Shown here: positions 1 through 64,000 of the stretch, in pieces
Numbering within the stretch: the stretch's first letter is position 1
How the letters are laid out: every line of letters begins with the position of its first letter
The notes under the pieces: model-generated
Databases searched by the model: none
Told to the model about the DNA's origin: nothing
Seen by the model: only the letters and a program-made list of their open reading frames with translations
Translations under genes and position numbers: made by a program
Assembly: GCA_036898135.1 (NCBI GenBank)
Contig: CM072522.1
Location: forward strand, 124,001-188,000
DNA length: 64,000 nucleotides
DNA from: Oncomelania hupensis
Taxonomy: Eukaryota > Mollusca > Gastropoda > Littorinimorpha > Pomatiopsidae
Direction: 5' to 3'

Positions 1-299
1 TGCTTGTGTCCGTGTTGAAGGTCATCTATTAATTTTATATAAGGGTATTTACCAATGTCGTCCAAGTTCTTTTATAACTCTAGTTTAGTGAAATGTATCT
101 GTTTTAGTTGAGTCCAGTCCTTTTTAATGTTGTGATTCATGTCCTTTCATTGTATTTTACTGTCTTAAGAAATGTTTACAATCTTATGTTTTGTTTTTAA
201 GGTGTATAATTTTTTTAATAGTTGTTTTGCTTTGTTAAATGATGTGATAATGAATGTTTTTATTGTGGACATGTACTTTGGCCAGGCGCTCATGCGTCT

Positions 300-341
300 G
301 TGTGTGTGTGTGTGTGGGTGTGTGTGTGTGTGTGTGTGTGT
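300..341. repeat. (TG)n microsatellite
   Basis: Alternating TG dinucleotides with one GG interruption. It lies in AT-rich sequence without a coding signal. Confidence 0.95.
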
Positions 342-429
342 CTACTGTTAATTAATGTACATACTCCTGGTTTAGCAGTTTTTTTACTAGGCATGTTTTT
401 GTTTTACATTTTTTATTTTGTTTTAATAT

Positions 430-501
430 TATTGCTTTTTAGTGCATTGTAAAGCGTGGCGAGCCCATGTCTGTTGGGGTACCACGCTATATAAATCAAC
501 T

Positions 502-565
<64 letters not shown>
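430..565 (+). repeat. Candidate LINE 3' tail ending in (TTA)n
   Basis: A short GC-containing stretch ending in GCTATATAAA runs into about 20 ATT units. The same arrangement (a short CGCTATA motif followed by ATT or TTA repeats) closes two CR1-like LINEs in this window, near 5,850-5,874 and, on the minus strand, near 26,529-26,580. This looks like the 3' end of a related, heavily truncated LINE, but no coding part is preserved upstream, so the assignment is inference. Confidence 0.4.
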
Positions 566-3500
566 GTCAGAACATGCGTGCATGTTTGTTTCCCAATTTC
601 TCACTACTCTTCCTAACTAATCAACTCAACGCCTTTTAGTACAATTTAAAACGAAGATTATTCAACACAACTTATCAAACCAAAACTATAATAATAATAA
701 CCTTCCTCCCCCAGTCTTCCTATATAACAAAACGAACTCTCCCCCCCCCCCCCCAAAAAAAAAAGAAATAGCTCATATGATCACAAAATGAAAGGAAAAC
801 TAAATTGTGTTCAATCAGCAAATGTGTCCGTTCAGTGTTTTCAAACAACAAAAATGATGTCCGGTGGACTAAAGTGCAGAGAGAAGTAGACGCAGTCTTT
901 CCAGTTGCCCAAGTGGGTGCTTCTTTCACTTCTTGAGACCTCCACACCATACAGCGCTGTCCAAGTCAAGGGACAAACACTGTGCCACCACCCTGACGTT
1001 AGCCACTTCACAAAAAGCCCGATCCAAGAAATGAAGAGCAAAGGAAACAAAGAACCAGGAAATAATGACGACGACAATGATGCTGAAGAGAATAATAATA
1101 ACAAAGCAGCCCTACATGTACCTGATTATACATCACACATCTTTACTAAGTACTGCGTTTAATACGAGCACAATACAGATTATCTCCCCTCCACTGTAAG
1201 CTAGCTTAGACCTGAAATATAATCTGTCACACATGCAATACAAAATTCAGAATCACAGCAGTTCTTACTTGTGGCGACTTATGAAAAATTACTTCAACGT
1301 AAACGTCTTCAGAATCGTTTATGATGATACCTGTTTAGTAAATTACTATTACTGTACAATCAAAACTACATGGAACATAATTGATTTTTTTCCCATATAT
1401 TAGCGTTACACAATATACACCCCAACCTGTTATATTTATAGATAAAACACATACAGAAAACAAATATAATTCTCTTAATTAAATGATGTTCAATATCAAC
1501 AACACTAATGAATTTTTGTGAGTATTCTTCACTGCATGTTTTGTAAGGCATGAGAGATGCTTCACTTACAGTGAGTGCACCACAGAGGAAGGTACAGCTC
1601 TGACTGACACAAAAAGTAAGTTTCTTGTGATGGGTTTTTGTCCTTACATTTTTACAAAACGAAATAAGATTTTAACAGCCACAATTAGTGCAGCAAGCAA
1701 GAGTTGGTTGCATCTCTTGACATTTTTTTTATCAGCAGATTTGAAACAGTTGAGAATAATAAATTTAAAAAAAATTAACTTCACACACAAAATCATATTA
1801 TTTCAATAAAAACTAAACCATCACTCCCTTACATTACTACCCTTACACACATCAGATTTCTGTGATATTAAGTTTTATAGTTCAAAAATAAGCTTGCTAT
1901 ATTGACATAGGAATACTATTTAAGTGGTTATGTCTTCTAAGCAGACCACACACTACAAGACAATCCACTGTTCTTATTTACAGAAGGACATTCGGACAAT
2001 AACAGCTTATCTCATTTATAGGAAGAAAAAAAGGACAATAACAATTCACACATCACAAAAAAAGACTTTCCAAGTATTCCACATGCTATTAAATTTATCA
2101 CATTCTAATTTTAAGAATGCATTATACTTTTCAACTTCATTTTTTTAGATATTGTTTAAATGTACAAATTTGAGGTATCGCTTTGTTGTAGTTACAGTTA
2201 TAAATAACGAATTTTGCTACAAGTATTACATATAGCAGGGTTGAGGAGGTTGTATAACTAGGGTCGTTACCAAACAGAACAAGCACCTCAGAAAATATGA
2301 ATCTCTTGTTAATTATACAATAATCAACCAGCACCTCTGTAATGGATGGATATTTTGAATGGGTGTACCTGCTTACAATAACTAAATGAATGCGAAATAT
2401 GTTTGACTCCTAGATCATAAATAAGTGTGCGTGCAAGTTTCTCTGTTTACTATCACACCCACAAACGTACAGACTCTCTCCAATACAGGCAAACACAAAC
2501 ACAAGATATCCGTTCCACGTTCTCAAAATTTATATAAATAAACAACAGTATCTTTATAGCAAGCTTTCACTCCAATTCTTTAATACAGAGATTCTAACAC
2601 AGCTAACCCTAACACAAGTATCTCTCAACACCAGCTTCACACAAGCTTGAAGAAGTCGAACCTGAATGCTCGAAATGGATAAACCAGGGCCGGCAATTAC
2701 TTGTCCGGGCTAACACAAATTCACAAGACACCGTACCTTGTCAGAAACGAGAGGCAGGTTGCCACACAGGTTGGCAACTAGATGCCAGTGACGTTGCGGC
2801 CAGAGACGTGTGCAAATGCTGTCGTCAACAGGTGGAGGAGCGCTTTTTTAGCCCCAGTCCACCCGACCTTGAAATCATAGTCTTTGGTCAGCGAAGAAAA
2901 AGGGCTGACCCGATCCGATGCCTCACGGATCGCTTTATCCCCGTTGTACGGGTCACTGTCGCGTCCAGGCTTATGGATCCACGCGCGCCCCCAGGTAGGC
3001 AGCTACACAATAAATATATACAAACGTCAACTCTCTGACCTTTATAATTTCATTGTTCTTCTTTTGTTTCAACCTTGCTGACCTCCCTTTGTTTATTCAC
3101 TTTTCCACTTCCTTTCTATATGCGATCGTTTCTTCTTTCCTCCACAATGTTATCCATAACTCATAGGTAATTACTTCATGAATGAACATTACTATCAAAC
3201 ATGCTCACGCCTTTCATTCATATTTCAATATCTACTACTCTGTACTGTAGCCCCATATAATTACCAATACTATTACATCAATGAAAAATATATTCCATCC
3301 TAGTGGACAACAGCTCACCACCTTTCAATACAACAAATGCAATACAAAAATATACTTATCCGACATTTCACAATCATGAAAAACATTATAAATACCTGTA
3401 TTCTTTACAGCACACAATTACTTCTTTCAGAGAGAAAGACCACAAACCAATTCACCGTGATGGGTTTCAATGCTTTCTACCTCTTTCCTTTTCTTTCTTT

Positions 3501-3691
3501 GTTAAATCTGTTTTCCTTTTTCCTGGCCTACCACATACACGCCCGCACAGTCTGACACACACAATTCAACTGAGTAACTTTGCCCCTATTTCGAACTATT
3601 CCTTCTCTCATTGGCTCAAGAATTTTAGCCAATCAAAAAAAATACCATACAATATTCAAATTAAAAAAAAAACACGGAAAAATCCCGTTCT
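566..3691. other. AT-rich sequence without a recognised gene
   Basis: About 3.1 kb with no open frame I can assign. It holds a C14-A10 homopolymer junction at 741-764 and a GC-richer block at about 2,690-3,000 with two hairpins (gatccg/cggatc near 2,912-2,931 and cccg/cggg near 2,939-2,952). A minus-strand frame at 841-1,104 has a hydrophobic segment but no recognisable family. The stretch just before 3,692 may be degraded 3' sequence of the L1-A LINE. Confidence 0.5.
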
Positions 3692-4047
3692 CTACAACCT
3701 CTCTGAAAGAATTCCAAAAGTGTGCCACATGCTTACATTAAAAAAACAAGTGTTGTATATCTTCACGATGTTCTCATCTGGTACAATGCCCATACTTTTC
3801 AGAACAACATTACTTGCAATAATACGATGGACTAGTCTCACTTGAAACCATTTCAGCTTTATCTCTTTTATTTCTTTAATGATTAAAAACGTTTTCTTCC
3901 ACTCAATATTACACTGAAGCTTTTCTTCCCATTTTGTGCAACAATTAGGCAACGTATCATCACACATCAAAATGTTATATTATTTTTCTAGCACCTTTTG
4001 ATACAGAAAATAATATTGAGCATAAAGCAGTATCAGTTATTGACATG
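3692..4047 (-). mobile_element. L1-A fragment 1: ORF2 C-terminal piece
   Basis: The minus strand encodes a peptide with the motifs NCCTKWEEKL and IKLKWFQVRLVHRIIASNVVL. These align closely with the C-terminal part of the L1-B ORF2 in this window (near 24,240-24,400). It is the 3'-most preserved coding piece of an old L1/Tx1-clade LINE. The reading frame is lost before the terminal zinc-binding cysteines. The copy continues at 13,529 beyond the LTR-A insertion, which duplicated the bases ACATG. Clade placement follows from similarity to L1-B. Confidence 0.75.
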
Positions 4048-4086
4048 TGTCACGTCACCCGAGCGGGTTCCGCGACGTCAGCACAT

Positions 4087-5043
4087 CCTCTGAGGTTTGG
4101 AGTTCCACAGGGTTCTGTTCTTGGACCTATCCTCTTCACCATGTACACTCAACCTCTCAGCTCAATCATCAAAACTTTCGATCATCTGTACCATTTCTTT
4201 GCTGATGACTCTCAAATTCACAACTCCGCTCCTCCAGCTGACATCCCCAGCCTTGCTGGTGATTTGTCGCGCTGCATCAGCTCTGTCGCAGACTGGATGG
4301 CAGAAAACAAGCTGAAGATGAATGATGATAAAACTGAAGTCATCGCCATTGGTACCAGCAGCAAGCTCCGCCAGCTCTCGACACACTCTCTGCAAGTCAA
4401 TGATGACTCTATCCCTTTCTCAACTTCTGCTCGGAATCTGGGTGTACATCTAGATGAGAGTCTGTCCATGGAATCTCACATCAACAATCTCTGCAAATCT
4501 CTGAATTTCCATCTTCGTCGTATCAGCAAAATCCGCCAATATCTTTCTGTTGATTCTGCCAACAAGCTTGCTGTCTCCTTCATCCTTTCTAGGCTTGACT
4601 ATTGCAACTCTCTCTTGGCTGGTCTTCCTAACAACAAACTTCAAAAACTTCAGCGCATTCAGAACCATACCGCTCGGCTGGTGCTCCAACAATCCCGACG
4701 CGCTAGCGCCACTTCCGCTCTGACTGCTCTTCACTGGCTGCCAGTGAAAGCCAGAGTTGACTACAAAGTTGACTCTATTTGCTATCAGTCTCTTCAGGAC
4801 CAACATTTTCCTGTCTACCTCTCTGAACTTTTCAACCCTTACAAGCCAACCCGCACTCTTCGCTCTCAAGACGCTTCTCTTCTGACAGTTCCTCGCTACT
4901 CTCTTGGAACATTTGGCAAAAGAGCTTTTTCCGTCTATGCTCCTACCCTGTGGAACAAACTCCCATGCAGCCTTCGCCAATCTCCATCTCTTGACTCTTT
5001 CAAAGCCCAAATGAAAACCTATCTCTTCCTCTTACACCTTTAG
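4087..5043 (+). pseudogene. CR1-like reverse transcriptase, C-terminal half
   Basis: A partial non-LTR reverse transcriptase. It begins at the conserved FGVPQGSVLGPILF block and contains FFADDSQI, with the catalytic Asp pair, then the thumb and C-terminal region (KTEVIAIG, RLDYCNSLLAGL, LHWLPVKAR, RTLRSQDA, APTLWNKLP) typical of CR1/L2-group LINEs. The endonuclease and the fingers are missing. The open frame extends upstream to an ATG at 4,045, but the first 14 codons come from LTR-A and the flanking target duplication, so that start is an artefact of the insertion. The frame itself has no stop before its natural end, which suggests a young copy. Confidence 0.85.
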
Positions 5044-5276
5044 AACATCCTCCCTTGCGGACACCCTGTTGCGCTGATACCTGAAATGTGTGTGTAGGGG
5101 TGTGTGTGTGTGTGTGAATATGGGTGTGAATGTGTGTGTGTGTGAATGTGTGGGTGAATGCGTGTGTACGTGGATGCATGTGCGTATGCGTGTACTTGTC
5201 TTAAAATTGGTTTGCTTTTTTAAATGACATTTGATCCCTCTTAACTTGTTTTCACTGTAAATGAAATTAGAAACTG

Positions 5277-5277
5277 C

Positions 5278-5349
<72 letters not shown>

Positions 5350-5351
5350 CA

Positions 5352-5410
<59 letters not shown>
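5277..5410 (+). repeat. (TTA)n microsatellite in a LINE 3' UTR
   Basis: More than 40 TTA units with a short ATCATC interruption near 5,349. It lies within the 3' untranslated region of the CR1-like LINE. Confidence 0.95.
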
Positions 5411-7029
5411 GGTGTTGTTACTATTATTATGTGAATCACAAATATGTTTTCTTTTTAAACCAGATTAATGCCATTACACAAGCTTTTATTCTCTTCATCT
5501 GGCCTGTCATACGTTGTAACGATGTTTAGTTATTCAACGATTATTCTACTTTTAAAACTGCTGTATTTCACCACCATTTACACTTTACATCTTAGATGAG
5601 GCATTGTTGATCTGCCACTTTTGGTATTAACGTCCCTCTCTTAAATTTTTTCTGTGAAATTATTCATTTATTTTATATAAGTTTATTGATTGATTGACTG
5701 ATTTTATACTTTTATTTGTTGGTTTGTTACCTTTACTAGGTTTACATGTTGTCTTGTTTTTAAATGCAGAATAGATTTATTATGCGTGTGTATCTGTGTG
5801 TGGCTGCGTGTGATCAAGCGCTTTGTGAAGCATTTTATGTTTGAATTGCGCTATACAAAATAAATTATTATTATACAACGAGTGGAAAGGATAAAACCCA
5901 AACAAAAGAACTAACACAAAATGCCAGAATAACAAACACACTCTTTTATTCAACGATCAAACACACATACACAGGACAATGGGGTACTAAACCACCCTCC
6001 ACCCCTATCAAGACCCCCACCCCAGTATTTACTAACGATTACCTCCCTTGTTTACCTGAAGAAAAAAAACAGAACTAAACATCAACAGGTTTCCCACAAC
6101 AATGTACAGCAAAATAGCAATAAACAATCAATTCAAATACAAATTTCAGCTGAAGAAACGGAGTTGCAAATCTTATAAATTCAAACTATCATCCAAGCTA
6201 GCTTGCAGGTCAGAATCACTGTTCAGAAACTGTCAGTTATTCAGAGCTCAGTAGGAGCTAAAGCAGTTATTCACTCAAACTGATGAAATGATTTACATTA
6301 AAGAACTGAAGTATGTTTTTAGGTGCGTGTCGTGCAAATCTGTGAGTGCGTGGGTGTGGTGCGTGTAGTTCCTGTGGCGCCCACAATCCCGAAGAAAGAC
6401 ATGGCGGTGGTGGCGAAGTGAGCCGTCAACGTCCACACCTCCCAGCTGCAAAAGCAGAGGTTCCAGAGCGGATGCACACACGGCACAATGGTACAGATGT
6501 GGTGGAAGAATAGACTACATCAGCAAAACCTCAAAACAGCATAACAGCATAACACAGCAAAACAGTAGAACAGTAGAACAGTAGAACAGCCCAAACCTGT
6601 AGACAAATATATAGTCTTAACAGTCTGCCTACGAAACTCAAATACTACATAACATAGTACGCCTTCCGCCATCCGCCATCTTGACCTGGTTATACATAAT
6701 AATAATGATAATAATACAGGATGCTATACATACATCTCAATAATATAATGCAACTCTTGATACCAATAATCACACCTCTTCCATAAGCACAGTCGTTTAT
6801 ATAAATATACATAATTATTACGACTACACTTCAGCCACACAGTCCCAATTCATTCCATCCTCATCTCTATCCTCACCATCCCTCTCAACTGTTATAATAC
6901 GTTATGATTATCTCCCTTCATCCATATTATCTCTATCATACTATAATATAAACATGCTCCCCTCATATCAATCACTTTCTTCACCCCTCTCCAGCACAGT
7001 ACAATTATCTCTCTACCTTCCCATACATC

Positions 7030-7064
<35 letters not shown>

Positions 7065-7942
7065 ACATGCATCTTCATCGTCACTTTTGACCCACTTTAG
7101 CAACAACAGCAACGACATTTTCCGTTTATGTATATAACAAGAAAATGATAATGATATGAAAATCATACAAATCAATAAATTACTATTCATCAAAATTCAT
7201 CCCTTTCCCTCTCATTCACCATCATTCATTCGCGTATGCAGTCTCGAAGTGCTCGCCACTAAGGAAATGAATTACAGGGTTTTTACTCACCTTTTAAGTC
7301 ACGGCCTGTGACACACCTCCCCAACACAGTACAACACAGCACAGTAAAGTACACACTGGTTAGTTAGTCTGAGAGTTAATTCGTTCTTTGGCTAATTACT
7401 AGCGATTCATAAGGACATCTCAATCCTGATTATGAAATTGAGCCTTGGCAGGTGCCCAATCAAGGACTACACAACCTTAGGAAAGAATCCTACATTTATT
7501 TCCAATAAATGGCAATTACGTTCCTCCTACTACAGTCTTTAGACATTCTTACCCCGACGAGGGCGTAAGACCTTGGGTGGTTCGAAACACACTCAACACT
7601 ACACCCTTCCAGAAAATAAACCTAATTCTCGTCTGACACACAGTCACAAGGTTACTTTCTGGCTAAAGCTGACCTCTCGCAAAAAGCGCCACATCGACTC
7701 TGCCCTACTAAACACACGCCAGGCCACAGGTAACCGGTCGAGCTCGAATTCAGTACCCCACTTTTCTAATTCAGCATATCCCTCTTTCCCGCGTTATGCA
7801 CGTGGACTTAGAGATACTGCATCTTTCATACGCAATAAAGAAAACTGCCGAGCTATCTATATACACTACAAAGTAGAGAGGTGCAACTTTGCACAAAATA
7901 TAGCTCTCTCTGGTATGTGCTGAAGCTCGTGTCGTCACACAA

Positions 7943-7962
7943 CCCCCCCCCCCCCCCCCCCC
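7943..7962 (-). other. LTR-A polypurine tract (G20)
   Basis: A run of 20 C on the plus strand is G20 on the coding strand, three bases upstream of the 3' LTR start TGTGACGAC. Its position between the end of the integrase frame and the LTR is where the plus-strand primer of an LTR retrotransposon lies. A pure G run is unusual for this role. Confidence 0.7.
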
Positions 7963-7984
7963 AGTTCTTAACATCTTGAAGAAC

Positions 7985-9790
7985 CTAACTACGACGCGAA
8001 TCTTTCACCACGCTATCTACTGAATACTTCTGCTGAGGAAATCTGCTGGTCCGTCGTCTTTCCCTGTGGTATGCTCTACAATTCCGAACGATGGATGCAA
8101 ACAGAATCGCCCACTTCATCAACCGGTTCTTGTCTCCACTGACGTGTTCGTCGCCCCTGTTGATCGTAGCTACCGCCGCTCTCGTGTGGAACTTCTTTAA
8201 GAGATTGGCGTGGAATAATTTGGTCTTTCCGCGCATTCTGATCCGGTAATCGCACTCGCCCACGCGCTCAACCACTTCGTACGGTCCTCGCCATGCCAGT
8301 TGCAGCTTGTTTCGTTTCTCTGGCAGCAGCAGCAACACTTGCTCCCCTGCGTTGAACACACGCCGTTTCGCCTTCTTCTCGAAGTGTCGCTTCTGTTTGG
8401 CTGACGCAGTTTTGAGGTTCTCTTGCGCCAACCTGCACGTCTCTTCGATGCGGTTACGCAAGTCCACCACGTACTGGCTACTCAGTTTCACTTCCTCCTC
8501 TTGTATCTCCTTGGTCCATAGGTCCCGCAACACAGCCATCGGCACTCGCACAGTTTTTCCATACAGTAGCCCGAAAGGAGAGAACCCTGTGGACTCTTGG
8601 GCTACCTCTCGATAGGCGAATAGTAGCGCTGGGATGTAGCGGTCCCACGCTGTAGGTTGCTCCGTCGCTAGTTTCTTGAGCATGGACACTAGCGTCCCGT
8701 TGAATCGCTCAACTAGTCCGTTGCACTGTGGATGATAAGGAGTGGTGGCTTTCCCATGGATTGACAGTAGTCTGTTAATCTCCCGCATGACCTCAGACAT
8801 GAATTGCGTCCCTTAATCTGTCAAAACTTCCCTAGGAACTCCCACCCTCGACCAAATCTCCCACAGCGCTTCTGCCACCCTCTCTGCCTCTATGCCCTTG
8901 AGCGGTACAGCCTCGGGGTAGCGTGTGGCGTAATCTACTACCACTAAGATGTACATGTTACCCCGATCTGACTTCGGTCTAATAAGTCCCACAATGTCTA
9001 TGGCCACCCTCTGAAATGGCTCGTCCACCAGCGGAAGTTGCTGTAGTGGCACCTTTCTCACTCTTCCCCTCGGTACTACCTTCTGACACTCAGGACAACT
9101 CGCGCAGTACCTCCGTACCTCGGCACACATCCCCGGCCAGTAGAATGTTCCCCAGATATGCTCCCTAGTACGTTTCTCTCCCAAATGCCCAGCCATGGGT
9201 GGATCATGAGCTAAATGAAGGATCCCCCCTCTCAGCTGTTTCGGAACTACCAGTTGCGTCACCTGGCTACCTCTCTTGGCATGTACCCGGTACAACACCC
9301 CCTTCTTCTTGCGAAACTCTGCCGACGCCCTACCTGACGCTATAGCCCCACCACTCTGTGCCAACTTTCTCGCCTTCGCGAGCGTCTCGTCGGTCTCCTG
9401 CATTTCAATAAGCTCTGGTGTGCTAACGGTCACCTGGGATGGCTCGACCACCGCTAACGGTACTTCCCTCTTCTTCTCGGCTTTCTCTTGCGCCTGGGTC
9501 TGCACTGCCGCAGCCATCGCGCACTCACCTCCAAACAAGGAAACAGGACTCTTTTCCCCGCTAGCGAAGGTTACCCAGTTACCCAGGATAACATCGGGCC
9601 CGTCCTCAAAAACCACTAACTCCACCTTCCCCCTGACAAGCGCACAATCCAACTCCACCCAAGCTGTATGTAACAGACCCACGTTCGATCGATTCGCCAA
9701 GCAAATCTCCACAGTCCGGCCCGTCAAATCTGCTGGTTTGACTAACCTGCCCGCGACTGCCCCTATCTCCGCCCCCGTATCTCTCAACAC
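7985..9790 (-). pseudogene. LTR-A protease start and integrase, with a nonsense codon
   Basis: One frame on the minus strand, interrupted by TAA at 8,813-8,815. Residues 1-70 hold an LRDTGAE aspartic protease active site. Residues 192-235 form an H2C2 zinc-binding domain (HLAHDPPMAGHLG, then C229/C232/C235). The integrase core follows with Asp265 (AIDIVG) and the second Asp (VLTD) directly before the stop. Downstream of the stop the frame resumes with GTQFMSEV, then NGLVERFNG, which supplies the catalytic Glu, and a C-terminal GPYEV domain. No reverse transcriptase lies between protease and integrase or after the integrase, where it sits in Gmr1-type gypsy elements. The frame ends about 20 bp from the polypurine tract. 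Confidence 0.85.
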
Positions 9791-11105
9791 CCGAACTCCT
9801 GCCCATTCGCCCTACCTTGGCCCCATGGATCATACGGTTTGATTGCGCACACGCTAGCCTGAGGGGCGGTTTCCGTACAAATAGTACGCCCCACCGTAAC
9901 CTGGCTCACTGACTGAGGTTTGACCTTACAATCTTTAACCATGTGCTTCTCCGACCCACATCGGTAGCAACGACGTACCCCACTACCCCCTTCGGTCCTC
10001 CCTACCTTCTGAACCTGACTTCCCCGGTTGCTAGGTTGCTGAGTATCTTCCGGTCGTCTAGGGAAACTTCGTCGCTGACCGGGTAGTACGAGTGCCGGTG
10101 CTGACGCTGCTCGTTTCGCGTCTACCACTCGCTGCGCCAACTCTGCTGCCTCGTTGCTCGTTGCTGGTAGGTTTTCCCTCACGAAGATCTCTAACTCCGT
10201 GGTCATGATGGAGAAAAGCTGCTCTCCGATGAAGGTGTCCAGTACCTGTGCTACGTCGGTGATATCTTTCCCCGCTAGCGAAAACCACTTCTTCACAAGC
10301 GATCCTAGTCTAACCACTAGCTGAGGAAACGTTTCTGCAGCTTCCTTCTTGGCCTCCCGAGACTGCCTTCGGTAGTAGTCGGCATCCTTCCTAAAGCGTT
10401 TCAACAGCGCGTTTCTCACGGCGTCGAAGTCCTGCGCTTGTTCAGGCGTCAGACGAAGGTAGGTATCCCGGGCTTCCCCTTGTAACAAAGGCGCTAGACT
10501 AACTGCCCATACCTCCCTTCTCCAACCCTGAATCTCGGCTACTCGCTCAAACATCTGGAGGTAAGCCTCTACGTCCTCTCTCTCTTCTAGGGGTTTCAGT
10601 TTAACTGAGTAGCTTGCCCCTCTATCTCTAGCCCTATTCTCCCTCTCTCTATGATCAGCTCTGTCTTCCTCTCTAGCTCTTCGTTCTTCGTCCAGCCTCA
10701 TTTCTAGCATTCTTCTTTCTGTTTCTCTAGCTACCCTTTCAGTCTCTAGTCTAAGCTCCAAAAGCCTACTCTCGTCTCTTTTCTCTTCTTCTCTCTCTCT
10801 CTCCTGTCTTCTTCCCTCCTCATCTCACCCATGATGTACTGCGCCAACGCCCCGTCTCTGAAACCCAGACTTTCCCCAATCTGTCTAAATCTCTCTCTAT
10901 CGCTGAGCTCGACCTCGACCTTGCCCCGTGCACTGGATGATTTAGCATACATTTTAGGCAAAGTCAATGGGTTACTCACTGCGGAAGCCTCCTCAAGTAA
11001 CCCCGTCACGGAGGCCTTATAGTCCGATTGCGGGTCATCCAGTCCCGTCTCAGCACGATGTCCCGCCTCGCGACGTTTCGCGGCTCGAGCATCCCGCGTG
11101 GCCAT
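9784..11105 (-). pseudogene. LTR-A gag polyprotein with CCHC zinc knuckle
   Basis: Two overlapping minus-strand frames make up gag. The first starts at the ATG at 11,105 (MATRDARAAKRREAG) and runs to 10,746. The second covers about 10,790-9,784 and holds a charged coiled-coil stretch, a retrotransposon gag core (RLTPEQAQDFDAVRNALLKR, KKWFSLAG) and a CYRCGSEKHMVKDC knuckle of the CX2CX4HX4C type. The frame change falls in a TCTC-rich tract near 10,770-10,800, so slippage is the likely cause. Gag ends seven bases inside the protease frame, with a one-base shift near LRDTG. Whether that second shift is programmed or a lesion cannot be decided from one copy. Confidence 0.8.
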
Positions 11106-11421
11106 GGTAAGAAAGAAGTGAAGAGCAAATATTAGTATCACACACAACAAATAACACTTAACTGGTACAAACACCTAACGGAAACGAATATGCAACACAA
11201 CAGACACAGGAGCCGAGGAATCGTTCACCGTCGTACCCTTAAAGGCGAGCAAATGAACCCTGCAACCCAATTCCCCGTTAATGCTTGCACTCCGAGTGTG
11301 ACCCCTACTGCAACACACCCCACACTCCCGCCAACCGCCCGCTGCGTACCCTTTCAACACACAACAACTCAAGCACACAACATACACATCTGGCACTACC
11401 CTAACAAAACAAAATGAGTCT

Positions 11422-11439
11422 ATCCCACTTCTGACACCA
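11422..11439 (-). other. LTR-A primer binding site, tRNA-Leu type
   Basis: On the coding strand TGGTGTCAGAAGTGGGAT starts four bases after the end of the 5' LTR. It is complementary to the 3' end of animal tRNA-Leu (CCCACTTCTGACA plus CCA). The tRNA match is from general knowledge of that tRNA. Position and length are those of a gypsy primer site. Confidence 0.8.
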
Positions 11440-11443
11440 AATA

Positions 11444-13528
11444 TGTCACGTCACCCGAGCGGGTTCCGCGACGTCAGCACATACAACGAGTGGAAAGGAT
11501 AAAACCCAAACAAAAGAACTAACACAAAATGCCAGAATAACAAACACACTCTTTTATTCAACGATCAAACACACATACACAGGACAATGGGGTACTAAAC
11601 CACCCTTCACCCCTATCAAGACCCCCACCCCAGTATTTACTAACGATTACCTCCCTTGTTTACCTAAAAAAAAACAGAACTAAACATTAACAGGTTTCCC
11701 ACAACAATGTACAGCAAAATAGCAATAAACAATCAATTCAAATACAAATTTCAGCTGAAGAAACGGAGTTGCAAATCTTATAAATTCAAACTATCATCCA
11801 AGCTAGCTTGCAGGTCAGAGGCACTGTTCAGAAACTGTCAGTTATTCAGAGCCCAGTAGGAGCTAAAGCAGTTATTCACTCAAACTGATGAAATGATTTG
11901 CATTAAAGAACTGAAGTATGTTTTTAGGTGCGTGTCATGCAAATCTGTGTGTGCGTGGGTGTGGTGCGTGTAGTTCCTGTGGCGCCCACAATCCCGAAGA
12001 AAGACGTGGCGGTGGTGGCGAAGTGAGCCGTCAACGTCCACACCTCCCAGCTGCAAAAGCAGAGGTTCCAGAGCGGATGCACACACGTCACAATGGTACA
12101 GATGTGGTGGAAGAATAGACTACATCAGCAAAACCTCAAAACAGCATAACAGCATAACACAGCAAAACAGTGGAACAGTAGAACAGTAGAACAGTAGAAC
12201 AGCCCAAACCTGTAGACAAATATATAGTCTTAACAGTCTGCCTACGAAACTCAAATACTACATAACATAATACGCCTTCCGCCATCCGCCATCTTGACCT
12301 GGTTATACATAATAATAATGATAATAATACAGGATGCTATACATACATCTCAATAATATAATGCAACTCTTGATACCAATAATCACACCTCTTCCATAAG
12401 CACAGTCGTTTATATAAATATACATAATTATTACGACTACACTTCAGCCACACAGTCCCAATTCATTCCATCCTCATCTCCATCCTCACCATCCCTCTCA
12501 ACTGTTATAATACGTTATGATTATCTCCCTTCATCCATATTATCTCTATCATACTATAATATAAACATGCTCCCCTCATATCCATCACTTTCTTCACCCT
12601 CTCCAGCACAGTACAATTATCTCTCTACCTTCCCATAGATCACTCCTCTCTCTCTCTCTCTAACATGCATTCTTCATCGTCACTTTTGACCCACTTTAGC
12701 AACAACAGCAACGACATTTTCCGTATGTATATAACAAGAAAATTATATGAAAATCATACAAATCAATAAATTACTATTCATCAAAATACATCCCTTTCCC
12801 TCTCATTCACCATCATTCATTCGCGTATGCAGTCTCGAAGTGCTCGCCACTGAGGAAATGAATTACAGGGTTTTTACTCACCTTTTAAGTCTCGGCCTGT
12901 GACACACCTCCCCAACACAGTACAACACAGCACAGTACAGTACACACTGGTTAGTTAGTCTGAGAGTTAATTCGTTCTTTGGCTAATTACTAGCGATTCA
13001 TAAGGACATCTCAATCCTGATAAAGAAACTGAGCCTTGGCAGGTGCCCAATCGAGGACTACACAACCTTAAGAAAGAATCCTACATTTATTTCCAATAAA
13101 TGGCGATTACGTTCCTCCTACTACAGTCTTTAGACATTCTTACCCCGACGAGGGCATAAGACCTTGCGTGGTTCGAAACACACTCAACACTACACCCTTC
13201 CAGAAAATAAACCTAATTCTCGTCTGACACACAGTCCCAAGGTTACTTTCTGGCTAAAGCTGACCTCTCGCAAAAAGCGCCACATCGACTCTGCCCTACT
13301 AAACACACGCCAGGCCACAGATAACCGGTCGAGCTCGAATTCAGTACCCCACTTTTCTAATTCAGCATATCCCTCTTTCCCGCGTTATGCATGTGGACTT
13401 AGAGATACTGCATCTTTCATACGCAATAAAGAAAACTGCCGAGCTATCTATATACACTACAAAGTAGAGAGATGCAACTTCGCACAAAATATAGCTCTCT
13501 GGTATGTGCTGAAACTCGTGTCGTCACA
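11444..13528 (-). repeat. LTR-A 5' LTR
   Basis: An uninterrupted copy of the LTR, TG to CA, 2,085 bp. It should contain the promoter and polyadenylation signals on the minus strand, but I could not place a convincing TATA box. Confidence 0.9.
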
Positions 13529-14101
13529 ACATGGTTTTATTAACCTCCACTTTGTGATATGTAAAAAAAAAATCTATAATTGCAGTTACAACGCCATAAA
13601 AAGTTAGAACATGTCCATCAACATTATATTTAGCCAACATTTTTTTATATGACAACAACCTATCATTCTCGTGAACGAAATGTGTTATTTGCGTGACATC
13701 TTTCTAAAACCAATCTTTCTAGAACAAACATTTGTTATCAACTTTAATATTTTGATTATAAAAAATAGGTTCAGACAAAACTTCTTCGGGTTTTGTAGGT
13801 ACTATTATGAGAACCAAACTCTCTATAGGCTTTTAAAACGTCTTTCCAAAACTGATTAAGGTTATTTATATGAACCGGCAGACAAGAGCCCAGCAACTTG
13901 CATTTAACAATTAGTGGATAAATGCCAGCAATAATCGATTTCCATTTATGATTGGTCATGTATACTTTTTTAATCAACAATATTTTTAGAGCTGTTATAT
14001 ATTTAACAATGTCTGGAATTCCAAGACCTGCAACACTCTTTGTGGACATTTTCCTACTTATTTTCTCCCGTTTTCTTCCCCATACAAACTCAAAGATGGA
14101 T
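13529..14101 (-). mobile_element. L1-A fragment 2: ORF2 middle C-terminal piece
   Basis: The minus strand encodes KSVAGLGIPDIVKYI and NHKWKSIIAGIYPLI, matching the L1-B ORF2 between about 23,640 and 23,900, and further upstream IFEFVWGRKREK. This continues fragment 1 across LTR-A. The right edge carries the first copy of the 15-bp duplication made by L1-B (14,087-14,101). The piece is frameshifted and is not functional. Confidence 0.75.
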
Positions 14102-14238
14102 GAGACTAATTATGTAGTCTAGTTGAAACTTCTTCTGAGCACAACAGCCAGTAATAATTATGGTGTTATTTTGAAATAAACACAAACCACAAGAAAACAT
14201 TTAGTTGAAAACGGAGAAGAAAATTTCTTTTGCAACCC

Positions 14239-15121
14239 ATGTCTTCATCTTCAAAAATTACCAATTTTTTTAATCTGTCACCAAAGAAAAAAAAACAGAA
14301 GTAAATAGAGACCATAGAGAAAAGAGAAAATTGTCATCTACGTCGTCGTCAGTCAGTGATTGTAGCCCCGTCGTACCTCCCGGCAGCAAAAGGCAAAACG
14401 TTCAGAGTGCGTCAGACATCAGTGAACCCGAAGAAGCCAGCAGCGATATGGACAACCAAGCTCTGTTGGCGGCGTTGGAGGAGAAGCTGCGGCCGCTGGC
14501 TACTAAGGAAGATATCAAGGGCTGAGCACGAAGATCGATAAGCTTGAAGGTCAGCTGTTTGAGATTTCAAAGTTGACTGATTCGATGACAGAAGAAATCG
14601 GCAAACTGAAAGAAGAAAACAAGACTCTGAGAGAGAGATTAAGTACCGTTGAAGCACAGCAGAACGAGAGCGAACAATATGACAGGCGATGGAACCTTCG
14701 AGTTTTCAACATCGCCGAGAGGTCGGAAGAGACGGCTGACCAGTGTGCAGAGCGTTGCTGCCAGCTGTTTTCGGAAGAACTCGGGGTGAAGACCGTGATA
14801 CGCGACCTGGAGGCGGCTCACAGAGTGGGTAAAACGGAACCGGCCAGAAAGCGACCGCGGCCGATTGTGGTCCGATTCCAGAGCAGGCGCCTGCGGGACC
14901 AAGTTCTGGCCGAACGGAAGAAACTAAAAGGCAAGGGGATCTCCGTGGGGGAAGACCTGACCTACGCCAACTACCAGCTAGAGAGGGCAGCTTTCAGGCA
15001 CTCCGCTACCCTCGCCACATGGACATCCAACGGTAAAGTTTTCGTTAAACTTAAGAATGGCAAAACAATGAAATTGAAATTTGGAGATAATGTGGACACG
15101 GTGTTAAAGAAAGCTATGTGA
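14239..15121 (+). pseudogene. L1-B ORF1: nucleic-acid-binding chaperone
   Basis: Encodes an L1-type ORF1 protein that would coat LINE RNA. The ATG at 14,239 opens MSSSSKITNFFNLSPKKKK. The frame shifts after a poly-A run near 14,300 and again near 14,520 (GATATCAAGGG). The third segment has a coiled coil (EEIGKLKEENKTLRERL) and an RRM-like core (RRWNLRVFNIAE). A C-terminal domain follows (RPRPIVVRFQSRRLRDQVL, KGISVGEDLTYANYQLE, NGKVFVKLKNGK). This order is that of the Transposase_22 family. It is followed by about 90 bp and then the RTE insertion. The assignment is firm at domain level. The frameshifts show that this copy is dead for ORF1. Confidence 0.8.
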
Positions 15122-15214
15122 AAATTATGATGCAAAAACAGCGAGTGATTGAGGAAAAATGAAAAGAAAACTATGCATAACACACAAACTGTGTTCCTTT
15201 TCTTCTTCCTTTTG

Positions 15215-17690
15215 TATCCTATCCTATCCTATCCTGTCCCATAACCCGAAGGTCGTAGGGGCACCACAGATGATCGCTTAACCAGCATACTCCATCTTTC
15301 TCTGTCCTCAGCAGCCCTCATGGCTTCGCTCAGTGTCAAACCAGTCCATTCTCGAATGTTGTCCTCCCACCTCTTTTTCGGTCTCCCCCTTCTTCTACCT
15401 CCTTGCACTGTGCCTTGCAGAATGGTCTTTGCAAGGCCTGATGATCTGGTGACGTGGCCATACCATCGGAGTTTCCGTTTCTTCACCACTGTGAGCAGGT
15501 CATCGTGTTGTCCAATGGCTTGTGTGATGGTCTGTCGGACTTCAACGTTGGTGATGTGTTGGGTATAGGAAATGCACAGAAGTCTTCTGTAGCACCTCAT
15601 CTCCATGCTTTGTATTCTTCGTTGGAGATCTGCTGTGAGGGTCCATGCTTCGCAAGCATATAGGAAGATGGAGATGACCAGAGATCGCAGCAGTCTTACT
15701 TTGGAATGTAGACTGATGGTTCTGTCTTTCCAAATGGGCTTCAACCTTGTCAGGGCAGCAGTTGTTTGTGCGATCCTGGAGAGGACTTCCTGTCGAGACC
15801 CATTGTCTGACACAATGGCTCCTAAATATTTGAAGCTGTGCACTGTGTTGAGGGATTGGCCTTGTACTTTGATGTCCGTGTTGATGCCATTGGTGTTGTT
15901 GGTCATCATTTTGGTCTTCTCTGCACTTATTTCCATTCCATAAGCTCTGGAGGTGGTGTCAAGCCTCTGTACAAGCTGTTCAAGTTCTTGTTCCTCTCCA
16001 GCCAATCCATCAATATCATCCGCAAAACGAAGATTGGAGATTGCTCTGCCCCCTATGCTGACTGTGCCTTCGTGATCTGCAAGAGCATCTGACATGATGC
16101 GCTCTAGGAAGATGTTGAAGAGTGTTGGAGAGAGTAGGCATCCTTGACGCACACCGATTGTTGTTCTGAACCAGTTCCCGATGACGCTGTTATGGAGGAC
16201 TGCACTGGTAGCCTTGTCATACAGGCTTTTGATGACTTCTATGATTTTAGGGCTGATGTTGTACACTTTCATGGTTGCCCATAGAGCTGCATGCCAGACT
16301 CGGTCAAATGCCTTCTTGAAGTCTATGAACACATGATATAGATGTTGTTGGTGCTGTAGGTATTTCTCACAGATTATTCTGAGGTTGAAAATCTGTTCAG
16401 TGGTACTTCGCCCTGCCATGAATCCTGCTTGTTCTTCAGCTATGATTTGTTCAGCTTGTGGTTTCAACCTGTTGAGTATTATTTTCAGGAGGACCTTGCT
16501 GGGATGGCTGATGAGGCTGATGGTGCGGTAGTTTTCACACTCCTGAAGGTTACCTTTTTTAGGAAGAGTGATGACAAGCGACTGGGTCCATGGTGTAGGC
16601 CATTCCCCACTCTGCCAGATCTTGTTACAGATAGTGGTGAGAGCATCAGTCATCGCTTCTCCTCCTGCTTGTAGCAGTTCCGCTGGTATGTTGTCCACTC
16701 CCGCTGACTTCCCTTTCTTCAGCGATTGCACTGCTGCCTCAACTTCTTCCCGGAGAATTGGGAGGATTTCTTCTTCTTCTCTGCTCTCGGGACATGCTAG
16801 AACTGATGGGTCTCCATTTGGTGTATGGTTGTAAAGGTCAGAGCAGTACTCTGTCCATCTGTCCAAGACTTCTTGTTCTTCTGTAAGGCAAATGCCAGAC
16901 TTGCTTTGGATAGTGGAGACTTTGGGCTGTTTAACACTTGTCAGCCGCTTCACAGTCTGGTAGGCCTTCTTGCTGTTGTTCTTGTTCAGATTGTTCTCTA
17001 TTTCCTGGCATTGATCTTCTATCCAGTTCTCCTTTGCTGTGCGCATGCCTTTTCGGATGTCATTGTTGATTTTTCGGTAGACATCAGCTCCCTGTGAGGT
17101 GTTCTTTTTCTTTTTTAACTCTCTTCGTTTATCACACAGATCCAAAAGTTCAGGTGTGATCCACGGCTTCTTCTTTGGTCGGTGCTTGCCAAGGATCTCA
17201 GTGGCGGCATCTGTTACAGCTGAGTTGAAGGTATTGGTCATGGTGTTGACATCTACTTCGCCTGCCCCCAAAATAAGCAGTGGTGCAAATTTCCCTCCAA
17301 TTGTGGCCTGAAATATTTTTGCCACCTCCGGGTCTTGCAGTTTGTCCAGGTCGAACTTCAGCCTAGTGCACTTTGCTGTATTTACTCTCTTCAAATGGAG
17401 CCGGAAAGACATCATCACGAGATCGTGGTCACTTCCAATGTCTGCTCCTGGAAAAGTGCGTGTCCTGCCAATGTTGATGCTTGATCTGAAGCGTTTCTTG
17501 ACCATGATGTAGTCGATCTGGTTGTGATGTTCCCCGCCGGGACTGTGCCATGTCCATCGTCTGGATTTTTTGTGGAGACCAAGCGTGTTTGCCAGTACCA
17601 GATTGTTGTATCTGGCAAACTCCAATAGCCTCAGACCCCTGTCATTTGTCTCGTTGTTGCAGTGGGGTCCGCATGTGTATAATTGATTTA
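15215..17690 (-). mobile_element. RTE-like LINE copy 1 (RTE-1), 5'-truncated
   Basis: A minus-strand LINE inserted in L1-B just after ORF1. Its 3' end is a short (GGATA)n tail (TATCC repeats at 15,215-15,235 on the plus strand) directly after the stop codon, as in RTE elements with almost no 3' UTR. The 5' edge is approximate: recognisable endonuclease sequence starts near 17,677. A second copy of the same family lies at 60,072-61,474. Confidence 0.8.
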
Positions 17691-17736
17691 TATTCTTAGT
17701 TAATATATCAAGCAAGACTTGGCCGTTGATGAACAT
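15229..17736 (-). CDS. RTE-1 endonuclease (partial) and reverse transcriptase
   Basis: An 835-codon frame without internal stops. Residues about 20-115 are the C-terminal part of an apurinic endonuclease domain (RLLEFARYNNLVLAN, HHNQIDYIMV, IGSDHDLVMMSF). The reverse transcriptase spans about 340-650, with GVDNIPAELLQ, IDFKKAFDRV, GVRQGCLLSPTLF and the catalytic FADD at 571-574. The C-terminal end has KLRWYGHVTRS and RRRGRPKKRWEDN, common in RTE-type LINEs. The first 17 or so residues probably come from flanking DNA, because the family similarity starts at CNNETNDRG. The endonuclease catalytic N-terminus is missing, so this copy is immobile although its reverse transcriptase looks intact. Confidence 0.85.
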   Translation of the reverse strand: MFINGQVLLDILTKNINQLYTCGPHCNNETNDRGLRLLEFARYNNLVLANTLGLHKKSRRWTWHSPGGEHHNQIDYIMVKKRFRSSINIGRTRTFPGADIGSDHDLVMMSFRLHLKRVNTAKCTRLKFDLDKLQDPEVAKIFQATIGGKFAPLLILGAGEVDVNTMTNTFNSAVTDAATEILGKHRPKKKPWITPELLDLCDKRRELKKKKNTSQGADVYRKINNDIRKGMRTAKENWIEDQCQEIENNLNKNNSKKAYQTVKRLTSVKQPKVSTIQSKSGICLTEEQEVLDRWTEYCSDLYNHTPNGDPSVLACPESREEEEILPILREEVEAAVQSLKKGKSAGVDNIPAELLQAGGEAMTDALTTICNKIWQSGEWPTPWTQSLVITLPKKGNLQECENYRTISLISHPSKVLLKIILNRLKPQAEQIIAEEQAGFMAGRSTTEQIFNLRIICEKYLQHQQHLYHVFIDFKKAFDRVWHAALWATMKVYNISPKIIEVIKSLYDKATSAVLHNSVIGNWFRTTIGVRQGCLLSPTLFNIFLERIMSDALADHEGTVSIGGRAISNLRFADDIDGLAGEEQELEQLVQRLDTTSRAYGMEISAEKTKMMTNNTNGINTDIKVQGQSLNTVHSFKYLGAIVSDNGSRQEVLSRIAQTTAALTRLKPIWKDRTISLHSKVRLLRSLVISIFLYACEAWTLTADLQRRIQSMEMRCYRRLLCISYTQHITNVEVRQTITQAIGQHDDLLTVVKKRKLRWYGHVTRSSGLAKTILQGTVQGGRRRGRPKKRWEDNIREWTGLTLSEAMRAAEDRERWSMLVKRSSVVPLRPSGYGTG

Positions 17737-18525
17737 GATGACTACTAACTAATAGTACATCATTTCTTTCCGTTGATTCTCACTGGCGATAACAGAAATT
17801 GATGTAATAATACATAACAATACTTTTTGTTTTTAAATCACTGTAGGCCTAGTTATGTGTACACTGTATACTTTGCAGAGGATTACTGCTGCAAACTATT
17901 AGAGATAAAGGAAATTGAAGGACGAACAATAAATATAGCTATTCATGTATTGATTTGATCTAAAACATTACTGGTTACATTGATATATGGGATTATTAGG
18001 TTGTTAATTAATGAAAACGTTTGTCGATAGGGCAATTTAGTTTCAATGAATAATTATTATTTAGAGGTGGGAAAGTGAGAAAGGATACATATACGGCGGG
18101 GTGTATTAAATCATTTCCCCAAAGTTGATTGAACTGTCTAATTCTTTAGTATTCACAATGGTTGAACTGCAAATGTATCTATGATGTGTCAGTTTGCGTC
18201 GTTTGTCAAAGTCGTGCTTCATGATTGACTACTAGCTGGCATCGTTTGTTTACTGCCCTCTGTGGCTTATGAATGAAGTCATAAATTCGCTACGCCTTGG
18301 ATAATTTTTTTGTTTTTATATGATACTTTGCTATGCCCAAGCCAAGATTATTGTGTAAAGTTCGTACACAATACTTGCTAGTTTTTATTTTATTTTGTAA
18401 GTGACTGCATGGTGTGCTTCCTTCTTTGGATTCTCTGTTGACTGTTATTATTTGTACATAACTGCTCATGGCTGCTTTTTGTTTGTTTTGTTTGGTCTTA
18501 TTTATTTATTTTCCTTTCATTCTGT

Positions 18526-18572
<47 letters not shown>

Positions 18573-19839
18573 TTTTAAATCTGGCTTGCTTCGACTTTAT
18601 CATGATCATGATCATGATGGTGTGAACACTGGTTGCATTATGGTTCTTGTGCATGGCAACCTTGGAGTTTACTGATGTTTGTTGATACTTCTTGGCTGTC
18701 TTACATGCGCTTGTCAACTTTAACATAAACAATGCTGTTTTGTTTTCATACTGTTTGTAGTTTTAATATTTTATTCAAATATTAAAAAAAAATATAAACT
18801 CGACAATATTGATGCAATACCCTACCCTGTTTGCAATGGTGCTCAGGCAGCTAATTAATATTAGAGCTATCACTAATGTTGAACTTCATCTGTTGGGATG
18901 TAAGACTTGTTAGAAGTTGTTTCTGTTGAATTTGTTTTTTTAATTGTTATTATTCTTGTTGTTTTATCGGTGGTATTTCTTATGCATTTTATAAAGACAC
19001 TATGTTACTCCTTTTGATGTGGATGGTGCAGTGTTGGTGATAAAACTGATGTGTCTGTACTTGTGCTATTTGTGTACTGTGATTTTCGGCAATATCTGCT
19101 ACTGTGACTGCAGTAGTTTTTAAATTTGTGAGTATGACATATTATTGTTATTATTATTGTTGTTATTATTGTTGTTATTATTGTTATTATTATTATTTCT
19201 TGCTGTGCATGCTCCGTGTGTGTCCGGGCGACGGATGCTGCGGCTTGTGTCACATTGGACAGGTATATTTTTCAGACAGACCCTACCTCTGCTCTAGGCT
19301 AAACACAGATTTCCGCATGCCGAAACTAATATTCCCTTACCTCCTATGCTAAGCCGTCTCTTCTTCTTGTTCCTCGGTATCCAATTTCAGTGTATCCAGT
19401 GTCAGTGCACTCGACAGTGTAGTCTTTACTCAGAACCACAGTTTATCAAATTTATTGTATAATACCCAGGTCCCTGACCATGGCCTCAACAAGTACATGC
19501 GGACGCCATGCTTATTGTGAGAGCCAATAATTTGTCGTAGAGCACGTTTCGTACAAGTAGGCCTACTCGCTGCGCATAGGCGTGTTAATGTTAAAGCAAC
19601 ACGAGGTCGAATGGATGTTTCAGCAATGTGCGTGCGTGCGTGTGTGTGTGTTGACTAGCAAATATATATTTGCCAATTTTGTACAGTTCATCTGTTTTAT
19701 GACTTTATCTTCTATTTTTATATTGTGATTATTGTCAGCTTGTTCACATTTTCACTATGCTTTATATGTTTTTATATGTGCTTTTGTGTGGTGCTGCAGC
19801 GTTGACCAAATGCATTCCTTGTGTATCATTCACTTGGCA

Positions 19840-19873
19840 ATAAATTATCTTGAATCTTGAATCTTGAATCTTT
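19840..19873 (+). repeat. (TTGAATC)n tail of an unidentified retroposon
   Basis: AATAAATTATC is followed by three TTGAATC units. A polyadenylation-like AATAAA next to short tandem 7-mers is a usual 3' end for non-LTR elements or SINEs. No coding part is recognisable upstream, so family and 5' limit are unknown. Confidence 0.5.
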
Positions 19874-20183
19874 TTCTTTCATATATAATGGTTATGAACC
19901 ATGTATAATTTATTAGTTTACTGGTCAAATCAAATATGTTATAGGAATGCTCTTCTTATGTCGATTAGATTTGTACAATTAATGTTCACTAATAATTTAG
20001 TGATTATGTATAATATGGTGAAAATATTGATTATGTGCAATATGTGGTGTAAATATTTGTTCAACTGTTGATTCAGTGAATACCATAACTAAAATTATTC
20101 CTGAATACATTATTTTAGAGACGCTCTTTGCAATCATTTATGCACCATTTCTTATTCTGATTGCATTATAGTTGAATATAATC

Positions 20184-20185
20184 CT

Positions 20186-20224
<39 letters not shown>

Positions 20225-20310
20225 TTATTATTATTTTTATTTTTTATTTTATTTATTTATTTATTTATTATTATTATTATTTTTTATTATTATTATTTTT
20301 TTAATGTGGT
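20184..20310 (+). repeat. (TTTA)n/(TTA)n low-complexity tract
   Basis: Mixed TTTA and TTA units with T runs. No coding signal. Confidence 0.95.
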
Positions 20311-21009
20311 TTAGCGATTAGGTCTATACACTTATTTTGTTTTTTTACAAGTAAGTTAGTATTAGTAATGTCATTGTAAGCTATTTAGTTAGTCAGATTT
20401 TGCAGGTTCGTTATGCCTCTTTTTTGAACGTCATTTGCTTTGCATTCCTGCCGGTTCTTTATTGTATTGACGCTTTGTTATTCTACTTTGCTACACATAC
20501 TGGCGTGTATAATCTGCGGTTGCTTTTTGTTTTAATGTAATTGCTGTATGCATGCAGATTCATGCCTTATTTGACGCCTTATTATGTTGGACCGCAGTTT
20601 CTCTGGAAACTTGTGGCTAATAATTTGTATTATTTTAATGCTTTATAGAATGTTATTTGCTATGCATGTTTGCGGCCCCCTTATTTCATTGAATCTTTAA
20701 AAAGATTGTTGTCTGTTACAATTGCTTTTGCATGTTTATACATTTATTGTTGATTTGGCGTTTATATTTTCGTAATCAATTTATGTAACACCTAGAGCAC
20801 TCTAATAGTGTTGTTTTATGTGCTCGGTTGATGTGTGTAATATGTCGACTTTTCTGTGTATTTTAGGTTTTCGTGTTCTTTTTTTCCTAGTGGGGTTTTC
20901 GTGGCAATCTCTCTTAACAGAACTGACATCTCATGTAAATGTGATATTTTTTCTGAAGCCTTAAGTGCGCTGCAATGCCAAGTGTATACCCAACCAAACT
21001 GCATGCTAT

Positions 21010-24000
21010 ATGGATTCAAATCAAGACAATTGCATTAAGATAGTTTCTATAAATTGTAGAGGCCTGGCCAATCAGCTTAAGAGACGCGATGTTTTTCAGT
21101 TCTTAAGGCAGAAATCAGCTTCGATCTATTTTCTCCAAGATATTCATTTTGACCCTAAATTAGAAAATTATATAAAGGCCGAGTGGGGTTATAAAGTAAT
21201 GTTTGCTTCCCATACAACTAATTCTCGTGGAGTTGCCATCCTATTTAACAACAATTTTGATTTTGAAATTAAAAATTTTCATAAAGATTTAGGAGGGAAT
21301 TTTTTATTGGTTCACATTAAATCAATGGATAAAGATATGTTGCTAGGAAATTTATATGGTCCGAATACTGATGAGCCTAACTTTTATGATGAATTAGAAA
21401 AACGCATTAAAGATACAAACATAGAAAATGTAATTGGTGGAGACTGGAACCTTGTTATGGACTATGACTTAGATTATGACAACTACAGACAGTGTAATAA
21501 TCAAAATGCATACGAACGAGTACTTGACATGACTGAGAACTTAGACCTGTTAGACATATGGCGAGAACTGAATCCAGAGCGAAGACGTTTTACCTGGCGT
21601 AGGCCCACTCCTTTACAGCAAAGCAGACTAGACTTCTTCCTAGTTTCCGACTTCCTCTCCCCTTACGTTCTTGACGCTGATATTATTTCTGGATATAAAA
21701 CTGATCATTCTATCATTACATTATCTTTTTGTTTCGGGACATCACTAAAAAGAAATTTATTTTGGAAGTTTAATTCTTCGTTATTAAAAGATAAAGTGTA
21801 TATTGATGAAGTAAACTCAGTCATACTTGATGTCTTGGCAGAATACGCTGCTGCTCCATATAATAGAGAACGCCTGTCAGAAATACCAACAGGTGAAATA
21901 GAACTCGTGATCTCGGACCAGTTGTTTCTAGATGTGCTCTTAATGAAGGTTAGACAAAAGACTAGTTCATATGCTGCATTTAAAAGACGTGAATGTTTAG
22001 AATTAGAGGCAAGATTAGAACAACAAATAAATGAGATAGAGAAACAGGAATTTATTAACGAGGAAGAGAGAGAAGAGTTGGAAAGAAATAGTGAAGAACT
22101 GGTTAGGATAAGGGAAAAGAAAATGGAAGGGGTTTTAACTAGGTCAAAGGCCAGGTGGGTGGCAGAGGGAGAAAAAATTACGAGATATTTTTGTGGGTTA
22201 GAAAAACGCAATTACGTGAGTAAGACTATGAGAAAATTGATTAGGGACGACGGCTCTGAGATCACCGAGTGTACAGAAATCATTAGTGAAGTTAAAAACT
22301 TTTACCAAAAGCTTTACGATAAAAGACAAATGGAGGATTGTAACATTTCTGATTTAGTATCAAACTTAACTACACTATCTGACGTTGAAAGTGCACAGCT
22401 GGAAGGTGAAATTTGTGTAGATGAGGCGTCTTTTGCATTGAAAAATATGAAAAATAATAAAAGTCCTGGAACGGATGGGTTTACCTCCGAATTCTTTAAG
22501 ATGTTCTGGCTACAGCTAAGATTCTTCGTTGTTAGGGCCCTTAATGATAGTTTTAACAAAGGTCACCTTTCTTCTACCCAGAAAGAAGGAATTATTATTT
22601 GTATACCTAAAGGTGATAAAGAAAAGGAACATATAAAAAACTGGAGACCAATCTCGTTGCTTAATGTCGTGTACAAGATAGGCTCCACGTGTATAGCAAA
22701 CCGTCTTAAGGGCGTTTTGCCTTCATTAATAAACGAAGACCAAACTGGATTTATTAGGGGTCGATTTTTGGGGGACAATATTCGTTTAATTTTTGATATT
22801 ATTAATTATGTTAATGAACATGACGTTCAAGGTCTTCTTTTATGTTTAGATTTTGAAAAAGCCTTTGACTCGATAGATTGGGGATTTATGCATAAAGTGT
22901 TACGAGCATTTGGATTTGGTGACGATATTTGTAGATGGGTGAATACTTTTTATAATGGTATTAAAACTTCAGTTTCTATTAATGGTCAGATATCTCAATG
23001 GTTTGAAGTAAAGCGGGGCTGTAGACAAGGGGACCCAATCTCACCATACATTTTTGTTTTATGTGTGGAAATTCTTGCAGTTATGATTCGCCAGAACGAT
23101 AAAATTGAAGGAATTAAAATTAACAACGTAGAACATAAAATTTCACAATACGCTGATGACACTGAATTAATGTTAAATGGGAGTAAAACATGTTTTGAAG
23201 AGACCATGGCAACCATAACAAACTTTGGAAAACATTCTGGGCTCTTTTTAAATGCCGGAAAAACAAATTGTATTTGGTTAGGCAACAAACGTAACTCGGA
23301 GGTTCAATATATGCAACATTTACGTATGAAGTGGAATCCTACCAAATTTAAAATATTGGGAATTTGGTTTACGAACGATTTGAAAGATTGCACTGAAATG
23401 AATATTAGAGAAAAGTACACAGAAGTGAAAGCATTATACAAAATTTGGTCGAAGAGACAAATCACTCCTTTAGGAAGAATTGCAGTTTTGAAATCTCTCA
23501 TTCTGTCAAAGCTAATTCATCTGTGGTTACTGCTTCCCAACCCACCTGACGACTTTATCTCCGAAGTGCAACGGTCAGTTTTTGATTTTGTATGGAATCG
23601 CAAAAGGGACTGAATAAGTAGAAAAACTACGATTAAAAGTATTGAAAACGGGGGCATTGGAATACCAGATATTAAAAAATACATCCAAGCATTGAAGCTG
23701 TCCTGGATTAAAAGGCTGAAAAAAGGAACACCTAAATGGAAAAGCATAATAATTTCTATTTGTCCTTTATTGGCTAACATCGACAAAGTAGGAGCAGATC
23801 TAACAATTGTTGTTGAAAAATGCAATGAATTTTGGATTGATGTGTTTGCTGCCTACAAATCTTTTTCAAACAATGTCAAGATTAAAAATCAAGAAGATGT
23901 ATTGTCAGAAAGCTTGTTCTTCAATAGTAATATTCAGATAGGTCACAATTCTGTTTATTACGAAAATTGGGTTGACAATGATGTTTACTGTATTGGTCAT

Positions 24001-24699
24001 TTGGTAAATGAACAGGGACGTTTTTTGTCGTACAATGAATTTTTGGACCGCTATGGGGTTTTAACTGATTTTGTTACTTATTTTGGCGTCCTAGAGGCTG
24101 CAAGAAAATGTAAACGTAGCTTTGCCTTTAATTTGACTGCAAATAACTTTTATGAGACAAATAAGGCCTGGAGACTTCTCGTGTCGGTGCAGAGGGGAGC
24201 GCGCATGTATTATGATGTTTATACCTACAATGAAACTAGACCAAATTGCTGTAATACATGGGATGAAAAATTAGAAGTACAACTAAATTGGAACAAAATT
24301 TTCAAACAAATTAAAAGCATCCGTGATGTAAAATTAAAATGGTTCCAAATTAGGGTAGTGCATAGAATAATTGCAACCAATGTAGTCCTGTCAAGAATGG
24401 GTGTGGCAGCAGGTACAGCATGCTCCTTTTGTGGAACAGAGCGAGAGAGCATCCAACATTTATTTTGGGAATGTCAGTGTGTACAACGCTTTTGGCTGCA
24501 GTTTCAGAACGCTGTAAATCACAAATGTCTTAACTCTGTCAACGTAACTCTTTCAAAAAACACCATTCTATTTAACTATGATGCTAATTTCACTTCCGAT
24601 TCCACATTTGACTGGATTGTGCTGCATGCCAAATTTTTCTTGTACAAATGCAAAATGAATAATACTGTACCCATTTTTCAGAGTTTTCAAAATTATTAA
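21010..24699 (+). pseudogene. L1-B ORF2: endonuclease and reverse transcriptase, one in-frame stop
   Basis: About 1,230 codons from the ATG at 21,010 (MDSNQDNCIKIVSINCRGL). Residues 1-240 are an apurinic endonuclease (SINCRGL, QDIHF, GGDWNLV, TDHSIITL). The reverse transcriptase covers about 430-800, with NWRPISLLNVVYKI, LDFEKAFDSIDW, GCRQGDPISPYIF and catalytic QYADDTEL near 713. A C-terminal zinc motif (CSFCGTERESIQHLFWEC) lies near 1,138-1,155. This order marks the L1/Tx1 clade. TGA at 23,611-23,613 follows NRKRD, and the same frame continues with ISRKTT to the end. A single CGA-to-TGA change would explain it. The protein would be cut after the reverse transcriptase, losing the C-terminal domain. 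Confidence 0.9.
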
Positions 24700-25262
24700 A
24701 AAAAAGCTATATGGTGGAAAAATATGCTGCTGGTATACTCATGAGGGCTGACACTTTTGCGTTGGAGTGGAGTCCATACAAACCTCTGATTGATTAATCC
24801 AACCGTGTATTTTTGACTGTTTTTCTCAGTATGATTTATATTTATTTATTTATTTATTGGGCACTAAAGGTCGAGAAGATACCAGATGTCAAGTATCTCA
24901 GACTGAGACATGACCCGAGCCGAATGATTACCACTAGAATCTACTATTTTATGTAAGCTGTAAGATTTGCCACGCCCCCCCTTTTGATATGTGTGTGTGA
25001 GTGTGTGTGTGTGTAGGTGTGTGTGTGTGTGCGCGCGTTTGTACGTGTGTCTGTTCTATAAAATATATATTGGTTGAGTATAAGAAATAAATGTAGGTCT
25101 TTTGTATATTGTCCCCAAACTTCAGGTACATAACTTCTAAAATAATGTGCCGTTTTTTTCTGTTTTATCATGTGGTTTATTATGTACAATGTAATCATTA
25201 ATGTGTGACAATGCAAAATATAACCCAGCATGCTGGGGACAGGAAAAAAACAACAAAAAAAC
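24700..25262 (+). other. L1-B 3' UTR and A-rich tail
   Basis: Untranslated sequence after ORF2 with a TTTA tract at about 24,838-24,859, a TG-rich tract at 24,991-25,050 and a final A-rich segment ending exactly where the second copy of the 15-bp duplication begins. Confidence 0.7.
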
Positions 25263-25855
25263 AACTCAAAGATGGATTGTTGAATGGAATTCAAAATATT
25301 GTCAGGTGGATTGGGCAACAGTATCCAAAGATAGGTTACTTTGGAAAGTATTAAGGATTTCAAGATTGCTACTCTTCCAATTGGTGTTATTTGTCTTTTT
25401 AGCCATATTTTATACAAGTTCTTAACTTCTGCGAATTTTGCATGAAAATTAATGTTTCCCATTTCTTGGAGGTTAATTGTGAACCAAATACCAAGGATCT
25501 TAAATTTTTCGCGGTTCCAGCTGATGTTTAGATGTTGCATATATTTAATAGTAGAATTACGTCTGCTCCCTTTCCACATTGCACTAGTTTTCCCCACATT
25601 CAAAAACAATCCAGATAATTTTCCAAATTTATTTAGTGTACTAACAGTTTCTTCAAACGACTGCATATCTCCTTCTAAAAAAATCTCTGTGTCGTCATCA
25701 TAGTGAGACAATTTATGTTCAACACTATTAAATGTAAGTCCTTTAATCTTATTATTCTCTCTTATCATCTGTCCAAGAATTTCGACGCATAAAATACATA
25801 AATAGGGTGATACAGGGTCTCCTTGCCTACAGCCACGTGATACTGAGAACCATGT
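25263..25855 (-). mobile_element. L1-A fragment 3: reverse transcriptase C-terminal part
   Basis: The minus strand reads RENNKIKGLTFNSVEHKLS, then HYDDDTEIFLEGD at the catalytic site (YADD replaced by YDDD), KFGKLSGLFLNVGKTSAMW and LKSLILSKVTYLWILLPNPPD. This matches the L1-B ORF2 from about 23,040 to 23,590. It directly continues fragment 2 once L1-B is removed. The solo LTR-B1 cuts it at 25,855, where the duplication CATGT begins the junction. Confidence 0.85.
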
Positions 25856-26806
25856 TGTAACAAGAGCCGAGATTTAAATACAACACAGTTTAAGCTTTTG
25901 CCTTGTTTAGTCAGTGAAAACTTAGAAGATTACTGTTAGCCTGAAGCAGACGACAGAAGTGGTTCTATGGTACACATTTCTTATGCTGCCGATAGCCCAG
26001 TAGGCAGTGACATCATCCAGCCTACGTTAGAGCTCATCGATTTTACAGCCAATCAGAACACAGCTAGCTTAAGGAGACCAGTTTTGCCTGGTTCAAGCAG
26101 AGAGGTAAAAGATTCAGTCTGCATTCAAACTAGGAGCAGTACACAGCTACACTCGAACAGAAATCTCTCCACAGACTAGGGAAGCAGGGCTTGCTGAACA
26201 TTTGAATTCAATCAAGTTAGCCACGGCCTGACATTGTCAAGAAGGTAAATGAACATACTTTTGTTTCATCGTGATGTATTGATATTATTGTTGAATTATG
26301 TTTGTGAAATTTGCTATGCTTAGAATTGAATTGTTAGTCCAACGTTGCGTGACCACGTGGCGAGCACGACCGGTTTTGACGCCTTTTGAGTACCGTACGG
26401 ACCCGCTGTTGTTTAACCTATATGTATGCTTGCAGACCAGTGGCTGTACCCAAGAATGTTTACATTACTATTATTTCTTTATGTGTATAGTTAGCCATGA
26501 TTTATATTTATATATGTATAGGAAATTAATAATAATAATGATAATAATAATGGACATTTATATAGCGCTATTACTTGTCTTTTTATAGACAAGCGCATAG
26601 CGCTTTACATGAAAGGAAAGAAACAAACATGAAACAACTTACAATATTGCATTAGAAATTATACAATGAGAAAAAATTAAAATAAAATAAAACCAAACAC
26701 ACAAAATCAAACAAAATACATAAAGTTAACTTTCTGCAAACAAGTCATCACAATCACAGCAAATCCACAAGCATAGCCAAAAGCAGAACAAATATGAGCT
26801 GCGGAT

Positions 26807-28320
26807 TTAGTCAGGATAGTAGAGTTTGAAGAGGTGAGATTTTAGAGCTTTCTTGAATGAGGGAGTGGTCTGCTTGTGTCTGATGTTGGCTGGAAGAGTG
26901 TTCCATTGTCTGGGTGCACAATAGGTGAATGCCCGTTCTCCGTACATTTTGGTGTTGGTTTTTTGAGTGCAGAGTGTGCGAGAGTCAGAAGAAGAGCGAA
27001 GAGTGCGAGAAGGGACATAGACTGACAGCAGATCTGACAGATATGAAGGGCAGGTTCCAGAGAAGAAATTGTGGCACAGTACGGACAGTTTGTATTTAAT
27101 GCGGGCCTCTATGGGTAGCCAATGAAGCTTACGGAGTAGTGGGGTGATGTGATCGCGCTTTTTTGCCCTAAAGACTAGCCTAGCAGCACAATTCTGGACT
27201 TTTTGAAGTTTGTCTATGAGATGACTCGGGCAGGAAGCCAGTAGGGCATTACAATAGTCTAGCCTAGACAAGACTAAAGCACAGACTAAGGTGATGGTTG
27301 CTTGAAGGGTTAAGTAGCAGCGAATGGAGCTGATCTGACGCAAGGCAGCATATGCTGATTTACAAACTTGTGCAATATGGAAATCAAGCGTAATGTCACT
27401 CGACATAAAAAAGCCTAGATTTCTAGCCGACTGAGAGAAAGAGATTTCATGCTCTCCTACACTTACAGAGGTAGGCAAGGTGCAAGCTAAGGCAGTTCTG
27501 GTCTTTTTGAACAGGAGAACCTCTGTTTTATCATCATTGAGCTTTAACTTGTTTTGTTTCATCCAGGATCGGACATTAGAAATGCAATTCTGTACAGTCT
27601 GGACATTGGTATCGATTTGTACCGGAAGACTTGATTTTAAAAGCTGAGTATCGTCAGCAAAAGCTTCAACAGTTACATCGTGTTTTTGAATCAGTTCGAG
27701 CAAAGGCTTTGTGTACAACACGAAGAGAATCGGTCCAAGAACTGACCCCTGCGGCACACCATAAGTCAAATTTTCCTTCTTTGAGAGCACCTCAGCAATG
27801 CTGACAGTTTGCGTACGACCTTGGAGGTATGACTTGAACCAGGCCAAGGCATTCCCTGAAACTCCAAACTGCGACTCGAGAGTTTCGAACAGAATATTGT
27901 GGTCTACAGTGTCAAAGGCAGCCGATAGATCAAGAAGTGTTAGAAGAGATAAGTTGCCTTTGTCCAGAGCAAGCAGAATGTCACCTGTGATTTTGAGTAA
28001 TGCTGTCTCGGTGCTATGAGAGGTGCGATAGGCTGACTGATGGGGACTGAGAAGAGAGTTGCTTTGCAAGTATGAGAGTAACTGCTTCAGTACCAACTTT
28101 TCTGTAACCTTGGACAAAAATGATAGATTAGATACTGGTCTGTAGTTTTTTAGTTCATTCTGATTTAGGCTGGGCTTTTTGAGCAGCGGCTTGACAACTG
28201 CCGTCTTGAAAGGTGCAGGAACAGTAGCGGTGGACAGAGACTCATTGACAATGTGTGTTATTGTTGGGAGAAGAGGGTCAAGGCAGTCAAGGAGGAGAGA
28301 AGTGGGAATGGGATCAAGAG
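26807..28320 (-). pseudogene. CR1-B reverse transcriptase
   Basis: The frame runs from about 28,320 (no ATG; it follows a frameshift) to the stop at 26,807. It shows SKVTEKLVLKQLLSYL, LLTLLDLSAAFDTVDHNIL, YGVPQGSVLGPILFVLY and the catalytic EAFADDTQLL. The C-terminal blocks (RLDYCNALLASCP, LHWLPIEARIKYK, PSRTLRSSSD, APRQWNTLPANIR) match CR1/L2-group LINEs. It is a relative of the CR1-A fragment at 4,087 but clearly a different subfamily. The catalytic residues are intact. The lesion is the loss of continuity with the endonuclease. Confidence 0.85.
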
Positions 28321-28471
28321 AACAAGTGGTTGGTTTAGATTTTTTATGACCTCCCTGACTTCATTAACAGAAACTGGTTCAAAATGGTCAAACCGTACAT
28401 AATTCAAAACAGTTGGCAATGCATCTACATTTGTCTGCACACCAGCATCGTGATCAAGTTCATAGCGTATA

Positions 28472-30514
28472 TCAGCGACTTTCTTGGTGAAAAAGTGACA
28501 AAAAAACATCTGGTAAGTCACAAGGTGGGTGAGTGGTAGGTAGAGCGCTACTTTTTTCCTTGCCTCTGAGGCGGTCACAGACCGAGAAGAGTTGCTTGCT
28601 AGTCTCACTGTTGGCCACTCGACCACTAAAGAAAGCAGACTTGGCCCTATGGACAATTTGCGTTACTCGTCGCTTGGCAGCAGTGTAAATTTGTTTGCCC
28701 ACTGTGAGACCACTCTTCAACCATCTCCTCTCAGCCTGACGACGCTGCCTCTTGGCTTCACTGAGCTCATCTTCGACAGCACTGTACCATGGTTCTGACT
28801 TACCTACCCTAACCTTACGCCTGTAGATAGGGGCATGCCTATCTAGTGCGTCCCTCAGTGTGGCCTCCAGCTGTTCCACAGAGGAACACAAAGCCGGACT
28901 CACTACCTCACCGAGGTCGCGCTTCAAGGCTTCGCGATCTACAGCTCGCAACTTGCGAACATCTCTGTAATGGGGAGAGGGCAAGGGGATAGCAACATTG
29001 AGGTCACTAACCACAGTATAGTGATCTGACGACAGTTCCTGTGTCACAAAAGTGTTTTGGACAATATTGTCATCAGGACGGTGAATTAACCAGTCAATGA
29101 GATGGCCACGCTTGTGGGTTAATTCAGAAACTGACTGTGTCAAAGAAAACATGTTAAGGTATTCAATCATCTGAGCCACACTTGATAAGTGAGGCTGATC
29201 ATAATGAAAGTTAAAATCCCCAGTAATAACATACGTGCCAGATAGATTGTTACAATAGTTCAGCACATCATGAAAATCCTGCAGAAACATCGCATCTTTT
29301 AGTTTGTTTTTCTTGCTAGGATAAGTTCTGTATACCCCTAAAACATGAACAACGTGTTTGGCAATAGATAACGTTATTTGCACAAGCTCACATGATGAAT
29401 GTGTGAAGGGGAACGTGGTGATGATGCCCATGTGGGCGGCAAGAGTGACTCTGTACACCACAGCCATACCGCCATAATTGTCACCACGGCAGAACGACCT
29501 GGCCGTGAACCCTGGGGGCGCCAGCTCGGCGCACTTGCCCTCGTCACCCCTTTCACGAAACCATGTCTCTTGAATGAACATCATATCAACGTTATTGTCT
29601 TTTATAAACTCACACACAGCAGTTCTCTTTTCATTACAAGACGATCCAAGAGACTGAGCATTAAATGATGCAATACGTAATTGTCTATCATTATGTGGAA
29701 TTGTTTGAGCACAAGAAATGCTGACAAGATTAGTTTTGTTCATACCACGACAAGAAAACAACGACTTACAAGAGTTAGTGGCACGGTTTGTGGAGGATAG
29801 AACGGGTATGGCAGACGACTTTGTGGAACAACCTGGAAATGGCCGGGCAGCCAGAGGCAGCCCCGAAAGGCAGCCTGGGAATAGCTGGGTAGACAGAGGC
29901 AGCCCCGAAGGACAGTCTGAGAACGGCTGGGTGGACGGAGGTGGAGGCAGACCCAAAGGACCGCCTGGGAACTGCTGTGTAGACGGAGGTGGAGGCAGCC
30001 CCGAAAGACAGCCTGGGAACGGCTGGGTAGATAGAGGCAGCCCCGAAGGACAGCCTGGCATCAGCTGGGTAGGCAGAGGCAGCCCCGAAAGACAGCCTGG
30101 GAACAGCTGGGTAGACAGAGGCAGCTCCGAAGAACAGCCTGGGAACGACTGGGTAGACGCAGGTGGAGGCAGCACCGAAGGACAGCCTGGAAACAGCTGG
30201 GTAGACAGAGGCAGCCCCGAAGGACAGCCTGGGAACGGTTGGGTAGGCGGAGGTGTAGGCATCCCCAAAAAACAGCCTGGGAACGGTTGGGTAGGCGGAG
30301 ATGAAGGCCGCCCAGAAGGACCGCCAGTAGGGCGTGCGGGACGCGAAGACGGTGGCAAGTTGTGCCACAAGCGGTGCAAGCGGCCAGCCCGAACACCACG
30401 CTGAGTGGGCGGTCGCTCGAGAATGCCCAGCTCCTGGATCACTCTATAGACGTCAGGCGGTATGCGCCGATTGACACACTTCTCACCAATGGAGCGCAAA
30501 AGTCCTGGATCCAT
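28472..30514 (-). CDS. CR1-B endonuclease with a proline-rich repeat N-terminus
   Basis: A 680-codon frame from the ATG at 30,514. Residues 1-50 are basic (RRIPPDVYRVIQELGIL). Residues about 76-231 are roughly 11 tandem units resembling FPGCPSGLPLSTQ. An endonuclease domain occupies about 279-500 (LRIASFNAQSLG, FIQETWFRERGD, VITGDFNFHYDQ, ELSSDHYTVVSDL). A linker toward the reverse transcriptase follows and the frame then breaks near 28,540. Having a repeat domain in front of the endonuclease in one protein is unusual, because LINE endonucleases usually start ORF2. The role of the repeats is unknown. Confidence 0.8.
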   Translation of the reverse strand: MDPGLLRSIGEKCVNRRIPPDVYRVIQELGILERPPTQRGVRAGRLHRLWHNLPPSSRPARPTGGPSGRPSSPPTQPFPGCFLGMPTPPPTQPFPGCPSGLPLSTQLFPGCPSVLPPPASTQSFPGCSSELPLSTQLFPGCLSGLPLPTQLMPGCPSGLPLSTQPFPGCLSGLPPPPSTQQFPGGPLGLPPPPSTQPFSDCPSGLPLSTQLFPGCLSGLPLAARPFPGCSTKSSAIPVLSSTNRATNSCKSLFSCRGMNKTNLVSISCAQTIPHNDRQLRIASFNAQSLGSSCNEKRTAVCEFIKDNNVDMMFIQETWFRERGDEGKCAELAPPGFTARSFCRGDNYGGMAVVYRVTLAAHMGIITTFPFTHSSCELVQITLSIAKHVVHVLGVYRTYPSKKNKLKDAMFLQDFHDVLNYCNNLSGTYVITGDFNFHYDQPHLSSVAQMIEYLNMFSLTQSVSELTHKRGHLIDWLIHRPDDNIVQNTFVTQELSSDHYTVVSDLNVAIPLPSPHYRDVRKLRAVDREALKRDLGEVVSPALCSSVEQLEATLRDALDRHAPIYRRKVRVGKSEPWYSAVEDELSEAKRQRRQAERRWLKSGLTVGKQIYTAAKRRVTQIVHRAKSAFFSGRVANSETSKQLFSVCDRLRGKEKSSALPTTHPPCDLPDVFLSLFHQESR

Positions 30515-31085
30515 TGTTGGACAAAGAGGTCACACAAGGCCACAAGGCCGAAGACTAGAATTAATTAAAACAACAAGTCTTCTTATGCTGTGTTTGTTTG
30601 TTTATGGCTGTGAGATTTTAAATCACAGCAAAGAGTACATTACTTTCTCTGGGTCACTGGGTCACTTCAATTATGTTAAAGAGCAATCTGATTACTCTAA
30701 TCACTCAAATTAGAGTGGAGATTCCAGTGGACCTCGGACTTAGCAGAATGTTCGTCGCTTATATATAGAGATGTGGAGCTAATCACTGAGGGCTACTTCG
30801 GCCTTCAGTGAGACGCTCTGCACACACCTAGCATACAGGGTTGTGCAGAATTTTGTCTCATATGTTACAGACGAGCAGGCATTGTATCGTAAGCCCAACC
30901 AGGCAAAAGACAAAAACAATTAAGTCGTCGCTGAACGTTGGCTGCTGAGGCATCTACAGCACTGAGCGGAGAGAGCCCACCAGTCTAGCCACAAGGAGAA
31001 GACTCCACAACAACACAGCTTATCAAGGAAGCAACCACAACGCAGCACTTCGACCACACAGTTAAGTGCCTCCCGAAACAGTGCA

Positions 31086-32649
31086 AGTCAAGCCAAGTCA
31101 ATGCATTCTTTATTTCTCAGAAAGAAAAATGTGGATTTTCACTTTGCAAGACAAGACAAGATTTCATAGGGGCAAAAAACACAGTGACAGAAATGGAATA
31201 GTAACATAACATTGAGGGGATAAACACAACACACACACACGCGCGCACACACACCCAAACACACACACACAATATTACAATGGTTACATTACATAAAGGA
31301 TCCATTACAACAACTAAGTTCATAGCAGGTGGAAGAGGTTAAGCGAATGAGCACTCTCGGAAGGGGTAAGTGGTGGAAATGGGTTGGTGGTAGCAAAACA
31401 GTGCGGGGAAGGGGGTGGGTTTTAACACATACGGACAATAGTCCATCTGGGGTGATTCTGTCCTAGTGCTGTACTCGGCGCCGCCCGAATAACGCATTAA
31501 AGCATTTGACTGCATTAGGAACAAAGCTGTACCTGAGTTTGACTTTGTTGCATTTGGGTACTCTGTACCTGCACTGCGATGGCAAGATCTCAAACTCACT
31601 GTTCAGAGGGTGCGAAGTGTCAGCCAAGACCCCACGCGCCCTGCGAGTGAGGGCTTTCTCACAAAGATCGGGCGAGGGGGGACGGGGAGGCCTATGATCT
31701 TTGAGGCCGTTTGCGCTACTTTTAGCAGCTTGTTCTTCTCTGTGACCGACAGCGTCTGGAAGAACACAGGGCTGCAGTACAGCAGAAGGGGCTCTATCAT
31801 GCTCCTATACAAATTGAGAAGCAGCTTGGGGTCATGTTCAAAGGATTTCAATCTTCGCAGGACGTGGAGCCTCTGCTGACACTTCTTTTGAGTTGAGGAC
31901 ATGTGATCTTTGAAGCCGAGCTTTGAGTCCAGAGTCAGGCCTAGGTACTTGGTCGTGTCCACAATCACAATGTCCTCATCTCTAATTTGAATTGGTTCTG
32001 GCGGGTCAGCACTGCGCCTGTGGTCAAAAAACAATTCATTAGTTTTCGTCACATTGAGTTCCAAGAAATGGTCACTACACCAACCTGCAAGCTCATCTAC
32101 TGATTCTTAATACTTTTTGATGGATTCGTCATCGGAAATGAGACCCACAATTGCAGAATCGTCAGCAAAATTTCACACAGAAGGTGTTGTCTTTGGTGCA
32201 CCGACAGGCGTTTGTGTACATAATGTACAGAAAGGGGCTCAAGCCACACCCCTGAGGGGCCCCGGTGTTGGTAGTCAGGGTCGGTGACACAACGTCGCCC
32301 ACTCTCACCCGCTGCTCTCTGTTGCTTAGGAAGTCCAGGATCCACTTTACGGTCGTTGTCGGCACCTGAAAACCGAACAGCTTCTGCACCATTACGTGAC
32401 GCTGGATTGTGTTAAATGCAGACGAAAAGTCAGCAAATAACACACGTGCAGAGTTGCTGGGGGAGTCCAGATGGGTGAGGATTTTGTGCAGCAACGTAGC
32501 GATGGCGTCCTCAACTCCTCGCCCTGCACGGTACGCGAACTGGAGCGGGTCCAGCTGTGGCTCCACCGTCTTCAGCAGCAACTTGAGGATGATCCTCTCC
32601 AGGCACTTCATTGCCAGAGGAGTGAGCGCCACGAGCCGGAAGTGGTTTA
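31086..32649 (-). mobile_element. Rex1-like LINE fragment inside the solo LTR
   Basis: A minus-strand non-LTR element, 5'-truncated, with its 3' end near 31,086 (AATAAAGAATGCATTGACTTG on the minus strand). Its limits are set by where LTR-B sequence stops (CAGTGCA) and resumes (CTAAAACTGG); I could not define a target duplication. It holds a (CA)n tract at about 31,222-31,272. Confidence 0.7.
31603..32632 (-). pseudogene. Rex1-like reverse transcriptase, frameshifted
   Basis: Two frames on the minus strand. The first (32,632-32,162) has LTPLAMKCLERIILKLLL, VLFADFSSAFNTIQRH and NTGAPQGCGLSPFLYIMYT. It breaks near 32,170 at an extra T just before the catalytic ADDSAIVGL. The second (32,064-31,603) has LELNVTKTNELFFDHRR, YLGLTLDSKLGFKDH and LLLYCSPVFFQTL. 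FSSAFNTIQ and TGAPQGC are familiar from Rex1/CR1-group elements. Similarity continues to the C-terminus in another frame near 31,500. It is inactive. Confidence 0.75.
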
Positions 32650-33085
32650 ACTAAAACTGGTATCAACGGACCACAGTAGTCCACTCTTCCAGAACTCTGA
32701 CCATTAGGGCAGAAAGTATCTAGTGCCCGATGATGATAAAGTAGCTGCCTAGAACTATCAAGAGTGAACCATGCGCATTGACATTTGAACTTTTAAGTTA
32801 GTTTTGTACTTCGCAGATCATGTATAGAGTAGAGGAAATAAATGTGTGATAGTTACTGTTATCAAGTGGCTGGAATACCTATGTTTCATAGCGCTAGTGT
32901 GACAGTGATCTTGTATCATTTTTATTTCTATCTCTGTACCCCAGCCTACACACAGACCGAGCTAAACAAATAAATGTATTAAGTTAAGTCACATGGAGAT
33001 TCACTAGCGATCCCCATAGGCTAAAGACGAGTGGGTACTAGCATTCCATTGCGGAGACCCCAGCAACAATAGACCCACCGTCACA

Positions 33086-33468
33086 CATGTCGACACCTGT
33101 CCGTTTACAGAGATGCATGATTTTGCACCAAAATACAAAGTTTGAATCCAGCGACACATATCTTCACCAAATCCAAAAACCTGTACAGTTTTAAGTTAGA
33201 ACTTCCAGTCTACAGAATCAAAGGCACAAGCAAAGTCACAACAAAGAAGTAAGCCAGGTGCATTCGTGACAGTAACGTAGTCAATGATATCATAAATCTC
33301 TCTAATATTATCGCCAATAAATCTACCTTTTACCTTTTACGAATCCAGTCTGATCTTCATTAATTAATTTCGGTAAATCTGCTTTCAACCTATTTGCTAT
33401 ACATGCAGAGCCTATCTTGTAAATAATATTTAGCAAAGTAATAGGTCTCCAATTCTTTATCTAATCTT
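33086..33468 (-). mobile_element. L1-A fragment 4: reverse transcriptase N-terminal part
   Basis: The minus strand has degraded but recognisable reverse transcriptase sequence. It encodes LINEDQTGFVKG-like and IGDNIREI-like blocks and a CDFACAFDSVDW-like block, equivalent to L1-B ORF2 near 22,640-22,880. It continues fragment 3 across solo LTR-B1. It ends at the next LTR insertion. No further L1-A sequence was seen beyond 39,815. Confidence 0.6.
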
Positions 33469-34835
33469 TGTCACGAGAGCCCCAGTTTTACTCAGCACAT
33501 TTTAAGATTTTGCTTGTTTAGTCAGTTAGACTTAGAAGGTTACTGTTAGTCTCTAGCAGACGACAGAAGTGATCATGCGTAACAGTTGTAGCCTGACGCC
33601 CGCACAGTAGTGACATCATCGCAGTTGACGGTAGAGGGCTTCGAATTTTACGTCCACACAGATTTCTTCAGCCAATCAGATCACAGCACCGTTAGGTAGA
33701 ACCAGTTCTGACTGGGTAGGCCAAGGCGAGAGAGAAGGTCATTTGTGTTGAAAGCTTAGGGCAGTACACAGCTACTTCCTAGCAGAAATCTCTCCACTGA
33801 TAGACCAGGGAAGCAGTACTTGTTGAATATTCAAATTCAATCAAGTTAGCCACGGCCTGACATTGTCAAACAGGTAAATGAACATACTTCTGTTTCATCG
33901 TGATGTATTTATATTATTGTTGAATTCTAATTGTGAAATTTGCTATGCACAGAATGAATTGTTAGTCCGACGTTGCGTGACCACGTGGAGAATGCGAGCA
34001 CGACCAGCCGACGCCATGTTGTATTATGTACGGATCCACTGTTGTTTAACCTACATGTATGCATGCAGACCAGTGGCTGTACCAGAGAATGTTTATAATA
34101 TTATTATTTCTTTATGTGTATATTTAGCCACGATTTATATTTATATATGTATAGGAAATTAGAGTGGAGATTCCAGTGGACCACGGACTTAGCAGAATGT
34201 TCGTCGCTTATATATAGAGATGTGGAGCTATCACTGAGGGCTACTTTGGCCTGAAGTGAGACGCTCTGCACATACCTATTATTCAGGGTTATGCAGATTT
34301 TCGTCTCATAAGACAACACAGCGTGCCAAGGAATCAACCACAACACAGCTCTTCGGACACTGAGCTAAGTACACAGCCTTCAGTGCACCAAACTCTGTAT
34401 AAACAGGACCACAGTAGTCCACTCTTCAAGACTTCTGAAAATTAGTGCAGAAAGTATCCAGTGCCCTATGATGAGAAAGTAGCTGCCTAGACCTATCAGC
34501 GAGCGAACCATTCGCATTGACATTTGAACTTTTAAGTTAGTTTCGTACATGAAGATCATGTATAGATTAGAGGAAATCAATGTGTGATTTTTACTGTTAT
34601 CAAGTGGCTGGACTACATATGATTCATAGCCGTGTGAAAGCTAGTGTGACAGTGATCTTTTACCATTGTTCTATCTATCTCTGCACCCCAGCCTAAACAC
34701 AGACCGAGCTAAACAAATAAATTATATTAAGGTAATTCACCGGGTGATTCACTAGCGATCACCATAGAATAAGGCGATAGGGTTATAGCAGTCCACTGTG
34801 CAGTGCCCAGCAACAATAAATCCCCCCCCGTCACA
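33469..34835 (+). repeat. LTR-B2 5' LTR
   Basis: TGTCACGAG to GTCACA, 1,367 bp, similar to LTR-B1 and LTR-B3. A run of eight C occurs just before the CA end. Confidence 0.8.
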
Positions 34836-34939
34836 CTTTGATTGGCGAGCATAGTCAGGATCTGTGTATGATAGGAATTGGGTATAACCGGATATAGGAA
34901 CAATAGAATAGGATAACAGGATTAGTAGAAGTAGAATAG

Positions 34940-35683
34940 ATGTGGTGCGAAGCAGTCCCGTTGTCAGCGATCGATACCAGGAAGATTGCAGATGCACTCA
35001 TCGCCATCTTTACCAGAGTCGGATTCCAGGACAGCATTAGAACGGACAACGGATCTCAGTTCACCGGCCGCCTGATGCAAGACGTGTTCGAGTTGATACA
35101 AGTTCATCACATTCGCACAGCACCGTACCACCCAGCCAGCAACGGACAAGTAGAAAGACTGAATGGAACCCTCCTCACCATCCTCAGGAAAGTAGCCGAC
35201 GACAATCCAGAATTAGAAGCGTTGGACACCTACGTGAATGCGGCACTGTTCGCATATCGAGAAACACCCCATGCAGCCACAGGTTACACCCCGTCAACAT
35301 TGCTATTCGGCAGACCTCTAGCAGGACCGCTAGAAGCCCTACGCAGAAGTTGGACGGAAGCCAAGAAAGACGACACACCCAGAGGTGCCACCAAGTACGT
35401 CGCAAACCTGCAGGAAACCCTCAAAGCCACGTGGAAGAAAGCTGGTGAAGCACTGAAGAAGGCAAGATCCCGTTAGGCGAAGTACTACAACCGCCACGCG
35501 AAGGACCGAGAACTGCAAGTAGGCGATCAAATACTAATCTTACTCCCAAGTGGAACCAACAAGCCGGACATCGCTTGGAGAGGACCGTACCAGGTGACTG
35601 CCAAGAAATCCAAGACAGTCTACCAAGTAGAGGTAAACGGGAGAGCCCGATACCACCACATCAATCTCCTCAAGAAAAAATAA
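34940..35683 (+). pseudogene. LTR-B2 integrase, C-terminal two thirds
   Basis: The open part starts inside the catalytic core (WCEAVPLSAIDTRKIADAL), followed by RTDNGSQFTG with Asp36 and NGQVERLNG with Glu72 (35 residues apart). Then come FAYRETPHAATGYTP and a basic C-terminal region. TAG at 35,474-35,476 interrupts it. The frame continues with KYYNRHAKDRELQVGDQI and GPYQVTAKKSK to a natural-looking end at 35,683. The first core Asp and the zinc domain are missing through the internal deletion. Confidence 0.8.
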
Positions 35684-35917
35684 CCGACCAGCGACCCCCA
35701 GCACTCACAACCTGCTAGCCATCGCCATCGCGGAAGAAGGAGAAAGCATGGAGACGAATGCAGTAGAGTATCCCATGCATTCAAAAGAAACCCACAAGGA
35801 CGTGATACTCAACGGAGACCTAGCCGCCAAACAGCAACAGCAAGTACTACAGGTCATTCGACAACATCAGACTGTGCTCACAGACCGACCAGTGAGGACA
35901 GACCTCGTCGAAGTAAC

Positions 35918-37243
35918 CCTAACGTGACCGACCCAACACCCGTCCGCCAGAAGCTCTACCCGATGCCACTGTCACAGCAGCGAGCCATCAAGGAAGAGAT
36001 AGACACCTTATTGGCAGCCGGAATCATCTCAGCGTCTACTTCCCCCTACAACGCAGGCACGGTATTGTTGCGAAAACCCAACGGAGAGCATCGACTGTGC
36101 ATCGACTTCAGACTCCTGAATGCCGTAACGCAGTTCCAGCCAGAGCCACTCCCGGACCAGACCGATCTCTTTGTCAAGCTACAGCGAGCGAAGTACTTCT
36201 CACGCATCGACCTCAGCAAAGGGTACTATCAGATACCAGTACAACCACAAGTCCGACAGTACCTAGCGTTTAGCACTATGGAAGGACACTTCGAGTTCAA
36301 CTTACTTCCATTCGGACTACACAACGCACCCAGCATCTTCAGCGCCATGATGCGGAAACTCCTGGCACCCTTGAGCAGCAAGCACCTACACTCGTTTATG
36401 GACAACATCCTCATCGCAACACCTACGTGGGAGAAACATGCCACGCTCCTACAGCGACTACTCGCCCGCCTCAGAGGCACTGGATTGACGGCACGACCCA
36501 CCAAGTGCCAGATTGGATTCACGGAATTAGAATTCCTGGGACACACCATAAGTCAAGGAAGCCTGCGACCGGTAGAAAAGACCGTGAAACGTCTGTTCGA
36601 CGCTCTTAGGCCCATGACCAAAAAGGAAGTGCAGTCGTTTCTAGGACTCTGCGGCTTCTACCAGAAGTTCATCCCCAACTACAACAGCATCGCCGTGCCA
36701 CTGACAAATGGAACCCGGAAAATCGCCCCGGACAAAGTCGTATGGACAGCAGAATGCGAGACTGCGTTCCAAACCCTCAAGGACAAAATGACATCGGCGC
36801 CAGTACTCCACCTACCAGATTTTACACAGCCCTTCGTTCTTCGCACCGACGCCAGTGACTTAGGACTCGGAGCAATACTGCTACAGCGTGACCCCAAGAA
36901 CCCAGAGACGCTATTCCCTGTCGCCTACGCCAGCAGAAAACTGAGACCCGCCGAGACACACTACGCCACGTCGGAGAAAAAATGCCTTGGACTAGTCTGG
37001 GCCATACAGAAGTTTCAACTCTACCTGTATGGGACCCACTTCACAGTTCAGGTGGACCACCAACCACTATCGTTCCTGGCAGCCTCCAAATCCTTGAACT
37101 CTCACCTGACGAGGTGGGCACTCACCCTTCAGGCATACTCTTTCCAAATCGAGTACATCCCGGCAAAGAGAACCACGGAGCCGACTACCTCAGTCGCCAT
37201 CTCGTGGAGGACACAGCAGCTGTCGCCCACCCAACACAACTAA
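35918..37243 (+). pseudogene. LTR-B2 reverse transcriptase and RNase H with altered active site
   Basis: The frame opens after a frameshift near 35,915; there is no ATG start. Reverse transcriptase blocks: QRAIKEEIDTLLAAGII, LCIDFRLLNAVT, SRIDLSKGYYQIPV, FNLLPFGLHNAPSIF. The catalytic YxDD position reads SFMDNILI near residue 157, so the second Asp is Asn. RNase H follows (LRTDASDLGLGAIL, VQVDHQPLSFL) with SEKKC where the related copy at 63,171 has SEKEC. The end is frameshifted near 37,160; the other frame (to 37,347) encodes KENHGADYLSRHL. The protein should be catalytically dead. The substitutions are read directly from the sequence. Confidence 0.9.
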
Positions 37244-37449
37244 GGGGCCAAAGCACCAGAAATCGTCCCCGTCCAGTAAAAACCCTGTCACTAGTGTCCC
37301 TAGCTACCTGGCATAGCATTGCAGCGCAGGTAGAGCAACTTAACTAGTTTGTAAATAGGACCCTAGGATAGTGCAGTGTTAAACTAGGCTCTGTAGTAGA
37401 AAAAAGGTCGAATCCAGTAGTCATCGCCTTTTTTTCAGTTGAGGGAGCC

Positions 37450-38263
37450 TGTAACGATAGCCCCGTTTCCACGGTTTTTAAGATTTTGCTTGTTTAGTCA
37501 GAAGTAAAACTTAGAAGGTTACTGGTAGTCTATAGCAGACGATTAAGGTACTGATGTGTACACACACTGCGAACTTGACGCAAGCCGTGTAGTGACATCA
37601 TCGCAGCCTACGATTGTGTTTCGAAATTTACATCCACTTAGATTTTTCATCCAATAGAACACAGGTAGAGTGGATAGAACCAGTTCTGGCCGATTCAGGC
37701 AAAGCCAGGTAGAGAGTCAGTCTAGTTTGAAACGCTGAGGAGTACACAGTACTCTCTGAAAGAATCTCTCCTGAGAAGATTGGACAGCAGTACTTGTTGA
37801 CTATTCGAATTCAATCAAGTAGCCATGGCCTGACATTGTCAAACAGACGAGCAGGCGTTATATCGTGAGCCCAACTCAGCATAAACAGAACCTAATCGAC
37901 GCTTAGAGTTAGCTGCCGAGGCATCTACAGCATTGTGCGCAGATAGCCCACCCGTCGAACACAAGCCACAACAACACAGATTGTCCCGAAAGCGACCTCA
38001 ACAACAAAGTTAAGTGCATCTTCGCTAAGTGCACTAAAACTCTGTATAAACAGGACTACAGTAGTCCACTCTTTGTAACGACCGCAGTTCGTACACATTT
38101 GTGTATGAAGACGTGATGACGTCACTGCGTTAATTTTCGAATAATTTGTGAACTGTGTTAGGTTAGAGACGAAACATCAGCCTAACTGACAGGACGTAGT
38201 CGTGGGTGCTCTGGGAAAGACCTGATTCTTTAGGAATTACTTTTGCTGTATAAAGAATACAGG

Positions 38264-38295
<32 letters not shown>

Positions 38296-39815
38296 GGTAT
38301 TTATAATGAACTGCTAAGCTATCCTTACGAAAAAGGAAGAGTATTGCTTTTTGTGAATTAGTACGTTTAGGGTACAGAAGAACCCATGTTTGAAAGTACG
38401 ATAACTAATGTCAATACTTATTTGATCAGGTAATTATCATGTGTGATTCAGTTTGTAACTATGATGCCATTTTTATATTCATTCATATGTGAAGATATGG
38501 GGTTGAAATAGGAACGTATTTCAGTTGTATAATTTGTATATCTATTGATGAATGAATGGGTATAAATATGTTATAAAATGAGGTGAGCTGTGTTTGTAAT
38601 ATTGGGCTCATAGTCCATTGTGTGTAGCCTATGCAATGTGTGTACAGTATAAAGTGGCTATACTAGGTATTGTCACAGGAATGGTGACAATAGTGATTGT
38701 AGTGGTGTGGTGGCGTGTAGAAGACATTCTGCAAAGGAAATGGTCTTCAGGCATTAGGAAGTATTTAGATGTGTCAAAGACATATAGTCTCTTTATGGAT
38801 AAGAGTGAAAATTTACGATTGTGTACATGTTGTATACAGCGGGGCGGTTACGGAGCAAAGAACCCCTGATGTGCGGCGGATGGGTCTGGTCCAGATGACA
38901 TCATCTACATAACCGGATGTGGATACCATCATCGCCGTAGCTCTCCTTCGCGCATCATCACTGGGGCAGAAGTGCAACAACGGTGCCGAAGTAAACCTCC
39001 GGATCTACGCCACGAAGACATCTGCAGCGTCTTCAGTGTGGGTGGCTGTGACCCCAGCGTCGGCTAATAATTCCGCGCCTGGAGTGCTTGATCCGCGAAA
39101 TACGGTCGGTAAATAGAAACTGTGAATTCTAGAATCTACAAGTCATCGAAATGAATTCTGTGTGTCGATGCTAATGCAAAAGTGTAGAGTCAAGTGACGT
39201 CCTCAGAAAGGGACAACGACTTCTGCTAGTGTTGAACTCTGGAAGCAACTGTGTGCACTTATCAAGTTGACTGCGTGAACTTACTGAGTAGACTGTGTGC
39301 ACTTATCAAATTGACTGGGTGAACTTATTAAGTTAACTGAGTGCACTTAATTATTATCTGTGTGAATTTATTTATATGCTGGAAGTAATTGTATGATTTG
39401 ATGTATCTGTGAACTTATTGTATACGTGAATGATTTATTGTGTATGTTCATGATTGAATGAGAAATAGTGTAACAGAAGGGCAAAGAGAAACAATTGTGT
39501 AGACTTTGTCCTTGTCTGTAAGCATGTGTGTGGTGAAGGATGAGAAGTTAAAGTAAACAGAGATAGAACACACACCTTTACACTGAGCGTCAGACAGCCA
39601 CACTCACACACTCATTCATTAGATTAAACTTAGTATATTCAAATAGATATTTAATTAAATACACAAAAACCATCCGTTACACTCTTCAAAAACGCTGACC
39701 CTTAAGGCAGAACGTAGCCAGTGCCCGATGAAGAAACAATAGCTGCCTAAATTATCAGCGAGCGAACCATTCACATTGACATTTGAACTTTTAAGGTAGT
39801 TTCGTACATCGATAA
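37450..39815 (+). repeat. LTR-B2 3' LTR, split by solo LTR-C and truncated
   Basis: Pieces 37,450-38,073 and 39,682-39,815. Similarity to the 5' LTR stops after TTTCGTACAT near 39,815, so the last few hundred bases and the right target duplication are lost. The two LTRs differ visibly (TGTCACGAGAGCC and TGTAACGATAGCC at the start), so this is an older insertion than LTR-A. Confidence 0.75.
38074..39681 (+). mobile_element. Solo LTR, family C
   Basis: A 1,608-bp sequence from TGTAACGACCGCAG to CCGTTACA with the exact 5-bp duplication CTCTT at 38,069-38,073 and 39,682-39,686. Removing it restores the LTR-B sequence (CCACTCTTCAA, as at 34,420). It has no coding sequence. A (TTA)n tract lies at about 38,269-38,295. 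Orientation is assumed from the ends only. Confidence 0.85.
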
Positions 39816-41619
39816 TAATCAAACCCCAGGTCACAACACACATGAAACTCCACATGGTTTCTTTTGACTTTTTTGGAAGGGCGCCCTATTTTGACGTCAA
39901 AATAGTTTCCCGTTGAGTTAGAGCTGTTTCAGGATTAGGGTTAGGTTAAGGGTTAGGGTTAGAGGTTATGGTTAGGGTTAGGGATAGCTTCAAAAATTGG
40001 AAATTGTCAAAATAATGTCAAAGAAATGGAAAGTGTGTCAAAATAATCTTTTTTTTTCACAACAGTCATCAGAACGTCGTTTCTACATGTGTGTGTGTGT
40101 ATGTGTGATTGTGTGTGTGTGTGTGGCGAAATAAACGTCGTTATTGTTACACACTCTTTATACTCTACGTTCGTTTGACGTCAAAACAGTGTTCCGTTAG
40201 GGTTATGGCAGTGTTAGGCTTAGGGTTAGGTTAATGGTTTACGTAATGGTTAGTTTCAACAAACGGACACATTAAAAAATAAAATCATTACAACGTACAA
40301 CCGCCGTTTTATATGGTTAAGTGTGTGTATGTATGTATGGGTGTGTATGTATGCATGTGTATGCATGTGTGTGTGAATTTGTGTGAATGTATTTATTATG
40401 TATATGTGTTTGTGAATGTGTATTTATGTGTGTATGGGTGTATTAATGGGTGTGTGTGTGTGTGTGTGTACATGTTAACTGCCACTTCTGTCGACGAACT
40501 CAGGTAAAAGTCACACGTTCTGTCGACCGCTGATTTGTGACGACGTCGTCAGTTTTTGTGACGACGGTCGCCAGAATTTTTAAGGTCAAAATAGCGTTTT
40601 TCACCACTGTTTAGCCGACCGACGTTGAAAGCATGCAAAAAAAACAGTGGTGTCGTTTAAAAGCATAATCTGCCACGTTGGATTGTGTATAACTTACACA
40701 CTTTGAGCCTGGGCTTTTACACTCCTGCTTGATTCCAGTGCCCCTCTCTCTTCGTGTGTATATGTCGTGACCAATCAGATTGCATCGTGACGTGATTAGC
40801 CAACGAGACAACGAATTTTCACGAGATATGTCAGTGCGCCATTGTAAACAATTGCCAACAGTGTGGTAGGTAAAACTTCTTCTTGTTGGGACTTTGATTT
40901 CTTCATATGTTATCAGTTTTCAGCTTAGGACTTTTTAGGATTCATTAAATATTAAACTGAAAATGACTATATGTAGCACCTGACGAATCGAAGTGAAGAA
41001 GATTAATTGGTGCAGACCCGAGACCGACTTGGCAAAGAAAACCCAAACTGTGGTGGATTAGTAGTCTTTTACCTTCACCTTTACCGTCAATTTACCGTCA
41101 ATAGTATGAAATTTGCAGAGCAAGTATGTACTTTTAGCTAGGAACAAGGGTGTATTAGATTCTGGCAAATGTTTTGATTGACAAAATTGCAAGTTGCAAC
41201 ACTTCCACGTAAATGCATAAAACGGCAAAGAATAGACTTAGCCTACATGAGCACAATTTTTTACTGGAGTAGTGAAGATAATTTTATAGAAAATTCTCCA
41301 ATAATATTGACCAACAAAATTATTAACATCATACAAAGCTTCTTCTATCAACAACGCAAAATCAAATCAAAGGTAAATACACTGTTATTGCATGCTTTGT
41401 AAAACAAAACGATCGGATCTATCGTGCACGTCTCTGACGTAACAGAGCTGAGAGTGGGAGTGAGAAATATATGCTTGACCTAATTCCACGTAGCAATATC
41501 ATTATTTATTGCAAATGCTTAATCAGACTATTACTTTGGATAAAAATATAATGACTTTTCATTGTTCAGTGGTCCATCCATGTTCACGGTCTGTGTGTGT
41601 TCTTTCTTTAAGTCCGAGG
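39816..41619. other. Intergenic stretch left of the Polinton
   Basis: No supportable gene. It holds telomere-like TTAGGG variants (39,933-39,984 and about 40,196-40,245), TG-rich tracts (40,088-40,125 and 40,320-40,470) and a stretch near 40,765-40,870 with GACCAATCAG, CGTGACGTGA and AGTGTGGTAGGT. The last could be a promoter or first exon of a host gene, but this is a guess. Confidence 0.5.
39933..39984 (+). repeat. Degenerate telomere-like TTAGGG repeats
   Basis: About eight TTAGGG or near-TTAGGG units (GGTTAGGGTTAG, GGTTATGGTTAGGG). They may be an interstitial telomeric remnant or a chance low-complexity satellite. Confidence 0.6.
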
Positions 41620-41808
41620 AGAGATTGTAATAATGGGCTTGGAACCCCATTGTTTTTCTGACACCCTTTTATTGCAATTTATGGCTGTTTTATGAGCTTT
41701 TTAAAAAGCGCTCCAAAGCACTCTGGGAATCCGCAATTTGCTAAATATAATACATATTTGTATATCTTGCGTCTTTGGTTAAAACAAAAAAAAAATTACA
41801 ACCCTTCT
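41620..41808 (+). repeat. Polinton left terminal inverted repeat
   Basis: 189 bp that match the reverse complement of 56,948-57,133 with about a dozen differences, from AGAGATTG to ACAACCCTTCT. The two copies keep the same order of landmarks (GGAACCCCATTG or CGAACCCCATTG, CTGTTTTATGAGC, ATATCTTGCGTC). Confidence 0.95.
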
Positions 41809-41827
41809 ACATTATGGTTGTATAACA

Positions 41828-42064
41828 TTACACATTAATATCTGCTGGAATGATCTTTTGTTTAACAAGATAGTCCCGAGTAAATAACGATAATGAAAAG
41901 ATACCAACCAGTTTACCAGCATCTGAAAGATCCATTTTTCCTAATTCAATAGGTTTTATTTTTAAAAGAGATTTTGCAATCATAGCATAAGCTGTATTTA
42001 AGCCCACTAAGACAACACTATGGTATCCAAGATTAACAATTGTTTGTTCATATGGTACACTCAT
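41828..42064 (-). CDS. Small hydrophobic Polinton protein
   Basis: 78 residues starting MSVPYEQTIVNLGYHSVVLV. Residues 12-35 are hydrophobic and could span a membrane. A second, weaker hydrophobic stretch (LVGIFSLSLF) follows near 52-61. It is the outermost gene, 20 bp inside the left inverted repeat. Small membrane proteins of this size are common in Polintons and adintoviruses, but I do not recognise a named family. The ATG follows ATATAAAAA, as in its neighbours, which supports the start. Confidence 0.6.
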   Translation of the reverse strand: MSVPYEQTIVNLGYHSVVLVGLNTAYAMIAKSLLKIKPIELGKMDLSDAGKLVGIFSLSLFTRDYLVKQKIIPADINV

Positions 42065-42098
42065 TTTTTATATATAATAAAAAAATAATAATAAATTA

Positions 42099-42545
42099 TT
42101 ACTGCATTGAAAACACATCTAATGATGGCTTCAATGATGGAGATGATTCAATTTCTTTTTCTACAAGTGGTTTTGGGGGTTTCTGTTTATTTTTTCCTTG
42201 GCGGTATTTATATATTATGTACCCACTTGCACCCACTACACCGGCTATACATAAATAATATATGTTATTTGCAGATTGTACTGGTTGTATTGGTTGTATT
42301 GGTTCTTCTTTATTTGTTGTTAATGTTTGTTGCATTATTGTTTCTTCTTTTGGTGATTCCTTTTTTCCTAATATGTTTGCTTTTGTTTGTCTGTTCCATC
42401 TATGTAACTTGTTAAATTCTGCTAACTTCTTTCCAGCTGCAATTCTTCCTGGGCTCTTTTGTTTAGTGACTGTCACTGGGTTCTGTTGATTCTCTGAATT
42501 CTTCACCTCCGTCTCCTTCTCCATCTCCGGATTGGAAGAGTCCAT
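42099..42545 (-). CDS. Basic Polinton protein with one membrane segment
   Basis: 148 residues. The N-terminal half is charged and holds the basic motif SPGRIAAGKKLAEFNKLHRW near residues 31-50, a type of motif seen in small core or membrane proteins of Polintons. A hydrophobic segment (IYYLCIAGVVGASGYIIY) near residues 95-112 is followed by a lysine-rich tail. The gene overlaps the end of the upstream gene by 83 bp in another frame, both on the minus strand. DNA condensation or membrane attachment would fit the composition, but the function is inference. Confidence 0.65.
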   Translation of the reverse strand: MDSSNPEMEKETEVKNSENQQNPVTVTKQKSPGRIAAGKKLAEFNKLHRWNRQTKANILGKKESPKEETIMQQTLTTNKEEPIQPIQPVQSANNIYYLCIAGVVGASGYIIYKYRQGKNKQKPPKPLVEKEIESSPSLKPSLDVFSMQ

Positions 42546-42990
42546 TTTTAATAGCAGAGAAATTTATGTGTTGAAAAGTAATTAGCCCGGCTGAAAATGG
42601 GGTCAACAAGCTTCCAAACTTATAATACAAATTTCTTGATGCCTCACTAATCCCATTAACAATAACTGGATCTTTAATCAAATCATCAAATAAATCATTC
42701 TCACAATCTAAAGTAACAAAGGTCGACACAGCTTTGGTATATAACTTCACAATCGAACGCCCTAAACTTTTAACCATTAAAGCGCCGAGAACTTTATCAT
42801 ATTTATTATGTAATATAATGATGTCTTCTGGCCTCAGTCTTTGCACTTGTTCAGGTGTTAAGTCAACACCGAGATAATACTTTGACTTTCCGGAAGCTAC
42901 TAATGCAACCAGCCTGTCTCTTTTCTCATTGTCAACACCTGTAACTGTAACATTAATAGCTTCTTGCATTAACAAGTCATCACAATTCAT
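42463..42990 (-). CDS. Conserved Polinton protein of unknown function (175 aa)
   Basis: 175 residues starting MNCDDLLMQEAINVTVTGVD. Features include SGKSKYYLGVDLTPEQVQRLRPEDI, a loop ending YDKVLGALMVKSLG and a hydrophobic C-terminal half (YYKFGSLLTPFSAGLITFQHI). An acidic tail comes last. I recall this gene shape from invertebrate Polintons, where it has no known role. It shares a 36-bp divergent promoter region with the plus-strand gene at 43,027 and overlaps the next minus gene, so the three left-end minus genes probably form one transcription unit. Confidence 0.65.
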   Translation of the reverse strand: MNCDDLLMQEAINVTVTGVDNEKRDRLVALVASGKSKYYLGVDLTPEQVQRLRPEDIIILHNKYDKVLGALMVKSLGRSIVKLYTKAVSTFVTLDCENDLFDDLIKDPVIVNGISEASRNLYYKFGSLLTPFSAGLITFQHINFSAIKNGLFQSGDGEGDGGEEFRESTEPSDSH

Positions 42991-43026
42991 TTTAAATACA
43001 AATAAAATAAAAAACTAAATTAAAAA

Positions 43027-43452
43027 ATGGCTGGTGCTGCAATGGTGCTTGGTTCTGCTGCTGTAAATGCCTTAGCCTTTTCAGGATCAAATTATTTGTT
43101 TTCAAAACTGGACAGTAAAGAAGAATCAAAACGGCATAACTTAGCAATAGAAAAATTACAACAAGATCAGGCCGAATACGAGAAAAACAGACTAATGCAG
43201 CTTGATTTTGTTAATAAAGGATTGAAAGAAGAAGGTCATGCTGATAAAACATTCGAAGACGTTGATGAAGCTTTGCACCAATATTATTTATTCACTGGCG
43301 CGACACTACCTTCATTAAAGCAGCCAGTGTTATCTGATTACTACACACCTAACATTGCACCTACAATGTCAGAGACCGGAGAATTAATTTTAATTGTGTT
43401 TGGAATAACAGTAGTTTATTACCTCGTTAAACAAAAATATAAATCTAAATAA
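43027..43452 (+). CDS. Polinton membrane protein with coiled coil (141 aa)
   Basis: 141 residues. An Ala/Gly-rich start (MAGAAMVLGSAAVNALAF) is followed by a helical charged region (EESKRHNLAIEKLQQDQAEYEK) likely to form a coiled coil. A C-terminal hydrophobic segment (ELILIVFGITVVYYLV) near residues 119-135 ends in KQKYKSK, like a tail-anchored protein. The stop codon is three bases before the integrase ATG, suggesting that the two are expressed together. No named family is recognised. Confidence 0.6.
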   Translation: MAGAAMVLGSAAVNALAFSGSNYLFSKLDSKEESKRHNLAIEKLQQDQAEYEKNRLMQLDFVNKGLKEEGHADKTFEDVDEALHQYYLFTGATLPSLKQPVLSDYYTPNIAPTMSETGELILIVFGITVVYYLVKQKYKSK

Positions 43453-43455
43453 AAT

Positions 43456-44430
43456 ATGACTTCGCGTTTGTCTAGATTATATTATTCTAAATCCGGATAT
43501 TGGAAAGGGATGACGGCAGTTAATAAACTAGTAGAAAAGACTGGCTTGTCAGCAAACACAGTTAAACAATGGTTATCGAAGCAAGCTGTATGGCAAATCT
43601 ATCTTCCACCCCCGAAGAAAATAATAAGACCAAAATTTGAAAACTCCAGACCAAATGACACACACCAAATAGATTTGTTATATCTTCCCCATGACAAAAT
43701 ATATAGAAAGAAATACAGGTATGCCCTTACTGTTATTGATATAGCTACCAGGTTTAAAGACGCGCATGCTCTTAGGACAAAAAATTCAGCTGAGGTCGCT
43801 CAAGCCTTAAATGCGATTTATTCAAGAGGGCCTCTAAGGTTCCCTAGACTTATTCAATGCGATGAAGGGTCTGAATTCAAAGGAGCTGTTAACCAGCTTT
43901 TGTTAAAACATAATGTAACTGTTCGAAGAGGAGTTGTTGGATTGCACAGATCACAGGGTATTGTAGAAAACTTTAATCGGCAACTGGCAGAAAGATTATT
44001 CACTTATCAGTATTCAAAGGAACTCTTTACTGAAACCACTAATACAGAATGGGTTGTTAGGCTGCCTCGAGTTTTAAGGGAAATGAATTCAGAACCAACC
44101 AGAGTTACAGGATTAAAACCAGTTGAGGCTATTAAAAAGAAACAGATTGTTGTTACCGTTTCAAAGCCTGGTCAGCCGGATCTAACTTTGATGAACAAAA
44201 CTGTTAGATACCTTTATCAGCCTGGAGAAGTTGCTAATGACACTAGAAGGCGAGCTACAGACCCAATTTGGTCATTAAGCGTTTATGAAGTTGACAGAGC
44301 ATTATCTACTGATCCGCCTGTATATTATTTAAGACCGAGAAGCGATCGTAGAACACCACAAAGAAACTTTGTAAAAGAAGAACTTCAGATTGTTCCACCA
44401 GACACAGAGCCATTAAGATTTCCTAATTAA
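43456..44430 (+). CDS. Polinton integrase (retroviral-type DDE recombinase)
   Basis: 324 residues. It would cut and join the element ends into host DNA in the nucleus. An N-terminal helix-turn-helix-like region (GLSANTVKQWLSKQAVWQIYL) precedes the catalytic core: Asp73 in HQIDLLYLP, Asp136 in QCDEGSEFKG and Glu171 in GIVENFNRQLAERL, spaced as in the D,D-35-E family. A C-terminal domain near 240-310 has GEVANDTRRRATDPIWSLSVYEV, the SH3-like or chromo-type tail region of Polinton integrases. Length is normal and all three catalytic residues are present, so the protein looks functional. A 59-bp copy of its 3' end reappears at 44,952-45,010. Confidence 0.95.
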   Translation: MTSRLSRLYYSKSGYWKGMTAVNKLVEKTGLSANTVKQWLSKQAVWQIYLPPPKKIIRPKFENSRPNDTHQIDLLYLPHDKIYRKKYRYALTVIDIATRFKDAHALRTKNSAEVAQALNAIYSRGPLRFPRLIQCDEGSEFKGAVNQLLLKHNVTVRRGVVGLHRSQGIVENFNRQLAERLFTYQYSKELFTETTNTEWVVRLPRVLREMNSEPTRVTGLKPVEAIKKKQIVVTVSKPGQPDLTLMNKTVRYLYQPGEVANDTRRRATDPIWSLSVYEVDRALSTDPPVYYLRPRSDRRTPQRNFVKEELQIVPPDTEPLRFPN

Positions 44431-44448
44431 GAAAATAAAAGACTAAAA

Positions 44449-44874
44449 ATGACGGACACAGAAAGGTTCTTTAAGGAGTTAGAAATGCTTTTTGATTCTC
44501 CCCACTTTCATATGTTAAAAGATGAACGCTGGAAAATCTTTTTTGAATGCAGACTATATGATCCAGATATTTATAATGGTTTTGACCCCTTCACTGGACA
44601 ATATGAAATAAATGAAGATTACAAAGTTAAATGCAAAAGTGACTTCTCAATAGTCTTTCATAAACTTACAAAAGAAGAATACAACAAAAGTGACTTGTAC
44701 CCAAAATCATATTACTTTAAATATTTTTGGTTACATTTTATTAAACAAGTTCGCAAACTAAATCCTCATGTAGTCAAACAAACTGTTTGTGATTGTGGAC
44801 CCGACTGCGAATGTGATCATGACTGTGAGTATGATTGTTATTGTTTTTGCAAATGTGATGGCTTTTCATATTAA
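44449..44874 (+). CDS. Polinton protein with Cys-rich C-terminus (141 aa)
   Basis: 141 residues, ATG after GACTAAAA. The first 110 residues are rich in aromatic and charged amino acids (ERWKIFFECRLYDPDIYNGF, SYYFKYFWLHFIKQVRKL). The last 30 hold ten cysteines in closely spaced pairs (CDCGPDCECDHDCEYDC, then CFCKC), which could bind metal. It starts 18 bp after the integrase stop. It is not an adenovirus-type protease, as no His-Trp/Asp/Gln/Cys-Gly order is present. I do not recognise a family. Confidence 0.6.
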   Translation: MTDTERFFKELEMLFDSPHFHMLKDERWKIFFECRLYDPDIYNGFDPFTGQYEINEDYKVKCKSDFSIVFHKLTKEEYNKSDLYPKSYYFKYFWLHFIKQVRKLNPHVVKQTVCDCGPDCECDHDCEYDCYCFCKCDGFSY

Positions 44875-44951
44875 AGTTAGGGTTAATTTTTTTTTTAATT
44901 CAATTTATTCAGTTTAAAGTTGTTTTAAAATACTATTTAAAGTTTTGTTAT

Positions 44952-45010
44952 AAGAAACTTTGTAAAAGAAGAACTTCAGATTGTTCCACCAGACACAGAG
45001 CCATTAAGAT
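44952..45010 (+). repeat. 59-bp duplicate of the integrase 3' end
   Basis: Identical to 44,361-44,419, the last coding part of the integrase gene, but followed by AAATGAAC instead of the TTCCTAATTAA end. It has no ATG and is not translated in a long frame. Confidence 0.9.
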
Positions 45011-45071
45011 AAATGAACTATAATCATCACAACTATTACTTACCTTCAACCTTTTTTTTTTGACTTAGTGA

Positions 45072-45238
45072 CTTACATCTAACTTAATTAAGTCGACTTT
45101 TAAAAAAACTTATAACTTACAATAATTAAATTATAAAAGAACTTACTTACTTACATCTAACTTAATTAAGTCGACTTTAAAAAAAAAACTTATAACTTAC
45201 AATAATTAAATTATAAAAGAATTTACTTACTTACATAA
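45072..45238. repeat. Two-copy tandem repeat, period about 78-80 bp
   Basis: The unit CTTACATCTAACTTAATTAAG...TTATAAAAGAA starts at 45,072 and again at 45,150, with a partial third start at 45,230. It fills the gap between the convergent Cys-rich gene and the ATPase gene, where both transcripts should end. Confidence 0.85.
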
Positions 45239-45842
45239 GTATTGTATAGCCAGTTGGTTGGTCAGTTTTTAATAATAATTTTAAGTGCTTGCCTTTTTTT
45301 AGCTGTTCTTTTAATTTAGTTCTTTCCTCTTTTGATTCAATTACGTCATTTTCTTTTAAACAGTTATCAAAGCTGTCTCGATCTTTGCAATAAAACAGGC
45401 ACACGAATTTTACTTGTTCTCTAAAATCCTTTAATATCGAATTAAATTTCTGCGTGATTAACCAGACACTAATTTTCACATGGCGTCCACTGAAAGCCAG
45501 CTTGCTCAATATGTTTCGTTTTAATACAATATCTTTTTCTGCACTGCAATCATCGATTAAGAATAACGTATTACCCTCATTCTCAAACAGGTTATAAAAA
45601 TACGTTAAATACTCATTGAGCTTGCCATTGGTATTTACAACAAAGATATTTTCATCTGTCCAGACATACTTACGATCTAAGTAGGTTTTATTATATTGAA
45701 TAGTTGGGCAAAAAATTACTATATAATCAAAGTGTCCTGCGTAATATTTTTCTAACAAATCCAGAACAAAAACGGTCTTTCCGCATGACGTCATGCCAAC
45801 GATCATTCCGCAATGAGGATCACGAGGTAACAAAGAGGTCAT
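45231..45842 (-). CDS. Genome-packaging ATPase (FtsK/HerA, A32-like)
   Basis: 203 residues. It would drive DNA packaging into capsids. Walker A is GMTSCGKT at residues 16-23. Walker B is LFLIDDCS at 93-100. A downstream LITQKFNS near 128-135 fits the sensor-type polar motif. Size and motif spacing match the ATPases of Polintons, adintoviruses and virophages. The ATG is two bases beyond the stop of the capsid gene on the same strand, so capsid protein and ATPase are probably co-expressed. The start is supported by TATTAAAA directly before ATG. Confidence 0.92.
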   Translation of the reverse strand: MTSLLPRDPHCGMIVGMTSCGKTVFVLDLLEKYYAGHFDYIVIFCPTIQYNKTYLDRKYVWTDENIFVVNTNGKLNEYLTYFYNLFENEGNTLFLIDDCSAEKDIVLKRNILSKLAFSGRHVKISVWLITQKFNSILKDFREQVKFVCLFYCKDRDSFDNCLKENDVIESKEERTKLKEQLKKGKHLKLLLKTDQPTGYTILM

Positions 45843-45844
45843 TT

Positions 45845-47122
45845 TTAATATACCAAATCTTTTAATCTTCCATTTTCAATGTTTAGCTGAGCATCCATAA
45901 TTATATACATGTATACTGTAACTGATTCTGACCTAGCACTTGCTTCCCTATGCAATTCAATTGTTATACCATCTGTTCCGTTTTCAATTCTTCTTCCAGA
46001 TCCATGAAGTTCATTGGTGGGTATTGTTTGAAAGTCTAACCACAACGCAAACTTATTCACCAGATAATCTTGCAGTCTTGTGTCATGCAAATGAAGATCT
46101 TTAGAAATCAAATCCACAGTGTCAGTTCGTAATCTACCTCCACCCAAGATTTTCCTAATCTCATCAAACTGTTGAAATCCCATCATTCCATTCGCGAATA
46201 ATTGATTAGGTTTACCTTCAATCACAACAGACGCTTTTGAAATATTAGGATTAATAAAATTTTCGCTATCACGATTGTAATTAGATTCTTTCACAAACAA
46301 CAACAGTACACCTTTAAAACTTCGAGCAGGTGAATTTATGTTGATGGTCCAAAGTGCATCTAATAAATCTTTATTAAATTGTCTGTAGCGAACGATCCTA
46401 TCATAATAAATTGCTAGGTTGTCATATTGTCCCCTGATCATCCTACTGAGTTCAGCGTGAGTGACCACTTCATATTCAAGCGCGATGTCTGTAATTGTAT
46501 ACCTAGCATCATTGTCAGAGCTAATTACTACTTGAGAATAATCATTGAAAATAATTTCGTAAGAAAGCCTGTCGTTAAATGAACCTTGATGAAATGGCAG
46601 ATGACTGTGTAGCAGTTCAAAATCGAGTGGAAAATAAAACCTATTTTTGTATACAGCAGCTAATGCATTTTCACCTTTGTTAGAAACGACAGCATCGCCA
46701 GCTTTGATTCGAAGTTTGGCCACATTGGCGGCTTGAATCCCCTGACCAACTAAATCTTCCCTTTCATATTTACTCAGCCACAGATCTGTGTAACAAAACA
46801 AAACACCGGCGTCATCGATACTTTGGATTTCTCGCCCATCAAGTTTAATAACCATTCTTTTAATTATAGCTCTGCCTAGATTGTTGACTATGGTTCTGTT
46901 AGGATCGTCGTCAGAATTCAGACTAATTTTAAATCCTAGTTTAGGACTGCCCGGAACTATTACATCATCAGGACCTAAATTTGGAAATCTTATGGTTAGT
47001 AGCTGATTAGGCTCTATGCTGCTTGGATTGTTTGTAATAATTATTGTGCTTTTCTCACCTTTGATGCCTAAAGGCGTCCTCAATCGGCGTGTAGGGTCTA
47101 ACAAGTTTCCGTAGCTTTGCAT
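45845..47122 (-). CDS. Major capsid protein (double jelly-roll, hexon-like)
   Basis: 425 residues. This is the family called PY or hexon in Polintons/adintoviruses, which forms the capsid faces. Early conserved blocks are IRFPNLGPDDVIVPGSPKL, RTIVNNLGRAIIKRMVIKL and IQSIDDAGVLFCYTDLWLS. Later blocks include YKNRFYFPLDFELLHSHLP and LSYEIIFNDYSQVV. The alternating beta-type pattern fits two jelly rolls. No break is present and the length is usual for the group. It is transcribed toward the ATPase and divergently from the gene at 47,155, with 32 bp between the two ATGs. Assignment rests on recognised family blocks rather than a structure comparison. Confidence 0.88.
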   Translation of the reverse strand: MQSYGNLLDPTRRLRTPLGIKGEKSTIIITNNPSSIEPNQLLTIRFPNLGPDDVIVPGSPKLGFKISLNSDDDPNRTIVNNLGRAIIKRMVIKLDGREIQSIDDAGVLFCYTDLWLSKYEREDLVGQGIQAANVAKLRIKAGDAVVSNKGENALAAVYKNRFYFPLDFELLHSHLPFHQGSFNDRLSYEIIFNDYSQVVISSDNDARYTITDIALEYEVVTHAELSRMIRGQYDNLAIYYDRIVRYRQFNKDLLDALWTININSPARSFKGVLLLFVKESNYNRDSENFINPNISKASVVIEGKPNQLFANGMMGFQQFDEIRKILGGGRLRTDTVDLISKDLHLHDTRLQDYLVNKFALWLDFQTIPTNELHGSGRRIENGTDGITIELHREASARSESVTVYMYIIMDAQLNIENGRLKDLVY

Positions 47123-47154
47123 TTTTAATGTAATAAAAAAAATTATATTTAAAA
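47123..47154. promoter_or_regulatory. 32-bp bidirectional promoter region
   Basis: The whole space between the divergent ATGs of the major capsid protein and the 425-aa membrane protein is A/T with two C/G bases. It ends on each side in TTAAAA directly before ATG. Any promoter and leader for both genes must lie here or inside coding sequence. Confidence 0.55.
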
Positions 47155-48432
47155 ATGGCAGAAGGCGGTGAAGCTCCGGATGAAGTGTTTAAACCTGATT
47201 TACCTAATAAAGACCATGACGTCACACTGCTTTCTATGGTAGGAGATGACATGAGCCAAACAAGACCGAGTATAGGAGAAGAATTACGTCAAGTAACTGA
47301 AACCCAAAAAGCCAGAAAAATCAATAAATTTTACAATTACATCGGGCGTGAGTTACCTGATTATGTTAGTCCCAGCGACTTCGAACTAGACAAAAATAAT
47401 CACTTGTTTATAAACACTATTGTATCCGGTAAAAAAGTGAGAGTACAGTTAACTATGTTAAAGAATCCTGATAAATTTTATGCGTGGTCTACTTTGAAAA
47501 CTAAACTCCCAGTGACTGTAATACGATCATTGGGGCTTTCCGATAATAGAGTGCCAGCGTTGCATCGCCAAGCAGTAGCTTCACTTCAACGAATAGATGC
47601 ATCGTTAAGTTCAGAAATAGAACTACAAGACTTAACTAACTTAACTAGTTCTGCATTAGAAGTAAATAAAGAGTTAACAACCTTACAAACAAATGAGGAC
47701 ACCAATATTGATCAGGTTATGGAAACTATCAATGACCCACCATTTTTGCCACTGCGTGAACTTCAAGGCTTAGATAAAGCTTTACAATCTGTGAGAGGGG
47801 AGACAATGATGAATTTGGCCAAGCTCGGTGAGCTCGACAAACATATAGAAAAACAAAAAAATAAACTAGCAGAAGCTGATGACGCGAACTTAAGCATTGA
47901 GGTAAAACAGATGATTCAAAAAAGGCTCGCAGACCTTTACACAGAACGCGCGGCAAGGCTAGAAGCCTTATCCATAAACAGAGAAAAATTAATAACTAAT
48001 TTCGCCAGAATAAAAGAAACGGTGCATAAAATTTTACACGAAGACACTACACTTGCAGAAAGAATTCAAACACTGTTCAGAGAGCAAGGTGTTACAATAT
48101 TTAGCATTCTTACAGCTGTTGGGATGACAATAAGCACACTAGTCTTAGCATTGACTAGAACCGTAGGCATTGGTGGCGGTGGACCTGGCGGATCTGGTGG
48201 ACCTGGCGGTAGTCCGGTTAAAGACTGGATTAAAAAGACTTTACAAAGCATAGCTAACTTATTGAAACGCCTAGGTGACAAACTTGTAGACGCACTTCCA
48301 GGAATATTAGGTTCTGTATTTTCATGGATATTTAATACTGCTTCTAAAGTTGTGGTTTGGGCGTCTGAGCATCTGTGGTCTTTGTTTATAATAATATTAC
48401 TCTGGTTACTTAAAATAGTAAATCCCAATTAA
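47155..48432 (+). CDS. Polinton membrane/coiled-coil protein (PW type)
   Basis: 425 residues. Residues about 35-145 look globular (KINKFYNYIGRELPDYVSP, KVRVQLTMLKNPDKFYAWS). Residues 195-310 are helical coiled coil (LDKHIEKQKNKLAEADD, LADLYTERAARLEALS). The last 110 residues carry FREQGVTIFSILTAVGMTISTLVLAL, a Gly-rich linker (GGGGPGGSGGPGGS), amphipathic helices (KDWIKKTLQSIANLLKRLGDKL) and a final hydrophobic stretch. The GVTIFSILTAVGMTIS-linker-KDWIKK tail is widespread in invertebrate Polintons and suggests a membrane-active or virion protein. The exact role is unknown. Its 3' end overlaps the convergent gene by 27 bp. Confidence 0.8.
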   Translation: MAEGGEAPDEVFKPDLPNKDHDVTLLSMVGDDMSQTRPSIGEELRQVTETQKARKINKFYNYIGRELPDYVSPSDFELDKNNHLFINTIVSGKKVRVQLTMLKNPDKFYAWSTLKTKLPVTVIRSLGLSDNRVPALHRQAVASLQRIDASLSSEIELQDLTNLTSSALEVNKELTTLQTNEDTNIDQVMETINDPPFLPLRELQGLDKALQSVRGETMMNLAKLGELDKHIEKQKNKLAEADDANLSIEVKQMIQKRLADLYTERAARLEALSINREKLITNFARIKETVHKILHEDTTLAERIQTLFREQGVTIFSILTAVGMTISTLVLALTRTVGIGGGGPGGSGGPGGSPVKDWIKKTLQSIANLLKRLGDKLVDALPGILGSVFSWIFNTASKVVVWASEHLWSLFIIILLWLLKIVNPN

Positions 48433-49632
48433 CCCAGCAAACAATAAACCCCCTGTAAGCGCTAGACGTGAAACCCCATGATCAGTTACCGGCAGGCCTG
48501 GCAGACTTGGCAGGCTTGGAAGTGGTGGCGAACTTAAAGGTTCATTATTAGGCCTAGCAGTAAATACCGTATTTGCTGTATTCACTGTATTCACTGTATT
48601 CACTGTATTTATTGTAGGATTGTAGCCTATATGAAACTGAGGGTCGGCAATCACTATATTGTTGTTGTAGTTTGATATAGTTCCTATCCTAAGCTGAAGG
48701 TCTGAAGGCAACATATACAGTCCTAAACCTATTACGTAATCTACTTTCGATCTAGCATACTTTAAAGTGTCCTGATATCTTTTAATACTTGCGGGCAAAT
48801 CTACTGCCGAATTAATAGAATCTTCAATGTTGGCTAAAAACTGCTTTTGTGCATCGAAGCTAGTTCCTTCCCCAATGATATTACTTCGTGTTTCTGCTTG
48901 AGACCCCAGAATGCACCACGCATACGTACGAATAGATTCATTCAGCCTTTCCACCCCACTTTGAGTAAATCCGTTTGATGTGTCTAATATAAAAGTGCTG
49001 TATGCTGCACTTTGTTTTTGTCTGATATACAGTAAAGGAACCTGGCTGTTGTGGTTAAATGATGTAAATCCAGGTACGTAAGGCCCCGTGTATAAATTAC
49101 CTACAGCGTATCTAAATAAAGTTCCCATCCCGTGATTGAGGTCTAGTTTTTGTCTGAAGTCTGTTTTAGTATCAATTCCGAATTCATTGCACAACCTTTG
49201 ATACGCTTTCTTGTCAAAGCCGTTGTTAAAGGGATTAAAGTTTTTGTCAGTAGGTAACGGAGCCTGAAGTTCAGACAACACCCGCCTCACTTGATAATAC
49301 AAATGGAACAGATAAATAGACTTCAACATGGGATCTGGGTGATTAAGGTGATGAACGTAAGAAACTCCACAACCAGTTGTAGCGCATGACACGGCAAAAT
49401 TAATTTGATTCTGAAAGAACTGCATACCCCTGTTGTTTAGCCATTGGTTAGCTAAAAAGTCGCTCGTAATGTCTGGGTTGAGGTAATGATCAAAAATATT
49501 ATGGGGGATAGTTTCGAAATGGACGTTGGCTGCCACAGCTATTGTCAGCTTGGTTAGGTCGACTGCTTTTTCGTAATAATAAGGCCCTGTAGTATACTTT
49601 GCAGCTTTGTTATATTTATAAGGCGCATACAT
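48406..49632 (-). CDS. Polinton protein with C-terminal membrane anchor (408 aa)
   Basis: 408 residues starting MYAPYKYNKAAKYTTGPYYY. It is mostly globular, with conserved-looking blocks ANQWLNNRGMQFFQNQINFAV, SCATTGCGVSYVHHL, SIRTYAWCILGSQAETRSN and KVDYVIGLGLYMLP. Near residue 343 an NTV unit repeats (NTVNTVNTVNTANTV), coded by a 9-bp tandem repeat at about 48,570-48,610. A Pro/Ser/Leu-rich stalk follows, then a last segment (LALTGGLLFAGLIGIYYF) that could anchor it in a membrane. A virion surface or membrane role is possible but unproven. The ATG lies only 20 bp from the divergent penton-like gene. Confidence 0.7.
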   Translation of the reverse strand: MYAPYKYNKAAKYTTGPYYYEKAVDLTKLTIAVAANVHFETIPHNIFDHYLNPDITSDFLANQWLNNRGMQFFQNQINFAVSCATTGCGVSYVHHLNHPDPMLKSIYLFHLYYQVRRVLSELQAPLPTDKNFNPFNNGFDKKAYQRLCNEFGIDTKTDFRQKLDLNHGMGTLFRYAVGNLYTGPYVPGFTSFNHNSQVPLLYIRQKQSAAYSTFILDTSNGFTQSGVERLNESIRTYAWCILGSQAETRSNIIGEGTSFDAQKQFLANIEDSINSAVDLPASIKRYQDTLKYARSKVDYVIGLGLYMLPSDLQLRIGTISNYNNNIVIADPQFHIGYNPTINTVNTVNTVNTANTVFTARPNNEPLSSPPLPSLPSLPGLPVTDHGVSRLALTGGLLFAGLIGIYYFK

Positions 49633-49652
49633 TTTTATTATATTAAAAAAAT
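49633..49652. promoter_or_regulatory. 20-bp bidirectional promoter region
   Basis: All 20 bases between the two divergent start codons are A or T. Neither gene can have a leader longer than about 20 nt without overlapping the other gene's coding sequence. Confidence 0.5.
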
Positions 49653-50351
49653 ATGTTTGTAACTTTCGAATCTGTAAAATCAGGTGTGCCCATTGAACTT
49701 CAGCATCCTATTGACAACAAAAACAGGGACCTTAACGTAATCCTTCACGAAATATTCTACACGGTTAAATGGTTAAATATTAGTCATGATCTAAACAACA
49801 ACTGGATAATGATTAATAAAAAAAGGCACTTTATTCATGCCGGCTATTATGACTTCTGCAGACTTACTGAAGAATTGTTTAAACCTCATTCCATTGAAGC
49901 AAAAATGAACCCTGCAAACTTGATAGTAACTTTAACTTTCCATAAAAACCAACATAAAGACATTACCAGCGTTACACTTGCGCCAAAGCTGGCAGAAATA
50001 TTAGGTTTCCCTGGCAATGAATTATCTTTATCTGACAGCTCCAGCACTGTCGGCAGTTCTATAAGATTTATTGGTTCAAACCCTATGAATTTGTTAATTA
50101 ATAATAGATTGTTTGTGTACCTTCATCAACTGAAGACATCGGAAAACTTAGTAAACGGAACTCCTAGTACATTGCTAAGGATAATCTCAACTCAGAGAGA
50201 ATCTTACTGCGATCCTGTTTCATTAAAATTTCTACCTCAAAAACGCCACTTAAGTCAGGACTATCATACTAGTTTATGCTTCAAAATAACTAACCAAAAC
50301 AACGAAATTGTAGACTTTGAAGATCTTACAATTATTCTTGAGATAAAATAA
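49653..50351 (+). CDS. Penton-like minor capsid protein (PX type)
   Basis: 232 residues. Polinton PX proteins are single jelly-roll proteins at capsid vertices. Family-like features are the N-terminal IPIELQHPIDNKNRDLNVILHE region, FIHAGYYDFCRLTEELF, SVTLAPKLAEILGFPG in the middle and a beta-rich end (SLKFLPQKRHLSQDYHTSLCF, DLTIILEIK). The ILGFPG block after a polar strand is a landmark of this group. Length is usual. It leads a three-gene plus-strand run (49,653, 50,371, 51,277) with short gaps. Confidence 0.8.
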   Translation: MFVTFESVKSGVPIELQHPIDNKNRDLNVILHEIFYTVKWLNISHDLNNNWIMINKKRHFIHAGYYDFCRLTEELFKPHSIEAKMNPANLIVTLTFHKNQHKDITSVTLAPKLAEILGFPGNELSLSDSSSTVGSSIRFIGSNPMNLLINNRLFVYLHQLKTSENLVNGTPSTLLRIISTQRESYCDPVSLKFLPQKRHLSQDYHTSLCFKITNQNNEIVDFEDLTIILEIK

Positions 50352-50370
50352 AGTTTAATTTTAAAATACA

Positions 50371-51243
50371 ATGTCAATCGGCCCTCAAATTCCAGTAACC
50401 TGTCCTACCATTGAACTGAAAGACTTAGCAGACACAATCGACTTTGATGCAAATGCTATTGTTGGGTCTATTTACGGTTTCGAATTTACACAAAATGGAT
50501 ATTATAAACGAGCGCTAGTGCCGGCAGTGCCTGAAGTGCCGTCAGTGCCGCCGTCAGTATTGCCAGAAAAACCATCTATTGATCAGCTAAAGGATTTTAA
50601 TGCCGGTAAAGTAGATCCCGATTTTAAGTATGCTATTACTAAACGAGAAAATATCTGGTCTTTAACACCTGTAGACACAGAATTAGATTGGCTTATTAAA
50701 TTCAAGTGCGAAAGCCCTTACACTTTTATGGGACCAGACAATAAATTTAAGAAAATTATTAACGCCGGGCCTATGTTAGTTAGTCTAGTGCCGGATGAAA
50801 ACAATCGGGAAAACGTAGAAGTCAAAGCCTACAAAAAAAGCAACTATGTTTTACATAAGCGTGAAACCGCAGGGAAAAATGTCAGACTTGTTCTGCAGCC
50901 TCCTTTACAGCTAGGTAGTGCAGCTATGATAGTACTGGACATAATTGCTCACAGGCCTACGCAGAGAAATTTTAATGTAATTCCGCAAGTGTCTCTAAGT
51001 TGGGTTGATTTAGATGAGGATCCCAGACGAGTTACAGTATTTATGAAAAAAAGAGAAAATGAAAATCAGTTTTCCGTATTTACTTCCTCACCCAAGATAA
51101 CTTTTGTCCCTGTTCCAAATCCTATTGACAGAATAGCGCAAATTAGCCTAGACAACGTAGATCTGTTAGCATTTTATTTCAGCGATCAGATATTTTCTGA
51201 TAGTCAAATAGAATATTTTGCTAATAAACTAAAATCAAGTTAA
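50371..51243 (+). CDS. Polinton protein of unknown function (290 aa)
   Basis: 290 residues starting MSIGPQIPVTCPTIELKDLA. A Val/Pro-rich linker (VPAVPEVPSVPPSVLPEKPS) near residues 51-70 separates a short N-terminal part from a larger, beta-looking domain (WLIKFKCESPYTFMG, VRLVLQPPLQLGSAAMIVLDI, VSLSWVDLDEDPRRVTVFM). No membrane segment, zinc site or catalytic pattern is seen. The place directly after the penton gene and the linker-plus-beta layout would suit a vertex spike or fibre, but this is only a positional guess. Confidence 0.6.
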   Translation: MSIGPQIPVTCPTIELKDLADTIDFDANAIVGSIYGFEFTQNGYYKRALVPAVPEVPSVPPSVLPEKPSIDQLKDFNAGKVDPDFKYAITKRENIWSLTPVDTELDWLIKFKCESPYTFMGPDNKFKKIINAGPMLVSLVPDENNRENVEVKAYKKSNYVLHKRETAGKNVRLVLQPPLQLGSAAMIVLDIIAHRPTQRNFNVIPQVSLSWVDLDEDPRRVTVFMKKRENENQFSVFTSSPKITFVPVPNPIDRIAQISLDNVDLLAFYFSDQIFSDSQIEYFANKLKSS

Positions 51244-51276
51244 TTATTGTTAACCCTTTTTTTTCACACTAAAAAT

Positions 51277-51864
51277 ATGACGACAAAATTGTATCCTGCT
51301 ATAGTAGAAGCAGTAGTGGATGAACAACCAATGCAACCCAGTGCTCCAACGTTAGACTTAAGTAATGTTCAAACGTTCAGGCTGGAAGAAATAAGAAAAG
51401 TTAGGACTCAAATTGAATCAGATATCCAAAAGTACTCTAGATGCAGACGACGGTATTCCGGCGCTTATAGCGGAATAAATTACGTGTCTACTGGTCTAAA
51501 TGTTATTAATGCTGCGGAAGCTGCTGCCAGCATGGGATTATTGGTGACTGGAATCGGTATACCAATTAGTATTGGATTAGGGGTTGCTGCCGGATTATCT
51601 TCAGTGATGTCAGTTTTACTTGGTGTAATTAATACTAAAGTATCTAAGAAACTAGAAAAACACGACCTCATTTCTAGCCTGGTGATAGCTAAACTTACTA
51701 GCATGAACTTAATAATTTCAAAAGCTCTAGAAGACACTCAGATTACAGACCAAGAGTTTGTAATTATCCAGCGAGATTTTGAAGAATATAAAAAGTTGAA
51801 GCACGACATACAATCTAAATCTAGGTCTGCACCTGTTAATGTTGAAGAAATAAAAAAAAATTAA
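51277..51864 (+). CDS. Polinton protein with glycine-rich hydrophobic core (195 aa)
   Basis: The ATG at 51,277 (MTTKLYPAIVEAVVDEQPMQ) is preferred over an upstream TTG because it follows CACACTAAAAAT, as in the neighbours. A charged region (RLEEIRKVRTQIESDIQKYS) leads into a hydrophobic, Gly/Ala-rich stretch (MGLLVTGIGIPISIGLGVAA) around residues 80-120. A helical tail (KALEDTQITDQEFVIIQRDF) follows. This pattern recurs in invertebrate Polintons. It is reminiscent of membrane-penetrating proteins, but the function is unknown. It converges with the polymerase gene 80 bp downstream. Confidence 0.7.
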   Translation: MTTKLYPAIVEAVVDEQPMQPSAPTLDLSNVQTFRLEEIRKVRTQIESDIQKYSRCRRRYSGAYSGINYVSTGLNVINAAEAAASMGLLVTGIGIPISIGLGVAAGLSSVMSVLLGVINTKVSKKLEKHDLISSLVIAKLTSMNLIISKALEDTQITDQEFVIIQRDFEEYKKLKHDIQSKSRSAPVNVEEIKKN

Positions 51865-51944
51865 TAGAAGAAGGGAGACTACTGGGGCGGAAGGAGCAGC
51901 TAGATGCTTTGAAGAAAAAGCTCGGTGCTTCAGAATAAATACAG

Positions 51945-54900
51945 TTAACATTTACTCAAGCCTTCCAGGACTTCCACCTTATTCATAGTCGCAGTCGCTG
52001 TTTCTACCTGTAATTTATAGTGACCTAGAGCGTATGCGAACTCCTTAGTTACTCTTATTCTCTTTGTGTCATTAGCGCATAATGTTTTTTTGGTCGTCAC
52101 AGCAGTGGACACTATATGGTTTTTAGACTTTATAGTTGTGTTAGGGTATGGTTTAACTTCTTTCCCATCTAAGGCTTCCAGGTAGTTTTCGTGTCTGATA
52201 TCTCTGTTTTTTATTGCAGCTTTTTGGATGCCTTTTGCTTTTGAAGATTCCCCCGATTCGTGTTTAATACTGTACTGCTTAGATCGCAGTCCTGCGTATT
52301 CTTCTATTAGTTTCCCGTTCATTTCATCTTTCATCAAACCTATTTTCTTTTGGTTTGCTTTGCTGTACAAAGGGTGAGTTTCAGGATAGTCACTAGTATC
52401 GTAATGTTGTAGTTCCGATTCTAAGTCTTTATAAATGTCTTCAGTAGGGATGTCTAGTATAAGGGAGTCTGTGTCTGTGTATAAAACTCTGGCCTCCGGG
52501 TATTTAGGTTTAAAGTAATCGTAGTAAAATTCGAACATTAATAATTTAGAAAGGTCGAGAATAGTCATCCCCATAAACACTGGTTTGTCTAGATTAACTT
52601 GCGTGGTTTTCATGGTAACTGCATACAGGGAGTCATGAAACTCTTTGTAACCAAGGTATTGAGGCTTAGATGTTAATTTAATCGCTTGATTGGGTGAGGT
52701 AATTAGCCTGACATCTTTTCGCTTGTATGGGTTCTCCATAGTTTTACCAAAACAGCTGTTATTCAGCAGCTTAAAGAAATCTTTTTCAAACGTAGATTGC
52801 GCTTGTTTTCTGAGCTCTGTGTTTTTATTGATGTACCCGGCCAAGACATTCGTTTGTTTAAAGAATAAAAGCTTGTGAATCGCTGTGCACTTCATGCCGT
52901 GTCTGATGTAGAACTGCAGGTTTCTGTAGTGGCAGACGTAATTAGATTTATTATAGAGGTTGGGAATAAGTTTAAGTTGCTTGTCTGTACCATGCAATCT
53001 TTCTGGTGCTAATGGGTAATCATTATGCAGGTCGTGTAAAGCATTGGGATACTCTAGGTCAACTTCGACAATAAACCCTATAGTATGATCTTTAGGGTGA
53101 TTTAAAATACTGTTTAACCAAGTCAAGTTTGCGGGGTTTGGATTAACAAGTAATTTGAAATCTGAAACCGGTAAAAGCTCACTCATTGCCCAACCGTATA
53201 AATTGTTGGCGTCAAAGTACATTATATAATTAGATTTCTGCTAGGGGTCATAGTGCTTCAGGTATTTATTGTTGGCTTTGCAATAATTATGAGCTGCCAT
53301 GCTTATTCCTCCACGAATGCCCGACTCAATCATTGTCATCATTACCGGGTCAGTTATGAGATCGATTTTAGAACCGCTAAGTTTTAAGAAAGCATCCCAA
53401 CTCATTCCTGGCGAAGAAATATAATGAGAAGGGTCGAGGGAGTAATGATGTAAACTCGTTTCTCTGTATTTTTCAAACACATCAGCCAACAAACAGACGT
53501 CGGCTTTCAAATATATGTCGTGGTAGTCACCAAGGTTTTTACATCCGAGTGCATTCCAGACATTCTGGGCGTGTTCATAATCGGTAACAGTTATGAAACT
53601 TTTATTGAGTGAAGAATAGAAGTTCTCTTTAGGTGGTAATTCTAGTTCTTCAAACACTTCCCAAGAATCCATGTATTCATAAGGATACACGCCTTTCCGA
53701 ATAAGTGTAACATCTGGAAAATATTTGCTAGTGATAGGATAGCTGGGTAAGTTCTTAGCTAGTGTTTCTAAACTGGAAGACAAATGTTGAAAGCTGTCGT
53801 AAAACTTTAATTTATTCAGAGTGAAAGTTTTATATTTTTCTTCTGTCTCGGCAATACATGACACTTTGTATGCTTTCGTCACTGCCTGCATGATTAAATG
53901 GGAGTCGTAATTTCGAAGATTGTGAATGAAAATAGGGAGAGAGAAATGTTTGATTCCATATTCCAAGTTGCATTTCTGATGAGCTGCACCTCTAAATGCC
54001 CCTGTTATGTGACAATGATCTCTCACTCTTTGGGTCTTTGGGTCCTTTGTGTCCTTCGGGTCAAACTCTTTATTACAAATGTGGCAATGTGTAGCTGCTT
54101 TAAAATTATGGGAGTCAGATTCAGTAAATATCATAGGCACCGGATTATCTAGCTGCAATAAACACAATTTGTATATTTTGTTCATCTCATCTAAGAACTT
54201 CCGAGCTGCGTCAGGCCCTCTGTAAATTACTGGCTCTGTATGTTGTCCGTCGGCTCTAACAACTACATACCCGAAACTGCAGACTTCGTGAAGGTGTGTG
54301 AGGAATGAATTAGGCGCACAAAATCCTTGTGGGCCTTGATATTTTAAAATCAATGATTCGAAGTCGGCATAAACTATATAAGGCTGCTTGAATTGTTTGT
54401 TGATGTTTTTAAAATATACTTGAGAACCCGGCTTTGGTAACACAAGACGGGTTTGAATATCTGTCATGGTTTTGCATATTTTAGAGTGCTTGTCAGCCAC
54501 TTGGAGATTAGAGACTCTAGTTAAACAGCGTCTGCACAAATATTGTTTGCCATGATGTTTTGAAGTGTGTCCTAATAATCTAGATATGTTTCGTATCAGT
54601 GTATAATGTTGCATGCTAGGATCTTGCGGGTCTGTTATTAGTAAAAAATCGACGTGGTGATTGAGGTCTGAAAACGATGGGGCATTAGGAGAGATTCGTA
54701 AAGGCATAAGTTTTGATTCAGGGTCCCAAACATATACATTGACTGTTATAGGAGAGTTTTGTGATTCAAATTTGTCAATGGCGTCAAGGCTAACAGGAAA
54801 ATTAATGTCTTTGAGATTTAAGTTCGTTACTTTATCTTTGTATAGCGCCACCCTTTCGGGATGTTGTTTCGACTGAATAGGATATAATTTAGCCAAAACA

Positions 54901-55391
54901 CACCACAAAAAACATTTGTCGTCAGTGTTCTTAATATTCAATACAGCCTTCTTGTCAAGAATTTCTTTGGGAAGAGGGATATAAGATTTTCCTTTGATTG
55001 GATTATACTTTGCAATGTTCAGTTCTAATGATTCTAAATTTCCTTCTGTCCACCCAGACCCTTTCAAAGTTGCACGCTCAATGCTGTCTTGTAACTGATT
55101 GATCAAGATGTTGTTATAAGCATTGTCTAGGTCTGAAGATTTTAACACTTCAATTTGACTTGAAGAAATCCACACAGTCATCGTTTCATCAATACTGCCG
55201 GGTTTAATAAAAGTTATTTGAGCGTGAATGCGTATTTTAACAGGGGATTTGAAAGTAAAATTGTTAAGTACAAATTCGTAATTATTATAAACAGATTTAA
55301 TAACATTTTGACTGTCAAGAATAGGGATTTGTAAAGTTTGAAAGATGTCTTTAAACAAAGGAGATTGTGAAAGACTTTTTGTGTCCGTCAT
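51945..55391 (-). pseudogene. Protein-primed DNA polymerase B with in-frame amber codon
   Basis: About 1,149 codons on the minus strand from the ATG at 55,391. It would replicate the element with a protein primer. The 3'-5' exonuclease motifs are YADFESLI (about residue 339), NYDSHLI (about 492) and YLKADVCLLADVF (about 626). A zinc/HNH-like insert (CHICNKEF, RVRDHCHITGAFRGAAHQKC) sits near 436-470, as often in this group. After the stop come polymerase motifs A (DANNLYGWAM), B (KLLNNSCFGKTMEN) and C (LYTDTDSLIL). TAG at 53,241-53,243 falls seven codons before the motif A methionine; the frame is unchanged on both sides. Unless read through, it separates exonuclease from polymerase. Confidence 0.93.
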
Positions 55392-56117
55392 TTTTATACT
55401 GACGCAAAACTTTAAATTAAAACATAATTAATTGAAAACTGACTTTTAAAAAAACAATTAACTAGGGAATTTCATTCACGCAGACCAATACAGTCAAAGG
55501 GAAGCAACCGCGACTTTACTTATGAATGCGTAATAACGTTTTTATATCTCAGACTTGTCATGCATCACTGCATTGCCGTCACTACACGCTTTACCACTGT
55601 GTAAACATTAACGCGGCCTTTCAATCAATAAACCGTGGGACAAAGAAAAATGACTGCATCGTTTAACATAAACACTATTTGCGCTGTCTACGCTTTCGTC
55701 GTCTGATAAAGTCAAATCAACAAAGCCTTCCACTGCAATGTCACTTTAACCTTTGTGCTGTCGACGTAAACATGCCGTTCCCCAATCAAACACTGTTGGC
55801 GTGGTGCGACTGTTTATTTCTAATTCTCAAACTCTCACACATTCAACAGTTGCTTCAAGTACTGGTTTAACATAATCACTGTTTGAGCTGCCAAAATTTC
55901 ATCATCTAATAATGTCAAATCAACATAGTCTTTTAATATTTCAATACTCGCGTCATTTGTATAAGTCGCACAAAAAATAAAAAACTTTACAACATAATAC
56001 TGTCACGGTCCTAGCCCGATCGATGTAAACATGGCCACACAATCGTGACGTCAGGCAGGATTGTGGTGTTTGAGTACTGTGATTTCGCCTAAAATGATTA
56101 AAGAAGGGTTGTAATTT

Positions 56118-56166
56118 TTTCGATGTTTAAAAAAGAATATATTATATTTACATTCCAACCACCTGC
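56118..56166 (+). repeat. 49-bp direct repeat, copy 1
   Basis: TTTCGATGTTTAAAAAAGAA...CCACCTGC occurs here and at 56,428-56,476 without visible differences. Upstream of this copy, AGAAGGGTTGTAATTTTTT (from 56,102) repeats the inner end of the terminal inverted repeat. Confidence 0.9.
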
Positions 56167-56182
56167 GGCATGTATCACAATT

Positions 56183-56220
56183 GGTCTGGTATAGTTGTTT
56201 GGTCTGGTATAGTTGTTTGG
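56183..56220 (+). repeat. Tandem 18-mer
   Basis: GGTCTGGTATAGTTGTTT is present twice in tandem, followed by GG. Confidence 0.9.
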
Positions 56221-56261
56221 GATTATATAGATTAATTTTCGCAGTACAAATATCAAGCGTT

Positions 56262-56332
56262 AATTGCTGCGAGGTTAGTGCAGCGGACTTGTAATTGAGG
56301 AGGCGCGGGTTCGATTCTGTGTTGTGCCTTAA
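56262..56332 (+). other. tRNA-like sequence (SINE head or tRNA relic)
   Basis: GGTTAGTGCAGCGG resembles a tRNA D-arm/A box, and GCGGGTTCGATTC is a full T-arm/B box about 35 bases downstream, closing a plausible T stem. The anticodon stem between them does not pair well and no good acceptor stem is seen. This is therefore a degenerate tRNA or the start of a tRNA-derived SINE, not a functional tRNA gene. Confidence 0.4.
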
Positions 56333-56427
56333 TTTTTTTTTCATGTTGTAAATTAATTTACTTCCATGTGTGTTTGTATGTGTGTGCGAGTGTGTTTGTG
56401 CGCAAATAGTTTATACATTTACATTTA

Positions 56428-56476
56428 TTTCGATGTTTAAAAAAGAATATATTATATTTACATTCCAACCACCTGC
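56428..56476 (+). repeat. 49-bp direct repeat, copy 2
   Basis: Second copy of the sequence at 56,118-56,166, followed by CACATG repeats. Confidence 0.9.
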
Positions 56477-56947
56477 ACATGCACATGCACACAATAGGCG
56501 ATAAATATACGGGCTAGGATTACAATTACCGTGTTGGAATTTAAAATAAACAATACCACTATCCTGTGTTTGTGTGTTCAGGCGAATAATGTATAGATAA
56601 TAAAAAGAAAAACAGATTATTTATAGTGCTACAGGAGAGTGCGTCACCAAGAATGCATTTCAAGGTTACCTGGGTGCATGAGGAAATATGTGTTTATGTG
56701 TCTGGGTGAATGTATATACTGATTATTTATAGTGCAACAGCAGTGCGCATGCTCACAATTATGTCCTATAGTTTGTGTGTCAAGGCTAGCTTAGTGCGTG
56801 AGAAAATAGTAAACTCATACAGTATTTTATTTAGGGCCTACTACAAACCCAGCTTAATGTGGGCTTGTGCGTGCTTGGTGTTGTGCAGGGAATGAATGCG
56901 TTTTTGAAGTGTTTGATATCTGAGTCTGATATGCCTCAAATAATTGA

Positions 56948-57133
56948 AGAAGGGTTGTAATTTTTTTTGTTTTAACCAAAGACGCAAGATATACGAATAT
57001 GTATTATATTTAGCAAATGCCGGATTCCCAGAGTGCTTTGGCACGCCTTTTAAAAGCTCATAAAACAGCCATAAATTGCAATAAAAGGGTGTCAGAAAAA
57101 CAATGGGGTTCGAAGCCCATTATTGCAATCTCT
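56948..57133 (-). repeat. Polinton right terminal inverted repeat
   Basis: Reverse-complement partner of 41,620-41,808. Differences include a G/C change, AAAAGGCGTGCC where the left has AAAAAGCGCTCC, and a shorter A run, so the repeats have diverged slightly since insertion or were never identical. Confidence 0.95.
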
Positions 57134-57299
57134 CGAGGATACATTACAACAAAAGGATATAAGAATGTTCCCTTTGTTTATTTTGGCATCATTCTGCACC
57201 TTTTTTTAAAATTATATAAGCCAAGCCTTTATAATTTTTATGTCACATTTATGTCATAAGAAAACAGGGAAAAATGTATCTATATCTCTCTCTTTCTCC

Positions 57300-60071
<2,772 letters not shown>

Positions 60072-61474
60072 TTGATACTGGCTAACACGCGTGGTCTCCA
60101 CAAAAACTCCAGACGATGGACATGGCACAGTCCTGGCGGGGAGCATCACAACCAAATAGACTACATCATGGTCAAGAAACGCTTCAGATCAAGCATCAAC
60201 ATTAGCAGGACACGCACTTTTCCAGGAGCAGACATCGGAAGTGACCACGATCTCGTGATGATGTCTTTCCGGCTCCACTTGAAGATAGTAAATACAGCAA
60301 AGTGCACTAGACTGAAGTTCAACCTGGACAAACTGCAAGACCCGGAGGTGGCACAACTATTTCAGGCCACAATTGGAGGGAAATTTGCACCACTGCTCAT
60401 TTTGGGGGCTGGTGAAGTAGATGTCAACACCATGACCACCACCTTCAACTCAGCTGTGACAGATGCCGCCACTGAGATCCTTGGCAAGCACCGACCAAAG
60501 AAGAAGCCGTGGATCACACCTGAACTTTTGGATCTGTGTGATAAACGAAGAGAGATGAAAAAGAAAAAGAACACCTCACAGGGAGCTGATGTCTACCGAA
60601 AAATCAACAATGACATCCGAAAAGGCATGCGCACAGCAAAGGAGAACTGGATAGAAGATCAATGCCAGGAAATAGAGAACAGTCTGAACAAGAACAACAG
60701 CAAGAAGGCCTACCAGACAGTGAAGCGGCTGACAAGTGTCAAACAGCCCAAAGTCTCCACGATCCAAAGCAAGTCTGGCATACGCCTTATAGAAGAACAA
60801 GAAGTCTTGGACAGATGGACAGAGTACTGCTCTGACCTTTACAACCATACACCAAATGGGGACCCATCAGTTCTAGCATGTCCCGAGAACAGAGAAGAAG
60901 AAGAAATCCTCCCAATTCTCCGGGAAGAAGTTGAGGCAGCAGTGCAAGCGCTAAAGAAAGGGAAGTCAGCGGGAGTGGACAACATACCCGCGGAACTGCT
61001 ACAAGCAGGAGGAGAAGCGATGATTGATGCCCTCACCATTATCTGTAACAAGATCTGGCAGAGTGGGGAGTGGCCTATACCATGGACCCAGTCGCTTGTC
61101 ATCGCTCTTCCCAAAAAAGGTAACCTTCAGGAGTGTGAAAATTACCGGACCATCAGCCTCATCAGCCATCCCAGCAAGGTCCTCCTGAAAATAATACTCA
61201 ACAGGTTGAAACCCCAAGCTGAGCAGATCATAGCTGAAGAACAAGCAGGATTCAGGGCAGGGCGAAGTACCACTGAGCAGATTTTCAACCTCAGAATAAT
61301 CTGTGAGAAATACCTACAGCACCAACAACATCTATATCATGTGTTCATAGACTTCAAGAAGGCGTTTGACCGAGTCTGGCATGCAGCTCTATGGGCAACA
61401 ATGAAAGTGTACAACATCAGCCCTAAAATTATTGAAGTCATCAAAAGCCTGTATGACAAGGCTACCAGTGCAGT
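60072..61474 (+). mobile_element. RTE-like LINE copy 2 (RTE-2), cut by a gypsy LTR
   Basis: Close to RTE-1 over its whole length, starting at CTGGCTAACACG (the LVLANT region of the endonuclease). It stops after ACCAGTGCAGT, where RTE-1 continues with CTCCATAAC. The missing 3' half lies beyond the inserted family-B element, outside the window. It is on the opposite strand to RTE-1 and 45 kb away. Confidence 0.85.
60072..61474 (+). pseudogene. RTE-2 endonuclease end and N-terminal half of reverse transcriptase
   Basis: An uninterrupted frame matching RTE-1 with a few substitutions (for example EEQAGFRAGRS where RTE-1 has EEQAGFMAGRS). It includes IGSDHDLVMMSF, GVDNIPAELLQ and IDFKKAFDRVW. It ends at LYDKATSAV, before the RQGC and FADD blocks, because an LTR was inserted there. 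The frame runs on for about 29 codons in LTR sequence to a stop at 61,571. Upstream codons back to 59,952 are flanking sequence. The remaining protein has no catalytic centre. Confidence 0.85.
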
Positions 61475-63002
61475 TGTCACGTGGGGTTTATGGGCTCTGC
61501 ACAATGGAATTATGGACCCTCACGTTTATTCGGTGGGAACTGCTAGTAAGTCACCCTATGAATTACTTTAATAAATTTATTTGTTTAGCTCGTTCTGTGT
61601 TAAGGTTGGGGTACAGAAATAGATAGAAAAATGGTAAAAGATTACTGTCACACTAGCTTTCACACGGCTATGAATCATATGTAGTCCAGCCACTTGATAA
61701 CAGTTAAAATCACACATTTATTTCTTCTACTCTATACAAGATTCTCTAAGTACTAATCTAACTTAAAAAGTCTCTTTCAATGCTAATAGTTCGATCGCTG
61801 ATAGTCTATGCAGCTGTTATATCTTCCTCGGGCACTTGCTACTATATTTCATGTAGATTTGGACTACTGTGGTCCGTTTTACAGTTTCTGAAGAGTTGGA
61901 CTACTGTGGTCCTGTTATGATCAGTTTAAGTGCACCTTCGTGTTATGCACTTAACTCGAAGTCCTTCTGTGAGGTAGCTTCTGGTACACCTTTGTCGTTG
62001 TGTAGTTGGGTTCCCTTGCCACGCTGTGGGGTCTGACAGGGTGTTTCTTCGGGTATCTCTTTCCGTCTTGTGCGGTAGAGTCTCCTCAACCAACTAGTCG
62101 TTTCTGTGGAGTATGGTGCACAGGATAGCTCGGGATAGCTCGGGATAGCTCGGGATAGCTCGTCTGTAATATAAGAGACGAAATTCTGCACAACCCTGAA
62201 TAATCGGTTTGTGCAGAGCGTCTCACTGAAAGCCAAGTAGCCCTCAGTGATAGCTCCACATCTCTATACATAAGCGACGAACATTCTGCTACTTCCGGGT
62301 TCCACTGGAATCTCACTCTAAATTCCTATACATACATAAATATCAATCGTGGCTAACTATACACATCCAGAATTAATAATATTATAAACATTCACGGGTA
62401 CAGCCACTGGTCTGCAAACATACATATAAGTTAAACAACAGTGGTTCCGTACGGGATACAACATGGCGGCGCAACCGGTCGTGTTTCGCCTCGTGGTAGG
62501 CTCTTCCACGTGGTCACGCAAATTCGGATTAACAATTCACATTTATGCATAGCAACTTCCACAAACATAATTTCAACAATAATATAAATATATCACGATG
62601 AAACAGAAGGGTGTTCATTTACCTGTTTGACAAGTTCAGGCCCGTGATGACTTGAGAGAATTCTAAGATTTCAAAGTCCTGCTTCCTGGTCTATGAGTGT
62701 AGAGATTTCTCTAGCTGTGGAGATGTTGACTCTACCTCGTCTCACACACGACTGATTCAAACTGTGTTAAGATCTGACACAGTCAGAACTGCTCTACCCA
62801 CTGAGCCTGCTCTGATTGGTTAAAACGGTCCGATTCAAAGCTCAAGTGCTGACTCACTGCGCTAGCGTGGGTCGGGCTCGCGGTGTGTGGTCTGCTGTGT
62901 AATTTAATTGCTGCTGTGTAATAGTCTAACTTCCTACTGTTACAATTACTACACATGGCTAAATAGTCAATGGGCAGAGTTAACACTAGCCAGTTCGTGA
63001 CA
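61475..63002 (-). repeat. LTR-B3 3' LTR
   Basis: 1,528 bp aligned in reverse with 33,469-34,835 and the LTR-B1 pieces; shared landmarks include GTTTAGCTCG, the GTCCACTGTGGTCC-like tract and the CTCTGCACA region. Near 62,126-62,160 a GGATAGCTCG unit is repeated four times in tandem, absent from the other copies. Confidence 0.8.
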
Positions 63003-63170
63003 GGCTCCCTCAACTGAAAAAAGGCGATGACTACTGGATTCGACCTTTTTCTACTACAGAGCCTAGTTTAACACTGCACTATCCTAGGGTCCTATTTACA
63101 CACTAGTTAAGTTGCTCTACCTGAGCTGCAATGCTGTGCCAGGTAGCTATGGACACTAGTGACAGGGTTT

Positions 63171-64000
63171 TTATTGGGCGGGGACGAATTCTGGTGCTGT
63201 GGCCCTTAGTTGTGTTGGGTGGGCGACAGCGGCTGTGTCCTCCACGAGATGGCGACTGAGGTAGTCGGCTCCGTGGTTCTCTTTGCCGGGGATGTACTCG
63301 ATTTGGAATGAGTATGCCTGAAGGGTGAGTGCCCATCGCATCAGGCGAGAGTTCAAAGACTTGGAGGCTGCCAGGAACGATAGTGGTTGGTGGTCCACCT
63401 GAACTGTGAAGTGGGTCCCATACAGGTAGAGTTGGAATTTCTGTATGGCCCAGACTAGTCCAAGACATTCTTTCTCCGACGTGGCGTAGTGGGTCTCGGC
63501 GGGTCTCAATTTTCTGCTGGCGTAGGCGACAGGGAATAGCGTCTCTGCATTCTTGGGGTCGCGCTGTAGCAGTACTGCTCCGAGGCCTAAGTCGCTTGCG
63601 TCGGTGCGAAGAACGAATGGCTGAGTCAAATCGGGTAGGTGGAGTACTGGCGCCGATGTCATTCTGTCCTTGAGTGTTTGGAATGCTGTCTCGCATTCGG
63701 CTGTCCAAACTACTTTGTCCGGGGCGATTTTCCGGGTTCCATTTGTCAGTGGTACGGCGATGCTGTTGTAGTTGGGGATGAACTTCTGGTAGAAGACGCA
63801 GAGTCCTAGAAATGACTGCACTTCCTTCTTTGTCTTGGGCCTAGGAGCGTCGAGTAGGCGTTTCACTGTCTTTTCTACCGGTCGCAGGCTTCCTTGACTG
63901 ATGGTGTGTCCCAGAAATTCTAGTTCTGTGAATCCAATCTGACATTTGGTGGGTCTTGCCGTCAATCCCGTGTCTCTGAGGCGGGCGAGTAGTTGTTGTA
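63171..64000 (-). CDS. LTR-B3 reverse transcriptase end and RNase H (partial)
   Basis: The open frame runs from the window edge to a stop at 63,171. It covers the end of the reverse transcriptase (ARPTKCQIGFTELEFLGHTIS, KKEVQSFLGLCVFYQKFIPNY) and a whole RNase H domain (LRTDASDLGLGAVLLQRD, SEKECLGLVWAI, VQVDHQPLSFL), then GKENHGADYLSRHL. Unlike LTR-B2 it keeps the RNase H Glu and an unbroken C-terminus, so it is the better reference for the family. The catalytic YxDD of the reverse transcriptase lies outside the window. Confidence 0.9.
   Translation of the reverse strand, partial: QQLLARLRDTGLTARPTKCQIGFTELEFLGHTISQGSLRPVEKTVKRLLDAPRPKTKKEVQSFLGLCVFYQKFIPNYNSIAVPLTNGTRKIAPDKVVWTAECETAFQTLKDRMTSAPVLHLPDLTQPFVLRTDASDLGLGAVLLQRDPKNAETLFPVAYASRKLRPAETHYATSEKECLGLVWAIQKFQLYLYGTHFTVQVDHQPLSFLAASKSLNSRLMRWALTLQAYSFQIEYIPGKENHGADYLSRHLVEDTAAVAHPTQLRATAPEFVPAQ

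What the first reader, a model, noticed from the sequence alone, without database searches (positions are those of the whole stretch)
41620..57133. Nearly intact Polinton with readable ends and target duplication
Both inverted repeats, the flanking CGAGG and every core virion gene except a protease can be read, and only one coding lesion is visible. Such complete copies indicate recent activity of an endogenous virus-like element in this lineage. The exact TSD is 5 bp, or 6 bp (CGAGGA) if one base is shared with the inverted repeat.
Basis: partly seen in the sequence, partly recalled or inferred. Interest (0 to 1): 0.75.

Follow-up and report, generated by a model that had tools for sequence, protein, structure and literature searches.

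The report
Young Polinton with swappable gene cassette
A nearly complete, fairly recently inserted virus-like element (a Polinton) sits in a 1.45-billion-base genome that holds at least dozens of close copies, whose capsid gene is under selection and which differ by an exchangeable gene cassette; the kind of element is known, and the detail about its copies is the useful part.

Summary
The element is real (41620-57133): inverted repeats identical at 178 of 190 columns, integrase, packaging ATPase, double-jelly-roll capsid protein, and a protein-primed polymerase cut by one in-frame stop. Among 13 other copies in the host genome with both ends found, 11 have an exact 5-bp target duplication, one is ambiguous, one has none: 5 bp, not 6, is the rule. 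Seven of 8 mismatches between this copy's two repeats also segregate in other copies, so they do not date it. The stop is private (0 of 10 readable copies); capsid dN/dS over 14 copies is 0.07. 'Recent activity' is supported.

Beyond the finding: a 591-bp cassette with a homologue-free gene, bounded by a 59-nt repeat, is present in 9 and precisely absent in 11 of 20 other copies; flanking alleles suggest that recombination brought it into this copy. Remnants of another accessory gene show a loss. Protease not recognised, penton not identified, empty site untested. A known kind of element, unusually well resolved.

The parts
41615..41619 (.). target site duplication, left copy CGAGG
   Evidence: 5-bp rule in other copies
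41620..41808 (+). left terminal inverted repeat
42099..42545 (-). 148-aa protein, unassigned
   Evidence: no Pfam family at curated cut-off
42463..42990 (-). 175-aa conserved protein; relative in L001
   Evidence: 32.5% over 120 aa, E 4e-18
43027..43452 (+). 141-aa protein with a hydrophobic C-terminal segment, unassigned
43456..44430 (+). rve-type integrase
   Evidence: PF00665 3.7e-10; dN/dS 0.20 in its C-terminal part over 20 copies
44361..44419 (+). first copy of the 59-nt direct repeat (integrase 3' end)
44420..45010 (+). 591-bp cassette, present in 9 of 20 and absent from 11 of 20 other copies sampled
44449..44874 (+). cassette gene, 141 aa, cysteine-rich tail, no homologue found
44952..45010 (+). 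second copy of the 59-nt repeat, identical to the first
45063..45236 (.). 80-bp tandem repeat, about 2.2 units, AT-rich
45231..45842 (-). FtsK/A32-like packaging ATPase
   Evidence: PF04665 9.6e-15
45845..47122 (-). major capsid protein, double jelly-roll
   Evidence: dN/dS 0.07
47155..48432 (+). 425-aa protein with two hydrophobic segments, unassigned
48406..49632 (-). 408-aa protein with a hydrophobic C-terminal segment, unassigned
   Evidence: no relative in IMG/VR
49653..50351 (+). 232-aa protein, unassigned (penton candidate by position only)
50371..51243 (+). 290-aa protein, unassigned (penton candidate by position only)
51277..51864 (+). 195-aa protein with a hydrophobic segment, unassigned
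51945..55391 (-). protein-primed DNA polymerase B gene, in two ORFs
53241..53243 (-). in-frame stop, private to this copy among 10 readable others
55659..55733 (-). remnant of an accessory gene found in some other copies
   Evidence: tblastn E 1e-5
55898..55954 (-). second remnant of the same accessory gene
   Evidence: tblastn E 2e-5
56947..57133 (-). right terminal inverted repeat
57134..57138 (.). target site duplication, right copy CGAGG

Best explanation
A fairly recently inserted, now slightly damaged copy of a Polinton (Maverick). Inferred mechanism, from what is established for the families of its genes: linear DNA is replicated from its inverted-repeat ends by a protein-primed polymerase, packaged by the ATPase into a double-jelly-roll capsid, and inserted by the rve integrase with a 5-bp staggered cut. 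Shown here: ends, 5-bp duplications, core genes, purifying selection on capsid and integrase between copies, a private stop, mixing of alleles between copies, and presence or absence of a cassette bounded by a 59-nt repeat. Inferred: that copies arose by replication and reinsertion, possibly through particles, and that recombination between element lineages carried the cassette into this copy's backbone.
For: Ends and duplication; 5 bp exactly in 11 of 13 other copies with both ends; integrase and ATPase; capsid homologues and fold; polymerase pieces; stop absent in 10 of 10 readable copies; MCP dN/dS 0.07, 95% 0.03-0.12, 14 copies; 8 of 9 own-private MCP changes at third positions; 7 of 8 repeat mismatches shared with other copies; cassette in 9 of 20; diagnostic alleles.
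Against: Protease not recognised and penton not identified, so particle formation rests on the capsid, ATPase and selection alone. One of 13 copies with both ends (C4) shows no duplication, and 25 of 38 copies gave no usable pair of ends. Copies were picked as best matches to this one. The single-loss reading of the cassette is not excluded: the tree has no fully supported branch, 1 of 11 non-carriers (C11c) has the carrier base at 44409 and 1 of 11 (C17) has carrier bases at 45378 and 45381. Without indels and with the strict gene set, the lesion-count argument is weak (P 0.016-0.054).
Confidence: 0.9

Rival explanations
1. The mixture of alleles and the cassette's spread arose inside the host genome by gene conversion between integrated copies, not in a replicating pool of elements.
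For: At least dozens of 96-100% similar copies are present to convert each other; all four combinations of bases at 44250 and 44319 occur, which conversion could also give.
Against: Capsid dN/dS of 0.07 asks for continued function; private capsid changes of this copy are nearly all at third positions (8 of 9).
Confidence: 0.25
2. The cassette is ancestral; this copy simply kept it, and the non-carriers lost it once by recombination between the two 59-nt repeats.
For: Precise absence leaves one 59-nt copy in 11 of 11 non-carriers; this copy could sit at the base of the non-carriers, whose inner branches are unresolved.
Against: This copy shares its whole left haplotype (44157-44409) with C3b, C15a and C2b and its whole right haplotype with C2a, i.e. 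lies inside the non-carriers; all 9 other carriers have A at 44409 in the first repeat copy, this one G; its two repeat copies are identical, those of 9 of 9 other carriers differ by 1-5.
Confidence: 0.35
3. The element is an old fossil and its near-intact genes are luck.
For: 4.3% mismatch between the two repeats would by itself suggest an old insertion.
Against: 7 of 8 mismatches also segregate in other copies; 10-36 lesions expected in all 13 genes if they had arisen after insertion, one seen; own-private changes 16 of 3115 sampled sites (summed).
Confidence: 0.04
4. The polymerase stop is read through as a programmed signal.
For: TAG followed by C is a leaky context (recalled); both flanking frames are open.
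Against: 17 of 17 relatives aligned are single proteins of 1103-1245 aa and 0 of 10 readable copies have a stop there.
Confidence: 0.03

Closest known systems
Vertebrate Mavericks (PMC8097293; seen: abstract, sections 7 and 13, passages)
   Same: About 15 kb, inverted repeats with an AG-rich start, pPolB, integrase, ATPase, capsid genes, accessory regions at the flanks, purifying selection on core genes.
   Different: They are reported with 6-bp duplications, a protease, and two modules on opposite strands pointing to the centre; here 5 bp, no protease recognised, and ATPase beside MCP with strands alternating.
Polintons of diverse eukaryotes (PMC4028283; seen: abstract and section 3 part 1)
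   Same: Core set; the paper found the protease identifiable in 74% and the ATPase in 83% of 72 Polintons, so a missing protease is not unusual.
   Different: Penton (PX) not identified here.
Adintoviruses (PMC11071296; seen: passages)
   Same: Polymerase with an OTU-like region (described for Polinton pPolB in passages of PMC11071308), retrovirus-like integrase, animal hosts.
   Different: Defined by mutually recognisable hexons; the one named adintovirus protein among the 50 best fold matches is 11% identical; no reference hexon was compared by sequence.
Polinton-like viruses of protists (PMC12220804; seen: passages)
   Same: Integrated copies with inverted repeats; duplications there given as about 4-6 bp, 6 bp typical for rve integrase.
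   Different: Organism names given for polymerase relatives here are molluscs and an octocoral (best 120 listed); the long IMG/VR relative L002 matches only in the polymerase.

Membership tests
Polinton/Maverick | Long terminal inverted repeats | tested here: met
   about 190 bp, 178 of 190 columns identical
Polinton/Maverick | Short target duplication (6 bp in vertebrate Mavericks; 4-6 bp in PLVs) | tested here: met
   5 bp in this copy and in 11 of 13 others with both ends; not the 6 bp of vertebrate Mavericks
Polinton/Maverick | rve-type integrase | tested here: met
   PF00665
[quoted passage not shown]
   two pieces, 68% and 78% identical to one relative; 3767 homologues of the N piece
Polinton/Maverick | FtsK/A32-like packaging ATPase | tested here: met
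   PF04665
[quoted passage not shown]
   model pLDDT 71; Foldseek to PBCV-1, iridovirus and mavirus capsid proteins, E from 1e-13, TM about 0.5
Polinton/Maverick | single jelly-roll penton protein | tested here: inconclusive
   no Pfam match; one candidate modelled, pLDDT 30
Polinton/Maverick | adenovirus-like cysteine protease | tested here: inconclusive
   Pfam at E<=10 on 9 unassigned ORFs plus polymerase N piece: none; a loose motif scan hit only the cassette gene's cysteine-rich tail
Adintovirus | hexon recognisable by BLASTP against adintovirus hexons | not tested
   no reference hexon sequence compared
Adintovirus | integrase with C-terminal chromodomain | tested here: inconclusive
   Pfam at E<=0.01 reports only rve

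The most novel reading that the evidence does not exclude
The host genome is a snapshot of a recombining animal DNA-virus population: integrated Polinton copies sample lineages that exchange segments and an optional accessory locus (a gene between two copies of a 59-nt integrase-end repeat, plus a variable right-hand accessory region), much as temperate phages exchange optional genes, while the capsid gene stays under strong purifying selection. Such Polintons would then have been spreading as viruses in this lineage within the last few million years or less.
Probability: 0.35. Interest if true: 0.75.

Novelty: new member of a known kind. Interest (0 to 1): 0.5.

Why it matters
Whether Polintons of animals make virions is open: the abstract of PMC8097293 says their particles have not been observed. 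A genome with many close copies, a selected capsid gene and exchangeable accessory genes is a place where the question can be approached by observation. It also gives a caution: mismatch between the two inverted repeats, which can be taken as a sign of age (PMC12220804 cites repeats at least 97% identical as suggesting recent integration, passage), misleads here, since 7 of 8 differences are variants shared with other copies.

Tried and rejected
Rejected: a 6-bp duplication sharing one base (other copies show 5 bp). Rejected: inverted-repeat divergence as a clock. Rejected: protease hidden in the cassette gene (141 aa; only a loose motif hit in its cysteine-rich tail). Rejected by eye: cassette as a retroposed insertion (no A-tail). 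Rejected: my first idea that the 59-nt duplication arose just before this insertion; the 9 other carriers sampled share it with 1-5 differences.

Led nowhere: MCP in IMG/VR; 408-aa protein and integrase in IMG/VR; MCP in prokaryote contigs (only L001); MCP against PDB by sequence (3 chance-level hits); PHROGs (only weak hits to one protein); homologues of the cassette gene; model of the 290-aa protein; comparisons with L002; Pfam on the accessory protein of another copy. The cassette gene and the polymerase gene share the stretch around their start codons (21 of 22 nt, E 4e-4; 0 of 500 dinucleotide shuffles of the 81-nt head); but 1 of 300 plain shuffles of the whole insert scored higher (44 against 42). 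Not explained. The insert's 3' part against the polymerase leader is weaker (5 of 500 shuffles as good).

Two papers were not held. Literature searches; of most papers I saw only the listing, so I do not claim that such a cassette polymorphism is not in print.
Full report
What is there. The stretch 41620-57133 (15,514 bp) is bounded by inverted repeats: 190 alignment columns, 4 gap columns, 8 mismatches (first alignment). The ends read AGAGATTG and CAATCTCT, and CGAGG stands directly outside both. Thirteen genes can be read, the polymerase in two pieces. The 13 frames scored (the polymerase by its N piece) look coding against the element's noncoding DNA: lowest 0.098, highest of 90 noncoding blocks -0.090; five of the 13 trained the model. 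All 13 start codons have A at -3.

Gene identities. Integrase PF00665, 3.7e-10, and packaging ATPase PF04665, 9.6e-15. The 425-aa protein has 963 homologues at E<=0.01 among 7998 scored candidates, the nearest 98% identical; [quoted passage not shown] The polymerase pieces match one continuous 1116-aa relative at 68% and 78%; the 17 relatives aligned are single proteins of 1103-1245 aa. Where the 120 listed hits carry organism names these are molluscs and an octocoral; the host itself is unnamed. Protease: none recognised. Penton: not identified. The 175-aa protein has a relative in L001, a short contig that also holds capsid, ATPase and polymerase matches.

The host genome. One search placed the window in an assembly of 1,449,719,270 bp in 428 contigs and gave 1308 first-look candidates for the left end; the 40 scored, this copy included, match at 96-100%. 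A 901-nt inner stretch gave 947 first-look candidates and 40 full-length matches at 97-100%, plus 39 short ones to the tandem repeat. Scored counts are lower bounds and first-look counts are loose; the true copy number is not known.

Target duplication. Ends of 38 of the 39 other scored copies were fetched. In 24 of 38 no right end passed the cut-off in the 2 kb searched (one of them, C2b, has a weaker one), and in one the left end did not pass. Of the 13 with both ends, 11 show an exact 5-bp duplication, not longer: CCCTT, TTATT, CTGTG, CGAAT, CCCAG, ATAGT, GTACA, CTTTT and AGAGG, GACGT and CAAAC (left flank, right flank read). In CTGTG and CTTTT a second register of the end was possible and gave 3 bp. 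One copy lies in an AG microsatellite and is ambiguous; one (C4) shows none. Vertebrate Mavericks are reported with 6 bp, PLVs with about 4-6 bp.

Age. If the repeat differences had arisen after insertion, 10-36 coding lesions would be expected in 12,801 coding nt, depending on assumptions, and one is seen. With only the genes that have homologues and no indels the argument is weak (P 0.016-0.054). A direct test agrees: at 7 of 8 mismatched positions both bases occur among the left repeats of 37 other copies (38 looked at, one unreadable); only position 140 is private. The arms of other copies differ about as much or more (for example 5 of 159, 12 of 185, 21 of 179). Own-private changes in the sampled stretches are 1 of 189, 9 of 1278, 2 of 361, 0 of 784 and 4 of 503, my sum 16 of 3115 or 0.5%. 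At assumed rates of 1e-9 to 8e-9 per site and year this is at most about 5 to 0.6 million years. Eight of the nine private capsid changes are at third positions (P 0.001), so most of them probably predate insertion.

Selection. Capsid dN/dS over 14 copies is 0.07 (0.03-0.12), integrase C-terminal part over 20 copies 0.20 (0.08-0.44), cassette gene over 9 copies 0.67 (0.25-3.10, not distinguishable from 1); this copy's cassette gene against the 9 others gives 1.2. All 13 other capsid stretches lack stops and 2 of 13 have a frameshift; 8 of the 13 cover only about 1006-1030 of 1278 nt. The polymerase stop is absent in 10 of 10 copies readable there; 3 of 13 stretches missed the site. Copies intact in these stretches therefore exist.

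The cassette. 44420-45010 (591 bp) follows the integrase 3' end and ends with an exact second copy of its last 59 nt. Of 20 other copies sampled, 9 have it and 11 lack it, with one 59-nt copy left. Its 141-aa product has no homologue in the protein search or Pfam; all 9 other versions lack stops and 1 of 9 has an uncompensated frameshift. In a tree of flanks the 9 carriers stand together and this copy stands with the 11 non-carriers; the label needs 2 changes (0 of 500 shuffles as low), but no branch is fully supported. In the first 59-nt copy 9 of 9 other carriers have A at 44409, this copy G, as have 10 of 11 non-carriers. At 45244 this copy has G, like 11 of 11 non-carriers and 0 of 8 readable carriers; at 45378 and 45381 it has the base of 10 of 11 non-carriers and 0 of 9 carriers. 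At 45031 it has a base seen in 7 of 9 carriers and 0 of 11 non-carriers. So the cassette probably entered a non-carrier backbone by recombination, with ends near 44409-44420 and within 45031-45244, where an 80-bp tandem repeat lies. Its left haplotype equals that of C3b, C15a and C2b, its right haplotype that of C2a. All four combinations at 44250 and 44319 occur: exchange is general, or mutation recurs. A single loss in the non-carriers remains possible.

The right-hand region. Between polymerase and right repeat, 10 of 13 copies share with this one only the repeat or part of it in the stretches seen; three (C11, C346, C4) share more. C346 has a frame of at least 271 aa there, with relatives in three further stretches (L028, L019, L024); this copy keeps two short remnants. 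A FVDLTLSDDE stretch in it resembles a SUMO-interacting motif (recalled, not tested).

Verdict. A genuine Polinton, young, with one private coding lesion and a lost accessory gene, in a large family whose copies have exchanged segments. Known in kind. The new detail is the 5-bp duplication, the exchangeable cassette and the caution about dating by inverted repeats.

Noticed in passing
44449 and 55391: The cassette gene and the polymerase gene share 21 of 22 nt around their start codons; a plain-shuffle control was not clean (1 of 300 higher).
   Followed up: partly
55694-55932: Two 36-nt direct copies (83% alike) lie in the two accessory-gene remnants.
   Followed up: partly
56087-56166 and 56425-56476: Partial inner copy of the inverted repeat and a 52-nt direct repeat near the right end: the subterminal region looks rearranged.
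   Followed up: no
8813-9811, 15229-17748, 20965-23613, 35684-37243, 59910-61571: The window outside the Polinton is rich in retroelement ORFs (reverse transcriptase, integrase; 8 ORFs scanned).
   Followed up: no
L018 470-1378, L060 1313-1903: Right-end stretches of two other copies hold ORFs that look, by eye, like the retroelement at 15229-17748 of the window.
   Followed up: no
57285-57437: A (TC)n(TA)n microsatellite lies just outside the right end.
   Followed up: no
L002 9314-13258: IMG/VR contig with a 1314-aa polymerase relative (33% and 42% in two pieces) and otherwise unrelated genes.
   Followed up: partly
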